The position numbers were made by a program, and so were the translations under genes. This document shows positions 1 to 64,000 of a DNA stretch of 64,000 nt, one piece after another. The stretch is from Flavobacterium palustre (GTDB taxonomy: Bacteria > Bacteroidota > Bacteroidia > Flavobacteriales > Flavobacteriaceae). Positions within the stretch are counted from its first letter, which is position 1; each line of letters begins with the position of its first letter. Where the stretch lies: contig NZ_BMGA01000008.1 of the NCBI RefSeq assembly GCF_014639535.1, positions 124,001 through 188,000 on the forward strand. The letters run 5' to 3'. The notes beneath the pieces are model-generated. The model made no database searches. It had not been told where the DNA came from and worked only from the letters and a program-made list of their open reading frames with translations.

Positions 1-20
1 TAGTATAGATGAAAATAAAT

Positions 21-590
21 TTATTCAACAACAATCCCATACTTGTATAGCAAACCTTTTACACCTTCAAGGGCGAATTGTGCTTTTTTGAGTTTGGTTT
101 TTGTGGGGTCGATAGTGTAGTTGTAACTTGTTCTGAAATCGACTTTAGAGGCGTTAGCTTTTTCAAATTCGGCGCGGTACAAATCGCAGTTGGTAAATTG
201 TGCTGCTGTTAAGTCAGTCGCCATAAAGTCAACGGCAATCAGGCTGCAATTAGTAAAAGTGATGCCTTTGAGTTTTAAGGCATAGAATTTAGAGAAATCC
301 AATATGCAGTTTTCAAAGTGAATTTCGAAGATGAGTTTGTCACTCATGGCAAAATTGACTTCTTTGATTTGGCAATCCTTAAAAAATACGGTTCTAAAAG
401 CGGTGTGGTTGATTTTGGAATCGTTAAAGATGCAGTTGTTAAACCGACAGTCAATAAAGGTAACGCCTATTAAATTGCAATCGGAAAAATTACAGTTATT
501 GAAAGTACAGGATTCAAATTCTTTGAGGTTGAGCGCTTCCTGTCCGTAGTGGAGGTTGTGGTAGTGCTGGTCAAAGAAATACTCGGTCAT
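21..590 (-). CDS. pentapeptide-repeat protein
   Basis: A 189-residue protein made almost wholly of five-residue repeats with a central Phe or Leu and frequent Asn-Cys pairs (for example FNNCNFSDCNL near residues 30-40 and FTNCDLYRAEF near 130-140). This is the signature of the pentapeptide-repeat right-handed quadrilateral beta-helix. There is no signal peptide or membrane segment, so it is probably cytoplasmic. Some family members (Qnr, MfpA) mimic DNA and bind gyrase, but most have no known role and nothing here selects one. It starts at an ATG and its stop lies close to the window edge, so its downstream context cannot be seen. About 400 bp of repeat-bearing spacer separates it from prfB, and it is probably a single-gene unit. 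Confidence 0.85.
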   Translation of the reverse strand: MTEYFFDQHYHNLHYGQEALNLKEFESCTFNNCNFSDCNLIGVTFIDCRFNNCIFNDSKINHTAFRTVFFKDCQIKEVNFAMSDKLIFEIHFENCILDFSKFYALKLKGITFTNCSLIAVDFMATDLTAAQFTNCDLYRAEFEKANASKVDFRTSYNYTIDPTKTKLKKAQFALEGVKGLLYKYGIVVE

Positions 591-986
591 TGTTCTAATT
601 TTAGATTATAGACTTTAGATTTCAGAATACAGCGATTAAAAATTTAAATTCTGCATTCTGAAATCGTATTCTATCATTTTCTTTTTTGCTTGATCAAAAA
701 AGAAACAAAAAAATCAAGTCTTGCGCTTCCTCGTCGGTCAAATTAGTTTTCGAATGCTAAAAGAAAAGAACTCGCTACGCTCAGACAGCTTTTCTTTTTA
801 CGCATTCTTCAAACATTTGACACTCGACTGCGGCAGCTAAGGACATCTGAATCTCGTAAACAATAATATTTTAGTTACCATTTTTAAATCTAAATTCTAA
901 AATTTGCAATCTAAAATCTTAGTTCTGCCTTCTGCTACTGCCTTCTGCTCTCTGGTCACTAAATACTGACCACTGCAATCTGAGTT
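591..986. other. intergenic spacer of repeat-like words
   Basis: No coding region is apparent. The two flanks (about 600-675 and 880-986) are built from short variants of 'TCTAAATTCTAAAAT', 'GATTTCAGAAT', 'CTTCTGC' and 'ACTGACCACTG', a vocabulary that recurs in other spacers of this window. The middle (about 681-822) is a structured repeat listed separately. Confidence 0.6.
681..822. repeat. dispersed structured repeat (imperfect long hairpin)
   Basis: Three nested inverted repeats are visible. CTTTTTT/AAAAAAG closes 681-702. AAAAGAAAAG (about 759-768) pairs with CTTTTCTTTT (about 789-798). CGAATGC just outside the latter faces GCATTC on the other side, and CAAAT at 739 faces ATTTG at 822. 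From memory, sequences of this kind (a CTTGATC...AAAGAAACAAAAA...ATCAAG core) are scattered in Bacteroidetes intergenic regions; only one copy is in the window, so the dispersed nature is an inference. Confidence 0.5.
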
Positions 987-2085
987 CTATTCTTCTTCCT
1001 TTTGTCCCATCATCATCAGATAGGCTTTCAGGAATTCGTCGATTTCACCATTCATTACGCCGTCAACGTTACTGGTTTCACAGCCTGTACGAACGTCTTT
1101 TACCAGTTTATAAGGCTGCATCACGTAATTTCGAATTTGCGAACCCCATTCGATTTTCATTTTTCCGGCTTCAATATCGGCGCGTTGTGCCTGTTTCTTT
1201 TTCAATTCGATTTCATACAACTGCGAGCGAAGCATTTGCATGGCACGCTGTCTGTTGTCCTGCTGCGAACGTGTTTCTGAACACTGAATCTGGATTCCGG
1301 TAGGTTTGTGATACAATTGCACTTTAGTCTCTACCTTGTTTACGTTTTGCCCTCCGGCACCACTGGAGCGCGAAGTGGTAATCTCGATATCGGCAGGGTT
1401 AATGTCAATTTCGATACTATCATCCACCAACGGATAAACGTAAACTGAAGCAAATGAGGTATGTCTTTTAGCATTACTGTCAAACGGGGAAATACGCACC
1501 AAACGGTGTACGCCATTTTCGCCTTTGAGGTAACCAAAAGAATAATCGCCTTCAAATTCTAAGGTTACGGTTTTAATTCCCGCCACATCGCCTTCCTGAT
1601 AATTAAGCTCTTTGATTTTGAAACCGTATTTTTCACCCCACATCATGTACATACGCATCAGCATCGAAGCCCAATCGCAACTTTCGGTTCCACCGGCGCC
1701 GGCTGTAATTTGCAAAACAGCGCTTAAAGTGTCTCCTTCATCCGAAAGCATGTTTTTAAATTCAATGCTTTCAATATGATTTTCGGTCAATTGGTATTGT
1801 TCGTCGAGTTCTTCTGTGGAGAGTTCGCCTTCTTTGTAAAATTCGTAGGCTAACTGTAATTCTTCGGTTAAAGCAACGGCTTTATCGTAGTCTTCAATCC
1901 ACTTTTTTTTGTTTCGAAGATTCTTTACAATAAGTTCGGCTTCCTTAGCGTTGTTCCAAAAATCCGGAGCAAAGGTTTTTTCTTCTTCGTTAGCAATTTC
2001 GATTAGTTTGGCATCAACGTCAAAGATACCTCCTCAACGCACCAAGGCGTTCTACAATACCTTTAATTTGTTCGGTAGTTGTCAT
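987..2085 (-). CDS. prfB: peptide chain release factor 2 (programmed +1 frameshift)
   Basis: RF2 terminates translation at UGA and UAA. The gene is in two frames: ATG at 2085 opens 21 codons ending CTT-TGA at 2025-2020. Skipping one T gives CTT-GAC and joins the long frame, for 365 residues in total, the length of E. coli RF2. The downstream part carries SPF (stop-codon recognition) in [13 protein letters not shown] and GGQ (peptidyl-tRNA hydrolysis) in [11 protein letters not shown]. The apparent ATG at 1790 (MTENHIES) is internal and would remove the N-terminal domain. A TATTTTTG promoter element lies at 2107-2114 on this strand. The gene probably regulates itself through the frameshift, as in most bacteria. 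Confidence 0.96.
2019..2034 (-). promoter_or_regulatory. prfB: prfB +1 programmed frameshift site
   Basis: On the minus strand the sequence is AGGAGG-TAT-CTT-TGA-C. An internal Shine-Dalgarno-like AGGAGG (2034-2029) lies three bases before the slippery CTT, with an in-frame UGA and a following C, which is a weak termination context. This is the classic RF2 autoregulatory frameshift signal. It is notable in a phylum that rarely uses Shine-Dalgarno sequences for initiation. Confidence 0.95.
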
Positions 2086-2093
2086 AAATTATG

Positions 2094-2114
2094 TAATTTT
2101 GTTGCGCAAAAATA
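2094..2114. promoter_or_regulatory. face-to-face -7 promoter elements, ltaE (+) and prfB (-)
   Basis: TAATTTTG (2094-2101, plus) and TATTTTTG (2114-2107, minus) both fit the Bacteroidetes -7 consensus TAnnTTTG and are separated by five bases (TTGCG). Plus-strand transcription would start near 2107 and minus-strand near 2103, so each polymerase would cover the other's start. A TTTG at 2067-2070 is 23 nt upstream of the plus box. Confidence 0.55.
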
Positions 2115-2170
2115 GTAAAAAAAATCACATAGGGATTTCAGAGGCTGTATCTCTATAATAAAATATAAAA

Positions 2171-3190
2171 ATGCAAATAAATTTAGTTAGTGATACGGTA
2201 ACGAAACCGTCCTACGAAATGTTACAATATATGTTTAACGCCGATGTAGGTGATGATGTCTATAAACAAGACCCTACGGTTACTGAACTGGAAGAAAGAG
2301 TGGCGGCCATTTTTGGAATGGAAGCCGGTTTGTTTTTCCCTTCGGGGACTATGGCTAATCAGGTGGCTGTAAAATTGCATACCCAACCCGGGGAACAATT
2401 AATAGCCGATAAAAATTCGCATATTTTTCATTATGAAGCAGGTGGAGTAGCTTTTAACAGTGGTGTTTCCTGCTGTTTGCTGGAAGGAAATCGAGGGATG
2501 ATTACCGCTGAACAGGTTGCCGGAGCAATCAATAATCCGGATTTTTTCCACAGTCCGTTAACGAGTTTGGTTTGTTTGGAAAATACAACCAATATTGGCG
2601 GTGGTGCCTGTTATGAAATGGAAGAATTGCAGAAAATAAAAGCGGTTTGTGATACCAACAATTTAAAATTACACCTTGATGGTGCCCGAATTTGGAATGC
2701 TTTGGTTGCCAAAAGACAAAACCCAAAAGATTTCGGAAAAATTTTCGATACCATTTCGGTTTGTTTTTCAAAAGGATTAGGAGCGCCGGTTGGTTCGGTT
2801 TTATTGGGTGATAAAAAGACCATTCAGCGTGCTTTGCGAATCAGGAAAGTATTGGGAGGTGCCATGCGTCAATCGGGTTATTTGGCTGCCGGAGCTATTT
2901 ATGCTTTGGAAAACAATATCAAATTATTAACCGAAGATCATAGAAGGGCTAAAGAATTAGCTAATGTTTTGAAGAAAAAAAGCTGGGTAGCTTCAGTAGA
3001 AGCTGTCGAAACGAATATTTTAGTTTTTTCTTTAGTTCCGGAATACAAAGAGGAAGTTTTGATAGAACAACTCAAACAGAAGAATATTTCGATTAGTACT
3101 ATTGGAAATCGAAAGTTGCGTATCGTGACCCATTTAGATTATCGCGAAGTGATGCACACTTATGTGATTGAGACTTTGGCGAAGATGTAA
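2171..3190 (+). CDS. ltaE: low-specificity L-threonine aldolase
   Basis: A PLP-dependent fold-type I enzyme that splits L-threonine or allo-threonine into glycine and acetaldehyde in the cytoplasm. The 339 residues match the family length. SDTVTKP opens the N-terminus. FFPSGTMANQVA (about 55-66) is the PLP phosphate-loop region. LHLDGARIWNA (about 167-177) holds the PLP-nitrogen Asp, and SVCFSKGLGAPVGS carries the Schiff-base lysine at residue 201. The ATG start at 2171 follows a TAATTTTG promoter element by about 70 nt. The gene is monocistronic, ended by the hairpin at 3269-3306, and its divergent neighbour is prfB. Confidence 0.93.
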   Translation: MQINLVSDTVTKPSYEMLQYMFNADVGDDVYKQDPTVTELEERVAAIFGMEAGLFFPSGTMANQVAVKLHTQPGEQLIADKNSHIFHYEAGGVAFNSGVSCCLLEGNRGMITAEQVAGAINNPDFFHSPLTSLVCLENTTNIGGGACYEMEELQKIKAVCDTNNLKLHLDGARIWNALVAKRQNPKDFGKIFDTISVCFSKGLGAPVGSVLLGDKKTIQRALRIRKVLGGAMRQSGYLAAGAIYALENNIKLLTEDHRRAKELANVLKKKSWVASVEAVETNILVFSLVPEYKEEVLIEQLKQKNISISTIGNRKLRIVTHLDYREVMHTYVIETLAKM

Positions 3191-3268
3191 AGTTGGTTAA
3201 TTACATCTGACAGGCTTTTAAAAGTTGTCAGATGAATTCTGATGTGATTTAAATTATTGACCAGTAAT

Positions 3269-3306
3269 AAAAAAAGCATGAATTTATATTAATTCATGCT
3301 TTTTTT
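3269..3306. terminator. bidirectional intrinsic terminator
   Basis: A 16-bp perfect stem (3269-3284 with 3291-3306) around a 6-nt loop, with A-runs on one side and T-runs on the other. It lies between the convergent ltaE and lipoprotein genes and can serve both. Confidence 0.9.
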
Positions 3307-3307
3307 A

Positions 3308-4267
3308 TTATTCTATTATTATCGTGTTTGTATTGAAACTATTGGTGCTGGTAAGAGGGATAAAATCTGAAGTTTGAGTTAAGATGTTGTATTTTAAAAC
3401 CCCTAATTGGTTGTCATTATTATAGGATAAATTGATGTATTGGTTGTTTGTTTTGTCAATAAATCCTTTGCCATAATAATTCGCAGTTTTATAACTTTCA
3501 TTTAGAGATAAATCTGTATAGGTATTGTTTGTAGTGTTAATACTTATCGGATTAAATAGATATGATGCGTTTATTTTTAATCCGTAAGCAATAGTGTTTG
3601 AATAGGCTATTGTGTGTATTAAAGGTATTTTGGTATCATTTAAAGGTATCGCGGTTGCAGTATTTGCATCAGGATTAATTTCAAAAAGATGATCGGTATA
3701 GCTGGCACAATAAAGTTTAGTTCCGATAGTAAAAGAAGAATAAATCTTTTTTTGCGAAAAGGAAATATCATTGTAGCTTACTTCATGTGTTGTCGGGTTT
3801 ATGGTAACAAAATAATTGATATTGTTAGTTTCACTATAAGGATCAGAAGCTATGATACCGTAAAGTAATTTTTTTGATTCATTCCATTCAAGAACATATA
3901 GCATTGGTTCAAAACCGGTTATTTTTTCCGGATAAGAAAGTGTTACAGAGGACGTAGTTTTTGAGTTTTTGTCAAAAATATAAAGTTTGTCTAAAGGAGA
4001 TTTGTGTTCGATAGTAAAAATACTAGTACTATTTGAGCAGATGGTATTTAGATTGATTGGAGTAGCAGTTAATCCATTGAATTTAGTAGAGAAAGTTATT
4101 TTTCCTGATTTATTACCAATAGTGTAAATTTCTCCATTGTCATTTACAGTTGTATAACTAAAATCATCAGTTATAATTTCTGTTTCTGTTGAGCTGTTAT
4201 TGCTGCATGAGATAAATAAACATGCAGCAATTATGCTTAAGCTTAGAATTGATTTTTTTAATTTCAT
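3308..4267 (-). CDS. uncharacterised lipoprotein, probably beta-propeller-like
   Basis: I do not recognise the family. The N-terminus (MKLKKSILSLSIIAACLFISCSN) is a lipoprotein signal with Cys in a LFISC lipobox, followed by a Ser/Asn/Thr-rich linker. The body is beta-rich with recurring short segments such as 'GEIYTIGNKSGKITF', 'TKLYCASYTDHLFEINPDANTAT' and 'NTYTDLSLN', suggesting a propeller-like extracytoplasmic domain. I chose the ATG at 4267; a TTG one codon earlier is also open. It begins 4 nt after the ybaB stop, so the two genes are co-transcribed and probably translationally coupled. Function unknown. Confidence 0.75.
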   Translation of the reverse strand: MKLKKSILSLSIIAACLFISCSNNSSTETEIITDDFSYTTVNDNGEIYTIGNKSGKITFSTKFNGLTATPINLNTICSNSTSIFTIEHKSPLDKLYIFDKNSKTTSSVTLSYPEKITGFEPMLYVLEWNESKKLLYGIIASDPYSETNNINYFVTINPTTHEVSYNDISFSQKKIYSSFTIGTKLYCASYTDHLFEINPDANTATAIPLNDTKIPLIHTIAYSNTIAYGLKINASYLFNPISINTTNNTYTDLSLNESYKTANYYGKGFIDKTNNQYINLSYNNDNQLGVLKYNILTQTSDFIPLTSTNSFNTNTIIIE

Positions 4268-4271
4268 CAAA

Positions 4272-4592
4272 TTACTTAAAAAGATTATCCATTCCCGGAA
4301 TCATCGGCATATCCATTTTTGCCACGGCATCCAGTTCGGCTTCGTTTACTTTAGTTGCTTTTTCAATGGCTTTGTTAAGCACTAAAATCATGTAATCTTC
4401 CAATTGTTCTTTGTCCTCTAATAATTCATCCGCAATAGTGATGGATTTTATTTTTCTGTTGGCAGTAATAGTTACTTTTAATAAACCATCCGTACTTTGT
4501 TCGTCAACAAGAACAGTATCTAAGCGTTTTTTAGTTGCTTCAATTTTATTTTGGGTTTCTTTCAATTTACCCATCATTCCCATTAAATCCAT
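4272..4592 (-). CDS. YbaB/EbfC family nucleoid-associated protein
   Basis: A 106-residue protein with the YbaB layout: N-terminal [27 protein letters not shown] helix, central strands around [23 protein letters not shown], then a helical C-terminal part ([19 protein letters not shown]). Members dimerise and bind DNA, and elsewhere are often encoded beside dnaX/recR. Here the gene is instead upstream of a lipoprotein gene in a two-gene operon. It is divergent from oligopeptidase B, whose promoter lies about 80 bp away. Confidence 0.9.
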
Positions 4593-4670
4593 TTTTTTAT
4601 TTTTTAAAAATTTAACTACAAAAGTATTATTTTTACACAGATTACAATGTTAAAATTGATGAAAAACGTT

Positions 4671-4701
4671 TTTGAACAAGAGCTTGTTTCAACTATTTTT
4701 G
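4671..4701 (+). promoter_or_regulatory. consensus promoter of oligopeptidase B gene
   Basis: TTTG (4671-4674), 19 nt, then TATTTTTG (4694-4701): an exact match to the Bacteroidetes TTTG-N19-TAnnTTTG promoter. Expected start of transcription is near 4706. This places the TTG at 4672 outside the transcript and fixes the ATG at 4735 as start. Confidence 0.8.
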
Positions 4702-4734
4702 TGCGAGCTTTACATAAATGTGAAGAATTACCAG

Positions 4735-6795
4735 ATGATAGAAAAATTACAACCGCCTGTTGCTAAAAAGATAGCTACCAAATTTGAAAAGTTTGGTGAT
4801 GTACGAATCGATAATTATTTCTGGTTGAAAGATCGCGAAAATCCGGAGGTTATAGATTATCTCAACAAAGAAAATGAGTATTACCAACAGATGACGGCTC
4901 ATACGCAGGATTTTCAAACAGAATTGTATGAGGAGATGAAAGCAAGAATTAAGGAAGATGATGAGTCGGTTCCTTATTTATACAATGGTTATTACTACAT
5001 CACCCGATTTGAAACTGCCAAAAATTACCCTATTTATTCCCGAAAAAAAGGAAGTCTTACGGCAAAAGAAGAAATTCTTTTCGATTGTAATGTATTGGCC
5101 GAAGGACAGGCTTATTTCAAACTGGGCGGAATGAGTATCAGCCCGGATAATAAACTGGCTATTTTTAGTACAGACATTGTTGGAAGGAGAATTTATACCA
5201 TTCAGGTTAAGAATTTGGAAACCGGTGAAATTCTGGAAGATAAAATTGAAAAAGTTACGGGTTCGGCGGTTTGGGCTAATGATAATAAGACAATTTTCTA
5301 TTCGAAACAGGATGAGCAAACCTTGCGTTCAGATAAGATTTTCAAGCACAAACTTGGAACCAAACAGGAAGAGGATGTGCTGGTTTATTTTGAAAAAGAC
5401 GATACTTTTAATGTTGATATTTCCAAATCGAAATCCAGAAAATACCTGGCAATCGAATCAGGAAGTACATTAACAACCGAATACCGTATTTTAAATGCCG
5501 ATAATCCGGATGGGAAATTCAAGATTTTTCAAAAGCGAAAAAGAGGAGTAGAGTACAGTATCAACCATTACAAAGACAGTTTTTATATTCTGACCAATAA
5601 AGATGATGCTGAGAATTTTAAATTGATGAAAACCCATGAAGATGCGACATCAGTAGAAAATTGGGTTGAAATTATTGGGCATCGAGAAGATGTTTTATTG
5701 GAAGATATTGAAATTTTTGCCAATTATTTGGTTGTTGAAGAGCGTGAAGGAGGATTGAATAAAATTCGAATCATGACCTGGGACGGAAAAGAAGAATATT
5801 ATTTGCCTTTTGGCAGCGAAACTTACACTGCTTATACGTCAACTAATGTTGATTTTGAAACCGAAATTCTGCGTTACTGCTATCAATCGATGGCAACGCC
5901 TTCGTCGGTGATTGATTTCAATATGCGTACCAAAGAGAAAGAAATCAAGAAGGAGCAGGAGGTCTTGGGAGGCAAATTCGATAAGAATAACTATACCGAA
6001 GAGCGTATTTGGGCAACAGCTCAGGACGGGACGAAGATTCCTATTTCGATGGTTTACAGAAAAGAGCTCAATAAAGACGGAAAAAATCCGTTATTACTTT
6101 ATGCTTATGGCTCTTACGGTCATTCGATGGATGCTTATTTTTCGTCAACGCGTTTGTCATTGTTAGACAGAGGATTTATCTATGCTATTGCGCACATTCG
6201 AGGTGGAGAAGATTTAGGAAGGCATTGGTATGAAGACGGAAAGTTGCTTCATAAGAAAAATACTTTCACTGATTTTATTGATTGTTCTAAATATGTAATT
6301 GAGCAAAAATATACTTCCGCAGCACATTTGTATGCCGAAGGCGGTTCGGCAGGAGGATTGTTGATGGGAGTGATTATCAACGAAGCGCCGGAGTTGTACA
6401 ATGGAGTAATTGCTCAGGTTCCTTTTGTAGATGTGATGACTACAATGCTGGACGATACGATACCATTGACTACGGGTGAGTATGACGAATGGGGAAATCC
6501 AAATGTTAAAAAATACTATCAATATATGAGATCGTATTCTCCTTATGATAATGTAAAAAAACAAAAATACCCCAATATGTATGTTTCAACGGGCTTGCAT
6601 GATTCGCAGGTACAGTATTGGGAACCAGCTAAATGGGTAGCTAAGTTAAGAGAATACAAAACAGATGAGAATGTTTTGTATTTGGATACCAACATGGATG
6701 CAGGTCACGGAGGAGCTTCGGGAAGGTTTGAAGCGTTAAAAGAATTAGCTAAAGAATTTAGTTTTTTACTAGATTTGGAAAAAATTAAAATCTAA
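4735..6795 (+). CDS. ptrB: oligopeptidase B (S9A prolyl oligopeptidase family)
   Basis: A cytoplasmic serine peptidase cleaving short peptides after Arg or Lys. From the ATG at 4735 it is 686 residues, the same length as E. coli oligopeptidase B. The N-terminal half is the seven-bladed propeller that excludes large substrates. The catalytic domain shows EGGSAGG with Ser538, TGLHDSQVQYWEPAKW with Asp623 and DAGHGGASGR with His658, each six residues on from the E. coli triad. LTTGEYDEWGNP matches the acidic segment that gives basic-residue specificity, which separates it from prolyl endopeptidase. The open frame extends upstream to a TTG at 4672, but that lies within the promoter. Confidence 0.94.
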   Translation: MIEKLQPPVAKKIATKFEKFGDVRIDNYFWLKDRENPEVIDYLNKENEYYQQMTAHTQDFQTELYEEMKARIKEDDESVPYLYNGYYYITRFETAKNYPIYSRKKGSLTAKEEILFDCNVLAEGQAYFKLGGMSISPDNKLAIFSTDIVGRRIYTIQVKNLETGEILEDKIEKVTGSAVWANDNKTIFYSKQDEQTLRSDKIFKHKLGTKQEEDVLVYFEKDDTFNVDISKSKSRKYLAIESGSTLTTEYRILNADNPDGKFKIFQKRKRGVEYSINHYKDSFYILTNKDDAENFKLMKTHEDATSVENWVEIIGHREDVLLEDIEIFANYLVVEEREGGLNKIRIMTWDGKEEYYLPFGSETYTAYTSTNVDFETEILRYCYQSMATPSSVIDFNMRTKEKEIKKEQEVLGGKFDKNNYTEERIWATAQDGTKIPISMVYRKELNKDGKNPLLLYAYGSYGHSMDAYFSSTRLSLLDRGFIYAIAHIRGGEDLGRHWYEDGKLLHKKNTFTDFIDCSKYVIEQKYTSAAHLYAEGGSAGGLLMGVIINEAPELYNGVIAQVPFVDVMTTMLDDTIPLTTGEYDEWGNPNVKKYYQYMRSYSPYDNVKKQKYPNMYVSTGLHDSQVQYWEPAKWVAKLREYKTDENVLYLDTNMDAGHGGASGRFEALKELAKEFSFLLDLEKIKI

Positions 6796-6866
6796 TTAGT
6801 TTTTTTTTGTTAAATTTGCTGCGTATCCAGGTTAAATAAAACTTAATCTTGATTAACTATTTTTTT

Positions 6867-7907
6867 ATGAAAGAAGAAATAAATGCTTATAATAATGTTT
6901 TAGAACTGATAGGAAATACACCTCTTATCAAGATAAACAAAGTCACCGAAAATTTAGAAGGTAATTTCTATGCTAAGGTAGAAGCTTTTAATCCGGGACA
7001 TTCCTCAAAAGATAGGATTGCTTTATACATTATTGAAGAAGCAGAAAAAAAAGGGATATTATCTCCTGGAGACACCATAATCGAAACTACATCCGGGAAT
7101 ACCGGTTTTAGTTTAGCCATGGTGAGCATCATAAAAGGATATAATTGCATATTAGCGGTAAGCTCTAAATCATCAAGAGATAAAATAGATATGCTTCGTA
7201 GTTTAGGAGCAAAGGTTTATGTTTGTCCCGCACACGTTTCGGCTGATGATGAGCGTTCTTACTACAGTGTTGCTAAGCGATTACACGAAGAAACAAAAGG
7301 TTCCGTTTATATCAATCAGTATTTTAACGAATTGAATATTGATGCCCATTACAATAGTACAGGGCCGGAAATTTGGAAACAAACCAACGGTAAAATTACA
7401 CACTTGGTTGCCTGCAGCGGAACAGGAGGAACAATTTCAGGAACAGCTAAATTCTTAAAAGAACAAAACCCAAATATTAAAGTTCTTGGAGTAGATGCTT
7501 TTGGTTCGGTATTGAAAAAATACCACGAAACCAGAGAATTCGATACAGAAGAAATATATCCTTACCGAATTGAAGGTTTGGGTAAAAATTTAATCCCATC
7601 AGCAACAGATTTTGATGTTATCGATAAATTCATGAAGGTAACAGATGAAGAAAGTGCGCATTCAGCAAGAGAAATCACCAGAAAAGAAGGTTTGTTTGTA
7701 GGTTATACTTCAGGAGCAGTTTTGCAAGCAATAAAACAATATGCCGAAGAAGGAGAATTTGATGCAAACAGTAATGTAATTGCTATTTTCCCTGATCACG
7801 GTTCTCGTTACATGAGTAAAGTTTTCAGCGATGACTGGATGAATGAGCAAGGTTTCTTTGATAGTATTAACGAAGAAGAAGTACAAAAAATTGAAATGAT
7901 AAAATAG
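6867..7907 (+). CDS. PLP-dependent cysteine synthase / cystathionine beta-synthase family enzyme
   Basis: A fold-type II PLP enzyme of 346 residues. [11 protein letters not shown] carries the Schiff-base Lys48, [11 protein letters not shown] is the substrate-binding loop, and [17 protein letters not shown] binds the PLP phosphate. The tail [16 protein letters not shown] resembles the end of the catalytic core of cystathionine beta-synthase more than O-acetylserine sulfhydrylase CysK, so condensation of homocysteine or sulfide with serine or an activated serine is likely; the sequence cannot decide between them. There is no regulatory CBS-domain pair. The ATG at 6867 was preferred to an upstream TTG at 6849. 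TAAATTTG at 6811-6818 may be its -7 box. Terminated at 7928-7959. Confidence 0.85.
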
Positions 7908-7927
7908 ATTTTCTATTTAAACTATAT

Positions 7928-7959
7928 AAAACTCCGGAGCAATCCGGAGTTTTTTTTTT
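7928..7959 (+). terminator. intrinsic terminator
   Basis: AACTCCGGA...TCCGGAGTT stem with a 4-nt GCAA loop followed by nine Ts, 20 bp after the stop of the PLP enzyme gene. Confidence 0.93.
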
Positions 7960-8070
7960 GTCCTTTTCTAAAGGAAATAAATTTTGTAATGGATTAATAT
8001 CCAAATGGTTTTATGATTTTAAATAAAAAGTACTATTTTAGTTTTCTATTCTACCAAAACCAATTTAACT

Positions 8071-9765
8071 ATGCTAAAAATCTCCAATTACCTTTTGCTG
8101 GCTGTATGTGCTTTTTCGTTCTTGTCCAGTAATGCTCAGGCTGTACAAGAAAACAAAGCTTTAATAACAGTTGATCTAAAAAAAGCAATAGCACCGATGA
8201 AACCCGTTTGGGCTTGGTTTGGCTATGACGAGCCCAATTACACCTATATGAAAGACGGTAAAAAGCTACTTTCTGAAATTGCTGATTTGAGTCCGGTTCC
8301 TGTTTATGTTCGGACGCATAGTTTGCTTGTTAGTGGTGATGGTGTGGCAGCTTTGAAATGGGGTTCTACTAATGCTTATACCGAAGATGCTAATGGAAAT
8401 CCGGTGTATAATTGGAAAATTGTAGACAGTATTTTTGATACTTATGTAAAAAGAGGAATGAAGCCTTTGGCACAAATAGGGTTTATGCCCGAAGCTTTAT
8501 CTACTCATCCGAGTCCGTACAGACATTATTGGAAGCCCGGAGACCCTTATACCGATATTATTACCGGTTGGGCTTATCCGCCAAAGGATTATGATAAATG
8601 GAGAAATCTTGTTTACGAATGGGTGAAACATTCTGTTGAGCGTTATGGAAAGAAAGAAGTAGAGAGTTGGTATTGGGAAGTGTGGAACGAGGCTAACGGG
8701 CATTATTGGAAAGGAACTCAGGAAGAGTTTTTTAAATTGTATGATTATGCAGCTGATGGGGTTAAAAGAGCATTGCCAACAGCAAAAATAGGTGGTTTGA
8801 ATATTGCGGGAACTTCCGGAAAAGGAGCTACAGAATGGATGAATAATTTTATCAAACATTGTATTTCAGGAACTAATTATGCCACGGGAAAAGTGGGTTC
8901 GCCATTAGAAGCGATTCTTTTTCATGCTAAAGGTCGTCCCAGATTAGTGGATGGAACAGTTATTATGGATATGGCTCCACAGTTGAGAGATATTCAGGCA
9001 GGTTTTAATATTACAATGTCTTATCCTGAGACTAAGGATTTACCGGTTATTATTGGAGAGTCGGATCCTGAAGGTTGTGCTGCCTGCGGTATGGCTACAA
9101 ATCCTGAAAATGCCTATCGAAACGGAACCATGTATTCGAGTTATACCGCTGCTTCTTTTGCACGTAAATATTTATTAGCTGATAAAACCAAAGCTAATTT
9201 TTTAGGAGCTGTTTCCTGGTCTTTCGAATTTGAAAACCAACCCTGGTTTTATGGTTTCAGGGATTTGGCAACAAACGGAGTGGATAAACCGGTTTTGAAT
9301 GTGTTCAGAATGTTTGGGATGATGAAAGGACAACGAATTGAAGCTATGAGTAACCGAATGTATCCTTTGGAAACGGTACTTACTAAGAGTATCCGTGACA
9401 ATCAATCAGATATAGGGGCATTAGCCAGTGCTGATGCTACATCTACGGCTGTGATGGTTTGGAATTACCATGATAAAGATGAAAAAGGTTCGGCCGAAAC
9501 GGTTGAGGTGACTCTGAATAACATTCCTGCCAGAAAAGCTACTTTAAACGTTTATCTTATCGACAGAGAAAATAGTAATTCCTACGAGGTTTGGAAAAAA
9601 ATGGGTTCACCACAAAATCCAACTTCGGAACAAATTGCTGTTTTGGAAAAGTCAGGAAAATTGAAATGTGTGACTACCAAAAAAGTGGAAATTCGTTCGG
9701 GAAAAATGAATGTGCCTTTGCAATTAATGCGACAAGCCGTGGCATTAGTTAAATTGGATTGGTAA
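8071..9765 (+). CDS. secreted glycoside hydrolase, GH39-like
   Basis: A 564-residue exported protein: residues 1-23 form a signal peptide (hydrophobic LLLAVCAFSFLSS, cleavage near NAQA). The body has the clan GH-A TIM-barrel layout of GH39 (beta-xylosidase/alpha-L-iduronidase): WYWEVWNEANGHYW holds the acid/base Glu207 in the WNE motif, and VIIGESDPEGC holds a candidate nucleophile Glu330. The C-terminal part after about 430 looks like an accessory beta domain. There is no T9SS tail, so it is probably periplasmic. The substrate is unknown. It stands alone, without SusC/SusD or other hydrolases, unlike a typical polysaccharide utilisation locus. Confidence 0.8.
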   Translation: MLKISNYLLLAVCAFSFLSSNAQAVQENKALITVDLKKAIAPMKPVWAWFGYDEPNYTYMKDGKKLLSEIADLSPVPVYVRTHSLLVSGDGVAALKWGSTNAYTEDANGNPVYNWKIVDSIFDTYVKRGMKPLAQIGFMPEALSTHPSPYRHYWKPGDPYTDIITGWAYPPKDYDKWRNLVYEWVKHSVERYGKKEVESWYWEVWNEANGHYWKGTQEEFFKLYDYAADGVKRALPTAKIGGLNIAGTSGKGATEWMNNFIKHCISGTNYATGKVGSPLEAILFHAKGRPRLVDGTVIMDMAPQLRDIQAGFNITMSYPETKDLPVIIGESDPEGCAACGMATNPENAYRNGTMYSSYTAASFARKYLLADKTKANFLGAVSWSFEFENQPWFYGFRDLATNGVDKPVLNVFRMFGMMKGQRIEAMSNRMYPLETVLTKSIRDNQSDIGALASADATSTAVMVWNYHDKDEKGSAETVEVTLNNIPARKATLNVYLIDRENSNSYEVWKKMGSPQNPTSEQIAVLEKSGKLKCVTTKKVEIRSGKMNVPLQLMRQAVALVKLDW

Positions 9766-9816
9766 ATAAAAAAAGAGAAATGGAGCTTATTGCTATTTTA
9801 TGTATGAGTAGTTGTT

Positions 9817-12111
9817 TTATCGGGCTTCTTTACATAAAATAGCATAAACTAATTCTTTTGTAGCTTTTTGATTCTGAAGTTTTTCTCTGACAACTTCAAA
9901 AGTAACTTTAAAATCACAGCCAGATTTATATTCACTGCAACCATAAGCTGTGTTGCCTTTTATGATGGTTCCTTTTTGACATTTTGGACAGGATAATACA
10001 TCCGATGGTACTTTTTCGATAGTTTTTTTAGGTTCTAATACCAATTGGAAATTTTCATCAAATCGTAATAAACCTTCGATAATACCAGTATCGGTTTTAA
10101 AGTCTTTTAAATTTACGGTAGAACCTTTTTGAAGCAATCGTAAGTATTGGTTTTCGGATATTTTTTTATCTGCAAAAGCAAAAGGCAATACAAAATCGCA
10201 ACCGGATTTGTAGGAACTACAACCGAAAGCTGATTTTCCTTTTAACAATGTTCCTTTTTTACATTTCGGACAGGATTCAGCTGTAATTCCGGCGGCTTTC
10301 TTTTTCTCGACAGCTGCTTCTTGTTTTTGAATATTTCCGGCATGCGAAATATTAGCCCGGGTAGTCTCACTTCGAACTTCATACACCAAAGCATCCACCA
10401 TTCGTTTCATATTATTGATAAACGCAGCAGCGGTAAAAGTGCTTTTTTCGATATCTTTTAGCTGCTTTTCCCAAGAACCGGTCAACTCCGCCGATTTTAA
10501 TAAATCGTTTTGGATGATATCAATCAGCTGAATTCCCGTTGGCGTTGGCAATACCTGTTTTTTATTTCGAACGATGTACTGGCGCTTAAAAAGTGTTTCG
10601 ATAATATTCGCCCGTGTTGATGGGCGTCCAATACCATTTTCTTTCATCAATTCGCGTAAATCTTCATCATCGACCTGCTTTCCTGCAGTTTCCATAGCAC
10701 GCAGTAAAGTTGCCTCGGTAAACTGATTGGGCGGTTTGGTTTCTTTTTGAAGAAATGAAGGTTCGTGCGGTCCTTTTTCTCCCACAATAAAACTCGGTAA
10801 CAAATCAGCTTCTTTTTCTTTTGCGTTAGGATCTTCAAAAACAACTCGGAATCCTTTTTTCAGAATTTCTTTTCCGGTTGTTTTAAAAGTTACATCAGCT
10901 GCTTTTCCAATTACTGTGGTGTTGGCAACCAGACAATCATCATAAAAAACAGCAATAAAACGCTTTACAATAATATCATACACCTGTTGCTGGTTGTGCG
11001 GCAGGTTATTTTGTATTCCTGTTGGAATTATAGCATGGTGATCGGTGACTTTTTTATCATTGAAAACCTTAGGCGATTTTTTAATTTTCTTTCCTAAAAG
11101 CGGTTCTGTCAATGCTGAATAATTAGTTAGTTTTTGAAGAATTCCGGGTACTTTTGGATAAATATCACCAGGCAAAAAAGTAGTATCTACTCTGGGATAG
11201 GTTACTACTTTTTGTTCGTACAAAGTCTGGACAATTTTCAGGGTTTCATCTGCCGAAAATCCAAACTTAGTATTGCAATACACTTGTAAACCTGTTAAAT
11301 CAAATAATTTTGGAGCATATTCATTTCCATTCTTTTTTTCGACAGCAACAATTTCGAACTCGCTTTCTTTTACTTTGTTGGCTAAAAGTTCTCCATCTTC
11401 TTTTTTAAGAAAACGACCTTCTTCATAACTAAAAAGTGTTTCTCTGTACAAAGTTTGTAATTCCCAATAAGGCTGAGGAACGAAATTTTCGATTTCCTTA
11501 AAACGTTCCACCACCATTGCTAATGTAGGTGTTTGCACCCGACCAATGGACAAAACCTGTTTGTAACCACCGTGTTTTAGGGTGTACAAACGCGTCGCAT
11601 TCATTCCTAATAGCCAGTCGCCAATGGCTCTGGAAAAACCGGCATAGAATAAGTTGTCGTAATTTGTGGCTGGTTTTAAATTTTCAAAACCTTCTTTTAT
11701 GGCTTCAGTTGTTAAGGAGGAAATCCACAGTCGTTGTACTTCGCCTTTATAGTTGGCTTCGTTCATCACCCAGCGTTGAATTAATTCTCCTTCCTGTCCG
11801 GCATCCCCGCAATTGATAACCAATTCGGCTTTGTCAAACAAACTTTTTATAATTTTAAACTGCTTTTGGATTCCGGAATTTTCCACCACCTTAGTTTCGA
11901 ATTTTTCGGGAAGCATCGGGAGGTTGTTCAAATCCCAACTTTTCCAGTGGGGCTTGTAATCATTAGGTTCTTTTAGCGTACATAAATGCCCAAAGGTGTA
12001 AGTTACTGCATAGCCGTTGCCTTCAAAATAGCCGTCATGTTTGGTGTTAGCACCCAAAACGGCTGCTATTTCTCTTGCTACACTTGGTTTTTCGGCAATA
12101 CAGACCTTCAT
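9817..12111 (-). CDS. topB: DNA topoisomerase III
   Basis: A type IA topoisomerase of 764 residues that decatenates and removes recombination intermediates. The N-terminal Toprim domain begins MKVCIAEKPSVAREIA and includes NCGDAGQEGELIQR (acidic metal ligands). SIGRVQTPTLAMV is a family hallmark, and the catalytic Tyr lies in VVTYPRVDTTFLPGD. Two C-terminal zinc-ribbon-like repeats follow (CPKCKKGTLLKGKSAFGCS... and CPKCQKGTIIKGNTAYGCS...), each with four Cys, as in the topoisomerase C-terminal repeat family. topB copies also occur on Bacteroidetes conjugative elements, but no relaxase, tra or integrase gene is near, so this looks chromosomal. Convergent with the GH39 gene. Confidence 0.93.
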   Translation of the reverse strand: MKVCIAEKPSVAREIAAVLGANTKHDGYFEGNGYAVTYTFGHLCTLKEPNDYKPHWKSWDLNNLPMLPEKFETKVVENSGIQKQFKIIKSLFDKAELVINCGDAGQEGELIQRWVMNEANYKGEVQRLWISSLTTEAIKEGFENLKPATNYDNLFYAGFSRAIGDWLLGMNATRLYTLKHGGYKQVLSIGRVQTPTLAMVVERFKEIENFVPQPYWELQTLYRETLFSYEEGRFLKKEDGELLANKVKESEFEIVAVEKKNGNEYAPKLFDLTGLQVYCNTKFGFSADETLKIVQTLYEQKVVTYPRVDTTFLPGDIYPKVPGILQKLTNYSALTEPLLGKKIKKSPKVFNDKKVTDHHAIIPTGIQNNLPHNQQQVYDIIVKRFIAVFYDDCLVANTTVIGKAADVTFKTTGKEILKKGFRVVFEDPNAKEKEADLLPSFIVGEKGPHEPSFLQKETKPPNQFTEATLLRAMETAGKQVDDEDLRELMKENGIGRPSTRANIIETLFKRQYIVRNKKQVLPTPTGIQLIDIIQNDLLKSAELTGSWEKQLKDIEKSTFTAAAFINNMKRMVDALVYEVRSETTRANISHAGNIQKQEAAVEKKKAAGITAESCPKCKKGTLLKGKSAFGCSSYKSGCDFVLPFAFADKKISENQYLRLLQKGSTVNLKDFKTDTGIIEGLLRFDENFQLVLEPKKTIEKVPSDVLSCPKCQKGTIIKGNTAYGCSEYKSGCDFKVTFEVVREKLQNQKATKELVYAILCKEAR

Positions 12112-12201
12112 TTTCTCTTTCTAAATTTGAAGCCGCAAATTAGGAATTTTGAAATTGGGAATAAAGAGAAATCATCAGGAGTTATGAACTAAGCTAATTG
12201 T

Positions 12202-12241
12202 AAAAATAAAGCCGTTTCAATATTAATTTTGAAACGGCTTT
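12202..12241 (-). terminator. intrinsic terminator of hmp
   Basis: 13-bp stem (12208-12220 with 12229-12241, AAAGCCGTTTCAA) followed on the minus strand by TTTATTTTTA. It lies 17 bp past the hmp stop. Confidence 0.88.
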
Positions 12242-12258
12242 CTTCATTTACTTCTATT

Positions 12259-13458
12259 TTAATTTAAGGAAACAGATTGAGGACCAAATTCTTCATAGAA
12301 AATATTCGCTTTATCAACATCAAACTCAATCAGAGTTTCATAATGTGCTTTGATGAAAGGAGCTGGTCCGCATAAATAGTAGCGGGCATTTTCTAGTAAA
12401 ATTGCTTCTTTGCATTTTTTCAAATCCACTCTTCCTTTTATGATTTTATGTTCGGTATTTTCATCCGGATTTTCATTAAAGATATAGGTTTCCAACCAAT
12501 CGGATTCTTTTTCGATAGTAGCTACACTATCTTTAAAAGCATGAACGGCATTGTTTCGACAGCCATGCACCCAAACAGTTTTGTTTTTGGTATTTTTTTC
12601 ATTGGTCTCCAGCATGCTCAATAAAGGTGTTATTCCTACTCCGCCACTTATTAAAACTATCGGTGCTTTATCATCCTGCAAATAAAAATTTCCTGCCGGA
12701 GCCGATACATTTACCGTATCACCCACATTTAACTGATGCAATGTGTTAGAAACCATCCCTTCTGGTTGTTCTGAAATGGCGTTTTCTCTTTTTACAGAAA
12801 TTCGGTAATATTCTGGATTAAAAGCTGTAGAAAGACTGTATTGTCGTGGTTGTAACAGTCCTAATTGTTCAACAAAAAACTGTACGCTGATGTATTGTCC
12901 TGCGGTATAAGAAACAATTTCTTTGCCATCCGACGGATATAAATAAAATGATTTTATTTCTTCGGATTCGTTTACGATGTCTTTAATTACAAAACTTCTC
13001 CAGCCGTTCCAGGCTCCCGTAGTTTGGGTGTTTTTAAGATAAAAACCGGCTTCAATGTCAATCATTATTTTTGCCAGTTCATTGTAAGCCGTTGTCCAGG
13101 CTTCTACTAATTCTGGAGTGGCTACATCTCCTAAAACTTCCTGTATCGAAGCAATTAAATGCTTGCCAACAATAGCATAATCCTGAGCCTGAATGTTTAA
13201 ACTTACGTGTTTGTTTCCAATTCCTTTTAAAATATCAATCAATACAGACGGATTATCGATATGCGAAGCATAAGCCAAAACAGCTCCGGCAAGTGCGTGC
13301 TTTTGTTTGCCATTAGCCTGATTTCCCATATTGAAAACCGATTTTAATTCGGGGTTATGTTCAAACATTCGCTTGTAAAAATAGTCGGTAAGAATTGCAC
13401 CGGAAGATTGTAAAATGGGGATTGTCGCTTTAATTAATTGTTTTTGTTCACTGTTCAT
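12259..13458 (-). CDS. hmp: flavohemoglobin, nitric oxide dioxygenase
   Basis: Converts NO and O2 to nitrate with NADPH electrons; cytoplasmic detoxification of nitrosative stress. The 399 residues match Hmp. The globin domain (about 1-135) has the distal Tyr in TDYFYKRMF and the proximal His in GNKHVSLNIQ. The FAD domain (about 150-255) has RQYSLSTAFN, and the NAD(P) domain has ISGGVGITPLLSMLE and YLCGPAPFIKAHYE. It ends with the EEFGPQ-like FYEEFGPQSVSLN. A Crp/Fnr-like palindrome sits upstream at the position expected for an activator. The gene is monocistronic with its own terminator. Confidence 0.95.
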   Translation of the reverse strand: MNSEQKQLIKATIPILQSSGAILTDYFYKRMFEHNPELKSVFNMGNQANGKQKHALAGAVLAYASHIDNPSVLIDILKGIGNKHVSLNIQAQDYAIVGKHLIASIQEVLGDVATPELVEAWTTAYNELAKIMIDIEAGFYLKNTQTTGAWNGWRSFVIKDIVNESEEIKSFYLYPSDGKEIVSYTAGQYISVQFFVEQLGLLQPRQYSLSTAFNPEYYRISVKRENAISEQPEGMVSNTLHQLNVGDTVNVSAPAGNFYLQDDKAPIVLISGGVGITPLLSMLETNEKNTKNKTVWVHGCRNNAVHAFKDSVATIEKESDWLETYIFNENPDENTEHKIIKGRVDLKKCKEAILLENARYYLCGPAPFIKAHYETLIEFDVDKANIFYEEFGPQSVSLN

Positions 13459-13479
13459 AAGAGTCTATTTAATTTTTTT

Positions 13480-13526
13480 CAAAACTAACTTAGAACAGTA
13501 ATTTGCTTTTATGATGCAAATCATAA
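13480..13526 (-). promoter_or_regulatory. hmp promoter with Crp/Fnr-like operator
   Basis: A perfect dyad TTATGAT-GCAA-ATCATAA (13509-13526) contains the TGATnnnnATCA core of Crp/Fnr-family sites. On the minus strand a -7 box TAGTTTTG lies at 13487-13480 with no -33 TTTG at the right distance. With transcription starting near 13476, the dyad centre (13517.5) falls close to -41.5, the class II activator position. Confidence 0.65.
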
Positions 13527-13543
13527 AACTGTAATAAATAAGA

Positions 13544-13894
13544 TTAAATGCTCTCCCAATTCAATTGGCTGACAGCAGTAAATTCAAGCTCTTTGATGAT
13601 TTGTTGCTGGCGGAATTTCTTTCCAATACTGCTATCTTCCCAAAAAGAAGCAGCGTTTTTAGGATAAGGAATTTTTAAGTCTAAAATGGATAAGTTTTTT
13701 GTATTTTCTTTCGAATACAACCGAAAAACAATAGCATAAATATAATTGACAACATCATCAATAGTAAACTGAAGTTTGAAATCAGGTCGTAGATCTTCGT
13801 CAGTTTCAAAACAAACAGCACCAACTTCAAATTCCTCTTCAACAAATGGAATTTTAATAATTTCTTCTATTGTTTTTAAAACAGCTGCGTCCAT
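13544..13894 (-). CDS. hypothetical protein
   Basis: A 116-residue soluble, acidic protein I do not recognise. Visible features are VEEEFEVGAVCFETDEDLRPDFKLQFTIDDVVNYIYAIVFRLYS in the middle and a Trp-containing FWEDSSIGKKF segment. There are no signal peptide, membrane segments or clear motifs. It lies just upstream of the hmp operator and is transcribed in the same direction, separated from the nucleosidase gene by about 75 bp. The open frame with a clean ATG and ordinary flavobacterial codon use suggests a real gene. Function unknown. Confidence 0.6.
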   Translation of the reverse strand: MDAAVLKTIEEIIKIPFVEEEFEVGAVCFETDEDLRPDFKLQFTIDDVVNYIYAIVFRLYSKENTKNLSILDLKIPYPKNAASFWEDSSIGKKFRQQQIIKELEFTAVSQLNWESI

Positions 13895-13970
13895 TTTTGT
13901 ATTGTACTATGAGTAATAGAATTGACTTTCAAAGGGAAAATTACAAAGCAGCAATCATTTTGATTTACTA

Positions 13971-14561
13971 TTAGTAGCGATTAATTTGGAGAATTTCACC
14001 AAAAGCAACAGCAGCTTTGTGTACTAAAACCGTCCAGTCGTCGGCTGCATTGTCATCAGCACCATCTGAGATGTATTTCAAACATAAAAATGGAATCTTT
14101 TCTTTCATAGCTATGGTTGCCAGAGCATAGGCTTCCATATCCACAACGTCATATTTCGTTTCGCTATGTCCCATTTCAAAACTATCACCGGTACCGCAAA
14201 TTCCCGCAGGAAGACTTTCCATAGGTAAACCATATTGTAATACCGTTGGCACACCCGAAAAAGGAGTTTCATACAATTCGTAACCCAAACCTCTCACATC
14301 CATATCGCGTTGTACAAACTGGGTACAGCAAACTACATCTCCTTTGCTAAATTGACTGCTTCCGGCAGATCCTAAATTCACAATTAATTCCGGCTTTTTT
14401 TGATGAATAGCCTTAGTTAATTCGTAAGAGGCATTGAGTTTTCCAATACCAGTGAACAACTTGTTGTGATGGTGAAAAATTTCGCCTGCTTCCATTTCTA
14501 AAGCAAATACAAAAAGTATATTTTCTAATGAATATTTGTGGGTTGGATTTATTGTTATCAT
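13971..14561 (-). CDS. phosphorylase-superfamily nucleosidase (MTA/SAH nucleosidase-like)
   Basis: A 196-residue protein of the PNP/UDP phosphorylase superfamily, shorter than E. coli Pfs (about 230). LIVNLGSAGSS is the glycine-rich phosphate or ribose loop, YDVVDMEAYALA carries the Glu that contacts the ribose, and CLKYISDGAD contains the catalytic Asp of the nucleosidase branch. It probably cleaves a purine nucleoside such as methylthioadenosine or S-adenosylhomocysteine, but the exact substrate cannot be read from sequence. A TAAATTTG -7 box lies at 14609-14602, giving a leader of about 37 nt. Confidence 0.8.
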   Translation of the reverse strand: MITINPTHKYSLENILFVFALEMEAGEIFHHHNKLFTGIGKLNASYELTKAIHQKKPELIVNLGSAGSSQFSKGDVVCCTQFVQRDMDVRGLGYELYETPFSGVPTVLQYGLPMESLPAGICGTGDSFEMGHSETKYDVVDMEAYALATIAMKEKIPFLCLKYISDGADDNAADDWTVLVHKAAVAFGEILQINRY

Positions 14562-14723
14562 TTGTATCTGTTGATTTGTACTGAGGATTTTTTAATAGAT
14601 GCAAATTTAGATGTTCCTTGTAAAGGTGTAACTATTTTGAGGGCATTTTTTGAATTAATAAAAAGGATGGAAAGCAGAGTAGGGTTGTTACAATAAAATA
14701 GAATCCGATTAAAAATGAACATG

Positions 14724-14756
14724 CCCCAAAAAGTTAGACACTATTTGGGGTATTTT
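14724..14756. terminator. hairpin at the end of dsbD
   Basis: CCCCAAA (14724-14730) pairs with TTTGGGG (14744-14750), followed by a T-run on the plus strand. It touches the dsbD stop codon. The sequence ATGCCCCAAAAAGTTAGACA also resembles the ends of some IS3-family elements (see findings), so its role as a dsbD terminator is uncertain. Confidence 0.5.
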
Positions 14757-16799
14757 TTATTTAAACTTCGCGATTCCTGCATTCAACCAATTGTAATATT
14801 CATCAACACCTACATAGCTAATTGTTTGCTGCTCTGTATTTAAACTATTCCCTTCTAAATCGGTTAATACATACAAAGGCTGGGTATTGGTTTTGTATCT
14901 GGATATCATAAAATCAGTCCATTTATCACCGATGGTCTCAATTTCAGCACCTGTGGTTGGAGAAACAAACTGTTGTGCTTTTGGCAATGCTCTTTTATCA
15001 TCGACATACAATGATATAAGCACAATTTTATCTTTTAAAATAGGTAAAACCTTTTTATCAGACCAAACATTGTTTTCCATTTTTCGGCAATTTACACAGG
15101 CAAATCCTGTAAAATCAAGCATAATGGGTTTATTTACTTTTTTAGCATAAGCCAATCCATATTGGTAATTATCAAAAACCAGCAAACCATGAGGACCTAT
15201 TTTTCCTCCTTCGGGCAAATCAATTTTAGTCGAATTCCCACCGGAAACACTCAATCCCATTGGACTTTCACTGTATTCCATTGGTGGAGGAAATGCGCTG
15301 ATTATTTTCAAAGGAGCACCCCAAAGTCCGGGAATTAAATAAATAGTAAAAGTCAACACCAATAATCCCATTCCTAATCGTCCAACTGAAATATGTGTAA
15401 TCGGACTATCATGCGGCAAACTTATCTTTCCAAATAAATACAATGCTAAAGTTCCAAAAATAGCAATCCAAATCGCTAAAAACACTTCTCTTTCCAATAG
15501 ATGCAATTGCAAAACCAAATCGGCATTCGATAAAAATTTAAAAGCCAAAGCCAATTCCAGGAATCCTAAAACTACTTTCACGGTATTTAACCAACCACCT
15601 GATTTAGGTAACGATTGCAGCCAACCCGGGAAAAAAGCAAACAACATAAATGGCAAAGCCAATGCTGTAGAAAAACCAAGCATCCCTACAATTGGTGCTA
15701 AACCTCCATTAGACGCTGCTTCAACCAGTAAACTTCCTACTATAGGTCCTGTACAGGAAAACGACACGACCGCCAGGGCTAATGCCATAAATACAATTCC
15801 TATTATTCCTCCTCTGTCGGCCTGACTGTCTAATTTATTTGCCCAGGAATTAGGTAATACCAATTCGAAAGCTCCTAAAAATGAAGCTGCAAAAACAACC
15901 AATAGCACAAAAAACAACAGATTAAACCAAACATTGGTTGATAAAGCATTTAAAGCTCCTGCTCCAAAAACAGCGGTAATAATAGAACCTAATAAAACAT
16001 AAATTACAATAATTGAAATTCCGTAAATAATGGCATTTCGAATTCCTTTTGCTCGTGTTTTACTCTGTTTGGTAAAAAAACTAACGGTCATTGGAATCAT
16101 CGGAAAAACACAAGGTGTTAACAAAGCTGTAAAACCAAACAAAAAAGCAACAAAAAAGATAGACCAAAGACTTCTTGAAGCTGTTGCAGTTGTTGTAGTC
16201 ACAGCTTCTTTTTCGGGAGTTTCAATAACATTACTGGCACCAAGACCGGGAGTTATCGAGTCGGCTTTTATAGTATCAACAGTATTTGTGTTCTGAGCTA
16301 CTGCTTCCAAAACATTCTTATTTTGATTTGGAACCGCAGCTGCAATTACATTCGAAGGAATTGAGAACGTAAAATTCTTCTTCAAATTAATACAAACCTC
16401 TTTACAAGCCTGATAATTCAATTCAACTTCGATTTTATCTAACTTTGGATTTATTATTTTAATTTCTTGCTGAATTTGAGCTTTACCTTCAAAAAAAGTT
16501 TCATTAACCTCAAAAATATCGTTATAAGCCGTTTTGGTTTTACTCTCTTTGGCTTTGCCAACCAAATTATAATTTCCCGACTGATTTTTAAAAACAACTT
16601 CCATAGGCAGTGGACCGCCATCGGGAGTAAACTGAGAATACATGTGCCATTCTTTCTCAATTACCGCATTAAAAGTCAATACGAAAACACCTTCTGACTT
16701 TTGTTCCATTTTAGTGGTCCATTTTACAGGATCTAAAATTTGTGAATTTACATTGATAAAAACCAAAAAAGCGGTAAGTAGAAATAATAGTTTTTTCAT
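14757..16799 (-). CDS. dsbD: DsbD-type thiol:disulfide interchange protein
   Basis: An inner-membrane electron relay moving reducing power from cytoplasmic thioredoxin to periplasmic thiols. Signal peptide (1-19), then an N-terminal DsbD-alpha-like domain with a Cys pair in QACKEVCI (about 133-139). The multi-span DsbD-beta region carries the two redox cysteines in TPCVFPMIP (about 229) and SFSCTGPIVG (about 348). A C-terminal thioredoxin-like domain has CVNC in GFACVNCRKMEN (about 568). So all three modules and six Cys are present in 680 residues. Its ATG overlaps the tilS stop (ATGA), making it the last gene of pabB-tilS-dsbD. Confidence 0.93.
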   Translation of the reverse strand: MKKLLFLLTAFLVFINVNSQILDPVKWTTKMEQKSEGVFVLTFNAVIEKEWHMYSQFTPDGGPLPMEVVFKNQSGNYNLVGKAKESKTKTAYNDIFEVNETFFEGKAQIQQEIKIINPKLDKIEVELNYQACKEVCINLKKNFTFSIPSNVIAAAVPNQNKNVLEAVAQNTNTVDTIKADSITPGLGASNVIETPEKEAVTTTTATASRSLWSIFFVAFLFGFTALLTPCVFPMIPMTVSFFTKQSKTRAKGIRNAIIYGISIIVIYVLLGSIITAVFGAGALNALSTNVWFNLLFFVLLVVFAASFLGAFELVLPNSWANKLDSQADRGGIIGIVFMALALAVVSFSCTGPIVGSLLVEAASNGGLAPIVGMLGFSTALALPFMLFAFFPGWLQSLPKSGGWLNTVKVVLGFLELALAFKFLSNADLVLQLHLLEREVFLAIWIAIFGTLALYLFGKISLPHDSPITHISVGRLGMGLLVLTFTIYLIPGLWGAPLKIISAFPPPMEYSESPMGLSVSGGNSTKIDLPEGGKIGPHGLLVFDNYQYGLAYAKKVNKPIMLDFTGFACVNCRKMENNVWSDKKVLPILKDKIVLISLYVDDKRALPKAQQFVSPTTGAEIETIGDKWTDFMISRYKTNTQPLYVLTDLEGNSLNTEQQTISYVGVDEYYNWLNAGIAKFK

Positions 16800-18109
16800 T
16801 GTTGCAATGCTATTTTTAATATATTTTTTGTGGAATTATTGATTTTAAATCGTTCGTCCTGCCGTATGCCAACCACCCAAACAATCTGATTTGCCGACCA
16901 TAAAACCCAACAATTTCCTTTTTCCAGTAAAGATAATTTTTCGTCTTTAAAAAGTTTACTCAGTTTTTTAGTCTTTCCGTTCATCCCAAAAGGCTGAAAA
17001 GAATCACCTTCTTCCCATTGTTTCAAAACTAAAGGATACACTAATTTATCTTCGTCAACAAATATAATTGAATTTGAAGCTTCTAAAATAGCATCTGCTT
17101 CGCAAAAAGTAAGATTTAAGGGAATATTAACTTCTCTAACATTTTTTTCTATAAAATACTGTTCATCATTTGTTTCATCAACTATTGGACTTAATATTAG
17201 TTGGTTTCTGTCTTTCAGTAATCGAAAATCAGCCGAAAAAACCTGTTTACCGGATTGACTTTGAACTAAGGCATAAATATCCTTCCAGGCGGTAAAACCA
17301 AATTCATGTAACCATTGGTACAAATAGGATTGGTAATTAGGTAATCGTAGCAGCTGATTCAAATCAAAAACAATAGTTTCTCCTTCTTCTTTTGCCACTT
17401 GTTGGTAAACCATAATAGCAGCATCTTCCACTAATTCCTGAGATTCTTTCAAATAAGATTGTGTTTTTTGAAAAGACTCCATGAATTGTGGATTCAATTC
17501 TTTCAACAAAGGAACCAAATGGTGCCTGATTGTATTTCGTAGGTATTTATCAGAAGCATTACTGCTGTCTTCCCGCCACTGAATTTTATTTTCTTGGGCA
17601 TAAGCTAGAATTTCTTCTCTGCTAAAAGGCAAAAGCGGACGAACCACTTTATCATTTTGAGCCGGAATCCCAACCAAACCCTCCAAACCGGTTCCCCGAC
17701 TCAGATTAATTAGAAAAGTTTCGATAGCATCATCTGCATGATGAGCAGTCAGAATATAATCGTATTGTTCGGTTTCTAAAAGCTCATAGAACCAATTGTA
17801 ACGCAGTTCACGAGCGGCAATTTGAGTCGAAAGCTTATAATCTTTTGCAAAAGCTTCGGTATCAAACTGTGTTAAAAAAAGCGGAATTTCATTTGCATTA
17901 GCGTATTCCTGAATAAAATTTTGATCTCCAAAACTCTCAAATCCCCGCAACTGAAAATTACAATGAGCCAGTGCGACTGAAAAATTTAATTCCCGGAATA
18001 AATGCACCATTACCATGCTGTCAATTCCTCCGCTGGTAGCCAAAAGAAGTTTAGTCTTTGCTAAAAAAGGAAAATTTTGACTGATATGTTTTTTGAGTTT
18101 ATCGAGCAT
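16796..18109 (-). CDS. tilS: tRNA(Ile)-lysidine synthase
   Basis: Attaches lysine to C34 of the CAU-anticodon tRNA-Ile using ATP, changing both codon reading and charging. The P-loop motif LATSGGIDSMVMVHLF lies at about residues 24-39. Other family hallmarks are LAHCNFQLRG, ILTAHHADDAIETFLINLSRGTGLEGL and REDSSNASDKYLRNTIRHHLVPLL. The C-terminal substrate-binding domain includes GMNGKTKKLSKLFKDEK. At 437 residues it matches E. coli TilS. It starts 5 bp after the pabB stop and overlaps dsbD by 4 bp, a tight operon of unrelated functions common in this group. Confidence 0.95.
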   Translation of the reverse strand: MLDKLKKHISQNFPFLAKTKLLLATSGGIDSMVMVHLFRELNFSVALAHCNFQLRGFESFGDQNFIQEYANANEIPLFLTQFDTEAFAKDYKLSTQIAARELRYNWFYELLETEQYDYILTAHHADDAIETFLINLSRGTGLEGLVGIPAQNDKVVRPLLPFSREEILAYAQENKIQWREDSSNASDKYLRNTIRHHLVPLLKELNPQFMESFQKTQSYLKESQELVEDAAIMVYQQVAKEEGETIVFDLNQLLRLPNYQSYLYQWLHEFGFTAWKDIYALVQSQSGKQVFSADFRLLKDRNQLILSPIVDETNDEQYFIEKNVREVNIPLNLTFCEADAILEASNSIIFVDEDKLVYPLVLKQWEEGDSFQPFGMNGKTKKLSKLFKDEKLSLLEKGNCWVLWSANQIVWVVGIRQDERFKINNSTKNILKIALQQ

Positions 18110-18114
18110 CGCAT

Positions 18115-19401
18115 TTATTTTAAAACTTCAAACATGGCTTTGGCTTTCAGCAAACATTCTTCGTATTCTTTTTCAGGAACAGAAAGTGACGTAATTGCAC
18201 TTCCTACCGAAAATGACAAATATTGATTTTGCTGATTGTACAAAATACTTCGGATAACGACATTAAAATCAAAATCGCCTTCAGGAGTAAAATAGCCCAC
18301 AGCTCCGCTGTACAAACCTCTTTTAGTTTCTTCCAGTTCTTCGATAATTTTCATCACTGAAATCTTAGGAGCTCCGGTCATACTCCCCATTGGAAAAGTA
18401 TGTTTCAAAGCATCTACTGCGGTGTATTGTACATCGAGTTTTGAAGTAATGGTGGAAATCATCTGATGCACTTGTAAAAAGGAATAAATCCCGCATAATT
18501 CAGTTACCTGAACCGAACCTTTTTGCGCCGTATGTGATAAATCATTTCGCACCAAATCGGTAATCATAATATTTTCAGCACGCTCTTTGTTATCGTTGGC
18601 TAATTTATTTTTTGATGCTTCGTCTTCAATTGGATCTAAAAATCGCTTTGCTGTTCCTTTTATAGGTTGCGAAATCAACAAATTGCCTTCTTTTTTCAGA
18701 TAACGCTCGGGTGATGCTGATAGTAAAAATTGCTTATAATTTTTAAAGAACACTGCAAAAGGCGGTTTGGAAATTTTATTCAGCTTCCAAAAGACATCTA
18801 AAGGATCTATTTGAGCATTTTCGGCATAAAATTCCATACAAAAATTAGCCTCATACAAATCGCCATGATGGATATGTTCCAGCATTTTAGATACTTTTTC
18901 CTGATAACTTTCTGCTGAAATTCGTTGCTGAATATTAATATCGATATTCAATGTATCAAAATCAGCTGTAATAGAATTGATTTCTTCCCAATCAATTTCA
19001 AATTCATCATCACAAAAATTCAAATACCTAATTTCGAGTTGATTTCCTTTGGCTAAAAAGAGTTTTTTAGGTTGAAAGAAAAACAAATCCGGAAAATCTA
19101 AACCGTCAAAATTATTCGAAACTAAATTTTCTGTATCATTTTTTAAATCATAAGACAAATAGCCAAAAATCCAATCTCTAACGGATTGTTGGTATTGTTT
19201 TAAATCTTCAAAAGCATTAAAATAATCTGTTTTTATTGAAGTAAAAGCATCTACAGCCAAAATCCAATCGTAACTGGTATGCTCTTGCTGGTATTGGTTA
19301 CTATCTAAAAAAGTCACTTCCCGAAATTGTTGTGACCATAATAAAAGCTGTTTTTTAATAGCAACGAGATGCGTTATGTCTTGTTTAAAGGATGTTCTCA
19401 A
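18115..19401 (-). CDS. pabB: aminodeoxychorismate synthase component I
   Basis: Forms 4-amino-4-deoxychorismate from chorismate for p-aminobenzoate and folate synthesis. The chorismate-binding domain is clear: SASPERYLKKEGN, QPIKGTAKR (about 243-251), DNKERAENIMITDLVRNDL and FPMGSMTGAPK. The Lys in PIKGT is the residue that distinguishes PabB from anthranilate synthase TrpE (PIAGT). The glutaminase PabA is not in the window. First gene of the operon with tilS and dsbD. A -7 box TAGTTTTG lies at 19470-19463, about 60 nt upstream of the ATG. Confidence 0.92.
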   Translation of the reverse strand: MRTSFKQDITHLVAIKKQLLLWSQQFREVTFLDSNQYQQEHTSYDWILAVDAFTSIKTDYFNAFEDLKQYQQSVRDWIFGYLSYDLKNDTENLVSNNFDGLDFPDLFFFQPKKLFLAKGNQLEIRYLNFCDDEFEIDWEEINSITADFDTLNIDINIQQRISAESYQEKVSKMLEHIHHGDLYEANFCMEFYAENAQIDPLDVFWKLNKISKPPFAVFFKNYKQFLLSASPERYLKKEGNLLISQPIKGTAKRFLDPIEDEASKNKLANDNKERAENIMITDLVRNDLSHTAQKGSVQVTELCGIYSFLQVHQMISTITSKLDVQYTAVDALKHTFPMGSMTGAPKISVMKIIEELEETKRGLYSGAVGYFTPEGDFDFNVVIRSILYNQQNQYLSFSVGSAITSLSVPEKEYEECLLKAKAMFEVLK

Positions 19402-19462
19402 GGTAAAATTTTAAAAAGTAAAATTACAATAAAAAAAAACAGCTTCTACAGAAGAAATTATA

Positions 19463-19527
19463 CAAAACTACAGTTTGGTTAAATAATTATTGAAAAAGAT
19501 TTTTCTTACCTAAAACTCTTATATTTG
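19463..19527. promoter_or_regulatory. divergent -7 elements, pabB (-) and DUF4349 gene (+)
   Basis: TAGTTTTG (19470-19463, minus) and TATATTTG (19520-19527, plus) both fit TAnnTTTG. No TTTG -33 element at 17-23 nt was found for either, so only the -7 half is supported. Confidence 0.45.
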
Positions 19528-19597
19528 ATAGCGTATTTAAGCATGAAATTTGGAAAACAAACAATTAAAAATCATCTCCTTTAAATCAATCAAATCT

Positions 19598-20488
19598 ATG
19601 AACAAAATGGTAAAAAGTAGTTTAATGGTTCTCACCTTTACATCATTATTGATAAGCTGTAAAAAAAGTGAATCCTTAGAAGAACAATCAACAAACGATG
19701 TTGTTGCAGAAGCAGCAGTTTCTTCCTCTGCTGCAGTAGAAAAACAGGACAGTACCCGAAAATTCGTCCGTACTGCCGATATAAAATTCAGAGTAAAATA
19801 TGTTCCTCAAACCACCTACACCATTGAAAATATCACCCATAAATTTGATGGATTTGTCGCTTATACTAATTTACAAAGCAATATTATTGACCAATTTGAA
19901 ACTAAAATCAGCCAGGACAGTACTCTGGAAACAACCCGATATAATATTGAAAACAATATCACCATTAGAGTACCTAATAAACGTTTGGATACCGTGATCA
20001 AGTGTATTGCAAAACAAATTGATTTTCTGGATTATCGCGTGATCAAAGCTGACGATGTTTCCATAAAAATGCTTTCAAACCAACTCGCACAAAAAAGAAG
20101 TGCTACTCAAGAAAAAAGAGTTGAAAAAGCCATTGATACAAAAGGTAAAAAAATCAACGATGTTATAGATGCCGAAAACAATTTGGCAAACCAAAAAGAG
20201 CAAAAAGATTTAGCTAAATTAGAAAATCTATCCATACAGGATCAAATTAATTTCAGCACCTTAACGATTCAAATATACCAACGTGAATCAGTGAAACAGG
20301 AAATGATTGCTAATACCAGAGATTACAATTATTACAAACCTAATATTGGAATACGCCTACTGGATTCACTAAAAGTAGGATGGAATGTTTTTATGGATAT
20401 TATTGTGTTTTTATTTCAAATTTGGTGGTTGTTGTTAATCGGTTGGGGAGGATTTTTTATTTATAAAAAGTATTACATAAAAGAGTAA
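19598..20488 (+). CDS. DUF4349-family membrane lipoprotein
   Basis: From the ATG at 19598 the protein is 296 residues and opens with a lipoprotein signal (MVKSSLMVLTFTSLLISCKK); an upstream TTG at 19550 would bury it. A low-complexity Ala/Ser linker follows, then a DUF4349-like domain with two halves (VRTADIKFRVKYVPQTTYTIENIT; NITIRVPNKRLDTVIKCI). Next come a charged coiled-coil-like stretch (KRSATQEKRVEKAIDTKGKK...NQKEQKDLAKLENL) and a C-terminal transmembrane helix (IIVFLFQIWWLLLIGWGG) with a short basic tail. Function is not established. Single gene, divergent from pabB. Confidence 0.82.
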   Translation: MNKMVKSSLMVLTFTSLLISCKKSESLEEQSTNDVVAEAAVSSSAAVEKQDSTRKFVRTADIKFRVKYVPQTTYTIENITHKFDGFVAYTNLQSNIIDQFETKISQDSTLETTRYNIENNITIRVPNKRLDTVIKCIAKQIDFLDYRVIKADDVSIKMLSNQLAQKRSATQEKRVEKAIDTKGKKINDVIDAENNLANQKEQKDLAKLENLSIQDQINFSTLTIQIYQRESVKQEMIANTRDYNYYKPNIGIRLLDSLKVGWNVFMDIIVFLFQIWWLLLIGWGGFFIYKKYYIKE

Positions 20489-20803
20489 ACAAAAATGATT
20501 TTCATATCAGTAAACAAAGGTGAATATAGACTTAATTCTCTGCTTTTTTCATAAGAAACATATAATTGATTATTAAATTAACATTTTTATAAATAATATT
20601 TTCCGTATATCAGAAAAATCAGTTTATTTTTTTGTAAATTTACTATACGTTATAAAATCCAATACGATACTCATCGTGTTGAATAATAAAAAATGCCAGT
20701 TTTTCTGATTGAAACGGTTTTGGGGAATGAGTTTTTGCTAACAATGAAAGTGCTGAACCGCGACAGAATTTTTTGATTTGTTAACCCATAAAACCAATAT
20801 ATC
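20489..20803. other. spacer without recognisable feature
   Basis: An AT-rich spacer of 315 bp. I see no ORF, TAnnTTTG box or strong hairpin; a region of mixed composition (about 20640-20780) may contain the promoter of the DoxX-like gene but cannot be resolved by eye. Confidence 0.5.
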
Positions 20804-21184
20804 ATGAAAATCGCAACCCTAATTGTTCGTACGTTAATGGGAGCTATATTCCTTTGTACTTCTCTAAGCTACTTTTTTATGCCAAGCCCTGAGCCCGTTT
20901 CAACAGGTGATTTCAAAGCATTTCAGGTGGGGCTTATTGCTTCAACTTACCTGATGCCATTGGCAAAATCAGTTGAATTTTTATGTGGTCTTTCTTTTCT
21001 GTTAGGAAAATTTACCACTTTAGCTAATATTGTAATTTTTCCGGTAATTATTAATATTGTACTAATCAATTACTTCTTAACTCCAAATAATCTTCCTATT
21101 GGTATTGGTATTCTTTTGGGTAATATCTTTCTAATATATTCACACTGGGAAAATTACAAAGGATTATTCAAAATGAACGGTTAA
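20804..21184 (+). CDS. DoxX-like small membrane protein
   Basis: A 126-residue protein with four hydrophobic segments (about 5-25, 44-65, 70-92 and 97-115). The layout and motifs (RTLMGAIFLCTSLSYFF, PLAKSVEFLCGLSFLLGKFTTLANIVIFPVI, NLPIGIGILLGNIFLIYSHWENY) are typical of the DoxX/DoxD-like family. Family roles are varied or unknown; some members are linked to quinone- or thiosulfate-related redox at the inner membrane. It stands alone and ends in a strong terminator. Confidence 0.75.
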   Translation: MKIATLIVRTLMGAIFLCTSLSYFFMPSPEPVSTGDFKAFQVGLIASTYLMPLAKSVEFLCGLSFLLGKFTTLANIVIFPVIINIVLINYFLTPNNLPIGIGILLGNIFLIYSHWENYKGLFKMNG

Positions 21185-21201
21185 GCTAAAATTATCTCAC
21201 A

Positions 21202-21236
21202 AAAAAAATCCCTAACTTCACGTCAGGGATTTTTTT
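21202..21236 (+). terminator. intrinsic terminator of DoxX-like gene
   Basis: 12-bp stem AAAAAAATCCCT (21202-21213) with AGGGATTTTTTT (21225-21236), 17 bp after the stop. Confidence 0.9.
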
Positions 21237-21254
21237 GTGCCTAAAAAATTCCAT

Positions 21255-21290
21255 AAAAAACTACGACTCAATTTAAAGTCGTAGTTTTTT
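21255..21290 (-). terminator. intrinsic terminator of phoH
   Basis: 14-bp stem AAAAAACTACGACT (21255-21268) with its complement at 21277-21290, directly past the phoH stop. Together with the previous hairpin it insulates the convergent genes. Confidence 0.9.
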
Positions 21291-21295
21291 ATTGA

Positions 21296-22246
21296 TTAAT
21301 CAACGTTCTCAGTGTATTTATAAGCATCAATTACTTTTTTAACTAATCGGTGACGTACAATGTCTTTGTCATCCAGATAAATAATTCCAATGCCTTCAAT
21401 GTCTTTTAAGACTAATAAAGCTTCTTTTAGACCTGAAATGGTTCTGCGAGGCAAATCAACCTGACCAGGATCTCCGGTAACCATGAATTTGGCATTTTTT
21501 CCCATACGGGTTAAAAACATCTTCATCTGCGAGTGAGTCGTGTTTTGAGCTTCATCCAGAATTACAAAAGCATTATCCAGTGTTCGTCCCCGCATAAATG
21601 CCAATGGTGCAATCTGGATAATTCCTTTGGCAATATGATCTTCCAGTTTTTCGTTGGGAATCATATCGCGCAAAGCATCATAAAGTGGCTGCATGTACGG
21701 ATCCAGTTTTTCTTTCATATCTCCCGGAAGAAAACCTAAATTTTCCCCGGCTTCTACTGCCGGACGGGTAAGGATGATACGTTTTACCTGTTTTTCTTTC
21801 AATGCTTTTACAGCCATCGCTACTCCGGTGTACGTCTTTCCTGTTCCTGCCGGTCCCACAGCAAAAACCATGTCGTTTTTGTTGATGGTGTCAACCAATA
21901 ATTGTTGGTTAGGAGTCATTGCTTTTACAATTTTTCCTCCTACTCCATGTACTAAAATTTTGTCATTAGGACTCATTTTTCGGTCGTCCTGAATATCTCC
22001 TAAAATTACGCGTTCAATCACATTATCATCAATATTATTGTAACGTGTAAAATGAAGCATTAATCTTTGAAAACGCCTTTCGAACTCGTCCAGAATGTCT
22101 TTTTCTCCAAATGCTTTTAAAGTTGTTCCTCTGGCAACTATTTTTAATTTTGGATAGTATTTTTTAATGGTTTCAAGATGAGTGTCTTGAGCACCCCAAA
22201 ACTCTTTTGGAGCGATGTCTATGAGCTCGATGATTCTTTCGTTCAA
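21296..22246 (-). CDS. PhoH-family P-loop ATPase
   Basis: A 316-residue PhoH-like (YbeZ-type) cytoplasmic ATPase implicated in RNA metabolism. The N-terminal part (about 1-110) resembles the small KH-like domain of the family. The Walker A is FAVGPAGTGKTYTG (about 129-140). Further motifs are LTRPAVEAGENLGFLPGDMKEKLDPYMQPLYDAL and Walker B VILDEAQNTTHSQMKMFLTRMG, then MVTGDPGQVDLP. In many bacteria it sits beside ybeY and era; here it is single, divergent from the SAM hydrolase operon and followed by its own terminator. Confidence 0.92.
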   Translation of the reverse strand: MNERIIELIDIAPKEFWGAQDTHLETIKKYYPKLKIVARGTTLKAFGEKDILDEFERRFQRLMLHFTRYNNIDDNVIERVILGDIQDDRKMSPNDKILVHGVGGKIVKAMTPNQQLLVDTINKNDMVFAVGPAGTGKTYTGVAMAVKALKEKQVKRIILTRPAVEAGENLGFLPGDMKEKLDPYMQPLYDALRDMIPNEKLEDHIAKGIIQIAPLAFMRGRTLDNAFVILDEAQNTTHSQMKMFLTRMGKNAKFMVTGDPGQVDLPRRTISGLKEALLVLKDIEGIGIIYLDDKDIVRHRLVKKVIDAYKYTENVD

Positions 22247-22355
22247 AAGGTATAATTTTAGAATATTACTAAATCAATTAAAAATCTAATCCAAAAGGCT
22301 CCCGGACCTTAGGTTTTATTTGGTTACTATTTCGAATTTGTTTTTGCTTTTTTGC

Positions 22356-22385
22356 TTTGTATGAATTTACTAATTATTAGCTTTG
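22356..22385 (+). promoter_or_regulatory. promoter of the SAM hydrolase-gldFG operon
   Basis: TTTG (22356-22359), 18 nt, TAGCTTTG (22378-22385): close to consensus. Predicted start near 22391, leaving a leader of about 54 nt. Confidence 0.7.
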
Positions 22386-22444
22386 CATATCTCAAATTTA
22401 ATGAAAATTAATTTTAGATTTCACCAATAGTTATAAACAAAAAT

Positions 22445-23275
22445 ATGTCAATAATTACCCTTACTACCGATTACGGCTTGAAAGATCACTTTGTTGGTTC
22501 GTTGAAAGGGAAAATTTTATCCGAGTATCCGGAAGCCCAAATTATTGATATTTCGCATGATATAGATCCGTTTAATATAGTAGAAGCCAGTTACATTATT
22601 GGAGCTTCTTATTCCAGTTTTCCCAAAGGAACCGTTCATCTTATTGGTGTGGATATGGAATTGAATAAAGAAAATCAACACATTGTAATGCAATGGAACG
22701 ATTCGTACTTTATTGCAGCCGATAACGGGATTTTAAGTATGCTTTCGCAAAAGATTGTCCCGCAAAAAATTGTAGCCATTAATATCCACGACCGTTTACC
22801 AAGTGACGCTTCGGGACTGGATGTTTTTGTTACCGTAGCCTGTCATATTGCCCGAGGCGGTTTACTGAATGTTATTGGAAAAGAAATCAGCTCTTTAAAA
22901 GAAATAACCGAAATGAAAGCGGTAGTTGCTAATGATTCCAACAGTCTGAAAGGACATGTTATCTATATCGATCATTTTGGAAATGTAGTGACCAATATCA
23001 CTAAAAAACAATTTCTGGAAGTAGCCAAAGGACGTCCTTATGAAATCCAGATGAAGACTAAAAACATCAAAACCATTTTACCGAATTATTCTGCGATTGC
23101 CATATCTGACAAATACCCTATTAAGAATTACGAAGGAGAAAAACTGGCCATTTTTAACGAAGCTGGTTATCTTGAAATTGCCATTTTCAGAAGTAATCCC
23201 TCCAAAATTGGTTCGGCTAATAGCTTATTGGGATTGAATTATCGTGATGCCGTAACTATTGAATTTAAGAATTAA
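22445..23275 (+). CDS. S-adenosyl-L-methionine hydrolase (adenosine-forming), DUF62 family
   Basis: The family (SAM hydroxide adenosyltransferase) converts SAM and water to adenosine and methionine; fluorinase and chlorinase are its rare halide-using relatives. LTTDYGLKDHFVGSLKGKI (5-23) is the N-terminal hallmark with the Asp that binds ribose. HLIGVDMELNKENQHIV, FIAADNGILSML, GLDVFVTVACHIARGG and VIYIDHFGNVVTNITK are further conserved blocks. At 276 residues it lacks the insertion loop seen in fluorinase, so the hydrolase is the safer call. It starts 43 bp before gldF, with no terminator between, and probably heads a three-gene operon. Confidence 0.88.
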   Translation: MSIITLTTDYGLKDHFVGSLKGKILSEYPEAQIIDISHDIDPFNIVEASYIIGASYSSFPKGTVHLIGVDMELNKENQHIVMQWNDSYFIAADNGILSMLSQKIVPQKIVAINIHDRLPSDASGLDVFVTVACHIARGGLLNVIGKEISSLKEITEMKAVVANDSNSLKGHVIYIDHFGNVVTNITKKQFLEVAKGRPYEIQMKTKNIKTILPNYSAIAISDKYPIKNYEGEKLAIFNEAGYLEIAIFRSNPSKIGSANSLLGLNYRDAVTIEFKN

Positions 23276-23318
23276 AAAAATCAAATAACCAAATTAACAA
23301 ATACACGAATAAACATAT

Positions 23319-24044
23319 ATGAAAACCCTATTATTACGTGAAATTAAATCCTTTTTTGGTTCGCCCATAGGTTATTTAGTTATCGCTATTTTTCTAATTA
23401 CCAATGGATTATTTCTTTGGGTTTTTGAAGGCGATTACAACATTCCAAATTCAGGATTTGCCGATATGACCCCGTTTTTCACTTTGGCACCATGGATTTT
23501 AATTTTCCTGATTCCGGCGGTAACCATGCGCTCTTTCTCTGACGAAAGAAAACAGGGAACTTTGGAATTATTGTTAACAAAACCTCTTTCTGTTTGGCAA
23601 ATCGCTAATGGGAAATTCCTTGGTGCAATGTTGTTAATCATCATCGCTATTGTACCAACCTTTATATATGTTTGGGTAATTTCCAATTTAGGAATGCCGG
23701 AAGGAAATATCGATATGGGAAGCACAATCGGTTCTTATTTTGGACTTTTGTTCTTAATTGGCGCTTATTCTTCAATTGGAATATTCACTTCTTCCTTATC
23801 TGACAATCAGATTGTAGCTTTTATACTAGCCGTGTTTTTATGCTTCTTTTTCTATTTTGGCTTGGAAGGATTTGCTTCAGTTATTCCGTCATTTTCTTCA
23901 AAAATTTCAGTTTTAGGAATGCAAAATCACTTTAAAAGTATGAGCCGTGGTGTTATTGACACCCGCGATTTAATTTATTTCATAAGTCTTACACTGGCTT
24001 TTCTTTCGTTTACTGTTTACCAACTTAAATCTTTTAAATTGTAA
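23319..24044 (+). CDS. gldF: gliding motility ABC transporter permease GldF
   Basis: A 241-residue integral membrane permease with about six spans (ABC-2 type). It opens MKTLLLREIKSFFGSPIGYLVIAIFL, and SFSDERKQGTLELLLTKPLSVWQIANGKFLGAML is the conserved cytoplasmic loop of ABC-2 permeases. With GldG and the ATPase GldA it forms the ABC transporter found in gliding Bacteroidetes. GldA is not in the window. The stop overlaps the gldG start by one base (TAATG), implying translational coupling. Confidence 0.93.
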   Translation: MKTLLLREIKSFFGSPIGYLVIAIFLITNGLFLWVFEGDYNIPNSGFADMTPFFTLAPWILIFLIPAVTMRSFSDERKQGTLELLLTKPLSVWQIANGKFLGAMLLIIIAIVPTFIYVWVISNLGMPEGNIDMGSTIGSYFGLLFLIGAYSSIGIFTSSLSDNQIVAFILAVFLCFFFYFGLEGFASVIPSFSSKISVLGMQNHFKSMSRGVIDTRDLIYFISLTLAFLSFTVYQLKSFKL

Positions 24045-25729
24045 TGATAACTGCTAAAAAAAGAAACTTAAAATCAGTTGTAATTACAATAGCTATTCTG
24101 TTAGTACTAAATATTGTTGGTAATTACTTTTTTCATCGTTTTGATTTAACCAAAGACAAAAGATATACCTTATCGCAAACTTCTTTGAACATTATCAAAG
24201 AGGTCAAAGAGCCGCTTTCGATAAAAATTTACATGGAAGGCGATTTGCCTGCTGAATTCAAAAGATTACAACAGGAAACCAAAGAATTACTGGAAGAATT
24301 TCAGGCTTACAATTCGAATATTGTTTTCGAATTTGTGAATCCTTTAGAAAATGAAGACGATAGCATGAATAACATCAAAGCGTTGTACATGAAAGGTCTG
24401 ACTCCTGTAAACATTACCGTTGACGACAAAGGAAAACAATCGCAAGCGATGGTTTTTCCGTGGGCAATAGCTGTCTATCACAACAAAGAGGTGAATATCC
24501 CATTGTTAAAAAACATTATGGGAGTCTCAACTACCGAAAAAGTAATTGGTTCAGTACAACATTTGGAATACTCCATTGCCGACGCTTTAAATAAAATCAC
24601 TAAAGAGAAACAAAAAAAGATAGCCGTAATTAAAGGAAACGGCGAAATTCAGGATGTTTTAATTGCTAAATTTCTTTTACAAATAAGGGAAAGTTACCAC
24701 ATTGGACCATTTACTTTGGATTCGGTTGCCCAAAATCCAATTGGAACATTAGACGCTTTAAAAAAATACGATTTAGCCATTATTGCCAAACCAACGGAAG
24801 CGTTTACGGATGCCGAAAAACAAGTCTTAGACCAGTTTGTCATCAATGGCGGAAAAAGTATGTGGCTTATAGACCAAACAACAGCAGAAATGGATAGTTT
24901 GTACAATGACGCAGGCGCCACACTGGCTTTTCCCAGAAATTTGAATCTGAACGATATGTTCTTTAAATACGGAATCAGAATTAATCCTGATATTGTAAAA
25001 GACGAACAAGGCAGCCCAATAAAACTGGCAACAGGTGAACAAGGCAGCGCAACACAGTACCAAACTTTCAACTGGAAATTTGCACCTTTAGTTTACCCTG
25101 TAAGTCAGCATCCGATTGTAAAAAATCTGGGCGGAATTAAATTTGATTTTGCTAATGCAATTGATACTTTGAAAAACGGAATCAAGAAAACGGTTTTGTT
25201 ACAATCTTCACAATATTCTAAAAAAACAGGGACGCCTTCTGAAATTAATTTGAATATTGTAGCCGAAGAAACCAGTCCGAATCATTACATCAATACCGGA
25301 AATATTCCGATGGCGGTTTTATTAGAAGGCAACTTTCATTCGGCATTTGAAAACAGGGTTTTAGCTTTCAAACAAAACAATTTTGAAACCGAAGGGAAAG
25401 AGAATAAAATGATTGTGATTTCGGATGGTGATATCATCAAAAATCAATTGGATAAAAATTATGCTCCTGTAGAATTAGGATTTGATCAACGTTCGGGGAA
25501 TTTATACGACAACAAAGATTTCCTGCTTAACTCTGTGAATTATCTCCTTGATGACAGCGGACTTATTAACATTCGAAGCAAGGATTTAGATTTGCCTTTG
25601 TTAGACAAAGAGAAGGTTTTTGAAAACTACACCCAGACGCAAGTCATAACTATCGGGCTTCCAATTCTAATTTTAGGCATTTTTGGAGCCGTATTTAGCT
25701 TTTTAAGAAAGCGTAAATACAGCAGATAG
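24044..25729 (+). CDS. gldG: gliding motility-associated ABC transporter substrate-binding protein GldG
   Basis: A 561-residue protein anchored at both ends: an N-terminal membrane helix (about 12-30, VVITIAILLVLNIVGNYFF) and a C-terminal one (about 536-556, VITIGLPILILGIFGAVFSFL) with a basic tail. The long middle is the periplasmic GldG/ABC-auxiliary domain, beginning LTKDKRYTLSQTSLNIIKEVKEPLSIKIYMEG. GldG partners GldF. Last gene of the SAM hydrolase-gldF-gldG operon. dnaN follows after 116 bp with its own -7 box. Confidence 0.93.
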   Translation: MITAKKRNLKSVVITIAILLVLNIVGNYFFHRFDLTKDKRYTLSQTSLNIIKEVKEPLSIKIYMEGDLPAEFKRLQQETKELLEEFQAYNSNIVFEFVNPLENEDDSMNNIKALYMKGLTPVNITVDDKGKQSQAMVFPWAIAVYHNKEVNIPLLKNIMGVSTTEKVIGSVQHLEYSIADALNKITKEKQKKIAVIKGNGEIQDVLIAKFLLQIRESYHIGPFTLDSVAQNPIGTLDALKKYDLAIIAKPTEAFTDAEKQVLDQFVINGGKSMWLIDQTTAEMDSLYNDAGATLAFPRNLNLNDMFFKYGIRINPDIVKDEQGSPIKLATGEQGSATQYQTFNWKFAPLVYPVSQHPIVKNLGGIKFDFANAIDTLKNGIKKTVLLQSSQYSKKTGTPSEINLNIVAEETSPNHYINTGNIPMAVLLEGNFHSAFENRVLAFKQNNFETEGKENKMIVISDGDIIKNQLDKNYAPVELGFDQRSGNLYDNKDFLLNSVNYLLDDSGLINIRSKDLDLPLLDKEKVFENYTQTQVITIGLPILILGIFGAVFSFLRKRKYSR

Positions 25730-25768
25730 ATGTTAATAAAAATTTTTCTAAACTAGATTTGTTTACGA

Positions 25769-25776
25769 TATATTTG
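25769..25776 (+). promoter_or_regulatory. -7 element upstream of dnaN
   Basis: TATATTTG, fitting TAnnTTTG, with a predicted start near 25782 and a leader of about 64 nt. No TTTG at 17-23 nt upstream was found. Confidence 0.4.
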
Positions 25777-25845
25777 TAAAAATGTATCATTTGCAAATTC
25801 TGATAAAGGATACCATTTTCAATAAAAAACAAATATAATCTTCAT

Positions 25846-26964
25846 ATGAAATTTATAGTATCGAGTTCGTACTTATTAAAGCAGTTACAAGTTTTAGGAA
25901 GCGTTATCAATAGTAGCAATACCCTGCCTATTCTGGACAACTTCTTATTTGAATTAGACAACAATGAATTGACCGTTTCTGCTTCTGATTTAGAAACTAC
26001 CATGTCGGCGACTTTATCTATCGATTCTACCAGTAAAGGAAGCGTTGCTGTACCGGCTAAATTACTTTTGGAAATCTTAAAAACATTCCCGGAACAACCA
26101 CTTACTTTTACCGTTGAAGAAAACAGCACTATAGAAATCAGCTCTAATTCAGGAAAATATGCTTTAGCTTATGCTCCTGGAGAAGAATTCCCTAAAGCAG
26201 TAAACTTAGACGAACCATCTGTAACTTTAGTTCCTGCTGATGTATTAGCGACAGCGGTAAGCAAAACCATTTTTGCTGCCGGAAACGATGATTTACGTCC
26301 GGTGATGTCAGGAGTATTCTTCCAGTTTTCTCCACAAGGTTTAACTTTTGTGGCTACAGATGCTCACAAATTAGTAAAATATGCCCGTACGGATGTTACC
26401 GCATCTCATGTTGCTGATTTTATTATGCCCAAAAAACCTTTGACTATTTTAAAAAATATTCTGTCAACATCTGATGCTGAAGTAAAAATCGAATACAACG
26501 ATTCGAATGCTACTTTTTCTTTTGACAACTACGTATTAATGTGTCGTTTGATTGATGGGAAATATCCAAATTACGAAGCGGTTATTCCAAAAGAAAATCC
26601 AAATAAATTAATGATTGACCGTTCTCAGTTTTTGAGTTCTGTACGTCGTGTGGCTATCTTTTCGAACAAAACAACTCATCAGATTCGTTTAAAAATTGCC
26701 GGAGCTGAATTGAATGTTTCTGCTGAAGATATTGATTACTCAAACAAAGCCGAAGAAAGACTGACTTGTGATTATCAGGGTGATGATATGCAAATAGGTT
26801 ACAACTCTCGTTTTCTGACTGAGATGCTAACTAACTTACAATCAGATATGATTATGCTGGAAATGTCCTTACCTAACCGTGCCGGGATTTTAACTCCTGT
26901 TGACGGATTAGAAGAAGGTGAAACAGTTACCATGCTGGTGATGCCGGTAATGCTAAATAGTTAA
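25846..26964 (+). CDS. dnaN: DNA polymerase III beta subunit (sliding clamp)
   Basis: A 372-residue ring-forming processivity clamp. The three similar domains run about 1-120, 128-245 and 250-372. Recognisable blocks are MKFIVSSSYLLKQLQVLGSVI, NTLPILDNFLFEL, GDDMQIGYNSRFLTEML and the C-terminal MLVMPVML(NS), which ends in the usual M-P-V-M-L form. It is not beside dnaA here, as it is in many bacteria; separation of dnaN from dnaA/oriC is usual in Bacteroidetes. Monocistronic by its own promoter element and the terminator at 27055-27092. Confidence 0.96.
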   Translation: MKFIVSSSYLLKQLQVLGSVINSSNTLPILDNFLFELDNNELTVSASDLETTMSATLSIDSTSKGSVAVPAKLLLEILKTFPEQPLTFTVEENSTIEISSNSGKYALAYAPGEEFPKAVNLDEPSVTLVPADVLATAVSKTIFAAGNDDLRPVMSGVFFQFSPQGLTFVATDAHKLVKYARTDVTASHVADFIMPKKPLTILKNILSTSDAEVKIEYNDSNATFSFDNYVLMCRLIDGKYPNYEAVIPKENPNKLMIDRSQFLSSVRRVAIFSNKTTHQIRLKIAGAELNVSAEDIDYSNKAEERLTCDYQGDDMQIGYNSRFLTEMLTNLQSDMIMLEMSLPNRAGILTPVDGLEEGETVTMLVMPVMLNS

Positions 26965-27336
26965 GAAATATTTAAGAAAAAAACAGGTTTTATTTTTGAT
27001 TTTCAAATATAATACTTATCATTGCGAACTATTAACCAACCATTTTTTATATTTAAAAAACCGCGATTCCTCCTAGAAAAGCGGTTTTTTTTCGTTTTTG
27101 ACAGCCACGAATACACGAAAAAACAAATCTTTTCTTTTAATTCCACTAATTCATTAAATGCTACGACACTTTTATTTCCAATAGTCGTAAATGCAGTAAT
27201 GAATTCAAATCTCTAAAATCGTTTTAACCATTAATCTACAGTAATCAGAAAAGTTTATGAATGCCCATTTTTTTTGTGTAATACAATGAACATAAATATT
27301 TAAAAAAAACATTCGTGAATTAGTGGCTAAATAAAA
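26965..27336. other. dnaN-mutS-like spacer
   Basis: 372 bp without a gene between convergent genes. It contains the dnaN terminator (27055-27092) and, from about 27100, words of the type 'AGCCACGAATACACGAA' and 'TTCGTGAATTAGTGG' that recur as hairpins elsewhere in the window. The short open frame at 27022-27216 runs through the terminator and is not credible. Confidence 0.6.
27055..27092 (+). terminator. intrinsic terminator of dnaN
   Basis: AAAAAACCGC (27055-27064) pairs with GCGGTTTTTT (27081-27090), then more Ts. Confidence 0.85.
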
Positions 27337-29109
27337 TCAAATAACCTCCATTTTTTTCATTAAAAAAGTAGCGCTTTTATTTCGGCAAATTCCTTCGCGT
27401 AATTTATAATCAAAATGCAAATCATTATCTATGATTTCGACCTCAAAGCAATTATTACTTAAAATACCGGGATAATCATTGGTAGTCAAACAAACCTCGA
27501 TATCATGGGTAGCAATAGCTCCTATGGCTTTTTTAGCAATTACTTTTTTAAGCACTTCTATTGTTCCGTTGCGTTTATCATCCGAATTGGTTCCTCTTAA
27601 AATTTCGTCCAGCAAAACAAAAGCAGGCTGTTCTTCTAAAGCGTCCATAATTTGCTTCAAGCGTTTTATTTCAGCAAAGAAATAGGATTCGCTGTCCGAT
27701 AAGGAATCTGATAATCGCATCGAAACTAAAACCGGCAACGGATGGATATCGGCCTGAGTAGCACAAACTACTGAACCAGTACCTACTAAAACCATATTGA
27801 TTCCTAAACTTCTCAGAAAAGTACTTTTCCCGGACATATTAGAACCCGTCAAAATCATAAACGACTGCGGATAAAAATGAACATCATTACCTATTCTGGT
27901 CTTTGGATTCAATAAAGGATGACTCAAATTAGAAAAGCCAATTTTATAGTCGGAATTAATTGTTGGGAAAACAAAATCAGGATTGTTATATGAAAAATTA
28001 GCCAGGCTGTTTAATTTTTCAAATTCACCAATAACCATCAGCCAGTCCTCAAGAACTTCAGCATGTTCTTTTTTCCATTCCAGCAATGCTTTTAACACAT
28101 GAAGATTAAAAAGAAAAGTTCCGTTGAACAATGTTGCGGTAATCAAATTCGAAATAGTATCCATTCTCGAAAACAACTCTGACAGTTTTTTCAAATGTGT
28201 GCTGGCGTTAGCCGATTTGAATTGGAGTCTTTGCTGTAAATCGATTAATTTTTGAGAATGAAATGTTTCCGATTCAATCTTTTTTACTAATAAACTGTAT
28301 TGATGAATGATGGAATCTATTTTTCCCGAATTAGCAATTTCTAACTGAATTCGTTTCACAAATTTTCCAAGGATAATTAAATTGAAAATAAACAAATACG
28401 AAAGACACTTTACCCAAACCAGATTATCGGTTATCAAATAACCTAGAAATGCTGCAAAAAATAAAGCAGGACTCACATAAGACAATACAATTGTACTTTT
28501 AGATAATGTTGAACCAGAGTTTTTACTCCACTTTAACAAACCTTCATAACTGGATTGATTATCCTGACTTACTTTGGCGAAAGCCAAAAACTCCTGCCGC
28601 CAGTCTAACTTTTCAGTTAATTCTTTTATAGCCTGCTGATTTTCCAGAATCTCATCATTTGTTGCTTTATGCAATAAAGTTTCAGCTAATGTTTTTTTAC
28701 CAATAAAAGTAGCAGTTCTGTTTAGATTCTGAAACAAAGAATGTGCTCCAAAAATATCCAAATCATAAGCATAAGGATGATGCAAATCCTGAAATTCCAC
28801 ACCATTTTCAAAAGGGATTTTTTCTCTTTTCAGAAACGAAATTTCATCTTCGTTGATATTTAATAATGCCTTCTTTAAAAGTCGCTGAAAAGACAATCGG
28901 GAATGGATTCGCATTAAAATCAAAAAAACAGCAAAAAATAATGCTGCCAAAAACAGCCATAAAATTTGAGTTTTTTGAAAATAAAAATAAAGTGAAGTTA
29001 AAAACAAAAAGACACTCAACAACCGAAACAAACTGATTGTATTGTACTTGGTATTGATTTTGCTTAATTCAGCCGTAAAAAATTCAGCCTTATGCTTATA
29101 AATATCCAT
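27337..29109 (-). CDS. membrane-anchored MutS-family ATPase
   Basis: A 590-residue protein with a MutS-type ATPase at its C-terminus: Walker A LTGSNMSGKSTFLRS (about 420-434), Walker B FVLLDEILRGTNSDD (497-511) and IGAIATHDIEV. The first 400 residues lack the mismatch-recognition domain (no Phe-x-Glu motif). They instead contain two predicted membrane helices near the N-terminus (about 28-45 and 48-66) and two more at about 206-225 and 231-248, with lever/clamp-like helical segments after. Such MutS-like proteins occur in Bacteroidetes, but their role is not established; mismatch repair is unlikely to be the main one. A TATATTTG box lies at 29135-29128, about 20 nt before the ATG. Confidence 0.82.
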   Translation of the reverse strand: MDIYKHKAEFFTAELSKINTKYNTISLFRLLSVFLFLTSLYFYFQKTQILWLFLAALFFAVFLILMRIHSRLSFQRLLKKALLNINEDEISFLKREKIPFENGVEFQDLHHPYAYDLDIFGAHSLFQNLNRTATFIGKKTLAETLLHKATNDEILENQQAIKELTEKLDWRQEFLAFAKVSQDNQSSYEGLLKWSKNSGSTLSKSTIVLSYVSPALFFAAFLGYLITDNLVWVKCLSYLFIFNLIILGKFVKRIQLEIANSGKIDSIIHQYSLLVKKIESETFHSQKLIDLQQRLQFKSANASTHLKKLSELFSRMDTISNLITATLFNGTFLFNLHVLKALLEWKKEHAEVLEDWLMVIGEFEKLNSLANFSYNNPDFVFPTINSDYKIGFSNLSHPLLNPKTRIGNDVHFYPQSFMILTGSNMSGKSTFLRSLGINMVLVGTGSVVCATQADIHPLPVLVSMRLSDSLSDSESYFFAEIKRLKQIMDALEEQPAFVLLDEILRGTNSDDKRNGTIEVLKKVIAKKAIGAIATHDIEVCLTTNDYPGILSNNCFEVEIIDNDLHFDYKLREGICRNKSATFLMKKMEVI

Positions 29110-29177
29110 AATCTATCAAATGAGACACAAATATAAACTAGCTCAATCGCAAATTGACCAATTTTAGCTAATTGTTA

Positions 29178-29233
29178 TTTAAAAAATTACCGCAGATTCG
29201 CATATTAAAAACAAATCTGTGAATCTGCGGTTA
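29178..29233 (-). terminator. terminator of universal stress protein gene
   Basis: TACCGCAGATTC (29188-29200) pairs with GAATCTGCGGTTA (29221-29233), and the minus strand continues AATTTTTT. An inner ACAGATTTGT half repeats the same word, as in other spacers here. Confidence 0.75.
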
Positions 29234-29275
29234 AAAAATCGTAAATTAATAGCTAAAAATAATTATCAAAACGAA

Positions 29276-30109
29276 TCAGTTTATTGGAATCGCCAAAACA
29301 GGTATGTCCAAATGAGCCGCACAATCATTGGTCAGGCTATGATGAAATAAATTTTCGAAAAAATTGCGTTTATAGGTTAACATCACCAAAACATCTACCT
29401 CTTTAAACATTATAAAATCCAAAATACTTTCTTTGACTTCTTCACTAAAAATCACATTAAAATCAATTGGTTCATTGGCAAATTCAGTTTCCCATTCTTT
29501 AATGGTTTCTTTAGTCACATCAGAACTGTCTTTTTTAACGTAAAGGCATTTAATTTTTGCTTTCATTTTTTTAGCAATTACTAAAACTTCTCTCAAAGCA
29601 ATTTTATCTTTGGGTCTGAAACGGGTGGTAAAAACAATATTTTTTATGGGTTTAAATGCTGCATTGGCAGGAATACTCAAAACAGGAATACTCACATCAG
29701 AGATTACTGCTGTAGTTTGAGTGCCTAACAATAAATCCGACCAATTCTTAGCTCCTTCGGTTCCCATAATGATATAATCAATATGATCTTCTTTGATCGC
29801 TCTTTCAATAGTTGCTAATAAATTGCCATCCATGAGTCGGTGTGTCATTTTAATAGAACTCAAATTACGTTGTTGAGCAATTGCATGCAGTTTAGGCAAC
29901 TCTTCCTTGAAAACCTCAAACTCCGTCAATTCTACTGATTCGTATATCAGCATGTAATTTTCAGGGAAATACTGACTGTCAAAAACAGGCAAATCAAAAG
30001 CGTGCAACAATATTAACTCACCATCAACACTTTTAGCAAACTCTAAGGCGTGTACAAAAGCATTGGTTGCTGCTTCGGAAAAATCGGTAGGAAATAAGAT
30101 GCGTTTCAT
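29276..30109 (-). CDS. universal stress protein, tandem UspA domains
   Basis: 277 residues from the ATG at 30109 (an upstream TTG at 30118 is less likely). Two UspA domains: the first opens MKRILFPTDFSEAATNAFVHALEFAK and closes YIIMGTEGAKNWSDLLLGTQTTAVISDVSIPVLSIP. The second opens IKNIVFTTRFRPKDKIALREVLVIAKKM and ends VDVLVMLTYKRNFFENLFHHSLTNDCAAHLDIPVLAIP. The G-2x-G-9x-G(S/T) ATP-binding motif is degenerate in both, so nucleotide binding is doubtful. Such tandem Usp proteins are common stress-related cytoplasmic proteins in Bacteroidetes. Divergent from mnmE. Confidence 0.88.
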   Translation of the reverse strand: MKRILFPTDFSEAATNAFVHALEFAKSVDGELILLHAFDLPVFDSQYFPENYMLIYESVELTEFEVFKEELPKLHAIAQQRNLSSIKMTHRLMDGNLLATIERAIKEDHIDYIIMGTEGAKNWSDLLLGTQTTAVISDVSIPVLSIPANAAFKPIKNIVFTTRFRPKDKIALREVLVIAKKMKAKIKCLYVKKDSSDVTKETIKEWETEFANEPIDFNVIFSEEVKESILDFIMFKEVDVLVMLTYKRNFFENLFHHSLTNDCAAHLDIPVLAIPIN

Positions 30110-30229
30110 TGTAAACAACTTAAAAAATTAGACATCGACTGATTGAATAAAGATACAATTTTAACGCTTTAATTCCCAACAAAATGTGCTTTTATATTAA
30201 GCCTTTCAATAATACTTCATTAGATTTAG

Positions 30230-30237
30230 TACCTTTG
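30230..30237 (+). promoter_or_regulatory. -7 element upstream of mnmE
   Basis: TACCTTTG followed by CAG, typical of Flavobacterium promoters; a near-match TTTC lies 22 nt upstream (30204-30207). Start near 30243 leaves a leader of about 13 nt and rules out starts upstream of 30256. Confidence 0.6.
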
Positions 30238-30255
30238 CAGCCAATAATTAAGAAA

Positions 30256-31647
30256 ATGCTAAACAAGGATTCTATAGTAGCACTGGCTACAGCTTCGGGT
30301 GCCGGAGCTATAGCTATTATTCGTATTTCAGGTCAGGATGCGATAGGTATTGCCAACTCTGTTTTTAAATCAATTAAGGAAAAAGACTTAACTAAGCAAA
30401 AAACGCATACTTTGCATTTAGGACATATTGTTGATGGCGCTAAAACACTGGATCAGGTATTGGTTTCTGTATTCAAAGGTCCTAATTCTTATACAGGAGA
30501 AAATACCGTTGAAATTTCCTGTCACGGTTCTACTTATATCCAGCAACAAATTATTCAGTTATTGCTCCGAAAAGGCTGTCGCATGGCCGATGCGGGCGAA
30601 TTTACGCTGCGCGCTTTTTTAAACGGGAAACTCGATTTATCGCAAGCTGAAGCCGTTGCCGATTTGATTGCTTCAGATAATGAAGCCAGTCACCAAATTG
30701 CAATGCAGCAAATGCGCGGTGGATTTTCGAATGAAATTGCCAAACTACGTGAAGAACTATTGAATTTTGCTTCTTTAATCGAACTCGAATTAGACTTTGC
30801 CGAAGAAGATGTGGAATTTGCTGACAGAACTCAGTTCAACGAATTAATCAACCGAATCGAATTTGTTTTAAAACGACTGATCGACTCCTTTGCTGTTGGA
30901 AACGTCATCAAAAACGGTATTCCTGTAGCCATTGTAGGCGAACCAAATGTTGGGAAATCAACACTTTTAAACGCTTTGTTGAACGAAGAACGCGCCATCG
31001 TTTCGGATATTGCCGGAACAACACGTGATACTATCGAAGACGAATTAGTCATTGGAGGAATCGGATTTCGTTTTATCGATACGGCCGGAATTCGTGAAAC
31101 TCAAGACGTAGTAGAAAGCATCGGAATCAAAAAAACTTTTGAAAAAATCGAACAGGCTCAGGTGGTTGTCTATTTAGTGGACAGTGTTCAGTGTTCAGAA
31201 AGCAGTATTAAAAATGTTCAGCTGGAACTCGAAAAAATAAAAAATCAGTTTCCACTAAAACCATTAGTTATTATTGGTAACAAAAAGGATTTACTTTCAG
31301 AATCTCAAATCCAAAATTTAAAATCTGAAATCCAAAATATTCTATTAATTTCTGCTAAACAAAACATCGGAGTCGAAGAACTCAAAAACCAATTGTTGTC
31401 TTTTGTCAACACCGGAGCTTTACGCAACAACGAAACTATTGTGACCAACACAAGACATTATGATTCTTTATTAAAAGCTTTAGAAGAAATCCAAAAAGTA
31501 AAATACGGACTGGAAACCAATCTTTCCAGCGACCTCATGGCTCTTGATATCAAAGAAGCTTTGTATCAATTCGGAATGATTACCGGACAGGTGACTAATG
31601 ATGAATTACTTGGAAATATCTTTGCTAATTTCTGTATTGGGAAGTAG
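30256..31647 (+). CDS. mnmE: tRNA uridine-5-carboxymethylaminomethyl modification GTPase MnmE
   Basis: With MnmG it modifies U34 of certain tRNAs. 463 residues from the ATG at 30256, which follows a promoter element; the frame is open further upstream. The N-terminal folate-binding domain begins DSIVALATASGAGAIAIIRISG. The GTPase domain shows G1 VGEPNVGKST (about 227-236), G2 AGTTRDTIED, G3 DTAGIRET and G4 GNKKD. It ends in the catalytic FCIGK. Between G3 and G5 the protein carries unusual Ser/Gln/Asn stretches (DSVQCSESSIKN and SESQIQNLKSEIQN) encoded by DNA resembling local intergenic words (see findings). MnmG is not in the window. Confidence 0.95.
   Translation: MLNKDSIVALATASGAGAIAIIRISGQDAIGIANSVFKSIKEKDLTKQKTHTLHLGHIVDGAKTLDQVLVSVFKGPNSYTGENTVEISCHGSTYIQQQIIQLLLRKGCRMADAGEFTLRAFLNGKLDLSQAEAVADLIASDNEASHQIAMQQMRGGFSNEIAKLREELLNFASLIELELDFAEEDVEFADRTQFNELINRIEFVLKRLIDSFAVGNVIKNGIPVAIVGEPNVGKSTLLNALLNEERAIVSDIAGTTRDTIEDELVIGGIGFRFIDTAGIRETQDVVESIGIKKTFEKIEQAQVVVYLVDSVQCSESSIKNVQLELEKIKNQFPLKPLVIIGNKKDLLSESQIQNLKSEIQNILLISAKQNIGVEELKNQLLSFVNTGALRNNETIVTNTRHYDSLLKALEEIQKVKYGLETNLSSDLMALDIKEALYQFGMITGQVTNDELLGNIFANFCIGK
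31301..31340. repeat. 20-bp tandem repeat inside mnmE
   Basis: Two adjacent near-copies of AATCTSAAATCCAAAATWTA (31301-31320 and 31321-31340) within the variable segment after the GTPase G4 motif. The word family matches spacer DNA at about 890-925. Confidence 0.65.
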
Positions 31648-31698
31648 TATCAGGAGTTAGAAGTTAAAGTCGGCTTGTGTTTTATCTTTACAGAAGGA

Positions 31699-33234
31699 CT
31701 AGCCCAACCAGCCATCACGATCAAGGCTTCTATATTGTATAGCCTCTGCAATATGATTGGAAACTACATCTTCAGAAGCATCTAAATCGGCGATAGTTCT
31801 GGCTACTTTCAAAATCCGGTCATAAGCCCGGGCCGAAAGATTTAAACGTTCCATAGCGTTTTTTAGTAAAGTTTTAGAATCTTCATCCAAAACACAATAT
31901 TCGCGAATGTGTTTAGTACTCATTTGTGCATTGTAGTGAATGCTGTGCATTTTTTCGAATCGTACCGATTGAATTTCTCTGGCCGCGGTCACTCTTTTTC
32001 GAATGCTCATGCTATTTTCGGTTTTTTGATTGTCGGATAATTTTTCGAAAGGAACAGGGGTTACTTCTATATGAATGTCAATTCGGTCTAATAATGGACC
32101 GGAAATTTTACTTAAATAGCGTTGCATTTCATAAGGAGAAGCAGTTTGAGCGGCATTTGGATCGTTAAAAAATCCACTCGGACTTGGGTTCATACTGGCA
32201 ACTAACATAAATGAGGAAGGATAGGTTACGGTGAATTTGGCTCTCGAAATGGTTACTTCTCTGTCTTCCAGAGGTTGGCGCATGACTTCTAAAACATCCC
32301 GTTTGAATTCAGGTAGTTCGTCTAAAAATAGTACACCATTATGAGCCATTGATATTTCACCCGGTTGGGGGTAACTACCGCCGCCAACAAGCGCTACATT
32401 TGAAATTGTATGATGAGGACTTCTAAAAGGGCGTTGATTCATCAATCCTACTTCTTTGAGTTTTCCCGCCACACTGTGAATTTTAGTGGTTTCCAGTGCT
32501 TCGTGCAATGTCATAGGAGGGAGGATGCTGGGCAGGCGTTTGGCAAGCATGGTTTTTCCTGCTCCGGGAGGACCTATTAAAATAATGTTATGTCCACCGG
32601 CCGCGGCAATTTCCATACATCTTTTTATACTATCCTGACCTTTAACATCGGAAAAGTCAAATTCAGGGAAATCCAAATCTTTGTAAAATTCGGCTCTGGT
32701 GTCGATTCTTGTGGGTTCCAGATTTCCTTTTCCTTGAAAGAAATCAATGATTTCCTGTACGTTTTCAATACCATAAACATCCAGTCCTTTTACTATAGCT
32801 GCTTCTTTTACATTTTGTTTCGGAAGAAAGAAACCTTTAAAACCTTCTTCTTTGGCTTTAATGGCTATTGGTAAAGCGCCTTTTATTGGTTGCAAACTAC
32901 CATCAAGAGATAATTCACCCATAATAATGTATTGGTCAATTTCATCTCCTTGAATTTGTCCTGAAGCAACGAGAATGCCCAGAGTAAGAGTAAGGTCGTA
33001 GGCAGAGCCTTCTTTGCGTAAATCGGCAGGAGCCATATTGATGGTGATTTTTTTACCGGGTAAGATATAACCGTTATTTTTTAATGCGGCTGCAATTCGG
33101 TAACTGCTTTCTTTGATGGCATTGTCAGGTAAACCAACTAAGTGGTAGCCTATTCCTTTATCGATATTTACTTCAACTGTTATAGTTGTGGCTTCTACTC
33201 CAAAAACGGCACTTCCATAGACTTTTACTAGCAT
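31699..33234 (-). CDS. YifB/ComM family magnesium-chelatase-like AAA+ ATPase
   Basis: A 511-residue cytoplasmic protein. The N-terminal Lon-protease-like fold (about 1-170) begins [22 protein letters not shown] and includes [14 protein letters not shown] and [17 protein letters not shown]. The AAA+ domain has Walker [23 protein letters not shown] (about 216-237), Walker [12 protein letters not shown] and [16 protein letters not shown]. The C-terminal Mg-chelatase part ends with the [16 protein letters not shown] block. ComM is a helicase that promotes branch migration during natural transformation in Vibrio and Haemophilus; the role in Flavobacteriaceae is not settled. Convergent with mnmE. 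Confidence 0.92.
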
Positions 33235-33700
33235 ATAGGATATTTTTTATTAAAAATAATAAATTTTGAAATACAAGAATATTTTAGCTTTATAATTTAC
33301 TAAAAAAATGTAAATACTTCTTAATGAGGTTTGTTGATTTTATTCAAGAAGCAATTTTGACGATTATTCAATGATTTGAATATTTACTGCAATTTGTTTT
33401 TAAAATTTTGATTTTGCGAATACAAAAACAGCTTAAATAGATTTTATTTTGCGAAAAATAAAAAACAATAAGATTTTACTTTAAAAATTATTGAGTAAAA
33501 TTGATTTTTTCTCTGAAAATCTTAAAAAATTAAGTATTCGAATTTAACAAATCGTTATTTTTTATATATTTTGAAGGGTGTACCCGTAAAATAATAGGGT
33601 ATAAAATGAATTAATAATAAAAGTGAAAACATTTACCGTGGTTTTTTGGGGGGTGTGTTAGTAGTTTTATATTTTTGGTAAAAATTTAAACCAAAACAAT
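33235..33700. other. yifB-amtB divergent spacer
   Basis: 466 bp, very AT-rich, without an ORF. It holds the amtB promoter (33645-33677) and, 45-60 bp before its -33 box, a GGGT..ACCC..GGGT array (33576-33601, including TACCC-N11-GGGTA) that could be an operator. Nothing else is recognisable in 33235-33570. Confidence 0.5.
33645..33677 (+). promoter_or_regulatory. amtB promoter
   Basis: TTTG (33645-33648), 21 nt, TATTTTTG (33670-33677). Predicted start near 33683, so the leader is under 20 nt. Confidence 0.65.
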
Positions 33701-35014
33701 ATGAGAAAAATTAGTTTAAGTGTGATAATGATTGCTTTATTAGTCGTTACACTATTTTCAAGTTTTATTTTAACTGGAAATCCAGTTCCTTCAGAAGCTG
33801 TTAAATTTGACACAGGAGATACTGCCTGGATGATCGTAGCTACAGCTTTAGTATTAATCATGACTCCTGGATTAGGATTTTTCTATGGTGGTATGGTTGG
33901 TAAGAAAAATGTTATCAGTACAATGTTGCAAAGTTTTATGGCAATGATTATTGTAACAGTTTTATGGATTGTAGTAGGATTTAGTTTGTCTTTTGGAACG
34001 ACAATTGGCGGAATCATAGGTGATCCTACATCATATCCGTTTTTTCAAGGTGTTGGTGTTAATACAGCATGGAGTTTAGCAGGAACTATTCCTTTTATGT
34101 TATTTGCTTTGTTTCAGGCTAAATTTGCTATCATTACTCCTGCTTTAATTACAGGAGCATTTGCAGAAAGAGTACGTTTTTGGGCATATATGTTGTTCAT
34201 GGTTTTGTTCATTTTAGTAATCTATGCACCATTATGTCATATGACTTGGCATCCTGATGGATTATTCTTCAAAATGGGAGTATTAGATTTTGCCGGAGGT
34301 ACAGTAGTACACATGAGTGCAGGATGGGCTGCATTAGCTGGAGCTATATTTTTAGGAAAAAGAAAAATACAAAAAGTTAATCCTGCTCGTATTACTTATG
34401 TATTATTAGGAACAGGTTTATTGTGGTTTGGATGGTTTGGTTTCAACGCTGGTTCTGCTTTGGGATCTAACGGATTAGCTGTTCAGGCTTTAGGAACAAC
34501 TACAGTTGCTGCTGCTGCTGCTGGTATGGCTTGGGTATTTATGGATAAAATATTAGGTCATAAATTATCTGCTATGGGAGCTTGTATTGGAACTGTTGTA
34601 GGTTTAGTTGCGATTACTCCTGCTGCCGGATTTGTAAGTTTACCACATGCTATCTTCATCGGTTTATTCAGTAGTATTGCAAGTAACTTTATGGTGAGCA
34701 AATTCCCTAAAGGTAAAATTGATGATGCTTTAGATGTATTTGCTTGTCACGGTGTTGGTGGTATGGTAGGTATGTTGTTAACTGGAGTTTTTGCTTCTAA
34801 AGATGTAAATGCTGCTGTTGTTGATCAAGGTCTTATTTTTGGTGAATCTACTTTATTTGTCAACCAATTAACTGCATTAGTAATTGTATCTATCTTTGCA
34901 TTCTGTGCTTCTTACGCATTATTCTTTATTGTTAACAAAATCACTCCATTAAGAGTTACTGAAGATAAAGAAGAATTAGGTTTGGATATTTCTCAACACG
35001 GAGAATTTTTGTAA
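33701..35014 (+). CDS. amtB: ammonium transporter
   Basis: A 437-residue Amt/MEP/Rh channel with an N-terminal hydrophobic leader and about eleven membrane helices. The pore residues are visible: the twin His lie in HMTWHPDG and in FACHGVGGMVGMLLTGVFA, the motif FAGGTVVHMSAGWAALAGA is the Amt signature, and WFGWFGFNAGSALG includes the pore Phe region. The usual partner glnK (P-II) is absent on either side, which is unusual for amtB; a P-II gene would have to be elsewhere. Codon use is biased to a few AT-ending codons plus GGA/GCT, as in well-expressed genes. Confidence 0.95.
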   Translation: MRKISLSVIMIALLVVTLFSSFILTGNPVPSEAVKFDTGDTAWMIVATALVLIMTPGLGFFYGGMVGKKNVISTMLQSFMAMIIVTVLWIVVGFSLSFGTTIGGIIGDPTSYPFFQGVGVNTAWSLAGTIPFMLFALFQAKFAIITPALITGAFAERVRFWAYMLFMVLFILVIYAPLCHMTWHPDGLFFKMGVLDFAGGTVVHMSAGWAALAGAIFLGKRKIQKVNPARITYVLLGTGLLWFGWFGFNAGSALGSNGLAVQALGTTTVAAAAAGMAWVFMDKILGHKLSAMGACIGTVVGLVAITPAAGFVSLPHAIFIGLFSSIASNFMVSKFPKGKIDDALDVFACHGVGGMVGMLLTGVFASKDVNAAVVDQGLIFGESTLFVNQLTALVIVSIFAFCASYALFFIVNKITPLRVTEDKEELGLDISQHGEFL

Positions 35015-35060
35015 TCCACTACATTAGGTAATTTATTGAAAACGATAAATTAATCAAAAT

Positions 35061-35106
35061 AAAAAAAGCTTAGCCAAACAATGTAATGTTTGACTAAGCT
35101 TTTTTG
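35061..35106 (+). terminator. intrinsic terminator of amtB
   Basis: Stem of about 19 bp with one mismatch (AAAAAAGCTTAGCCAAACA with TGTTTGACTAAGCTTTTTT), 47 bp after the stop. Confidence 0.9.
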
Positions 35107-35283
35107 TTTGTTTTGATTGCAGATAATTTGTCCCAAATGAAATGCAGTTAGTCGAAGTGTTTCCTTGCTGTCAGTGATTTTTTATGACTGTCCGTTATGC
35201 GAAGTGATGCGTAAAGATAAAACCGATTTATCTGTGAGTTTTTATAATTCTAAGCTGTTTTTCATATAAATTGAAACATGCTT

Positions 35284-35709
35284 TTATATTTTTGGAGTAT
35301 AATCCACCATCCATTCAATGCCAAATTTATCCCTAAACATTCCAAAATAAGAACCCCAGGGACTGTCATCGATTGGACATTCAATGGTTCCTCCTGCTGA
35401 AAGATCGTTGAATAATTTTTCTGCTTCTTCACGGCTTTCGGCACTAATGGATATTTTAGACCTGTTTTCATTTTCGTTTACCCGTCCCATACTTTCCGGA
35501 ACATCATTAGCCATTAAAATGTTATTGCCAATGGGTAAAGCAATGTGCATAATCTTATTTAACTCCTTTTCCGGAACAGGAAATGCATCACTTGCTAAAT
35601 CTTTGAAACGGATAATTTTTGTAAACGTTCCACCAAATACTGATTGGTAAAAAAGAAATGCTTCTTCGGCATTTCCGTTAAAATTAATGTGCGGATTGAT
35701 AAGTGCCAT
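35284..35709 (-). CDS. VOC superfamily protein, PhnB/glyoxalase-like
   Basis: A 141-residue single-domain protein of the vicinal-oxygen-chelate fold, PhnB-like branch (sometimes annotated 3-demethylubiquinone methyltransferase-like). Blocks: NPHINFNGNAEEAFLFYQSVFGGTFTKIIRF, IMHIALPIGNNILMANDVPES, ISISAESREEAEKLFNDLSAGGTIECPIDDSPWGSYFGMFRDKFGIEWMVDY. These branch members are often metal-free and of unknown substrate. The 5' end of the gene, including leader and first codons, is repeated about 100 bp upstream (35785-35835), suggesting loss of a tandem copy. Confidence 0.85.
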   Translation of the reverse strand: MALINPHINFNGNAEEAFLFYQSVFGGTFTKIIRFKDLASDAFPVPEKELNKIMHIALPIGNNILMANDVPESMGRVNENENRSKISISAESREEAEKLFNDLSAGGTIECPIDDSPWGSYFGMFRDKFGIEWMVDYTPKI

Positions 35710-35734
35710 AGATTATTTTTTATGTTGTTGAAAA

Positions 35735-35835
35735 AGTTACTTAACTGTCTTTTCTTTTCGGGCACAAGCGGGACGCTTGCGCTAGCTGAGGGATTGATAA
35801 GTGGCATAAGTTATTTTTTGTAAGTTGTTTTTTAT
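35735..35835 (-). pseudogene. remnant of a duplicated VOC gene start plus palindromic repeat
   Basis: On the minus strand ATGCCACTTATCAATCC at about 35807 repeats the leader and first codons of the adjacent VOC gene (ATGGCACTTATCAATCC), including the preceding ACAAAAAATAACTT/ACATAAAAAATAATCT stretch. After seven codons homology stops at a GCTAGCGCAAGCG-TCC-CGCTTG repeat (CAAGCG/CGCTTG hairpin near 35763-35780). This looks like a deleted tandem paralogue replaced by a dispersed palindrome. Confidence 0.5.
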
Positions 35836-35883
35836 CATAGAATGCAGAGCCGGGAAGTATTTTTGTTTCGGTTTTTCTAACAT

Positions 35884-36001
35884 CTCAATTATCCACAAAC
35901 TTGTCATGCTGACGAAGGAAGCATCTCCACAAGATTTACGTTGGTTGATTTTATTAGCTCACTGTTGCGGAAAACATTTCCGCTATCGGGGCAATCTGCC
36001 T
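35884..36001. repeat. dispersed repeat abutting the LRR-TIR gene
   Basis: Contains TTGTCATGCTGACGAAGGAAGC followed by hairpin-forming TGCGGAAAACATTTCCGC. Sequences of the GTCAT..TGACGAAGGAAG type are, from memory, frequent dispersed repeats in Bacteroidetes. It runs up to the stop codon of the LRR-TIR gene. Confidence 0.45.
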
Positions 36002-37165
36002 TTATCGGTTTTCAAGAATTATTTCTTCAATTCTGTCTGTCAATTTAACTAATATTTCTTCTTGTTTTCCTTCGGATAAATTAATTAAAGAATTATCAGG
36101 GTCATTAATTGCTTGCAAATCATTTAAACCAATTTGATTTTTAAATCTACATGGTTTTATTATTAGTGAAATCAGTTTTGTTCCTTTTTCATTAGCACTA
36201 TTCAATAATTGAGGAATTTCTTTTTTTTGGACAAAGTCTGAAGCAAGAAAATCTGTGGAAATTATTAATATAGCAGCAATAGACCTATTAAGTGCTTTTT
36301 CTATTTCTTCTTTCCATTTTTGCCCAGCTTTTATTCTTGTATCGTCCCAAAAATCAAAATCTATATTTTGATGATTTAAAACTTTTAGGTGAGTTTGTAC
36401 TTTTGATAACCAATCTTTCTTGTCTTTATGAGAATAACTTATAAAGATCATTGGTTTTTCTGTTTTCTCTATACTAGCAATCATTTTGTTGCTACTTGCA
36501 GGGCTAGAATATGTTCTAATTTTATAGTTTGAACTTATTTCTTTTACTTTATCAATACAGTTGCCTTTTATTTTTGAAATTTCAAGATAATCATAATCAA
36601 TGTTAGATTTATCAATAATAAAAGTATAGGCAAATATAGATTTTAGCTTTTTAAGATTTTCTGTAATAAAAGGAATGTTAAATTTTTTTATGGGTAGGTT
36701 TGTTATCCACAAAGATTCTATATTTTTTAAAAAGTATATTGGATTTGGAAATTCAGTCAATAAATTTTTTGATATATTGAGTGAATTTAAATTATCTAGG
36801 CAAGAGAATTCTTCTGGTAATGCTGTTATTTTATTGTTTGCGATACTTAAATTTCTTAATTTTTTAAGATTTGAAATTTGCTTTGGTATAGAACTTATTT
36901 TATTGTTGTTTAAATTCAGTGATTTAAGTTTTTTTAATTCACATATTTTGGCATAGAAATTTGTAATTCTGTTATTTGATAAATCTAAAACTTCTAATAA
37001 TTTAAGATTAGATATTTCTTTGGGAATAGCTTTTATATTGTTATTGCTTAAATTTAATTTTCTTAAATTTTTTAATTCAAAAATTTCTTTTGGAAATTCT
37101 TTTAAACCAGAATTTGATAAATCTAGTTTTGTAATATTTTTTGATTTTATAAATGCTTTTTCCAT
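36002..37165 (-). CDS. leucine-rich-repeat protein with C-terminal TIR domain
   Basis: A 387-residue protein. Residues about 10-155 hold six or so 23-residue leucine-rich repeats of the LxxLxLxxNxIxxIPxxI type (for example LKNLRKLNLSNNNIKAIPKE). A less regular linker follows (about 156-235). Residues about 238-350 form a TIR domain: PMIFISYSHKDKKDWLSK, DFDFWDDTRIKAGQKWKEEIEKAL, ILIISTDFLASDFVQKKEIPQLL. Glu316 in KKEIP is the candidate NADase glutamate. There is no signal peptide, membrane helix or STAND ATPase. The gene is far more AT-rich than its neighbours (10 G/C in 60 bases at 37021-37080) and is flanked by repeats on both sides, signs of acquisition. An immune or self-recognition role is inference. 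Confidence 0.88.
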   Translation of the reverse strand: MEKAFIKSKNITKLDLSNSGLKEFPKEIFELKNLRKLNLSNNNIKAIPKEISNLKLLEVLDLSNNRITNFYAKICELKKLKSLNLNNNKISSIPKQISNLKKLRNLSIANNKITALPEEFSCLDNLNSLNISKNLLTEFPNPIYFLKNIESLWITNLPIKKFNIPFITENLKKLKSIFAYTFIIDKSNIDYDYLEISKIKGNCIDKVKEISSNYKIRTYSSPASSNKMIASIEKTEKPMIFISYSHKDKKDWLSKVQTHLKVLNHQNIDFDFWDDTRIKAGQKWKEEIEKALNRSIAAILIISTDFLASDFVQKKEIPQLLNSANEKGTKLISLIIKPCRFKNQIGLNDLQAINDPDNSLINLSEGKQEEILVKLTDRIEEIILENR

Positions 37166-37215
37166 AATCCAAAAATATAATTTTTATTTGAATTTTTTGG
37201 TTAATTTTGTAGTTC

Positions 37216-37379
37216 CCATAGGAGGTATTGGGAATAAAACAACAAAAGAAGGATTAGAATATGGTGGGTCGGTGATCTGCGGTATAAAAGATATTTTAAG
37301 ACTACTTTGCTTCGGCAACCTCTCGAAATCAATAACTAGTTATTTAAACCTGAGCCGGTCTTTACCACTCAGGTTTTTT
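37216..37379 (+). ncRNA. candidate small RNA upstream of the LRR-TIR gene
   Basis: A -7-like TAATTTTG (37202-37209) is followed by about 160 nt ending in a strong terminator (AACCTGAG 37347-37354 with CTCAGGTT 37368-37375, then six Ts). Internal hairpins are TTCCCATA/TATTGGGAA (37216-37237) and a CTTCGGCAACCTCTCGAA segment. No -33 TTTG is at the right spacing. The segment has higher G+C than the adjacent LRR-TIR gene, from which it diverges. It matches no RNA family I can name. Confidence 0.4.
37347..37379 (+). terminator. orphan intrinsic terminator
   Basis: An 8-bp GC-containing stem with a T-run on the plus strand, where no plus-strand protein gene lies upstream. Confidence 0.75.
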
Positions 37380-37461
37380 GCTATATTAATGTTTCTGACT
37401 TTGTAAATTAAGGAACACGGGACAATCTAGATAATTTATTTCTTCGAAAAACAAAAGTTCT

Positions 37462-37572
37462 AAATAGCTCTGATGGAAGCGGCATCCTCTTGAGGAAGCG
37501 ATAGCGGACGCAAGAGATAGAGCGTACAGCAGGAGGGAAGCTGTTATGAAAAACCATCGTTCTGCTCCTAAA
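37462..37572 (+). repeat. structured dispersed element, copy A
   Basis: Shares with copies at 43641-43728 and 57062-57180 the order CTAAATAGCnCTGAT, GAAGCGGCATCC, GATAGAGC, AGCAGGAGGGAAG and TTCTGCTCCTAAA. It resembles the Flavobacteriaceae structured element I recall as the Flavo-1 RNA motif, but that identity is unverified. Confidence 0.6.
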
Positions 37573-37606
37573 TAAAAAAAAACACCAATCGGTTAGGACT
37601 GGTGTT
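37572..37606 (-). terminator. probable clpB terminator
   Basis: AACACCAAT (37581-37589) pairs with ACTGGTGTT (37598-37606) with one G-T, followed on the minus strand by nine Ts. It lies 130 bp past the clpB stop, beyond an inverted-repeat element. Confidence 0.7.
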
Positions 37607-37628
37607 ATGAAAATTATGTTTCTTGTCT

Positions 37629-37732
37629 GTCATTGCGAGGAACGAAGCAATCACAAAAAGTTGAGCTACTTAGTGAGATTAGCTAAAGCTCAATTCGCTG
37701 CGCTCGGGTGCTTCGCTATCGCTCGCAATGAC
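37629..37732. repeat. MITE-like inverted-repeat element
   Basis: A 104-bp element with perfect 11-bp terminal repeats GTCATTGCGAG (37629-37639) and CTCGCAATGAC (37722-37732), an inner pair GAAGCA/TGCTTC and a central pair TTGAGCT/AGCTCAA (37661-37667 and 37687-37693). It can fold end to end and stops two bases before the clpB stop codon. It has no coding capacity. Confidence 0.75.
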
Positions 37733-37734
37733 TA

Positions 37735-40341
37735 TTAATTGACTGCCTCACTTTGGTTTCTGAAAACCAATTGACCGTCAAAGGCATCTAAAAGGATGAT
37801 ACTGTCGGTAGTGATTTTACCGGCAAGGATTTCCTTAGACAACTGGTTCATAACCTCTCTTTGAATCACACGTTTTACAGGACGGGCGCCAAACTGCGGG
37901 TCGAATCCTTTTTCGGATAAGTAAGCAATCGCTTCCGGAGTAGCATCCATCGTAATACCTTGTTGTGCCAGCATTTTAGTCACCGATTTCAGTTGCAATC
38001 CTACAATTTGCGCAATATTGGCATTGGTCAACGGCGTAAACATCACGATTTCATCAATACGGTTAATGAATTCCGGACGAACGGTTTGTTTCAATAATCC
38101 CAATACTTCTGTTTTAGCAGCCTCAGTAGCGGCTTCAATTCCGCCTTTAAGGTTTTCAAATTTCTCCTGAATAATCTGGCTTCCCATATTAGAAGTCATG
38201 ATGATAATGGAGTTTTTAAAATCAGCCAAACGTCCTTTGTTGTCTGTCAAACGTCCTTCGTCCAAAACCTGCAACAGGATGTTAAAGGTGTCCGGATGCG
38301 CTTTTTCAATTTCGTCCAACAAAATTACTGAATACGGTTTTCTACGCACGGCTTCGGTCAATTGTCCACCTTCATCATAACCCACATATCCCGGAGGCGC
38401 ACCTACCAAACGGCTCACAGCGTGACGTTCCTGATATTCGCTCATATCGATACGGGTCATGGCGTTTTCGTCGTCAAACAGGTATTCGGCCAAAGCTTTT
38501 GCCAATTCGGTTTTCCCCACACCCGTGGTTCCAAGGAATAAGAAAGTACCAACCGGTTTTTTCATATCCTGCAATCCGGCGCGGCTACGGCGTACAGCAT
38601 CACTCACGGCTTCTATGGCTTCTTCCTGACCTACCACACGACGGTGTAGTTCTTCTTCCAGATGCAGGAGTTTTTCTCTTTCGCCCTGCAACATTTTCAC
38701 CACCGGAATTCCGGTCCATTTGGCCACCACTTCGGCAATGTCTTCACGGGTTACTTCTTCTTTTATCAAAGAGCTTCCTCCTGATTGATTTTCCTGTAAT
38801 TCTTTACTAAAAGCTTCCAGACGTTCCTGAGCTTCTTTGATTTTTCCGTATCTGATTTCGGCTACCTTTCCGTAATCACCTTCACGTTCGGCACGTTCAG
38901 CCTCGTATTTAAAATCTTCAATTTCTTTTTTAACCGCCTGAATGTTTTCAACGATGTCTTTTTCTGATTTCCATTTGGCAAAAATCTTGTTGCGTTCTTC
39001 TTTTAAATTGGCCAATTCCAAGCCAAGAATTTTGAGTTTATTTTCATCATTTTCACGTTTAATCGCCTCAATTTCGATTTCGAGCTGCATTACTTTTCTA
39101 TCCAAAACATCTAATTCCTCAGGTTTTGAGTTGATTTCCATTCGGATTTTTGAAGCGGCTTCGTCCATTAAGTCGATGGCTTTATCCGGCAAAAAACGAT
39201 TGGTAATGTAGCGTTGCGACAATTCTACCGCAGCTATAATCGCTTCGTCTTTAATTTGTACCTGATGGTGTGTTTCGTATTTTTCTTTGATACCACGCAA
39301 AATCGAAATAGCACTTTCGGTATCCGGCTCTTCAATGATTACTTTTTGGAAACGTCTTTCAAGGGCTTTGTCTTTTTCGAAATATTTTTGGTATTCGTCC
39401 AAAGTGGTAGCCCCAATAGCGCGCAGTTCACCACGAGCCAAAGCCGGTTTCAAAATATTAGCCGCATCCATAGCACCTTCGCCACCTCCGGCACCTACAA
39501 GCGTGTGAATTTCGTCAATAAATAAAACAATATCCCCTTCGGCAGAAGTTACTTCTTTCACCACCGATTTCAAACGTTCTTCAAATTCTCCTTTGTATTT
39601 GGCTCCCGCAATTAATGCTCCCATATCGAGAGAATACACGATTTTTTCTTTCAGATTTTCCGGTACGTCACCATCTACAATACGATGTGCCAAACCTTCA
39701 GCAATGGCTGTTTTACCCACACCGGGTTCACCCACAAGCATTGGGTTGTTTTTAGTTCTTCGGGTTAAAATTTGCAATACACGTCGAATTTCTTCATCAC
39801 GGCCAATAACCGGATCCAGTTTTCCTGATCGGGCTAATTCGTTGAGGTTTTTAGCGTATTTATTCAAAGAATTATAAGTTTCTTCGGCAGAAGCAGAAGT
39901 TACTCTTTCGCCTTTTCGTAATTCTTCAATGGCGGCTTTTAATGCTTTTTCGGTAACGCCCTGATCTTTTAAGATTTGAGCTACTTTCGATTTTGAAGCA
40001 AAAATAGACAAGATTAAATGTTCGATAGAAACGTATTCGTCGTTCATTTTTTTAGCGATAATTTCGGCTTCGGTTAAGGCTTTATTTGCTTCTCTGGAAA
40101 GCATAATATCACCTCCGGAAACTTTAGGAAAACTTTGAATAGTACTGTCCAGAATTTGCAAAAACAATGGCACATTGACATTGAGTTTTTTCAAAATAAA
40201 AGGAGCCACATTTTCATCGACTTCAAAAATAGCTTTGAAAATGTGTTCGTTTTCTATTTGTTGCTGACCATTACTTTGAGCCAATTGTTGCGAATGCTGA
40301 ATGGCTTCCTGCGATTTGATTGTAAATTTATTGATGTTCAT
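37735..40341 (-). CDS. clpB: ATP-dependent chaperone ClpB
   Basis: A Hsp100 disaggregase working with DnaK. 868 residues, the usual length. N-terminal Clp repeat domain (1-145); NBD1 with Walker [15 protein letters not shown] (about 203-216) and Walker [16 protein letters not shown]; a coiled-coil middle domain (about 400-525, rich in Glu/Lys: [18 protein letters not shown]) that marks ClpB rather than ClpA/C; and NBD2 with [19 protein letters not shown] (about 600-615) and [13 protein letters not shown]. The C-terminus is [19 protein letters not shown]. No CtsR-type operator was recognised. The 3' flank is occupied by the MITE-like element and a terminator. Confidence 0.97.
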
Positions 40342-40355
40342 TTTGTTTTATAGAT

Positions 40356-40384
40356 TTTGTTTCAACTAATATTACTTAACTTTG
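40356..40384 (+). promoter_or_regulatory. promoter of the YtxJ-like gene
   Basis: TTTG (40356-40359), 17 nt, TAACTTTG (40377-40384). Start near 40390, about 105 nt upstream of the chosen ATG. Confidence 0.6.
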
Positions 40385-40494
40385 CAAGAGGTTGGGACAA
40401 ATTATATTCCATAGTAAATTTAAGGACAAAAAGGCATTTAAAAGCTGATTTTTATCAGTTTCAAATGTCAAAAAGTCAGAAAATAAGTCGAAAT

Positions 40495-40884
40495 ATGAGT
40501 TTTTTAAAAAATATCTTCGGGAGCGATGAAGCTCCAAAACAACAGGAATCCAAAATTAATTGGGAAAATCTAACCGATTTAAATCAATTAGGCGAAATTA
40601 TTTTTAATTCTAATGAAAAACCAGCGGTTATTTTTAAACACAGTACCCGATGCAGTATCAGTAGAATGGCTCTGAAGCAATTTGAAAGTGAATTTGCTTT
40701 ACAGGATATAGTTACGCCGTATTTTTTAGATTTATTAAATTATCGTGAGATTTCAAATGAAATAGCCAATCGATTTAATGTTTACCACGAATCGCCACAA
40801 ATTCTTTTAATTAAAGACGGAAAGGCAGTTTATGATGCTTCGCACTCTGATATTGATGCAGAAAGATTGAAGGAGTTTGTTTAG
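40495..40884 (+). CDS. ytxJ: YtxJ-like monothiol bacilliredoxin
   Basis: 129 residues from the ATG at 40495 (MSFLKNIFGS, the usual family opening); in-frame ATGs at 40465 and further upstream are less likely. The thioredoxin-like fold has a single-Cys active site in KHSTRCSISRMALKQFE, as in the bacillithiol-system protein YtxJ (DUF2847). Later blocks VTPYFLDLLNYREISNEIANRF and HESPQILLIKDGKAVYDASHSDI contain the cis-Pro region. It probably removes bacillithiol from mixed disulfides in the cytoplasm; no bacillithiol synthesis gene is in the window. Divergent from clpB. Confidence 0.85.
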   Translation: MSFLKNIFGSDEAPKQQESKINWENLTDLNQLGEIIFNSNEKPAVIFKHSTRCSISRMALKQFESEFALQDIVTPYFLDLLNYREISNEIANRFNVYHESPQILLIKDGKAVYDASHSDIDAERLKEFV

Positions 40885-41104
40885 CTGTTTTTTTAACGCA
40901 AAGAGTACAAAGTTTTTTCGCAAAGATTTTTAAGTTTTGATATTCTTTGCTGTTAAAATTTTACCACAAATTATACAAATTTTCTTTAATCTCTTTGCGG
41001 AAAGCTTTGTGTGCTTTGCGGTTAATTTTTTTGCCACAGATTACACAGATTAATACAGATTTTTATTTTGTGTGCTTTAGTTAATAATTTAGTCATAGAA
41101 AAAG

Positions 41105-41148
41105 AAAGCCACGAATTCACCAATATTATTTAGTGAATTCGTGGCTTT
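41105..41148 (-). terminator. argH terminator built from a dispersed spacer word
   Basis: A 16-bp perfect stem AAAGCCACGAATTCAC (41105-41120) with 41133-41148; the minus strand continues CTTTCTTTTT. The preceding spacer (40885-41100) is made of 'CGCAAAG', 'CACAGATTACACAGATT' and 'ACCACAAATT' words and contains no gene. Confidence 0.85.
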
Positions 41149-41169
41149 TAGTTTTGAAAAGAATCGTAT

Positions 41170-42450
41170 TTACAAAGCCTGCTCCATTTTCTCTTTTATT
41201 TCATTCAAACAAAGGTTGTTGATACTTCCTTCGTGTGAGTGTTTGGTCGCTTTTGGTGATTTGTAATTTCCGGCTTCGATTTGTAGTGCTACTTCTTTAT
41301 AAGCATCTCTAAATGGAATTCCGGCTGTAACCATTTCGTTCAAAGTATCAACGGTAAACAAATAATCGTATTTCTTATCTTCTAAGATATTCTCTTTAAC
41401 CTTGATATCCGGAATGGAGAAAATAGCAATATCCAAACAAGCTTTTAAGTTTTGAATGGCAGGAAAAACACCTTCTTTTAAAAGTTGTAAATCTCTGTGG
41501 TAACCGCTTGGTAAGTTGTTTGTAATTAAAGTTAATTCGTATGGTAATGCCTGAATCTTGTTGCATTTTCCACGGATTAATTCAAATACATCAGGGTTTT
41601 TTTTATGAGGCATAATGCTTGATCCTGTAGTCAGATTGGCCGGTAAGCCAATAAAATCAAAATTCTGACTCATGTATAAACATACGTCATAAGCAAATTT
41701 TGAAAGAGTCCCTGCTACATTTGCCATTGCAAAAGCAACTGTTTTTTCTGATTTTCCGCGGCTCATTTGTGCCGCAACTGAATTGTATTTTAAAGTGCTG
41801 AAACCCATTTCCTGTGTGGTAAACGTTCGGTCAATAGGGAAGGAGCTACCGTATCCTGCAGCAGAACCTAAAGGATTTTGATCGACTACTTTTAAAGCAG
41901 CATTCAGCATACTCATATCGTCTATTAAACTTTCAGCATAAGCTGAAAACCACATACCAAACGAACTCGGCATTGCAATTTGTAAATGCGTATAACCCGG
42001 TAATAAAACGTTTTGGTATTTTTCTGCAGAAGCCATTAATAAATCAAAAAGTGATTTCACCTGTTGTTTTAATTGCAGCACTTCTTCTTTTAAGTACAAA
42101 TTCATATCCACTAAAACCTGGTCGTTACGGGAACGGGCAGTGTGGATTTTTTTTCCGGCATCACCTACTTTTTGGGTAAGTAAATATTCAACTTTTGAAT
42201 GTACGTCTTCAAATGAATCTTCGATAGTAAAATTTCCGGCTTTGATATCTTCCTGGATTTCTGCCAATGCTCCTAATAAATCTTCACATTCCTGATTGGT
42301 AATCAAGCCAATTTTAGCAAGCATTTTGGCCTGAGCGATATTTCCGGTTACATCATGTTTGGCTAAAATCAAATCTAATTCACGGTCGTTTCCAACAGTA
42401 AATAAGTCGATTTGTTTATCAGTAGGTATTCCTTTTTCCCAAAGTTTCAT
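41170..42450 (-). CDS. argH: argininosuccinate lyase
   Basis: Last step of arginine synthesis: argininosuccinate to arginine and fumarate. 426 residues. Fumarase/aspartase-superfamily signatures: MKLWEKGIPTDKQIDLFTVGND start, HTARSRNDQVLVDMNLYLKEE, LPGYTHLQIAMP and TTGSSIMPHKKNPD (the GSSxMPxKxNP flexible loop with the catalytic Ser). It is separated from argE by a DUF1016 nuclease gene and by a structured repeat, and has its own promoter (TATCTTTG at 42477-42470), so it may be expressed independently of the rest of the cluster. Confidence 0.96.
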   Translation of the reverse strand: MKLWEKGIPTDKQIDLFTVGNDRELDLILAKHDVTGNIAQAKMLAKIGLITNQECEDLLGALAEIQEDIKAGNFTIEDSFEDVHSKVEYLLTQKVGDAGKKIHTARSRNDQVLVDMNLYLKEEVLQLKQQVKSLFDLLMASAEKYQNVLLPGYTHLQIAMPSSFGMWFSAYAESLIDDMSMLNAALKVVDQNPLGSAAGYGSSFPIDRTFTTQEMGFSTLKYNSVAAQMSRGKSEKTVAFAMANVAGTLSKFAYDVCLYMSQNFDFIGLPANLTTGSSIMPHKKNPDVFELIRGKCNKIQALPYELTLITNNLPSGYHRDLQLLKEGVFPAIQNLKACLDIAIFSIPDIKVKENILEDKKYDYLFTVDTLNEMVTAGIPFRDAYKEVALQIEAGNYKSPKATKHSHEGSINNLCLNEIKEKMEQAL

Positions 42451-42469
42451 AATTGTGTTTTTTGTTTCG

Positions 42470-42504
42470 CAAAGATACTCAGAGATTACTCAGAGATTCG
42501 CAAA
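42470..42504 (-). promoter_or_regulatory. argH promoter
   Basis: On the minus strand TTTG (42504-42501), 23 nt, TATCTTTG (42477-42470), followed by GCGAAAC. Start near 42466. The region consists of CTCAGAGATTA and CGCAAAG words, so a dispersed word here supplies the promoter. Confidence 0.6.
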
Positions 42505-42518
42505 GTTTTTATTTTGAA

Positions 42519-43529
42519 TTATTTAAATTTATCTAATAATTTTAGTTTAATCTTCTCTCTTTCTATTTCTTCTATCAATTCCTGTTCAGTAGGTAAAAAA
42601 GGCATATATTTAGTTGCAAAAAGCTGTGGTGTTTCTTGCATTATCGAATATTTTACTACTGTTTCGCTTTTTTCAGTACATAAAATAATACCAATTGTAG
42701 GATTGTCTCCTTCAGGTTTTTTTACATCATCGTACATTCGTCTGTACATATCCATTTGACCGATATCTTGATGAGTGAGTTTCCCTATTTTCAAATCGAA
42801 TAAAACAAAGCATTTTAGTAAATAATTGTAAAAAACCAAATCGATATAAAAGTGATCTGTTTCGGTACTTATACGTTGTTGTCTGGCTACAAAAGAAAAA
42901 CCTTTTCCTAATTCCATCAGGAATTGTTGCAGATTTTCTATTAAAGCAGTTTCAATTTCATTTTCAGATTCATTTGATGCTGGCGTAATATTCAAAAATT
43001 CAAAAACATAAGGGTCTTTTATGAAATCGCCTATTTTTGGAGAGCTATCTTCATTTTTTATTATTTCAGAATGTGTTTGAGAAGACAATAATCTTTGATA
43101 ATAGAGTGTATTGATATTGCGTTCTAAAACTCTTGAACTCCAATTTTGTGCGCTACTCTCCTGAAGATAATAATTTCTAGCCATTTCATTTTCGACTCTC
43201 ATTATTAATCTATGATGTGTCCAACTCAATTTGCTACGCAGTGCGTAGCAAATTGAATTTTCAGGATAAGTAAGGTAAAATTGCCTGAAATTACGAAGAT
43301 TTGCAGAAGAAAAACCTTTTCCAAATTCGGCAGTAAGACTGATGGAAAGTTCTTTTAAGACAGACTCACCATAAGCAGCTTTTTTATCTCCATTTTGTTC
43401 CTGTTCCACTATTCTTTTTCCAATTTCCCAATATGCCTCGACCATTACCGAATTGATGGTTTGGTAGGCATTAAATCTTGCTTTGGCAAGTATTTGCTTA
43501 ATTTCCTGAATGTAATTAAGTTGGGTCAT
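42519..43529 (-). CDS. DUF1016/YhcG-family PD-(D/E)XK nuclease
   Basis: A 336-residue protein. The N-terminal DUF1016_N domain (about 1-150) includes INSVMVEAYWEIGKRIVEQEQ, GKGFSSANLRNFRQFYLTYP and ALRSKLSWTHHRLIMRVENEMARNYYLQE. The C-terminal nuclease domain has FYIDLVFYNYLLKCFVLFDLKIGKLTHQDIGQMDMY, in which Asp...DLK matches the PD-(D/E)XK pattern with Asp in place of the more usual Glu (ELK), and TIGIILCTEKSETVVKYS. The role is unknown; family members often accompany restriction-modification loci. It interrupts the arginine genes and has no partner here. A 31-bp perfect palindrome lies inside it. Confidence 0.87.
   Translation of the reverse strand: MTQLNYIQEIKQILAKARFNAYQTINSVMVEAYWEIGKRIVEQEQNGDKKAAYGESVLKELSISLTAEFGKGFSSANLRNFRQFYLTYPENSICYALRSKLSWTHHRLIMRVENEMARNYYLQESSAQNWSSRVLERNINTLYYQRLLSSQTHSEIIKNEDSSPKIGDFIKDPYVFEFLNITPASNESENEIETALIENLQQFLMELGKGFSFVARQQRISTETDHFYIDLVFYNYLLKCFVLFDLKIGKLTHQDIGQMDMYRRMYDDVKKPEGDNPTIGIILCTEKSETVVKYSIMQETPQLFATKYMPFLPTEQELIEEIEREKIKLKLLDKFK
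43226..43256. repeat. 31-bp perfect palindrome inside the DUF1016 gene
   Basis: Two 15-nt arms TCAATTTGCTACGCA (43226-43240) and its complement (43242-43256) around one base. It encodes SICYALRSKL (about residues 92-101), just before the conserved LSWTHxR block. Confidence 0.9.
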
Positions 43530-43640
43530 TTTTTATAGTGTTTAAAAATGCAAACTGTAATTTTTTTGTTTCTCAGAGTTTCGCAAAGGAAGCTCAAAGA
43601 TTCAAAAAGTTTTTATTTTTATAAATTGACTTAGTTTCCT

Positions 43641-43728
43641 AAATCCTTAGCCCCGATAGAAGCGATATCCTTTTCCTGCTTTCTTTAAGCAGGGAAAGAT
43701 AAAGCTGATAGCGGGATTAGCTACTAAA
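43641..43728 (+). repeat. structured dispersed element, copy B
   Basis: Order: CCTAAATCCTTAGCCCCGAT, GAAGCGATATCC, an internal hairpin CCTGCTT-TCTTT-AAGCAGG (43675-43693), GATAAAGCTGATAGCGGGA and AGCTACTAAAT. Its last bases overlap the argE stop codon (argE runs on the opposite strand). Confidence 0.6.
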
Positions 43729-44797
43729 TATTTTTAAAGAAATCAGAAAGTATTTTGATGTACAATTCGATTCCTTCTTCGATTTCATTGATATAAATAA
43801 ATTCATCCGCTGAGTGTGAACGTAAACTGTCTCCAGGTCCTAATTTTAGGGATTTACAATATAAAACGGATTGATCTGAAAGGGTAGGAGAGCCATAAGT
43901 AGTGCGGCCTAATGCAATTCCTGCCTGTACTAATCCGTGAGATACCGGGATAGAAGAAGCATTTAAGTGCATTGAACGCGGATTTACTTCGGCATTCACA
44001 TTTTCTCTGACAGTCGCTAAAATTTCGGTGTTATTGTAGCAGTCGTTTACGCGGATATCTACCACTAATTCGCATTCTGACGGAACTACGTTGTGTTGTT
44101 TTCCTGCATTGATCTGAGTTACGGTCATTTTTACAGGACCTAAAACCTCGGATATTTTTTCGAATTGGTAGTTTTTAAACCATTCGATTATCGGCAATGT
44201 ATTATAAATTGGATTGTCAGGATTATTGTGGGCCGCGTGACTGGCTGTTCCGTTTACTTTAACATCCAAAACTAATAAACCTTTTTCGGCTACTGCTAAT
44301 TGCATTAATGTTGGTTCCCCTACAATGGCGCATTCTAATTCCGGTAAATGTTTTAAAACACTGTTCAATCCATTTTTACCACTGCTTTCTTCTTCTGCCG
44401 AAGCTACCACTACGATATTGTAAGGTAAATTTTCGCTGGCATAAAAATGTGTAAAAGTTGCAATCAAAGAAACCAGACAACCTCCGGCATCATTACTTCC
44501 TAAACCAAATAATTTACCGTCTTCAACGATGGCTTTAAATGGATCTTTAGTGTACGATTTATTAGGTCTTACCGTATCGTGATGGGAGTTTAAAAGTATA
44601 GTTGGTTTGTTTTTGTCAAAATTTTTATTGAAAGCCCAAATGTTATTGTTTTCTCTTTCGAAAGGAATGTTATTTTGAGTAAACCAATTTTCGATTAAAA
44701 GTGCTGTTTGATCTTCTTCACTCGAAAAGGAAGGGGTTTCAATTAGCGCCTTTAATAACGCAATGGCTTCTTGGGTAAGAGTTGCTATGTTTTTCAT
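43724..44797 (-). CDS. argE: N-acyl-ornithine/citrulline deacylase, M20 family
   Basis: A 357-residue zinc amidohydrolase of the ArgE/DapE group. Metal-ligand motifs: LLNSHHDTVRPN, FGLGSNDAGGCL, VVVASAEEESSGKNGL, CAIVGEPT and a C-terminal HSADEFI. The dimerisation (lid) domain is in the middle. In a pathway with a succinylornithine transcarbamylase the deacylation substrate would be N-acyl-citrulline, so this may be an N-succinylcitrulline desuccinylase; the sequence alone does not fix the acyl group. Its ATG overlaps the argB stop by 4 bp. Confidence 0.88.
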   Translation of the reverse strand: MKNIATLTQEAIALLKALIETPSFSSEEDQTALLIENWFTQNNIPFERENNNIWAFNKNFDKNKPTILLNSHHDTVRPNKSYTKDPFKAIVEDGKLFGLGSNDAGGCLVSLIATFTHFYASENLPYNIVVVASAEEESSGKNGLNSVLKHLPELECAIVGEPTLMQLAVAEKGLLVLDVKVNGTASHAAHNNPDNPIYNTLPIIEWFKNYQFEKISEVLGPVKMTVTQINAGKQHNVVPSECELVVDIRVNDCYNNTEILATVRENVNAEVNPRSMHLNASSIPVSHGLVQAGIALGRTTYGSPTLSDQSVLYCKSLKLGPGDSLRSHSADEFIYINEIEEGIELYIKILSDFFKNI

Positions 44798-45582
44798 AAA
44801 GTTATTGTAGTATGCAATGCCGCTTTATTTTGTAACATTCTGTGATGACCAATTTTTATTTTTTGCACTCCTTTGGACAGGCTGTTGAAGCAGTTGTCTA
44901 ATTTTGGAATCATTCCCGAATGAATGGCACCTTCTTCTTTTAATTGCGAATAAAGTTCAGAATTGATTTGCTGAATTACTGAATCCTCATCCTCAACATC
45001 TGTTAAAACACCGGCTTTTTCAAAACAATAATTCAGAGTAACTTCAAAAACTTCTGAAGCTGCAATGGCCAATTCGCTGGCAATAGTGTCAGCATTAGTA
45101 TTTAATAATTGCCCGTTTTTATCGTGCGTAATGGCACAAAAAACAGGAACAATTCCGCTATTGATTAAAGTTTGCAATAAAGGGGTATTTACTTTTTGAA
45201 CATCGCCTACAAAACCGTAATCAATGGTTGGATGATTTCTTTTGGTGGATTGGATTAAATTTCCGTCAGCACCCGAAAATCCCATTGCATTGGTGTTATT
45301 AGCCTGTAATTGGGCTACTATATTTTTGTTGATTTCTCCAGCGTAAATCATAACCACTACATCCAGCATTGGTTTATCGGTAATTCTTCTTCCTTCAATC
45401 ATTTGAGGGACTAAGCCGATGCTTTGCGCCATTTTAGTAGCTGATTTTCCGCCACCGTGAACCAAGATTTTATTGCCTTCAATCTTAGAAAAATCTGCTA
45501 AGAAATTAGTTAATTCTGCAGGATTATCAATGATGTTTCCACCGATTTTTATGATAGATAATGGTTGCTTATTTTTTTCCAT
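44794..45582 (-). CDS. argB: N-acylglutamate kinase
   Basis: A 262-residue amino-acid kinase phosphorylating the gamma-carboxyl of N-acylglutamate. SIIKIGGNIIDNP is the N-terminal phosphate loop, KILVHGGGKSATKMAQSIG the acylglutamate site, and GFSGADGNLIQS, LLNTNADTIASELA and a late IHSGMIPKLDNC are typical. It lacks the long N-terminal arginine-sensing helix, so arginine feedback inhibition of the hexameric type is unlikely. It overlaps argF' by 14 bp and argE by 4 bp. The true acyl group (acetyl or succinyl) is inferred from argF'. Confidence 0.92.
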   Translation of the reverse strand: MEKNKQPLSIIKIGGNIIDNPAELTNFLADFSKIEGNKILVHGGGKSATKMAQSIGLVPQMIEGRRITDKPMLDVVVMIYAGEINKNIVAQLQANNTNAMGFSGADGNLIQSTKRNHPTIDYGFVGDVQKVNTPLLQTLINSGIVPVFCAITHDKNGQLLNTNADTIASELAIAASEVFEVTLNYCFEKAGVLTDVEDEDSVIQQINSELYSQLKEEGAIHSGMIPKLDNCFNSLSKGVQKIKIGHHRMLQNKAALHTTITL

Positions 45583-46522
45583 TTTCTAATATTTTTTGTA
45601 GAACTAACTGAGCTGAATACGTTCTGTTATTAGCTTGTTCGATAACAACTGAATTCTCGCTGTCGATTACTTCATCAGTAACAATTACATTTCTTCTAAC
45701 AGGCAAACAGTGCATGAATTTAGCATTGTTAGTTAAAGCCATTTTCTCAGCAGTAACGGTCCAGTTTGGATCAGTATTAGTGATTTTTCCGTATTCTTTG
45801 TAATTGCTCCAGTTTTTGGCATAGATAAAATCAGCATTTTCAAAAGCCTTATTTTGATCGTATTCAATTACTGAATCTTTAGTGATTTCAGGATTCAGTT
45901 CGTAGCCTTCCGGATGCGTAATTACAAAATCCATGTCTTTTTGCTTTTGCATCATTTCCACAAAAGAATTTGGAACTGCCTGAGGCAAAGCTCTTGGATG
46001 CGGAGCCCAGGTTAAAACCACTTTTGCTCTGTGTTTGGTTTTGTGTTCCGCCATTGTAATCGCATCAGCAAGAGATTGCATTGGATGTCCTGTAGCACTT
46101 TCCATGTTCACAACCGGCACAGAAGCGTATTTCATGAAACCGGAAATTACCGTTTCAGCATTGTCTTTTTCTTTGTCTACCAATCCTGCAAAAGCTCTGA
46201 TAGCTATGATATCACAATATTGAGAAACAACGGCTGCGGCTTCTTTGATATGCTCTGACGAACCCTGATTCATCACGGCTCCGTCTTCGAATTCCAGTGT
46301 CCAGCCTTCGCTGTTAAAATTCATTACAATTACGTTCATACCCAAATTCATAGCTGCTTTTTGCGTACTCAAACGGGTTCTTAAACTGGAATTAAAAAAC
46401 AACATCCCTAAGGTTTTGTTCTTTCCTAATTTTTTCTTTTTAAGCGGATTTTTTTTGATTTTGAGCGCTTGTTTCACCCATTTGTCGAGTGAGTCTATGT
46501 CTTGTATGGATAAAAAGTTCAT
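45569..46522 (-). CDS. argF': N-succinylornithine (or N-acetylornithine) carbamoyltransferase
   Basis: A 317-residue carbamoyltransferase. Carbamoyl-phosphate site FFNSSLRTRLSTQKAA (about 42-57); MNLGMNVIVMNFNSEGW; VVLTWAPHPRALPQAVPNSF; and HCLPVRRNVIVTDEVID. These blocks follow Bacteroides fragilis succinylornithine transcarbamylase rather than ordinary ArgF (no SMG ornithine loop). In the substrate-selecting segment MNQGSSEHIKEA, Ser89 aligns with Pro90 of that enzyme, where Xanthomonas acetylornithine transcarbamylase has Glu92; a small residue there goes with succinyl specificity. Central to the cluster's use of acylated intermediates. Confidence 0.9.
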   Translation of the reverse strand: MNFLSIQDIDSLDKWVKQALKIKKNPLKKKKLGKNKTLGMLFFNSSLRTRLSTQKAAMNLGMNVIVMNFNSEGWTLEFEDGAVMNQGSSEHIKEAAAVVSQYCDIIAIRAFAGLVDKEKDNAETVISGFMKYASVPVVNMESATGHPMQSLADAITMAEHKTKHRAKVVLTWAPHPRALPQAVPNSFVEMMQKQKDMDFVITHPEGYELNPEITKDSVIEYDQNKAFENADFIYAKNWSNYKEYGKITNTDPNWTVTAEKMALTNNAKFMHCLPVRRNVIVTDEVIDSENSVVIEQANNRTYSAQLVLQKILENGKK

Positions 46523-46592
46523 TATCTTATAGTTTAATCGGTTATTTGTTTAATCGATTAACCGAATTAACGATTAACCGAATCAACATTTT
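46523..46592. repeat. proB-argF' spacer with 16-bp tandem repeat
   Basis: CGATTAACCGAATYAA occurs twice in tandem (about 46555-46586), with an inverted relative (TTAATCGGTTA) just before it. There is no gene or terminator T-run, so read-through within the cluster is likely. Confidence 0.6.
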
Positions 46593-47354
46593 CTATACAA
46601 TCTTCGTAAATGCAATTTCGTTTTTTAAAGCTTTTAAGATAAAATTATCTTCTAAGCCGTTTACCACCCAGGTTTCGATTTTTGCTTCTTTGGCAATGGC
46701 AGCCGAATCAATTTTAGACTGCATTCCGCCGGTTCCATGGGAAGATTTTGAATCCCCAATTTCTTTTTGCAAAACCTTTAAATCATTTACTAATTCAATG
46801 GTTTCAGGAAATTCATCGTGAATCGATGCTTTGGTGTAAATACCGTTAGTATTCGTGGCAATAATTAAAATATCTACTTTCAGCAAAACTGCTGTTAAAG
46901 CAGCTAATTTATCGTTGTCACCAAATTTAATTTCATCCGTAGCAACGGTGTCATTTTCATTGATAATCGGGATGTAATTGTTTTTGACTAATACATTGAT
47001 GGTGTTTACGATGTTCTTCTTGGTTTGTTCTTTTTCAAAATCAGAATACGAAAGCAAACATTGCGAAGTATTCAAGCCTAAATCCTTGAAGTTTTCATTG
47101 TAAATCCGCATCAAATGTGGCTGACCAATAGAAGCCAAAGCCTGTTTTACAAAAACATCTTTGTCGTTATTGTCTAATTTTACAAATTGTTTGGCTGCAG
47201 CAATGGCTCCGGAACTTACAATGATAAATTCATATTCATCGTTTAAAGCCGCTATTTGCATACCAATATCCTCAATCTTTCCTCTCGAAATATGATTGGT
47301 TTCTTTGGTTAAGGTGTTGCTTCCTAATTTTAATAAAATTCTTTTTTTAGCCAT
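46593..47354 (-). CDS. proB: glutamate 5-kinase, short form
   Basis: First step of proline synthesis. 253 residues from the ATG at 47354 (MAKKRILLKLGSNTL); the open frame continues upstream through repeat DNA. Amino-acid-kinase motifs: IIVSSGAIAAAKQ, NENDTVATDEIKFGDNDKLAALTAVLL, and HGTGGMQSKIDSAAIAKEA. It ends after the kinase domain, so the C-terminal PUA domain of the 367-residue E. coli enzyme is absent. Upstream proA is separated by about 180 bp of word-type repeats. It sits inside the arginine genes, which share glutamate as precursor. Confidence 0.93.
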   Translation of the reverse strand: MAKKRILLKLGSNTLTKETNHISRGKIEDIGMQIAALNDEYEFIIVSSGAIAAAKQFVKLDNNDKDVFVKQALASIGQPHLMRIYNENFKDLGLNTSQCLLSYSDFEKEQTKKNIVNTINVLVKNNYIPIINENDTVATDEIKFGDNDKLAALTAVLLKVDILIIATNTNGIYTKASIHDEFPETIELVNDLKVLQKEIGDSKSSHGTGGMQSKIDSAAIAKEAKIETWVVNGLEDNFILKALKNEIAFTKIV

Positions 47355-47532
47355 CGTTTTAACCGCAAAGGGCTTTTTTAACCACAAAGTACACAAAGCT
47401 AATCGCAAAGTGCACAAAGTTTTTTATTTCTTTTACTTTATAAAACAAGGTTCACAAAGTAGTATTTAAATCTTTTTTGTTCTCGATTGCGCTCGAACTG
47501 ACAACTCACAACTGACAACCGAACACTGCAAA
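47355..47532. repeat. proA-proB spacer of repeated words
   Basis: Contains four or five variants of 'AACCGCAAAG'/'ACCACAAAGTACACAAAG' (47362-47460) and then 'CAACTCACAACTGACAACCG'-type words (about 47495-47530). No coding content. Confidence 0.65.
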
Positions 47533-48729
47533 CTAACGAATTTGTCCTTCGCCGTAAATATACCATTTATTGGTTACCAAATGCTGTAAACCAATTGGTC
47601 CGCGTTGGTGTAATTTATCGGTACTGATTGCTAACTCTCCTCCAAGACCAAACTGTCCACCGTCAGTAAATCGGGTAGAGGCATTATGGTAAACAGATGA
47701 AGCATCAATACTTTCCATAAATTCCTGAGCAATTGCTTTGTCTTCAGTTATAATGGAAGCAGAGTGTCCGCCGCAGTATTTATTGATTTTAGCAATTGCT
47801 TCCTGATTAGAGTTTACTGTTCCGATAACAATTTTGTAATCCAAAAATTCTTCGTACCAAATCAAATCGTTTTCAATGGCTTGTATTCCTGTAGCTTTGG
47901 CAACTGAATCATCACCCAAAACTGTAACTTTAAATTTCTCTAATTCGCTTACTAATTGTTTTGCAAAAGCTTCCCAATTTGGCAAATTCGTATCAATTAA
48001 AACTTTATCTAAAGCGTTGCAAACTGATATGTTTGAGGTTTTTCCATTGATAACAATGTTCATTGCTTTGTCTAAATCGGCATCGGCATTGACATACACA
48101 AAATTATTTCCACGACCACTTACAATTACCGGACAGCTGGCGTGTTTTTTAGTAAATTCAATCAGTTTTTCACCACCGCGAGGAACGATTAAATCGACTC
48201 TTTGTGTTGGTTTTTCAAGAAAAGCCTGAGTTTGAACTCGGTCATAATTCAAATATTCTACCCAGTCAGTCGAAACTCCATTGCTTTCTAAGGCCTGATG
48301 CCAAAGACTAACAATCTTTTGATTAGAAAGCAAAGATTCTTTTCCGCCTTTTAAAAGGATTTTGTTTCCTGATTTAAAAGCAATTCCTCCCGCTTCAACG
48401 GTTACATCCGGACGGGATTCGTATATGATTAAAATAGTTCCAAAAGCAGCGGTTTTATTGCTGATTCTCATGCCGTTGTCATGAGTAAATTCATAACGAA
48501 CCTGTCCCACAGGATCTTCCTGACCGGCTAATTGTTGTACAGAAAGAATCATGCCGTCAACCTTAGCATCGTCAACCAGCAAACGTTTTTCCATTGCTAA
48601 ATCTTCACCATTATAATTGGCTAAATCCTGTTGGTTGATGCTTTTTAACGCTTCTCTTTCTTGCTCTAACAAAGCTGCCATTGTGGTTAAAACGGCATTT
48701 CTTTTTTCGATTGGAAGTATTGTGTTCAT
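47533..48729 (-). CDS. proA: gamma-glutamyl phosphate reductase
   Basis: Second step of proline synthesis, NADPH-dependent reduction of glutamyl-5-phosphate to the semialdehyde. 398 residues of the aldehyde dehydrogenase fold: TILIIYESRPDVTVEAGGIAFKSGNKILLKGGKES (cofactor region) and SNISVCNALDKVLID with the catalytic Cys. FTDGGQFGLGGELAISTDKLHQRGPIGLQHL near the C-terminus is the ProA hallmark. Start ATG at 48729 lies 29 bp after argD ends. Part of the arginine/proline cluster. Confidence 0.96.
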   Translation of the reverse strand: MNTILPIEKRNAVLTTMAALLEQEREALKSINQQDLANYNGEDLAMEKRLLVDDAKVDGMILSVQQLAGQEDPVGQVRYEFTHDNGMRISNKTAAFGTILIIYESRPDVTVEAGGIAFKSGNKILLKGGKESLLSNQKIVSLWHQALESNGVSTDWVEYLNYDRVQTQAFLEKPTQRVDLIVPRGGEKLIEFTKKHASCPVIVSGRGNNFVYVNADADLDKAMNIVINGKTSNISVCNALDKVLIDTNLPNWEAFAKQLVSELEKFKVTVLGDDSVAKATGIQAIENDLIWYEEFLDYKIVIGTVNSNQEAIAKINKYCGGHSASIITEDKAIAQEFMESIDASSVYHNASTRFTDGGQFGLGGELAISTDKLHQRGPIGLQHLVTNKWYIYGEGQIR

Positions 48730-48758
48730 TGTTTTTTGTTTTTTAAGTTTAAAAAAAC

Positions 48759-49898
48759 TTATGCTTGTAATTCAGCTAATGATTCCTGTAAGGCCACGAT
48801 AAAAGTATCAATAGCGTCAGTAGTAATCGTTAGCGGAGGAAGGATTCTCAACAAGTTTTTATTGTTGGCTCCACCCGTAAAAATATATTTTTCGATAATC
48901 ATTTTCTTTCTCAAAGCACTCACGTCAAAGTCAAATTCAACTCCTAACATCAGTCCTCTTCCTTTTACCTTTTTGATTTCAGGTATCACTTTAATCGCTT
49001 CAAAAAAGTATTCTGATACTTTGTTGGTGTTTTCGATTAATTTTTTGTCAGCCATCACATCCAAAACCGCAATTCCTGCAGCACAAGCCAAATGACTTCC
49101 GCCAAAAGTAGTTCCTAATAAACCATAACTTGCCTGGAATTTAGGAGAAATCAAAACACCTCCAATAGGGAAACCGTTCCCCATTCCTTTAGCAGTAGTT
49201 ATAATATCCGGATTAATTCCGTGGTGTTGAAAAGCAAAAAACTTTCCGCTTCTTCCGTAACCTGATTGTACTTCGTCTAAAATCAAAATTACATCGTTAG
49301 CTTTACAAGCTTTTTCCAAAGCCTGAAAAAACTCCGTTGTTCCCTGATCTAAACCACCAACTCCCTGGATAGGTTCGATGATAACCGCACAAACATCACC
49401 TTTTTGTAATTCAGCTTCAACCAGTTCGATTTGGTTTAACGGTAAAAAAGTAACTTCTTGTTGTGCATTCAACGGTGCAACAATTTTTTTGTTATCGGTT
49501 ACTGCAACTGCCGCAGAAGTTCTTCCGTGAAACGAATTGTCAAAAGCAATAACTCTTGATTTATTCGTATGGAAAGAAGCTAATTTTAATGCGTTTTCAT
49601 TGGCTTCAGCACCTGAACTGCATAAAAACAAACTGAAATCAGTTAAGCCTGAAGCTTTTCCTAATTTTTCAGCTAATTCTACCTGTAACGGATTTTGGAT
49701 AGCATTCGAGTAAAAACTCAAATTATCCAATTGCTCTTTTACTTTCTCAACATAATCCGGTTGGGTATGTCCGATAGAAATTACTCCGTGACCAGAGTAT
49801 AAATCTAAATATTCGATTCCTTTATCGTCGTAAATAGTGCAGTCTACAGCTTTTACTGGCGTAATAGGGTATAATGGGTAAACGTCAAATAAGTTCAT
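48759..49898 (-). CDS. argD: N-acylornithine aminotransferase
   Basis: A class III PLP aminotransferase of 379 residues. LDLYSGHGVISIGHTQP, SSGAEANENALKLA, DNSFHGRTSAA, LILDEVQSGYGRSGKFFAFQHHGI with the PLP Asp region, and DIITTAKGMGNGFPIGG with the Schiff-base Lys, then TTFGGSHLACAAG. Converts N-acylglutamate semialdehyde to N-acylornithine with glutamate. The family is closely related to ornithine aminotransferase; operon position supports ArgD. Spacer to argC (49899-50002) holds repeated TATAAACTATAAAC/ACAACAAACC words. Confidence 0.92.
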   Translation of the reverse strand: MNLFDVYPLYPITPVKAVDCTIYDDKGIEYLDLYSGHGVISIGHTQPDYVEKVKEQLDNLSFYSNAIQNPLQVELAEKLGKASGLTDFSLFLCSSGAEANENALKLASFHTNKSRVIAFDNSFHGRTSAAVAVTDNKKIVAPLNAQQEVTFLPLNQIELVEAELQKGDVCAVIIEPIQGVGGLDQGTTEFFQALEKACKANDVILILDEVQSGYGRSGKFFAFQHHGINPDIITTAKGMGNGFPIGGVLISPKFQASYGLLGTTFGGSHLACAAGIAVLDVMADKKLIENTNKVSEYFFEAIKVIPEIKKVKGRGLMLGVEFDFDVSALRKKMIIEKYIFTGGANNKNLLRILPPLTITTDAIDTFIVALQESLAELQA

Positions 49899-50002
49899 TT
49901 TTTTTACTATTTATAGTTTATTGTTTTTGGTTTATAGTTTGTTTTTCATAGTTTATAATCGCAGAACAACGACAAACTATAAACAACAAACCACAAACAT
50001 TT

Positions 50003-50980
50003 TTAGAATCCACACGGTTTCAAATGCAATCCTGTAGTTTCATCCAATCCAAACATTAAATTCATGTTTTGAACGGCTTGCCCAGAGGCGCCTTTGAGTA
50101 AATTATCAATAACAGAAGTTATTAAAACCCGGTTTCCTTTTTTCATTAAACTAATAATACATTTGTTGGTTTGAACTACCTGTTTCATATTAATGTTAGT
50201 AGTAGTAACCGTTACAAATGGCTGATCGGCATAAAAAGCTTCGTATTTGGCAACCAAATCTTCTAAACTCTCTTCCGATTTTGTATATAAGGTTGCAAAA
50301 ATTCCTCTTGGAAAATCTCCTCTGTTTGGAATAAAAATCAATTCGTCACTGAAAGATGCCTGCAACTGTTTCAAGCTTTGGTTGATTTCGCCCAAATGCT
50401 GGTGTTCAAATGCTTTGTAGTGAGAGAAATTGTTGTTTCTCCAACTGAAATGCGAAGTAGCCGCCAAGCCAACACCGGCACCTGTACTTCCTGTGGTTGC
50501 ATTAATATGGACATCTTCAGTCAACTTACCATCAGCTGCTAATGGCAATAAAGCCAATTGGATAGCGGTAGCAAAACAACCCGGATTAGCAATATAATTT
50601 GCTGATTTAATATCGGTTTTGTTTAGTTCAGGCAAGCCGTAAACAAATGATTTTCCATCGAAATTTTTATCTTTTGTCAAACGGAAATCATTTCCTAAGT
50701 CGATAATTTTTGTAGTATCAGAGAATTTGTTATTCTCTAAAAACGAAATTGATTTCCCGTGTCCTAAACACAAGAAAAGCACATCTACATTAGGATTGAT
50801 AGTGTCGGTAAAATTCATTTCAATATCACCCATCAAATCGTGGTGCGCTGTCGAAAGCGGTTTTCCGGCATTAGTTGTACTGTAAACAAAATCTAATTTG
50901 GCATTCGGGTGAAACATCAGGATTCTTATTAATTCTCCTGCTGTATATCCTGAACCTCCAATTATTCCAATAGTAATCAT
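50003..50980 (-). CDS. argC: N-acyl-gamma-glutamyl-phosphate reductase
   Basis: A 325-residue NADPH-dependent reductase. N-terminal Rossmann motif TIGIIGGSGYTAGELIRIL (3-21), YGLPELNKTDIKSANYIANPGCFATAIQLALLPL with the catalytic Cys in NPGCFAT, STGAGVGL, AFEHQHLGEINQSL and FIPNRGDFPRGIFATLY. Ends GLDETTGLHLKPCGF, close to the usual C-terminus. Works between argB and argD. Followed upstream by argG with about 120 bp containing an inverted repeat. Confidence 0.95.
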   Translation of the reverse strand: MITIGIIGGSGYTAGELIRILMFHPNAKLDFVYSTTNAGKPLSTAHHDLMGDIEMNFTDTINPNVDVLFLCLGHGKSISFLENNKFSDTTKIIDLGNDFRLTKDKNFDGKSFVYGLPELNKTDIKSANYIANPGCFATAIQLALLPLAADGKLTEDVHINATTGSTGAGVGLAATSHFSWRNNNFSHYKAFEHQHLGEINQSLKQLQASFSDELIFIPNRGDFPRGIFATLYTKSEESLEDLVAKYEAFYADQPFVTVTTTNINMKQVVQTNKCIISLMKKGNRVLITSVIDNLLKGASGQAVQNMNLMFGLDETTGLHLKPCGF

Positions 50981-51024
50981 AATCGTTTGTTTTAAAACAT
51001 TTTATTTTGGCTTTTAAATTTATA

Positions 51025-51082
51025 GCCACAGATTAAAATGATTACCACAGATTAAATCCTTTTAATCTTTTTAATCTGTGGC
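51025..51082. repeat. inverted repeat between argG and argC
   Basis: GCCACAGATTA (51025-51035) pairs with TAATCTGTGGC (51072-51082); an extra ACCACAGATTAAA copy lies within the loop (51043-51055). On the minus strand there is no T-run after the stem, so it is not a clear terminator for argG. Confidence 0.7.
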
Positions 51083-51099
51083 AATTTTTTATTTAAAAA

Positions 51100-52293
51100 T
51101 TACTCGTAAGTCTCTTTATTTACTGAAGAGAAAATGTTTTGAGCATTACCTAAAATCTTTATAAATCCTTTAGCGTCTTCCGATGTCCAGGCATTGTTCA
51201 TTTCTCCGTATTGACCAAAACCAGTATTCATTAAATCATTTTCTGATTCAATTCCGTCTAATGAAAAGTGGTAAGGTTTCAATGAAACAAATACTTTTCC
51301 GTTTACTGTTTTTTGAGTATCTTCTAAGAAACTCTCAATGTTACGCATTACCGGATCCAAAAATTGACCTTCGTGGAATAACATTCCGTACCAGTTTCCT
51401 AGTTGTTCTTTCCAGTATTGTTGCCATTTTCCAAGAGTGTGTTTCTCTAATAAATGGTGTGCTTTGATGATGATTAACGGAGCAGCAGCTTCAAAACCAA
51501 CTCTTCCTTTGATTCCGATGATAGTATCACCTACGTGAATATCTCTACCAATAGCGTAAGCACCAGCTAATTTTTCTAAAGCTACAATATTGTTTGAAGG
51601 TTTGTCAGCAACTCCGTTGATAGCTACCAATTCTCCTTTTTTGAATTCCAAAGTTACTTTCTCTTCACCTTCTTTTTGTAATTGAGAAGGATAAGCTTCA
51701 CTTGGTAACGGATCTTTTGAAGTTAAAGTTTCTTTACCTCCAACAGAAGTTCCCCAAAGACCTTTATTGATAGAATATTGCGCTTTTTCCCAAGAATAAT
51801 GTACTCCGTTTTTGATTAAGTAATCTACTTCTTCCTGTCTTGATAATTTCAAGTCACGGATAGGAGTGATGATTTCGATTTCAGGAGCAATCGTTTGGAA
51901 AATTAAATCAAAACGAATTTGGTCGTTTCCTGCACCTGTACTTCCGTGAGCGATTGCAGTTGCACCAACAGATTTAGCATATTTAATTGCTTCGATAGCC
52001 TGAAAAACACGTTCAGCACTAACAGATAGTGGGTAAGTATTGTTTTTTAATACATTTCCATAAATCAAATATTTGATAGCTTTATCATAATATTTGTCTA
52101 AAATGGTAAGGTTAGCGTGTTTAGCGCTTCCTAATTCGTAGGCTCTTTTTTCAATTGCATCTAATTCTGCATCATCAAAACCTCCTGTATTAATTAATAC
52201 GGTGTGAACTTCATATCCTTGTTCATTTTTTAAATATTTAAGGCAATATGAGGTATCTAAACCTCCACTATAAGCTAATACAACTTTTTTCAT
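51100..52293 (-). CDS. argG: argininosuccinate synthase
   Basis: ATP-dependent condensation of citrulline and aspartate. 397 residues. The N-terminal P-loop KKVVLAYSGGLDTSYCLKYL (2-21) is diagnostic; further blocks are AIAHGSTGAGNDQIRFDL, IITPIRDLKLSRQEEVDYL and YSINKGLWGTSVGGKETL. Start ATG at 52293. First of the clear arginine genes after the GNAT gene, with about 90 bp between them. Free citrulline would be released by argE before this step. Confidence 0.96.
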   Translation of the reverse strand: MKKVVLAYSGGLDTSYCLKYLKNEQGYEVHTVLINTGGFDDAELDAIEKRAYELGSAKHANLTILDKYYDKAIKYLIYGNVLKNNTYPLSVSAERVFQAIEAIKYAKSVGATAIAHGSTGAGNDQIRFDLIFQTIAPEIEIITPIRDLKLSRQEEVDYLIKNGVHYSWEKAQYSINKGLWGTSVGGKETLTSKDPLPSEAYPSQLQKEGEEKVTLEFKKGELVAINGVADKPSNNIVALEKLAGAYAIGRDIHVGDTIIGIKGRVGFEAAAPLIIIKAHHLLEKHTLGKWQQYWKEQLGNWYGMLFHEGQFLDPVMRNIESFLEDTQKTVNGKVFVSLKPYHFSLDGIESENDLMNTGFGQYGEMNNAWTSEDAKGFIKILGNAQNIFSSVNKETYE

Positions 52294-52380
52294 TTTTCTT
52301 GATCTATTGGCTATCTACTAATCTGTTTTATAAGCTTCGTATTTAGCTGATTATATATAAATTTATTTTATTCGTTTTCT

Positions 52381-52998
52381 TTATTCTAAAAACAATGCTT
52401 GTTTGATTTTTTTCAATCTATTCCAAATCCTAACATTGAACGGGTGCTTAGGCGGATCTTTTGGCTTTTCGGCCGGATCGTAAAGCATACCGGTACAAAG
52501 ACACATTTTGTAGTCTTTGCTTTTTAGTATTTCAAAATTGGTACAGGTTTTACAACCGGACCAAAATGTAGGATCGCTGGTTAATTCAGAAAAAGGTACC
52601 GGTTTGTAGCCTAAGTCGGAATTAATTTTCATTACCGCTAAACCGGTAGTGATACCGAAAACCTTGGCTCCCGGATATTTTTTTAATGAATAATTAAAAA
52701 CAAAGGTTTTGATTTTTTTGGCTAAACCTAAATTTCTAAAATCAGGATGTACAATTAATCCGGAGTGAGCAACAAACTTACCATGTTGCCAACTTTCGAT
52801 ATAGCAGAAACCAGCAAAATCACCGTTTTTATCCAAAGCGATAACGGCATCCCTGTTTTCCATTTTCTTTTGGACATACTCAGGGGTTCTTTTTGCTATT
52901 CCGGTTCCTCTCAATAGGGCAGACGTTTCTATAGTATCACAAATAATTTGTGCATACTTAAAATGTTCTTCCTGAGCTATAACAATAGATATATTCAT
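52381..52998 (-). CDS. GNAT acyltransferase, candidate N-acylglutamate synthase
   Basis: A 205-residue GNAT-fold protein; VAHSGLIVHPDFRNLGLAKKIKTFVF (about 76-101) is the acyl-CoA-binding motif A. An unusual C-terminal part has four cysteines, WSGCKTCTNFEIL and YKMCLCTGMLYDP (about 147-172), suggesting metal binding. As first gene of the arginine cluster it is the best candidate to make N-acetyl- or N-succinyl-glutamate, since no classical argA or argJ is present here. That is context inference. A TAATTTTG element lies at 53081-53074, about 70 nt upstream. Confidence 0.75.
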   Translation of the reverse strand: MNISIVIAQEEHFKYAQIICDTIETSALLRGTGIAKRTPEYVQKKMENRDAVIALDKNGDFAGFCYIESWQHGKFVAHSGLIVHPDFRNLGLAKKIKTFVFNYSLKKYPGAKVFGITTGLAVMKINSDLGYKPVPFSELTSDPTFWSGCKTCTNFEILKSKDYKMCLCTGMLYDPAEKPKDPPKHPFNVRIWNRLKKIKQALFLE

Positions 52999-53073
52999 TT
53001 CAAGAGATGAATTTTGAGTTAAAAAATGTGAAATAATTATAATTCAATACTGAACCTATTTTGAAATTGACTG

Positions 53074-53081
53074 CAAAATTA
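53074..53081 (-). promoter_or_regulatory. -7 element of the arginine cluster
   Basis: TAATTTTG on the minus strand, start near 53068 and leader of about 70 nt to the GNAT gene. The nearest TTG-type -33 candidate is only 15 nt away, so the promoter is incomplete by eye. Confidence 0.4.
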
Positions 53082-53211
53082 ACATAATAAAACCAACAAG
53101 AAAAAATGTAGGAATATAAAAAGGCTAATTTTTTGCTTTTAGTAAAGGTTAATCCAATGGATAACGGCTGTAATTTCAATTTTGGTAATAATAAAATAAT
53201 GAATAATTAAA

Positions 53212-53333
53212 CGAAAAACACCTGGATACTAAGCAAGTATCCGTACTTCGGGCGAAGTAATAGCTTCGTTTAACCGTGACAAAAAGGTAATATGTGCACT
53301 TTTATAATTCATTGGTGCAAAAGTACACATATT
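53212..53333 (-). ncRNA. candidate leader or small RNA upstream of the arginine cluster
   Basis: On the minus strand TACTTTTG (53325-53318) would start transcription near 53314. An ATG at 53312 opens a 27-codon ORF ending TAG at 53229, inside a terminator: GGATACT/AGTATCC (53242-53224) followed by AGGTGTTTTT. Before it, TACTTCG/CGAAGTA (53259-53244) can pair, or CTTCG can pair instead with ACGAAG (53269-53264). A 15-bp inverted repeat (53289-53303 with 53319-53333, one mismatch) flanks the start and could be an operator. The rest of 52999-53420 shows only the element at 53074. Confidence 0.5.
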
Positions 53334-53420
53334 TTTTAAACCTAACATTGATTTGTCGTTTATTTTAACATTTCTTTACAGAGAATCCTTTTTGCGTTTA
53401 AATTATTGATATTTAAAGAC

Positions 53421-54602
53421 TTATTGGAATCGGTTTTTGGTGATAATTCCTTTTAGTTTGGATTTTAAATCTTCCCCCGTATTGTAAATCATTTGTTCGT
53501 TGCTTGGAAACGGAATCAATCTTCTGTCAAAATAAGAATAATACGCTTCGTCAGTAGCCCGTTTATCCCCCTTGTAAGTGGCGTATCCGTTAGTAAAAAC
53601 AGATTCGGCGGTTAAAGGGAATGTTTGTAATAATTGTTTGTTTTTAAAGTCAACGTAATCGATATTGGCGGTTAGCTGACATCCTTTGTATTGGTTGAAT
53701 TCATTAATTCTGATAGTAACTGTTTTAAAGTTGTCTACTTTAATAATATTTCCCTTACCGTCTTTAACAACTTTACCGTCTTTGTCTAAAAGGTTTTTCT
53801 GACCGTCTTTGATTTGTTTTTCTTTAACAAATTCCTTCTCTTTTATTTGCTCAGGACTAATGTTGATTTCTCTGAAATTCATTATTAATTGGTAGTCGTA
53901 TTTAATCCCTTTTTGAATGTTGTTATGATATACCGTCCATTTGTCGTTCATTCCCAAAGTATTAAAATCCAGTAAGTCATTTTGCAAAGCCACAGGAATC
54001 ACCATGTTTGTCTGATTACGCAAAATTACATTTACATAATAACGTCCTTTATTTAGCGCTTCTTCCTGTAGTTGTAAAGTGTTTTGATAATTAGGATTTA
54101 TTTGGTTCAAATATTCTAAATCATCATAAGCTTTTCTAATATCCATTTTATTCGGTGATTTCAATAAAGCCAGACTGTTTGCATACAAATATTTGGATAA
54201 AGCAATCTTACTGTCAACAATTTGTTTGTTGTAATTGTCGAATGGAAATTTGGCATTTTTACCTTCTTTAAGAAGTTGTAAAGGAAGCAAAGGTTTAATT
54301 TTTTCCTGACGGTTATCAAGTTGTATGTAAGTGTTGTATATTTTTTCCAGATTCGCAGGATTTTTATCCTGTTCCAGTAAATTCAAACTGTTTAAATCTC
54401 TTTCTTTGGCTTTAAAAAAGGCTTCTTCTAATAAATAAACATAATCCTGATTGCTTTTTTTGTCTTTATTGGAACGTAAATTATGGATAGCATTATCAAT
54501 AGCTTCGTCATAATTTCCTGAAGTTAACAGGTTTCTTGTTTGTTTTACACCGCAGGAAAGGATAAGGAACAAAATAGAAAGTAGGAGTAGTTGTTTTTTC
54601 AT
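53421..54602 (-). CDS. uncharacterised lipoprotein with helical repeats
   Basis: 393 residues from the ATG at 54602 (an upstream TTG at 54608 is less likely). MKKQLLLLSILFLILSCGVKQ is a lipoprotein signal with Cys in ILSCG. Residues about 25-185 are helical and TPR-like (LLTSGNYDEAIDNAIHNL, YVYLLEEAFFKAKERD, DIRKAYDDLEYLNQINPNYQNTLQL). The second half is beta-rich and includes a repetitive DGQKNLLDKDGKVVKDGKGN loop. Function unknown; the signal places it in the cell envelope. -7 box TATATTTG at 54626-54619. No partner genes adjacent. Confidence 0.8.
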   Translation of the reverse strand: MKKQLLLLSILFLILSCGVKQTRNLLTSGNYDEAIDNAIHNLRSNKDKKSNQDYVYLLEEAFFKAKERDLNSLNLLEQDKNPANLEKIYNTYIQLDNRQEKIKPLLPLQLLKEGKNAKFPFDNYNKQIVDSKIALSKYLYANSLALLKSPNKMDIRKAYDDLEYLNQINPNYQNTLQLQEEALNKGRYYVNVILRNQTNMVIPVALQNDLLDFNTLGMNDKWTVYHNNIQKGIKYDYQLIMNFREINISPEQIKEKEFVKEKQIKDGQKNLLDKDGKVVKDGKGNIIKVDNFKTVTIRINEFNQYKGCQLTANIDYVDFKNKQLLQTFPLTAESVFTNGYATYKGDKRATDEAYYSYFDRRLIPFPSNEQMIYNTGEDLKSKLKGIITKNRFQ

Positions 54603-54689
54603 TTTCAAAAATTTTGAACAAATATATTTTTTTTAAGTTAAATTGTCGAAACGAATATCATTTTAATTTTAGTTTAAATTTAAAACTAA

Positions 54690-54722
54690 AAAGCCGTCAA
54701 AAAAATAAATTTTGACGGCTTT
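54690..54722 (-). terminator. terminator of the sugar transporter gene
   Basis: A 13-bp perfect stem AAAGCCGTCAAAA (54690-54702) with TTTTGACGGCTTT (54710-54722), 24 bp past the stop. Confidence 0.88.
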
Positions 54723-54745
54723 GTTTTTAGGATATATCAGGATTT

Positions 54746-56215
54746 TTAATGTCCTCCACCTTCGGATTCGATATGGGTTATTTCTTGTTTTTTTAGAATT
54801 TTAGGGCAGTAAAAACCGTAAAAAGCCAGATAGGCAAAACCTAAAAGCGGAATAATATAAGAGAAATGAGTCCAGGAAATGCCAAAAATTCCTTCCGGGT
54901 TGCTTAAGTCAAAATCACAGATTCTTCCCTGAACTAAAGGAATTACACCGCCTCCTAAAATCATCATAATCAGAAAAGAAGAAGCTTTTCCGGTATTTTT
55001 TCCTAATCCGGCGATAGCTAAGTCGAAAATAGAAGGCCACATAATGGATAAGAACAATCCTCCGGAGATAAAAAAGAATTTAGCGATTTCTCTATCAGGA
55101 TAAATTAATCCTAAAAACATCATCACCAATCCTGAAAGACCAAAAAGCATCAATGTTTTTCCGGCATTTTTTCCGCCAATAAAGCTAATCAGAATAAAAA
55201 TTAAAATCCAGACAGGGTAGATGTAGAAAGCATTAACATCATGTTCAGCAAAAATATTAGTAGCTATGATTACCCCAAAAGCAAGGGCAGGAACAATAAA
55301 TTTAAGTGCTATGGTAGTTGTTTTTGAAGTGTTAAAAACATTTACGCCTCCGTTCCAGCGTCCAATCATCAAACTTCCCCAGTACAAAGCAATAAATGGA
55401 GGAATGGCTTCTTCCAGAATGTTTCCAAATTCGGCGGTTTTTAACAAGGCAGGAAGATTGCTTATAATGCTTACTTCGGTTCCTACATAGATGAAAATAG
55501 CAATCATTCCCAAATACAATTGTGGGTAATCTTTGATTTTAAATGCTTTACTTCCGGCTTCAATTTTTATTTCTTCTTCTTTGGCAGGATCTTCAATTTT
55601 AGAAAAAAGCATAAAAAGCGCCACTAAAATAAAGGCTAATCCCAGAATAATAAACGGTAGTTTGATGTCTTCTAATGAAAGTGTTGTTTCTTTATTGCTC
55701 CCCATCCCAAAAAGAGCAATTCCTAATAAAATAGCACCAATAGTGGTTCCGAATGAATTGACACCGCCGGCTAATGTTAAACGATGCGCTCCCGTTGTAG
55801 GGCTTCCCATTTTGATAGCTAATGGGTTGGCTACAATTTGTTGGATCGAAAATCCTAAACCAACGGTAAATAGCGCAGTTAGAAAGAACGGAAAACTTTC
55901 CATTGTTGCTGCAGGAACAAATAAAAACGAACCAAATGCAGAAAGTGTCAAACCGGCTGCCAGTGTTTTTTTGTATCCAAATTTTTGTAAAACATCTGAT
56001 TTTAGAGATACCAGAAAAAAGATGATGGAACCTACAAAATAAGCGGCATAAAATGCCCAGGCTACTAATTGCGATTGTACCTGTGACAGGGTGAATACTT
56101 TTTTAAATACCGGGATTAATATATCATTGGCAGAACCAACAAATCCCCAGAAGAAAAATACGGTTACAAGGGAAATAAATTGCCCCCATTTGGTTTGTGA
56201 ATTTTCAGAATTCAT
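54746..56215 (-). CDS. sugar MFS transporter, FucP/GluP-like
   Basis: A 489-residue inner-membrane permease with about twelve helices. It belongs to the FucP-type fucose:proton symporter and glucose/galactose transporter branch of the MFS: FFFWGFVGSANDILIPVFKKVFTLSQVQSQLVAWAFYAAYF near the N-terminus, FGYKKTLAAGLTLSAFGSFLFVPAA, LGFSIQQIVANPLAIKMGSP, HRLTLAGGVNSFGTTIGAILLG, and MWPSIFDLAIAGLGKNTGKASSFLIMMILGGGVIPLVQG late. The charged insert after helix 6 (SKIEDPAKEEEIKIEAGS) is normal for the fold. The sugar cannot be assigned. Single gene with its own terminator. Confidence 0.9.
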   Translation of the reverse strand: MNSENSQTKWGQFISLVTVFFFWGFVGSANDILIPVFKKVFTLSQVQSQLVAWAFYAAYFVGSIIFFLVSLKSDVLQKFGYKKTLAAGLTLSAFGSFLFVPAATMESFPFFLTALFTVGLGFSIQQIVANPLAIKMGSPTTGAHRLTLAGGVNSFGTTIGAILLGIALFGMGSNKETTLSLEDIKLPFIILGLAFILVALFMLFSKIEDPAKEEEIKIEAGSKAFKIKDYPQLYLGMIAIFIYVGTEVSIISNLPALLKTAEFGNILEEAIPPFIALYWGSLMIGRWNGGVNVFNTSKTTTIALKFIVPALAFGVIIATNIFAEHDVNAFYIYPVWILIFILISFIGGKNAGKTLMLFGLSGLVMMFLGLIYPDREIAKFFFISGGLFLSIMWPSIFDLAIAGLGKNTGKASSFLIMMILGGGVIPLVQGRICDFDLSNPEGIFGISWTHFSYIIPLLGFAYLAFYGFYCPKILKKQEITHIESEGGGH

Positions 56216-56663
56216 AATTTTTTAGATGTAATTTTTTGTTTTTAGTTTTTTAATGTGTAAGTAAAAGTATTTTTAAAAAATTAAATAAAAAAATAATTCC
56301 GGGAGCGAAATTGGGGCGAAGTCAACGATAACGATGTAAATGACAAAATAATCCAAATTTTTGAATAATATGACTATGTTTTTCTTATGCTACTCGAAGT
56401 CTTTTTCTTTCTTTTTTGTTTTGGGAGAGATAAAATTATTTAAAGAAATGAAGTTGTTGGCTTGTGGTTGGGGTGCGGAAAGTATTTCAATACTGAGATT
56501 GTATTGGTTTATCTGTTTGGTCGGGAAAACTTCGCATGAAAGTCGAAAAAGTATTTGAAAATAAGTAGCTTTCTTATTGTTGTGGGCAAGGGAGATATTT
56601 CCGGGCTAGTCTTTGCGTTGGATATATGTGTAGTTGGGTGTTTGTTTTTGTTAATGTTTATAA
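56216..56663. other. spacer without supported gene
   Basis: 448 bp. Two short opposed frames (56361-56558 plus, 56509-56718 minus) overlap each other, have odd composition and no promoter element, so I do not call either. No TAnnTTTG box for the transporter gene was found. Confidence 0.5.
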
Positions 56664-56912
56664 TTATTTGATATTCGGGTTTATTATATCTGAAATCTTT
56701 TTCACATCTTTCGACCAAAACTTTTTATGATCTTTTGCGAAGAAATGTACTCCGGCAACTACAAAGAACCAATTAAGGTAATCTTCCCAATTTGATTTAT
56801 TTATGAAAATAATTTTATAGAGCCAATACCAAGAGTAAATATTAAACGATAAAATATAAATAACACGTAATATCTCATTGATTTTGTATTCTGTTTGTTC
56901 GTATTTTTTCAT
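56664..56912 (-). CDS. small hypothetical membrane protein
   Basis: An 82-residue, Tyr/Trp/Ile-rich protein with two hydrophobic stretches (about 13-34, ILRVIYILSFNIYSWYWLYKIIF, and 45-58, YLNWFFVVAGVHFF) and a charged C-terminus (AKDHKKFWSKDVKKISDIINPNIK). I do not recognise it. The ATG and uninterrupted frame suggest a real gene, but base composition is very AT-rich and it stands alone between a repeat-bearing spacer and another spacer. It may be accessory. Confidence 0.45.
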   Translation of the reverse strand: MKKYEQTEYKINEILRVIYILSFNIYSWYWLYKIIFINKSNWEDYLNWFFVVAGVHFFAKDHKKFWSKDVKKISDIINPNIK

Positions 56913-57061
56913 TATAACTGAAGTTTTTTTAATAGATTTTGATGTTTATTTAAGTTTTTGAAAGTTAGTATTGCTTTCTAAAAAATTAGTGAACTAATAA
57001 TAGTTTGTAATCAAATATATCAAAATATCTTTACAAAAGTTCTTTTGAAAACAAAACGGAC

Positions 57062-57180
57062 TAAATAGCCCTGATCGAGCCGATATCCTCGTAGTGTAAC
57101 GGAGAGATAAAAGAGTCCCGATAGCTATCGGGACAGGAGGGAAGTCCTTTTGAAAATCAATACTTTCTGCTCCTAAAACC
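57062..57180 (+). repeat. structured dispersed element, copy C
   Basis: Begins CTAAATAGCCCTGAT, then CGATATCC, GAGAGATAAAAGAG, a perfect palindrome TCCCGATAGCTATCGGGA (57116-57133), CAGGAGGGAAG and ends TTCTGCTCCTAAA, in the same order as copy A. Together with the rpsA promoter it occupies the 56913-57389 spacer, which holds no gene. Confidence 0.6.
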
Positions 57181-57240
57181 AATAAAAATCACTGTTTAGC
57201 TTATTATTTAGTTTAGTTGGTGATTATCAATGAGATTTGT

Positions 57241-57271
57241 TTTGTGGTTACAGAATAATGTGTTAATTTTG
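57241..57271 (+). promoter_or_regulatory. consensus rpsA promoter
   Basis: TTTG (57241-57244), 19 nt, TAATTTTG (57264-57271): exact consensus. Start near 57277, leader about 113 nt, beginning with a CACC-TTTT-GGTG hairpin at 57275-57286. Confidence 0.8.
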
Positions 57272-57389
57272 CGCACCTTTTGGTGAAGAAGAGTTTCCTT
57301 TAGGTATCAACTAATTATATAAACACTTCTGTTGTTTTCTATCACATTAAGAAACTCAAGCGAACACAGAATACAAATTTTTTATCAGC

Positions 57390-59168
57390 ATGTCTGAACA
57401 AATTAAATCACAAGAAGAGTTTTTAGCAAATTTTAACTGGCACAACTTTGAAGAAGGTATTGATGCAGTAGATGAAAAAAACTTATTAGAGTTTGAAGAA
57501 CTAGTATCTAAAACTTTCATTTCTACTGACCAAGAAGAAGTAGTTGAAGGAGTTGTAGTTAGAATTACAGATAGAGACGTTATTGTTGATATCAATGCTA
57601 AATCTGAAGGTGTTATTTCTTTAAATGAATTCCGTTACAATCCAAACTTAAAAGTAGGTGACAAAGTAGAAGTATTAATTGACATCCGTGAGGATAAAAC
57701 AGGTCAGTTAGTATTATCTCACCGTAAAGCACGTACTATTAAGTCTTGGGATAGAGTTATTGCAGCTAATGAAACTGGAGAAATCGTTAATGGTTTCGTT
57801 AAATGCAGAACTAAAGGTGGTATGATCGTTGACGTTTTCGGAATTGAAGCGTTCTTACCAGGATCTCAAATTGACGTTAAGCCAATTAGAGACTACGATG
57901 TTTACGTAAATAAAACTATGGAATTCAAAGTGGTAAAAATCAACCACGAATTCAAAAATGTTGTTGTATCTCACAAAGCGCTTATCGAAGCTGATATCGA
58001 GGTACAGAAAAAAGAAATCATCGGTCAATTACAAAAAGGACAAGTATTAGAAGGTGTTGTTAAAAACATTACTTCTTATGGTGTGTTTATTGACTTAGGT
58101 GGTGTTGACGGATTAATCCACATTACTGACCTTTCTTGGTCAAGAATCAACCACCCATCTGAAGTTCTTGAATTAGACCAAAAATTAAACGTTGTAATCC
58201 TTGATTTCGATGATGAGAAAACAAGAATTCAATTAGGATTGAAACAATTAAACGCTCACCCATGGGATGCTTTAGATGCTAACTTAACAATTGGTGATAA
58301 AGTTTCTGGTAAAGTAGTTGTAATCGCTGATTACGGTGCATTTATCGAAGTTGCTGAAGGTGTTGAAGGTTTAATCCACGTTTCTGAAATGTCTTGGTCA
58401 ACTCACTTGCGTTCTGCTCAGGACTTCGTGAAAGTTGGAGATGTAGTTGAAGCAGTTATCTTAACTCTTGACAGAGATGACCGTAAGATGTCATTAGGTA
58501 TCAAACAATTGACTCAGGATCCATGGACTGACATTACTTCTAAATACCCAGTAGGTTCTAAACACACAGGTATCGTTAGAAACTTTACAAACTTTGGTAT
58601 TTTCGTAGAATTAGAAGAAGGAATTGATGGATTAATCTACATCTCTGACTTATCTTGGACTAAGAAAATCAAACACCCATCTGAGTTTGTAAATGTTGGT
58701 GAAAAATTAGACGTAGTTGTATTAGAATTAGATGTTGACGGACGTAAATTATCTTTAGGTCACAAACAAACTACTGCTAATCCTTGGGATCAATACGAAG
58801 ATTCTTTCGCTGTAGGAACTATCCACAACGGTGAGATTTCTGAAATCGTTGACAAAGGAGCTACTGTAGAATTCGGAGATGATATCGTTGCTTTCATTCC
58901 TACTCGTCACCTTGAAAAAGAAGACGGAAAGAAATTGAAAAAAGGTGATACTGCTGATTTCAAAGTAATCGAGTTCAACAAAGAATTCAAAAGAGTAGTT
59001 GCTTCTCATACTGCTATCTTCCGTGAAGAAGAAGAGAAAAATGTGAAAGCTGCTGCTGAAAATACTTCATCTGCATCTACTACTAATGCACCAGCTGCAA
59101 CTTTAGGAGATAACAATGATGTGTTAGCTGCTTTGAAAGCTAAAATGGAAAAATCTGAGAAAAAATAA
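57390..59168 (+). CDS. rpsA: 30S ribosomal protein S1
   Basis: A 592-residue protein with six S1 RNA-binding domains (roughly 43-115, 130-195, 212-280, 297-367, 384-454 and 471-540). Domains 3-5 are the most regular: GVVKNITSYGVFIDLGGVDGLIHITDLSW, GKVVVIADYGAFIEVAEGVEGLIHVSEMSW and GIVRNFTNFGIFVELEEGIDGLIYISDLSW. A low-complexity Ala/Ser/Thr tail ends DVLAALKAKMEKSEKK. Codon use is strongly selected, as in a highly expressed gene. It binds mRNA on the 30S subunit; in a phylum that seldom uses Shine-Dalgarno pairing this role is likely important. It has a consensus promoter, long leader and terminator. Confidence 0.97.
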   Translation: MSEQIKSQEEFLANFNWHNFEEGIDAVDEKNLLEFEELVSKTFISTDQEEVVEGVVVRITDRDVIVDINAKSEGVISLNEFRYNPNLKVGDKVEVLIDIREDKTGQLVLSHRKARTIKSWDRVIAANETGEIVNGFVKCRTKGGMIVDVFGIEAFLPGSQIDVKPIRDYDVYVNKTMEFKVVKINHEFKNVVVSHKALIEADIEVQKKEIIGQLQKGQVLEGVVKNITSYGVFIDLGGVDGLIHITDLSWSRINHPSEVLELDQKLNVVILDFDDEKTRIQLGLKQLNAHPWDALDANLTIGDKVSGKVVVIADYGAFIEVAEGVEGLIHVSEMSWSTHLRSAQDFVKVGDVVEAVILTLDRDDRKMSLGIKQLTQDPWTDITSKYPVGSKHTGIVRNFTNFGIFVELEEGIDGLIYISDLSWTKKIKHPSEFVNVGEKLDVVVLELDVDGRKLSLGHKQTTANPWDQYEDSFAVGTIHNGEISEIVDKGATVEFGDDIVAFIPTRHLEKEDGKKLKKGDTADFKVIEFNKEFKRVVASHTAIFREEEEKNVKAAAENTSSASTTNAPAATLGDNNDVLAALKAKMEKSEKK

Positions 59169-59189
59169 TTTCTTAATTTTTTAAATATA

Positions 59190-59222
59190 GAAAGCCTCGC
59201 AGAAATGTGAGGCTTTTTTTTG
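59190..59222 (+). terminator. intrinsic terminator of rpsA
   Basis: AAAGCCTC (59191-59198) pairs with GAGGCTTT (59209-59216) and is followed by a T-run. Confidence 0.9.
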
Positions 59223-59459
59223 TTCAATTATTTAAGTTTTTTTTTAGAAGAAAAGAGTTTTATGTAATTTGAGTAAGGATGCTGCGTAATTATAAGGTTT
59301 AATGGTTTTGTTTTTGAGTTTATTGAAAATATAATTTCTTAAAAATATTGACTTGAACCGTTTTTTGATGCATTTTGTCGAGTTTTTTAGATATTCTTGA
59401 TGCTTTATTTCTTACATTAGCATTGTGTTACCCCGATAATCTAATCTAAAAAGTACAGT

Positions 59460-62105
59460 ATGGCAATAAATCTACTTTCTTTTATCAAAAATAATCTTCT
59501 AAAATTTTCTGTTTTTTTTCTATTTCTTTTATCTTCAAATAGTTATTCGCAATGCGCTGGAGAAGACAGCAGTGTAACCATTTGTGATATTGCAAATCCG
59601 ACGAACAGCAATATTAATCTTTTTAGTCTTTTAGGCGGAAGCCCTGCACCGGGAGGAATATGGGTTGATAACTCAAAGCCACTGGAAGAAAGTATTTTTA
59701 ACGGATTTTTAAATGCACAGGCATTAAGAAACAGCGGTGTTTATAGCTATACTTACGTTCAGGATCCTTCAAGCTGTACTGATAATGAAGCTACAGTTAC
59801 TTTAATAATTGGACCGTATGCCGGAGTTCCAAGTCCAAATGTTTCTACTTGTGATGATGTAGAATCGTTTAATTTATTTCAGGCTTTTGATGGGACAAAA
59901 TTAGCTCCTCAACAAAATGGAACATGGAAAAACAGTGTTACTAATGCTCCTTTATCCGGAAATACAATTAATCCCAAAGCTTTGGGTGAGGGAAATTATT
60001 CTTATACTTATACCATACCGGCTTTAGATACTTGTCCTGAACAATCAGCTACGGTTTTTATAGCCGTTTTTAGGAAACCAAAATCAGGAACTCCTTCTGA
60101 TTTAGTATTATGTAGTAATGCTGATTTGACTTTGTATCGAAATGTAAATTTGAACGATCTTTTACTGGCAGAGGATGCAGGAGGGAGATGGACAGAAGCA
60201 GGTACAAATGAATTAACAACGTTATCAGATAATCGTATTAATGTAGAGAATATCTATAATACATTAGGAGCAGGAACTTATAATTTTGTATATACTGTCT
60301 TGTCTTCTAACCCAATTTGTACCAATTCGCAATCTACAGTTCAGATTGTTATTGAAGAGCCATTGAATTTTACAGGAAGTACTTTGATTGTGAATTCTGA
60401 TATTTGTGAAAATCAAATAACTACAGCAACTTACAACGCTATTTTAAGGAGAGGTCCCCAAATTATTCCTAATGGTAGTTATGATGTTAGTTATACTATT
60501 TTCAATGGAACTACTACAAATTTTAGAATTGTTAATGGTAATTTTGTCAATGGTAATTTTGTTTTTGATATCGATGAAGATGATCTTCAAGCAGTAGGAG
60601 ATTATACTTTTACAATTACCAATATTGTTAATACAGCCAGTCGCAGGGCTTGTACTAACATTCTGGGCACAATTTCAGATGTCCTAAGCATTTCTCCTTT
60701 GCCAAGAATTAATAATGCTACAGTAACTATCGAACCAATATGTAAAGGACTGGATGCGCAAGTTGTAATTTCGGGGAATACTAATTTAGCGAATGGTACT
60801 TATAGAGTTTCGTACACCCTTTCGGGAGATAATGTTGCTGCAAGTCAGCAAATTGATTTTACGGCGACAAATGGAGTAGCGCAATTTTCAATTCCGGCTA
60901 CCCTTATTCCGAATGTTGGAGTAAATACAGTTTTGAATTTCACAAACATTATTAATTTGACCAGCGGTTGTTCTAATCCTGTGGCTTTATCAAAAGCTTT
61001 TACAGTTAAACCCTTACCAAACGTTGGTGCTGTTGCTTTGAATGCTAATAATATCTGTTTGGGTCATCAGGATGTCAGTGTTCAGCTTTCGGGATTAGGG
61101 AATTTGACTAATATTACGGTTGATTATTCCTTAACTGATGCTAATACGCTTTTAAATCAAAATATAACCCTGACAGTAAGTGCTGGGAATGCCAGTTTTA
61201 CAATTCCTGCTTCGGCTCTTCTAAATACTGGGAACACGACAATTACACTCAATTCGATATTGGATAATTCAAATGGATGTAGTGCAGTAGTTTTGAATAA
61301 AACAAGAACTTTTGTTATAAACAGTATTCCTAATGCTCCAGCAACTAATAGCTTTAGTTTTTGTAAAAATGATTTAAGAACAATAGCTAATTTAACACCA
61401 GCCGGTGCGCAATACCAATGGTTTGATTCAGTTTCATCTACTACAGCTCTAAGTACTTCAACGCTACTGGTTACAGGAACTTATTATGTAAAAGAAGTTA
61501 ATCCAACTACCACTTGCGAATCCGGAAGAACAGCAGTTACTGTAACTGTAAACGAATTAGATACTCCGGTATTAGATGCTGACGGTCAAAATTTCTGTGG
61601 TTTAGATAATCCTACAATTCAAAATTTAAGTGACAGAACTTCAGCTGATGATGAATTAGTTTGGTTTGATGCTCTTGAAAATGGAAATCAATTGAGTGCC
61701 AACACAGCTTTAGCAGAAGCAAGAACTTATTATGCTTACAGCTATTCTAGTACAACTAATTGTTATTCCGATCCTCTCGAAGTAACCGTTTCGCTTTCAA
61801 ACTGTGATGTTCCTGATGATTTTTTTATCCCCGACGGATTTTCTCCTAATGGAGATCAAAAAAATGATGTTTTCAGAATTAGTAACATTGAATTCATCTA
61901 TCCTGATTTTACTTTAGAAATTTATAATCGTTATGGAAATTTAATGTTCAAAGGAAATCGCAGTAAAACGGAATGGGATGGTCGCAATTCGGATTATAAA
62001 ATAGGAGTTGACGGAATCGCGCCAAATGGTGTTTATTTTTATGTTCTTCATTTTAATAAAGGAAATAAAAAACCAACTCAGGGAAGACTTTACCTAAACC
62101 GATAG
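59460..62105 (+). CDS. secreted T9SS type B-sorted repeat protein
   Basis: An 881-residue exported protein. Signal peptide about 1-30 (FLFLLSSNSYSQC). The body is a string of beta-sandwich-like modules with paired Cys (for example CDDVESFNLFQAFDGT, SNADLTLYRNVNLNDLL, NICLGHQDVSVQLSGLGNL), probably adhesin-like Ig folds. Residues about 783-881 form the gliding-motility-associated C-terminal domain: DDFFIPDGFSPNGDQKNDVFRI, LEIYNRYGNLMFKGN, TEWDGRN and PNGVYFYVLHF...RLYL. That domain sends cargo through the type IX system, type B route. The porP/sprF and OmpA-like genes follow directly, the usual partnership for type B cargo. Confidence 0.9.
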   Translation: MAINLLSFIKNNLLKFSVFFLFLLSSNSYSQCAGEDSSVTICDIANPTNSNINLFSLLGGSPAPGGIWVDNSKPLEESIFNGFLNAQALRNSGVYSYTYVQDPSSCTDNEATVTLIIGPYAGVPSPNVSTCDDVESFNLFQAFDGTKLAPQQNGTWKNSVTNAPLSGNTINPKALGEGNYSYTYTIPALDTCPEQSATVFIAVFRKPKSGTPSDLVLCSNADLTLYRNVNLNDLLLAEDAGGRWTEAGTNELTTLSDNRINVENIYNTLGAGTYNFVYTVLSSNPICTNSQSTVQIVIEEPLNFTGSTLIVNSDICENQITTATYNAILRRGPQIIPNGSYDVSYTIFNGTTTNFRIVNGNFVNGNFVFDIDEDDLQAVGDYTFTITNIVNTASRRACTNILGTISDVLSISPLPRINNATVTIEPICKGLDAQVVISGNTNLANGTYRVSYTLSGDNVAASQQIDFTATNGVAQFSIPATLIPNVGVNTVLNFTNIINLTSGCSNPVALSKAFTVKPLPNVGAVALNANNICLGHQDVSVQLSGLGNLTNITVDYSLTDANTLLNQNITLTVSAGNASFTIPASALLNTGNTTITLNSILDNSNGCSAVVLNKTRTFVINSIPNAPATNSFSFCKNDLRTIANLTPAGAQYQWFDSVSSTTALSTSTLLVTGTYYVKEVNPTTTCESGRTAVTVTVNELDTPVLDADGQNFCGLDNPTIQNLSDRTSADDELVWFDALENGNQLSANTALAEARTYYAYSYSSTTNCYSDPLEVTVSLSNCDVPDDFFIPDGFSPNGDQKNDVFRISNIEFIYPDFTLEIYNRYGNLMFKGNRSKTEWDGRNSDYKIGVDGIAPNGVYFYVLHFNKGNKKPTQGRLYLNR

Positions 62106-62136
62106 CTGATTTTGTTACATTAAAACTAAACCTCGA

Positions 62137-63072
62137 ATGAAAAAAATAATATTAAGTATCAGTTTTTTACTGTTGGTAATAAAAGCAGCTGCACAGCAAG
62201 ACCCGGAATACACACATTATATGTACAATATGAATGTTGTCAATCCGGCTTATGCCACCGGAACACAAGCCATGTTAGATTTAGGTGTTTTGTACCGTTC
62301 GCAATGGGCGGGAGCCATAGGAGCTCCTAAAACCTTTAACTTTTTTGGACACATTCCTTTGAGTAAAAAAGTCGAAATGGGTGCTTCCATAATATCCGAT
62401 GATATAGGTGATGGCGCATTGAAAGAAGATAATTTCTACGCTGATTTTGCTTATGTACTGGATGTAAGTACTAAGGCAAAGTTGTCGTTGGGATTAAAGG
62501 CAGGTTTTACTTCGTTTAAGACTAATTTTAATGGTTTTGAGTTAGAAACAGGCGGTTCTTCTACTGATGAGGCATTTGCAGAAAATAGCAGTGCTATTTT
62601 TCCAAACATAGGAGTTGGAGCTTATTATTTTACCAATAATTATTATTTAGGATTGTCGGCACCTAATTTATTTTCGTCCAAACACATTGAAGAACGATCA
62701 GGAATTAATGCTTTTGGTTCTGAGAAAATTCATTTGTTTTTTACAGGAGGATATGTTTTCAATCTGTCGGATACTTTTAAGTTAAAACCGGCATTCATGA
62801 CCCGAATGGTTCAGGGTTCGGCAGTTTCATTAGATCTTTCGGCGAATGTTTTGTTCAATGAAAAATTTGAATTAGGAGCTTCCTATCGTTTTGACGATGC
62901 GGTAAGTGCTTTGATGAGCATTAGAGTTTCTCCAAGTATTAATATAGGTTATGCTTATGATTATACAACTTCTAATTTTGGACAGTTTAATTCAGGGACG
63001 CATGAAGTTTTCGTTTTGTTTAATATTGATTTGTTAGGCAAAGGATTTGATAAATCACCAAGATTCTTTTAA
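62137..63072 (+). CDS. PorP/SprF-family type IX secretion outer-membrane protein
   Basis: A 311-residue outer-membrane beta-barrel with signal peptide (MKKIILSISFLLLVIKAAAQ). The family opening QDPEYTHYMYNMNVVNPAYATG and LGVLYRSQWAGAIGAPKTFNFFGHIPL are diagnostic. Later strands include YYFTNNYYLGLSAPNLF and LGASYRFDDAVSALMSIRVSPSINIGYAYDYTTSN. In F. johnsoniae SprF is specifically needed for export of the type B cargo SprB, and each such cargo tends to have its own SprF-like partner. It begins 31 bp after the cargo gene, so the two are in one operon. Confidence 0.92.
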   Translation: MKKIILSISFLLLVIKAAAQQDPEYTHYMYNMNVVNPAYATGTQAMLDLGVLYRSQWAGAIGAPKTFNFFGHIPLSKKVEMGASIISDDIGDGALKEDNFYADFAYVLDVSTKAKLSLGLKAGFTSFKTNFNGFELETGGSSTDEAFAENSSAIFPNIGVGAYYFTNNYYLGLSAPNLFSSKHIEERSGINAFGSEKIHLFFTGGYVFNLSDTFKLKPAFMTRMVQGSAVSLDLSANVLFNEKFELGASYRFDDAVSALMSIRVSPSINIGYAYDYTTSNFGQFNSGTHEVFVLFNIDLLGKGFDKSPRFF

Positions 63073-63073
63073 T

Positions 63074-64000
63074 ATGATGACAATGAAAAGAATATATCTT
63101 ATTTTAATTGTATTGACAGTACAATTTTCTCAGGCGCAAACACAGGATTTACAAAGAGCCAAACGCTTATTTGAAAGAACGTATTACAGCGAAGCTATTC
63201 CGTTGTATGAAAGTATTTTAAAAAGCAATCGTTCTCTGGAAGTTGTTAAAAACCTTGCTGATTCCTATTATTATACCAATGATTATGCAAATGCACAAAG
63301 AAATTATCGCTTTTTAATTGCAAGATTTGCTGAGAATCTGGATGGCGAATATTATTTCAGATATGCTCAAACTTTAAAAGCTTCCGGTAGTTATGATGAG
63401 GCGAATAAAGTAATGCGTGATTATTTTTTTAAAACCAACAATCAAAAAGCCATTGAAAATCTTGAAAAAGAGAATTTGATTTTGGAAAATATTTCGGCTT
63501 TAGGCAATCGTTTTGAAAGTAAAAATATGCCAATCAATACACCAAATTCTGAGTTTGGAGCAGTAAAATATGGTGACAAATTAGTTTTTTCAGCAGTAAT
63601 AAGAAAACCTTATACTTTTGAAAAAGTCTATAAATGGAACAACGAAAGTTATTTGGATTTAATGTCGGTTGCGCTTAAAAATCCGAAAATCGATTCGATT
63701 CGAAAATTTGCTGTCGAATTAGCTACTCCTTTGCATGAGTCCAATGCTGTTTTTACTAAAAACGGGAAGACAGTTTATTTTACGCGCAATAATTCAAAAG
63801 ACGGTGTAAGAGCTAAAAATGAACAAAAAGTTTCTGTTCTTCAGATTTTTAGAGCCGAGTTAGTTGATGGAAAATGGCGAAATATTATCGCTTTACCATT
63901 TAACAGTGACAATTATTCAGTAGAACACCCTGCTTTGAGTAATGATGAGAAAACCTTGTATTTTGCATCAGATATGCCGGGTTCTTTAGGTTCATTTGAT
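63074..64000 (+). CDS. OmpA-family-like envelope protein (partial, runs off window)
   Basis: Starts one base after the sprF-like stop; ATGs at 63074, 63077 and 63083 are in frame and the signal peptide (KRIYLILIVLTVQFSQAQ) fits any. The visible 309 residues hold a TPR-like region (about 25-130: LQRAKRLFERTYYSEAIPLYESILK, YYYTNDYANAQRNYRFLI) and then WD40/PD40-like propeller strands (NTPNSEFGAVKYGDKLVFSAVI, HESNAVFTKNGKTVYFTRNN, HPALSNDEKTLYFASDMPGSLG). This is the layout of the OmpA/PD40 proteins that follow porP/sprF genes in Bacteroidetes. The C-terminal OmpA domain would lie beyond 64000 and is not seen. Confidence 0.82.
   Translation, partial: MMTMKRIYLILIVLTVQFSQAQTQDLQRAKRLFERTYYSEAIPLYESILKSNRSLEVVKNLADSYYYTNDYANAQRNYRFLIARFAENLDGEYYFRYAQTLKASGSYDEANKVMRDYFFKTNNQKAIENLEKENLILENISALGNRFESKNMPINTPNSEFGAVKYGDKLVFSAVIRKPYTFEKVYKWNNESYLDLMSVALKNPKIDSIRKFAVELATPLHESNAVFTKNGKTVYFTRNNSKDGVRAKNEQKVSVLQIFRAELVDGKWRNIIALPFNSDNYSVEHPALSNDEKTLYFASDMPGSLGSFD

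What the first reader, a model, noticed from the sequence alone, without database searches (positions are those of the whole stretch)
36002..37165. Leucine-rich-repeat plus TIR protein in a bacterial islet
Sequence shows about six leucine-rich repeats (residues 10-155) joined to a C-terminal TIR domain with ISYSHKDKKDW, WDD and a candidate catalytic Glu316. The order (LRR then TIR, no nucleotide-binding STAND module) is a reduced relative of NLR immune receptors. TIR domains in bacterial defence systems cleave NAD+ or make signalling nucleotides; here the LRR could be the sensor and TIR the effector in one chain. The gene is much more AT-rich than clpB next door (10 of 60 G/C at 37021-37080 against 29 of 60 at 38401-38460), and is bounded by repeats on both sides. 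It could be a single-gene anti-phage or self-recognition system.
Basis: partly seen in the sequence, partly recalled or inferred. Interest (0 to 1): 0.75.

Follow-up and report, generated by a model that had tools for sequence, protein, structure and literature searches.

The report
Bacterial LRR sensor with swappable effectors
A lone, very AT-rich Flavobacterium gene encodes a leucine-rich-repeat sensor fused directly to a TIR enzyme domain; rare relatives keep the same sensor but carry other cell-death modules, so it is probably a compact single-gene defence protein that works without the usual NTPase switch.

Summary
The 387-aa gene at 36002-37165 (-) encodes leucine-rich repeats, a helical linker and a TIR domain, with E316 at the NADase position. 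It is the only TIR_2 match in this genome and has the lowest GC of 44 ORFs of 150 aa or more in the window. Its sensor (LRR with a FYAKI-type third repeat plus a KGN linker) defines a rare family: 5 of 397 family genomes and 3 of 395 class genomes, this one included both times. I found nine distinct members: seven end in TIR, one in SEFIR (strong match to the bSEFIR defence model), one in EAD11 beside caspase and subtilase genes. The SEFIR member groups with a TIR member in the sensor tree (99/97), so an effector was swapped. One member lies in a prophage beside AbiH; others lie among ordinary genes. The closest known kind is the bacterial LRR-Roc-COR (AP-GTPase) conflict proteins, whose C-terminal effectors also vary; Roc-COR is absent here. 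'LRR sensor, TIR effector' is well supported by comparison, but nothing shows phage defence or NAD+ cleavage directly. The flanking repeats are ordinary dispersed elements plus a Flavo-1 RNA. Verdict: new variant of a known kind.

The parts
36002..37165 (-). LRR-TIR gene, 387 aa
36626..37138 (-). leucine-rich-repeat solenoid, residues 10-180 (sensor)
   Evidence: Pfam LRR_8/LRR_14; AlphaFold; Foldseek hits to Leptospira LRR proteins and the Chlorobium tepidum Roco LRR
36944..36958 (-). irregular third-repeat motif FYAKI (residues 70-74); Y71 and I74 identical in 9 of 9 sensors
36560..36568 (-). KGN linker motif (residues 200-202), in 8 of 8 aligned sensors; RGN in the ninth (G396)
36509..36595 (-). 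helical linker, residues 191-219
   Evidence: DSSP on the AlphaFold model
36464..36517 (-). flexible hinge, residues 217-234, pLDDT below 50
36005..36451 (-). TIR domain, residues 239-387 (effector)
   Evidence: TIR_2 60.7 bits; domain model pLDDT 91.7, pTM 0.88; Foldseek hits to plant NLR TIR, SPARTA TIR, AbTir
36218..36220 (-). codon of candidate catalytic Glu316; invariant in 16 of 16 aligned TIR rows
   Evidence: aligned with a Glu of AbTIR
37462..37540 (+). Flavo-1 RNA element upstream of the gene; not thought to belong to the system
   Evidence: Rfam RF01705, 47.6 bits, gathering 42
37735..40341 (-). clpB (named by reading), neighbouring housekeeping gene; what lies downstream of it varies between Flavobacterium genomes

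Best explanation
A cytosolic, single-chain immune receptor. Shown by comparison: an N-terminal LRR plus KGN-linker sensor module is kept while the C-terminal module is exchanged (TIR here; SEFIR or EAD11 elsewhere). Inferred: in the uninfected cell the protein is inactive; an invader product, or a host protein disturbed by infection, binds the concave LRR face, where residues of repeats 3-4 (D61, S63, K81, N84, N86) are fixed in all nine sensors. Binding lets several chains cluster through the flexible hinge so that TIR domains stack and cleave NAD+ (E316), stopping growth of the infected cell. No separate NTPase switch is present; clustering or release from autoinhibition would replace it.
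For: LRR, linker and TIR domains with confident domain models. E316 invariant in 16 of 16 TIR rows and aligned with a Glu of the NAD+ hydrolase AbTIR (that this is its catalytic residue is recalled). Same sensor, three kinds of C-terminus: TIR in 7, SEFIR in 1 (PADLOC bSEFIR 1.7e-30), EAD11 in 1 (29.5 bits, cut-off 26), the last beside caspase (5.5e-15) and subtilase (4.1e-28) genes. The SEFIR member groups with the Chryseobacterium TIR member in the sensor tree, 99/97. The sensor family is rare and distinct: 5 of 397 family genomes at E<=1e-40; in 395 class genomes 311.9, 290.3 and 275.7 bits, then 127.5; own genome included in both. Context: the G545 member lies between phage tail/virion-type genes and an integrase, beside AbiH; the G402 member lies near a tyrosine recombinase and a gene matching PDC-S60, a PADLOC candidate; a related LRR-TIR of Bacteroides muris lies beside conjugative-transposon genes TraK, TraM and TraN. 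The eight other members and L168 are 6.5-16 GC points below the rest of their loci. It is the only TIR_2 match in its genome, so no second TIR_2 protein is there to act with it.
Against: No activity, ligand or phage phenotype was or could be measured. The window neighbourhood reads mostly as housekeeping. L151 lies among housekeeping genes and L100 between a Bro-N and an OmpH gene. PADLOC hits of the window protein cover only the TIR part of known models. The full-length model has pTM 0.56, so how the two halves sit together is not predicted. In the sensor tree only 1 of 6 inner branches is well supported, and the EAD11 row is long. The conserved concave patch would also fit a fixed host partner, and K13 of repeat 1 is fixed too. 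Low GC may follow from the Lys/Asn/Ile-rich make-up of such proteins and is weak evidence of transfer.
Confidence: 0.6

Rival explanations
1. Signalling rather than direct depletion: the TIR makes a cyclic ADP-ribose type signal that activates a separate effector encoded elsewhere (Thoeris-like).
For: Best PADLOC match is ThsB, 53.8 bits, residues 239-343; the best sequence match in solved structures is AbTIR, recalled to make a cyclic ADPR.
Against: No partner gene recognised beside it (by reading); the sensor is also joined to SEFIR or EAD11, modules that do not imply a shared downstream receptor. The STALD (ThsA) search found nothing in 7 genomes, but it rang in none of its 14 control genomes either, so it is inconclusive.
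Confidence: 0.2
2. A toxin or injected effector aimed at other cells (LRR effector type) rather than an internal defence protein.
For: NCBIfam LRR hits include the type III effectors XopL and XopAC at about 76 bits.
Against: Those scores are far below the cut-offs (500 and 450) and lie in the LRR part only; no signal peptide or transmembrane stretch is seen by reading the sequence (no predictor was run); some homologues lie in a prophage, near a recombinase and near defence-type genes.
Confidence: 0.06
3. A regulator or adaptor without catalysis: the LRR binds a host protein and TIR serves as a clustering scaffold.
For: Several LRR3-4 concave residues are fixed across genera, as expected for a fixed partner.
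Against: E316, D275, W273 and S309 are invariant in 14 of 14 and 16 of 16 aligned TIR rows; the family is rare and its effector is exchanged.
Confidence: 0.1

Closest known systems
Bacterial LRR-Roc-COR proteins (ROCO / AP-GTPase conflict systems; Kaur et al. 2021, PMC8195603: section 15 and found passages read)
   Same: N-terminal LRRs with a variable C-terminal effector such as TIR, caspase or an EAD; TIR domains of some are 48-53% identical to this one (Roc-COR shown by Pfam for L110 and L157)
   Different: No Roc GTPase and no COR; the whole protein is 387 aa and only about 60 residues separate LRR and TIR
bSEFIR defence protein (PADLOC model PDLC03957)
   Same: A sibling (G107) joins the same LRR sensor to a SEFIR domain matching this model at 1.7e-30
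   Different: The window protein carries TIR_2, not SEFIR
Thoeris ThsB and other bacterial TIR effectors
   Same: TIR_2-type domain with a candidate catalytic Glu
   Different: LRR fused in cis; no ThsA-like gene recognised beside it
NLRs and Toll-like receptors of plants and animals
   Same: LRR recognition module and TIR output module
   Different: No STAND NTPase (as in NLRs), no transmembrane helix seen (as in TLRs); likeness of parts only
EAD11 / caspase systems (EAD principle, Kaur et al. 2021, passages read)
   Same: One sibling (G396) ends in EAD11 beside caspase and subtilase genes
   Different: The window protein carries its presumed enzyme in cis

Membership tests
Bacterial LRR-ROCO (AP-GTPase) proteins | N-terminal LRRs | tested here: met
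   Foldseek rank 6 is the C. tepidum Roco LRR-Roc-COR structure
Bacterial LRR-ROCO (AP-GTPase) proteins | Roc GTPase and COR domain | tested here: not met
   No Roc or COR match up to E=1 in the window protein, whereas L157 and L110 match both strongly
NLR / STAND receptors | NACHT, NB-ARC or other STAND NTPase | tested here: not met
   No NTPase family up to E=1; about 60 residues between LRR and TIR
Toll-like receptors | Transmembrane helix between LRR and TIR | tested here: not met
   Residues 181-238 hold short helices and a disordered hinge; no long hydrophobic segment by reading (no TM predictor was run)
TIR NADases | TIR fold with a Glu at the catalytic position | tested here: met
   Domain model pTM 0.88, Foldseek to plant NLR, SPARTA and AbTir TIRs; E316 invariant in 16 of 16
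TIR NADases | NAD+ cleavage | not testable with these tools
   needs enzyme assay
Thoeris | ThsA (STALD) partner | tested here: inconclusive
   0 of 7 genomes, but 0 of 14 control genomes rang; none recognised beside the window gene by reading
bSEFIR | SEFIR domain | tested here: not met
   Window protein matches TIR_2 and not SEFIR up to E=1; SEFIR only in the sibling L102/L003
XopL/XopAC type III effectors | Score above the curated cut-off of the family | tested here: not met
   76.1 and 75.6 bits against cut-offs 500 and 450
Anti-phage system | Reduces phage infection | not testable with these tools
   needs plaque assays

The most novel reading that the evidence does not exclude
This is one of a family of NTPase-free bacterial pattern-recognition receptors that my searches did not find described: one conserved LRR-KGN sensor that recognises a common invader or infection-stress signal and is plugged into interchangeable death modules (TIR or SEFIR in cis, or EAD11 recruiting a caspase in trans), reaching with two domains what NLR and ROCO proteins do with three.
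Probability: 0.4. Interest if true: 0.78.

Novelty: new variant of a known kind. Interest (0 to 1): 0.62.

Why it matters
If right, it shows that in bacteria an LRR sensor can drive TIR-type immunity without a nucleotide-switch module, and gives a natural domain-swap series (TIR, SEFIR, EAD11) on one sensor. That makes it testable which part recognises infection, and how an LRR alone can gate a TIR enzyme, in a protein of under 400 residues.

Tried and rejected
Rejected: the gene as part of a conserved clpB neighbourhood. Of 160 genus genomes searched with the ClpB C-terminus, 141 matched; I fetched the clpB-downstream stretch of the 40 best apart from the window and G025. 8 of the 40 stretches are short (601-3966 bases, contig ends). 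tblastn of the window protein finds nothing at E<=0.01 in the 40, and only a TIR match (41%) in G025 (ORF listing, at most 6 per stretch). The other 99 matching genomes were not looked at there. Nine genes of that spot, picked by eye, were scanned: GmrSD, AAA_15, a D12 methyltransferase, a YobI-type ATPase, a PLD protein, a Mutator transposase, an M57 peptidase, and two without a match. The spot varies; as the genes were picked, this gives no rate of defence genes.

Rejected: matched flanking repeats as a mobile unit; only short dispersed elements, and no tRNA gene at 30000-46000.

Led nowhere: phage records (2 records, LRR part only); plasmids (35 records, none covering 80% of the query, 15 listed); viral contigs (3 distant TIR relatives at 29-33%); STALD search (controls silent); a test of single origin of the TIR in LRR-TIR proteins: the TIR tree needs 5 changes for the LRR label, but well-supported branches force only 1, so one origin is not excluded. 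L168 (Bacteroides muris) is LRR-TIR but lacks the FY and KGN motifs by reading and was left out of the nine-member count. The labels HTHlike, HTH, NDT and MPE in the tree are my readings: Pfam found only TIR families in G022, G025, G272 and G738, and L158, L160 and L162 were not scanned.

Literature: no listed title or abstract concerns a bacterial LRR-TIR protein. These lists were capped: 18 of 19, 0 of 0, 20 of 540, 20 of 539, 20 of 139, 0 of 0, 12 of 18, 12 of 20 and 12 of 23 papers. PMC8195603: section 15 and found passages; PMC7075850: found passages; PMC13142454: found passages and outline with abstract; PMC12169576: outline with abstract; all others as search listings.

Full report
Observation. 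The ORF at 36002-37165 on the minus strand is intact and encodes 387 residues. Pfam finds LRR families and TIR_2 far above their cut-offs, and no NTPase, Roc, COR or SEFIR match up to E=1. The AlphaFold model has an LRR solenoid to about residue 180, short helices, a low-confidence hinge at 217-234 and a TIR fold (mean pLDDT 86.1, pTM 0.56). The modest pTM means that the relative placement of the two halves is not predicted. The TIR domain alone models at pLDDT 91.7 and pTM 0.88, and its structural neighbours are TIR domains of plant NLRs (rank 1), SPARTA (rank 4) and AbTir (rank 11). A profile of 16 TIR rows finds AbTIR first among solved structures, at a modest 36 bits, with the Glu of the ELP-type motif aligned; E316 is invariant in 16 of 16 rows. 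That this Glu is the catalytic residue of AbTIR is recalled, not from a call.

Setting. The gene lies between a glyoxalase-type gene and clpB, in a window that reads mostly as housekeeping. It has the lowest GC (23.4%) of 44 ORFs of 150 aa or more and is the only TIR_2 match of the genome. The flanking repeats are short dispersed elements with copies elsewhere and a Flavo-1 RNA. The position is not conserved: in 40 further genus genomes whose clpB-downstream stretch I fetched (8 of them short), tblastn finds no relative, while G025 has a different TIR protein there whose TIR is 41% identical. In 150 relatives searched with the whole protein, 67 match at E<=0.001, nearly all listed matches being LRR stretches; after the own gene the best are G107 (LRR-SEFIR, 157.8 bits) and the TIR-only matches in G022 and G025.

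Family. A profile of the sensor (LRR plus linker; A3, 8 rows) separates a small family from the many generic LRR proteins: in 395 genomes of the class (288 match at E<=1e-15) the scores are 311.9 (own), 290.3 (G107) and 275.7 (G545), then 127.5; in 397 genomes of the family, 5 pass E<=1e-40, own included, at 207 to 324 bits. A scan of genome contigs (80 loci kept of 95 relatives) added Algibacter (L151) and a Chryseobacterium MAG (L154), and gave names to two others (Thermobacterium salinum = G433, Maribacter vaceletii = G481; proteins identical). Nine distinct members were found in all. Shared marks are Y71 and I74 in an irregular third repeat and W153 (each identical in 9 of 9) and a KGN linker motif (8 of 8 in A3; RGN in G396). 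On the concave side of repeats 3 and 4, D61, S63, K81, N84 and N86 are identical in all nine; K13 in repeat 1 and S132 in repeat 6 are too, while repeat 5 varies most (the assignment of residues to the concave face follows the general LRR pattern and was not measured on the model).

Exchange of the C-terminal module. Seven members end in TIR. In G107 the same sensor (42% identity over 265 residues) ends in a SEFIR domain (47.9 bits, cut-off 23) that matches the PADLOC bSEFIR model at 1.7e-30. In G396 it ends in EAD11 (29.5 bits, cut-off 26), beside a convergent caspase gene whose own EAD11 match is only 13.3 bits, a subtilase gene, and another protein with a sub-threshold EAD11 match of 21.2 bits; weak Lamassu/Wadjet-like matches lie next door (LmuB 25.5 bits, JetC 17.8). 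In the sensor tree the SEFIR member pairs with the Chryseobacterium TIR member (99/97), so at least one exchange happened inside the family; the other five inner branches of that small tree are open. In the other direction, close relatives of this TIR (41-53% identity) occur on proteins with other, mostly unassigned N-termini and on LRR-Roc-COR proteins. Roc-COR was shown by Pfam for L110 and L157 and read by eye for L107; L107 and L110 lie next to type I restriction-modification genes, named by reading.

Neighbourhoods of relatives. G545: between tail/virion-type genes and an integrase, beside AbiH. G402: near a tyrosine recombinase and a metallophosphatase-nSTAND protein matching PDC-S60. 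L154: beside a second TIR gene downstream of a GroEL gene (GroEL by reading). G433: on an 8.5-kb contig with a weak PLD-like match (20.8 bits, cut-off 27) and a Barstar-like gene. G481: between a Bro-N gene and OmpH. L151: among housekeeping genes such as yaaA. G107: beside a DUF6119 gene. So the defence association is suggestive, not uniform, and no control set of random genes was compared.

Mechanism. Shown: domain make-up, conserved active-site residues, rarity, exchange of effector modules. Inferred: cytosolic site, sensing by the LRR, clustering, NAD+ cleavage and growth arrest. The conserved concave residues suggest one common ligand, either an invader product or a host component changed by infection. 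Indirect sensing through the chaperone DnaJ has been reported for bNACHT25 (PMC12169576, abstract read); two members here sit beside chaperone genes, but the clpB-side spot varies among genomes, so I give no weight to a link.

Known or new. Kaur et al. (PMC8195603, section 15 read) describe bacterial AP-GTPase proteins with LRRs and at least 24 different C-terminal domains, TIR and EADs among them. The present family follows the same plan without the GTPase and COR parts. My paper searches (capped lists, titles and abstracts) showed nothing on an NTPase-free bacterial LRR-TIR family; most subscription papers are not in that library, and such proteins may well be listed in domain databases that I could not see. 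I therefore call it a new variant of a known kind.

Noticed in passing
window 42519-43529 (-): A gene that reads like a DUF1016/PDDEXK nuclease (name recalled, not searched) lies between argH and the next arginine-pathway gene, with a Flavo-1 RNA at 43645-43722; in G025 (L103) these two genes are adjacent without it.
   Followed up: no
L106 1418-4331: Three consecutive genes: N-terminal TIR protein, a TPR-S protein, and a ThsB-like TIR protein; may be a multi-gene TIR defence system.
   Followed up: partly
L258 1-12634: LRR-EAD11, caspase, subtilase and a second EAD11-like protein next to genes with weak Lamassu/Wadjet-like matches.
   Followed up: partly
L005 / L103 8128-8928: In G025 a TIR protein with a different, unassigned N-terminus sits directly downstream of clpB, the same spot as the window gene; a near relative occurs in G022 near copies of what reads like a transposase.
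   Followed up: partly
window 37166-37177 (-): A TATTTTTG stretch (resembling the Bacteroidota -7 box TAnnTTTG, recalled) ends only 4 bases before the ATG, so the mRNA may be leaderless.
   Followed up: no
L154 1777-4068: A TIR protein with a weak RDD membrane-domain match (18.2 bits, cut-off 24.1) lies between a GroEL gene and the LRR-TIR gene.
   Followed up: no
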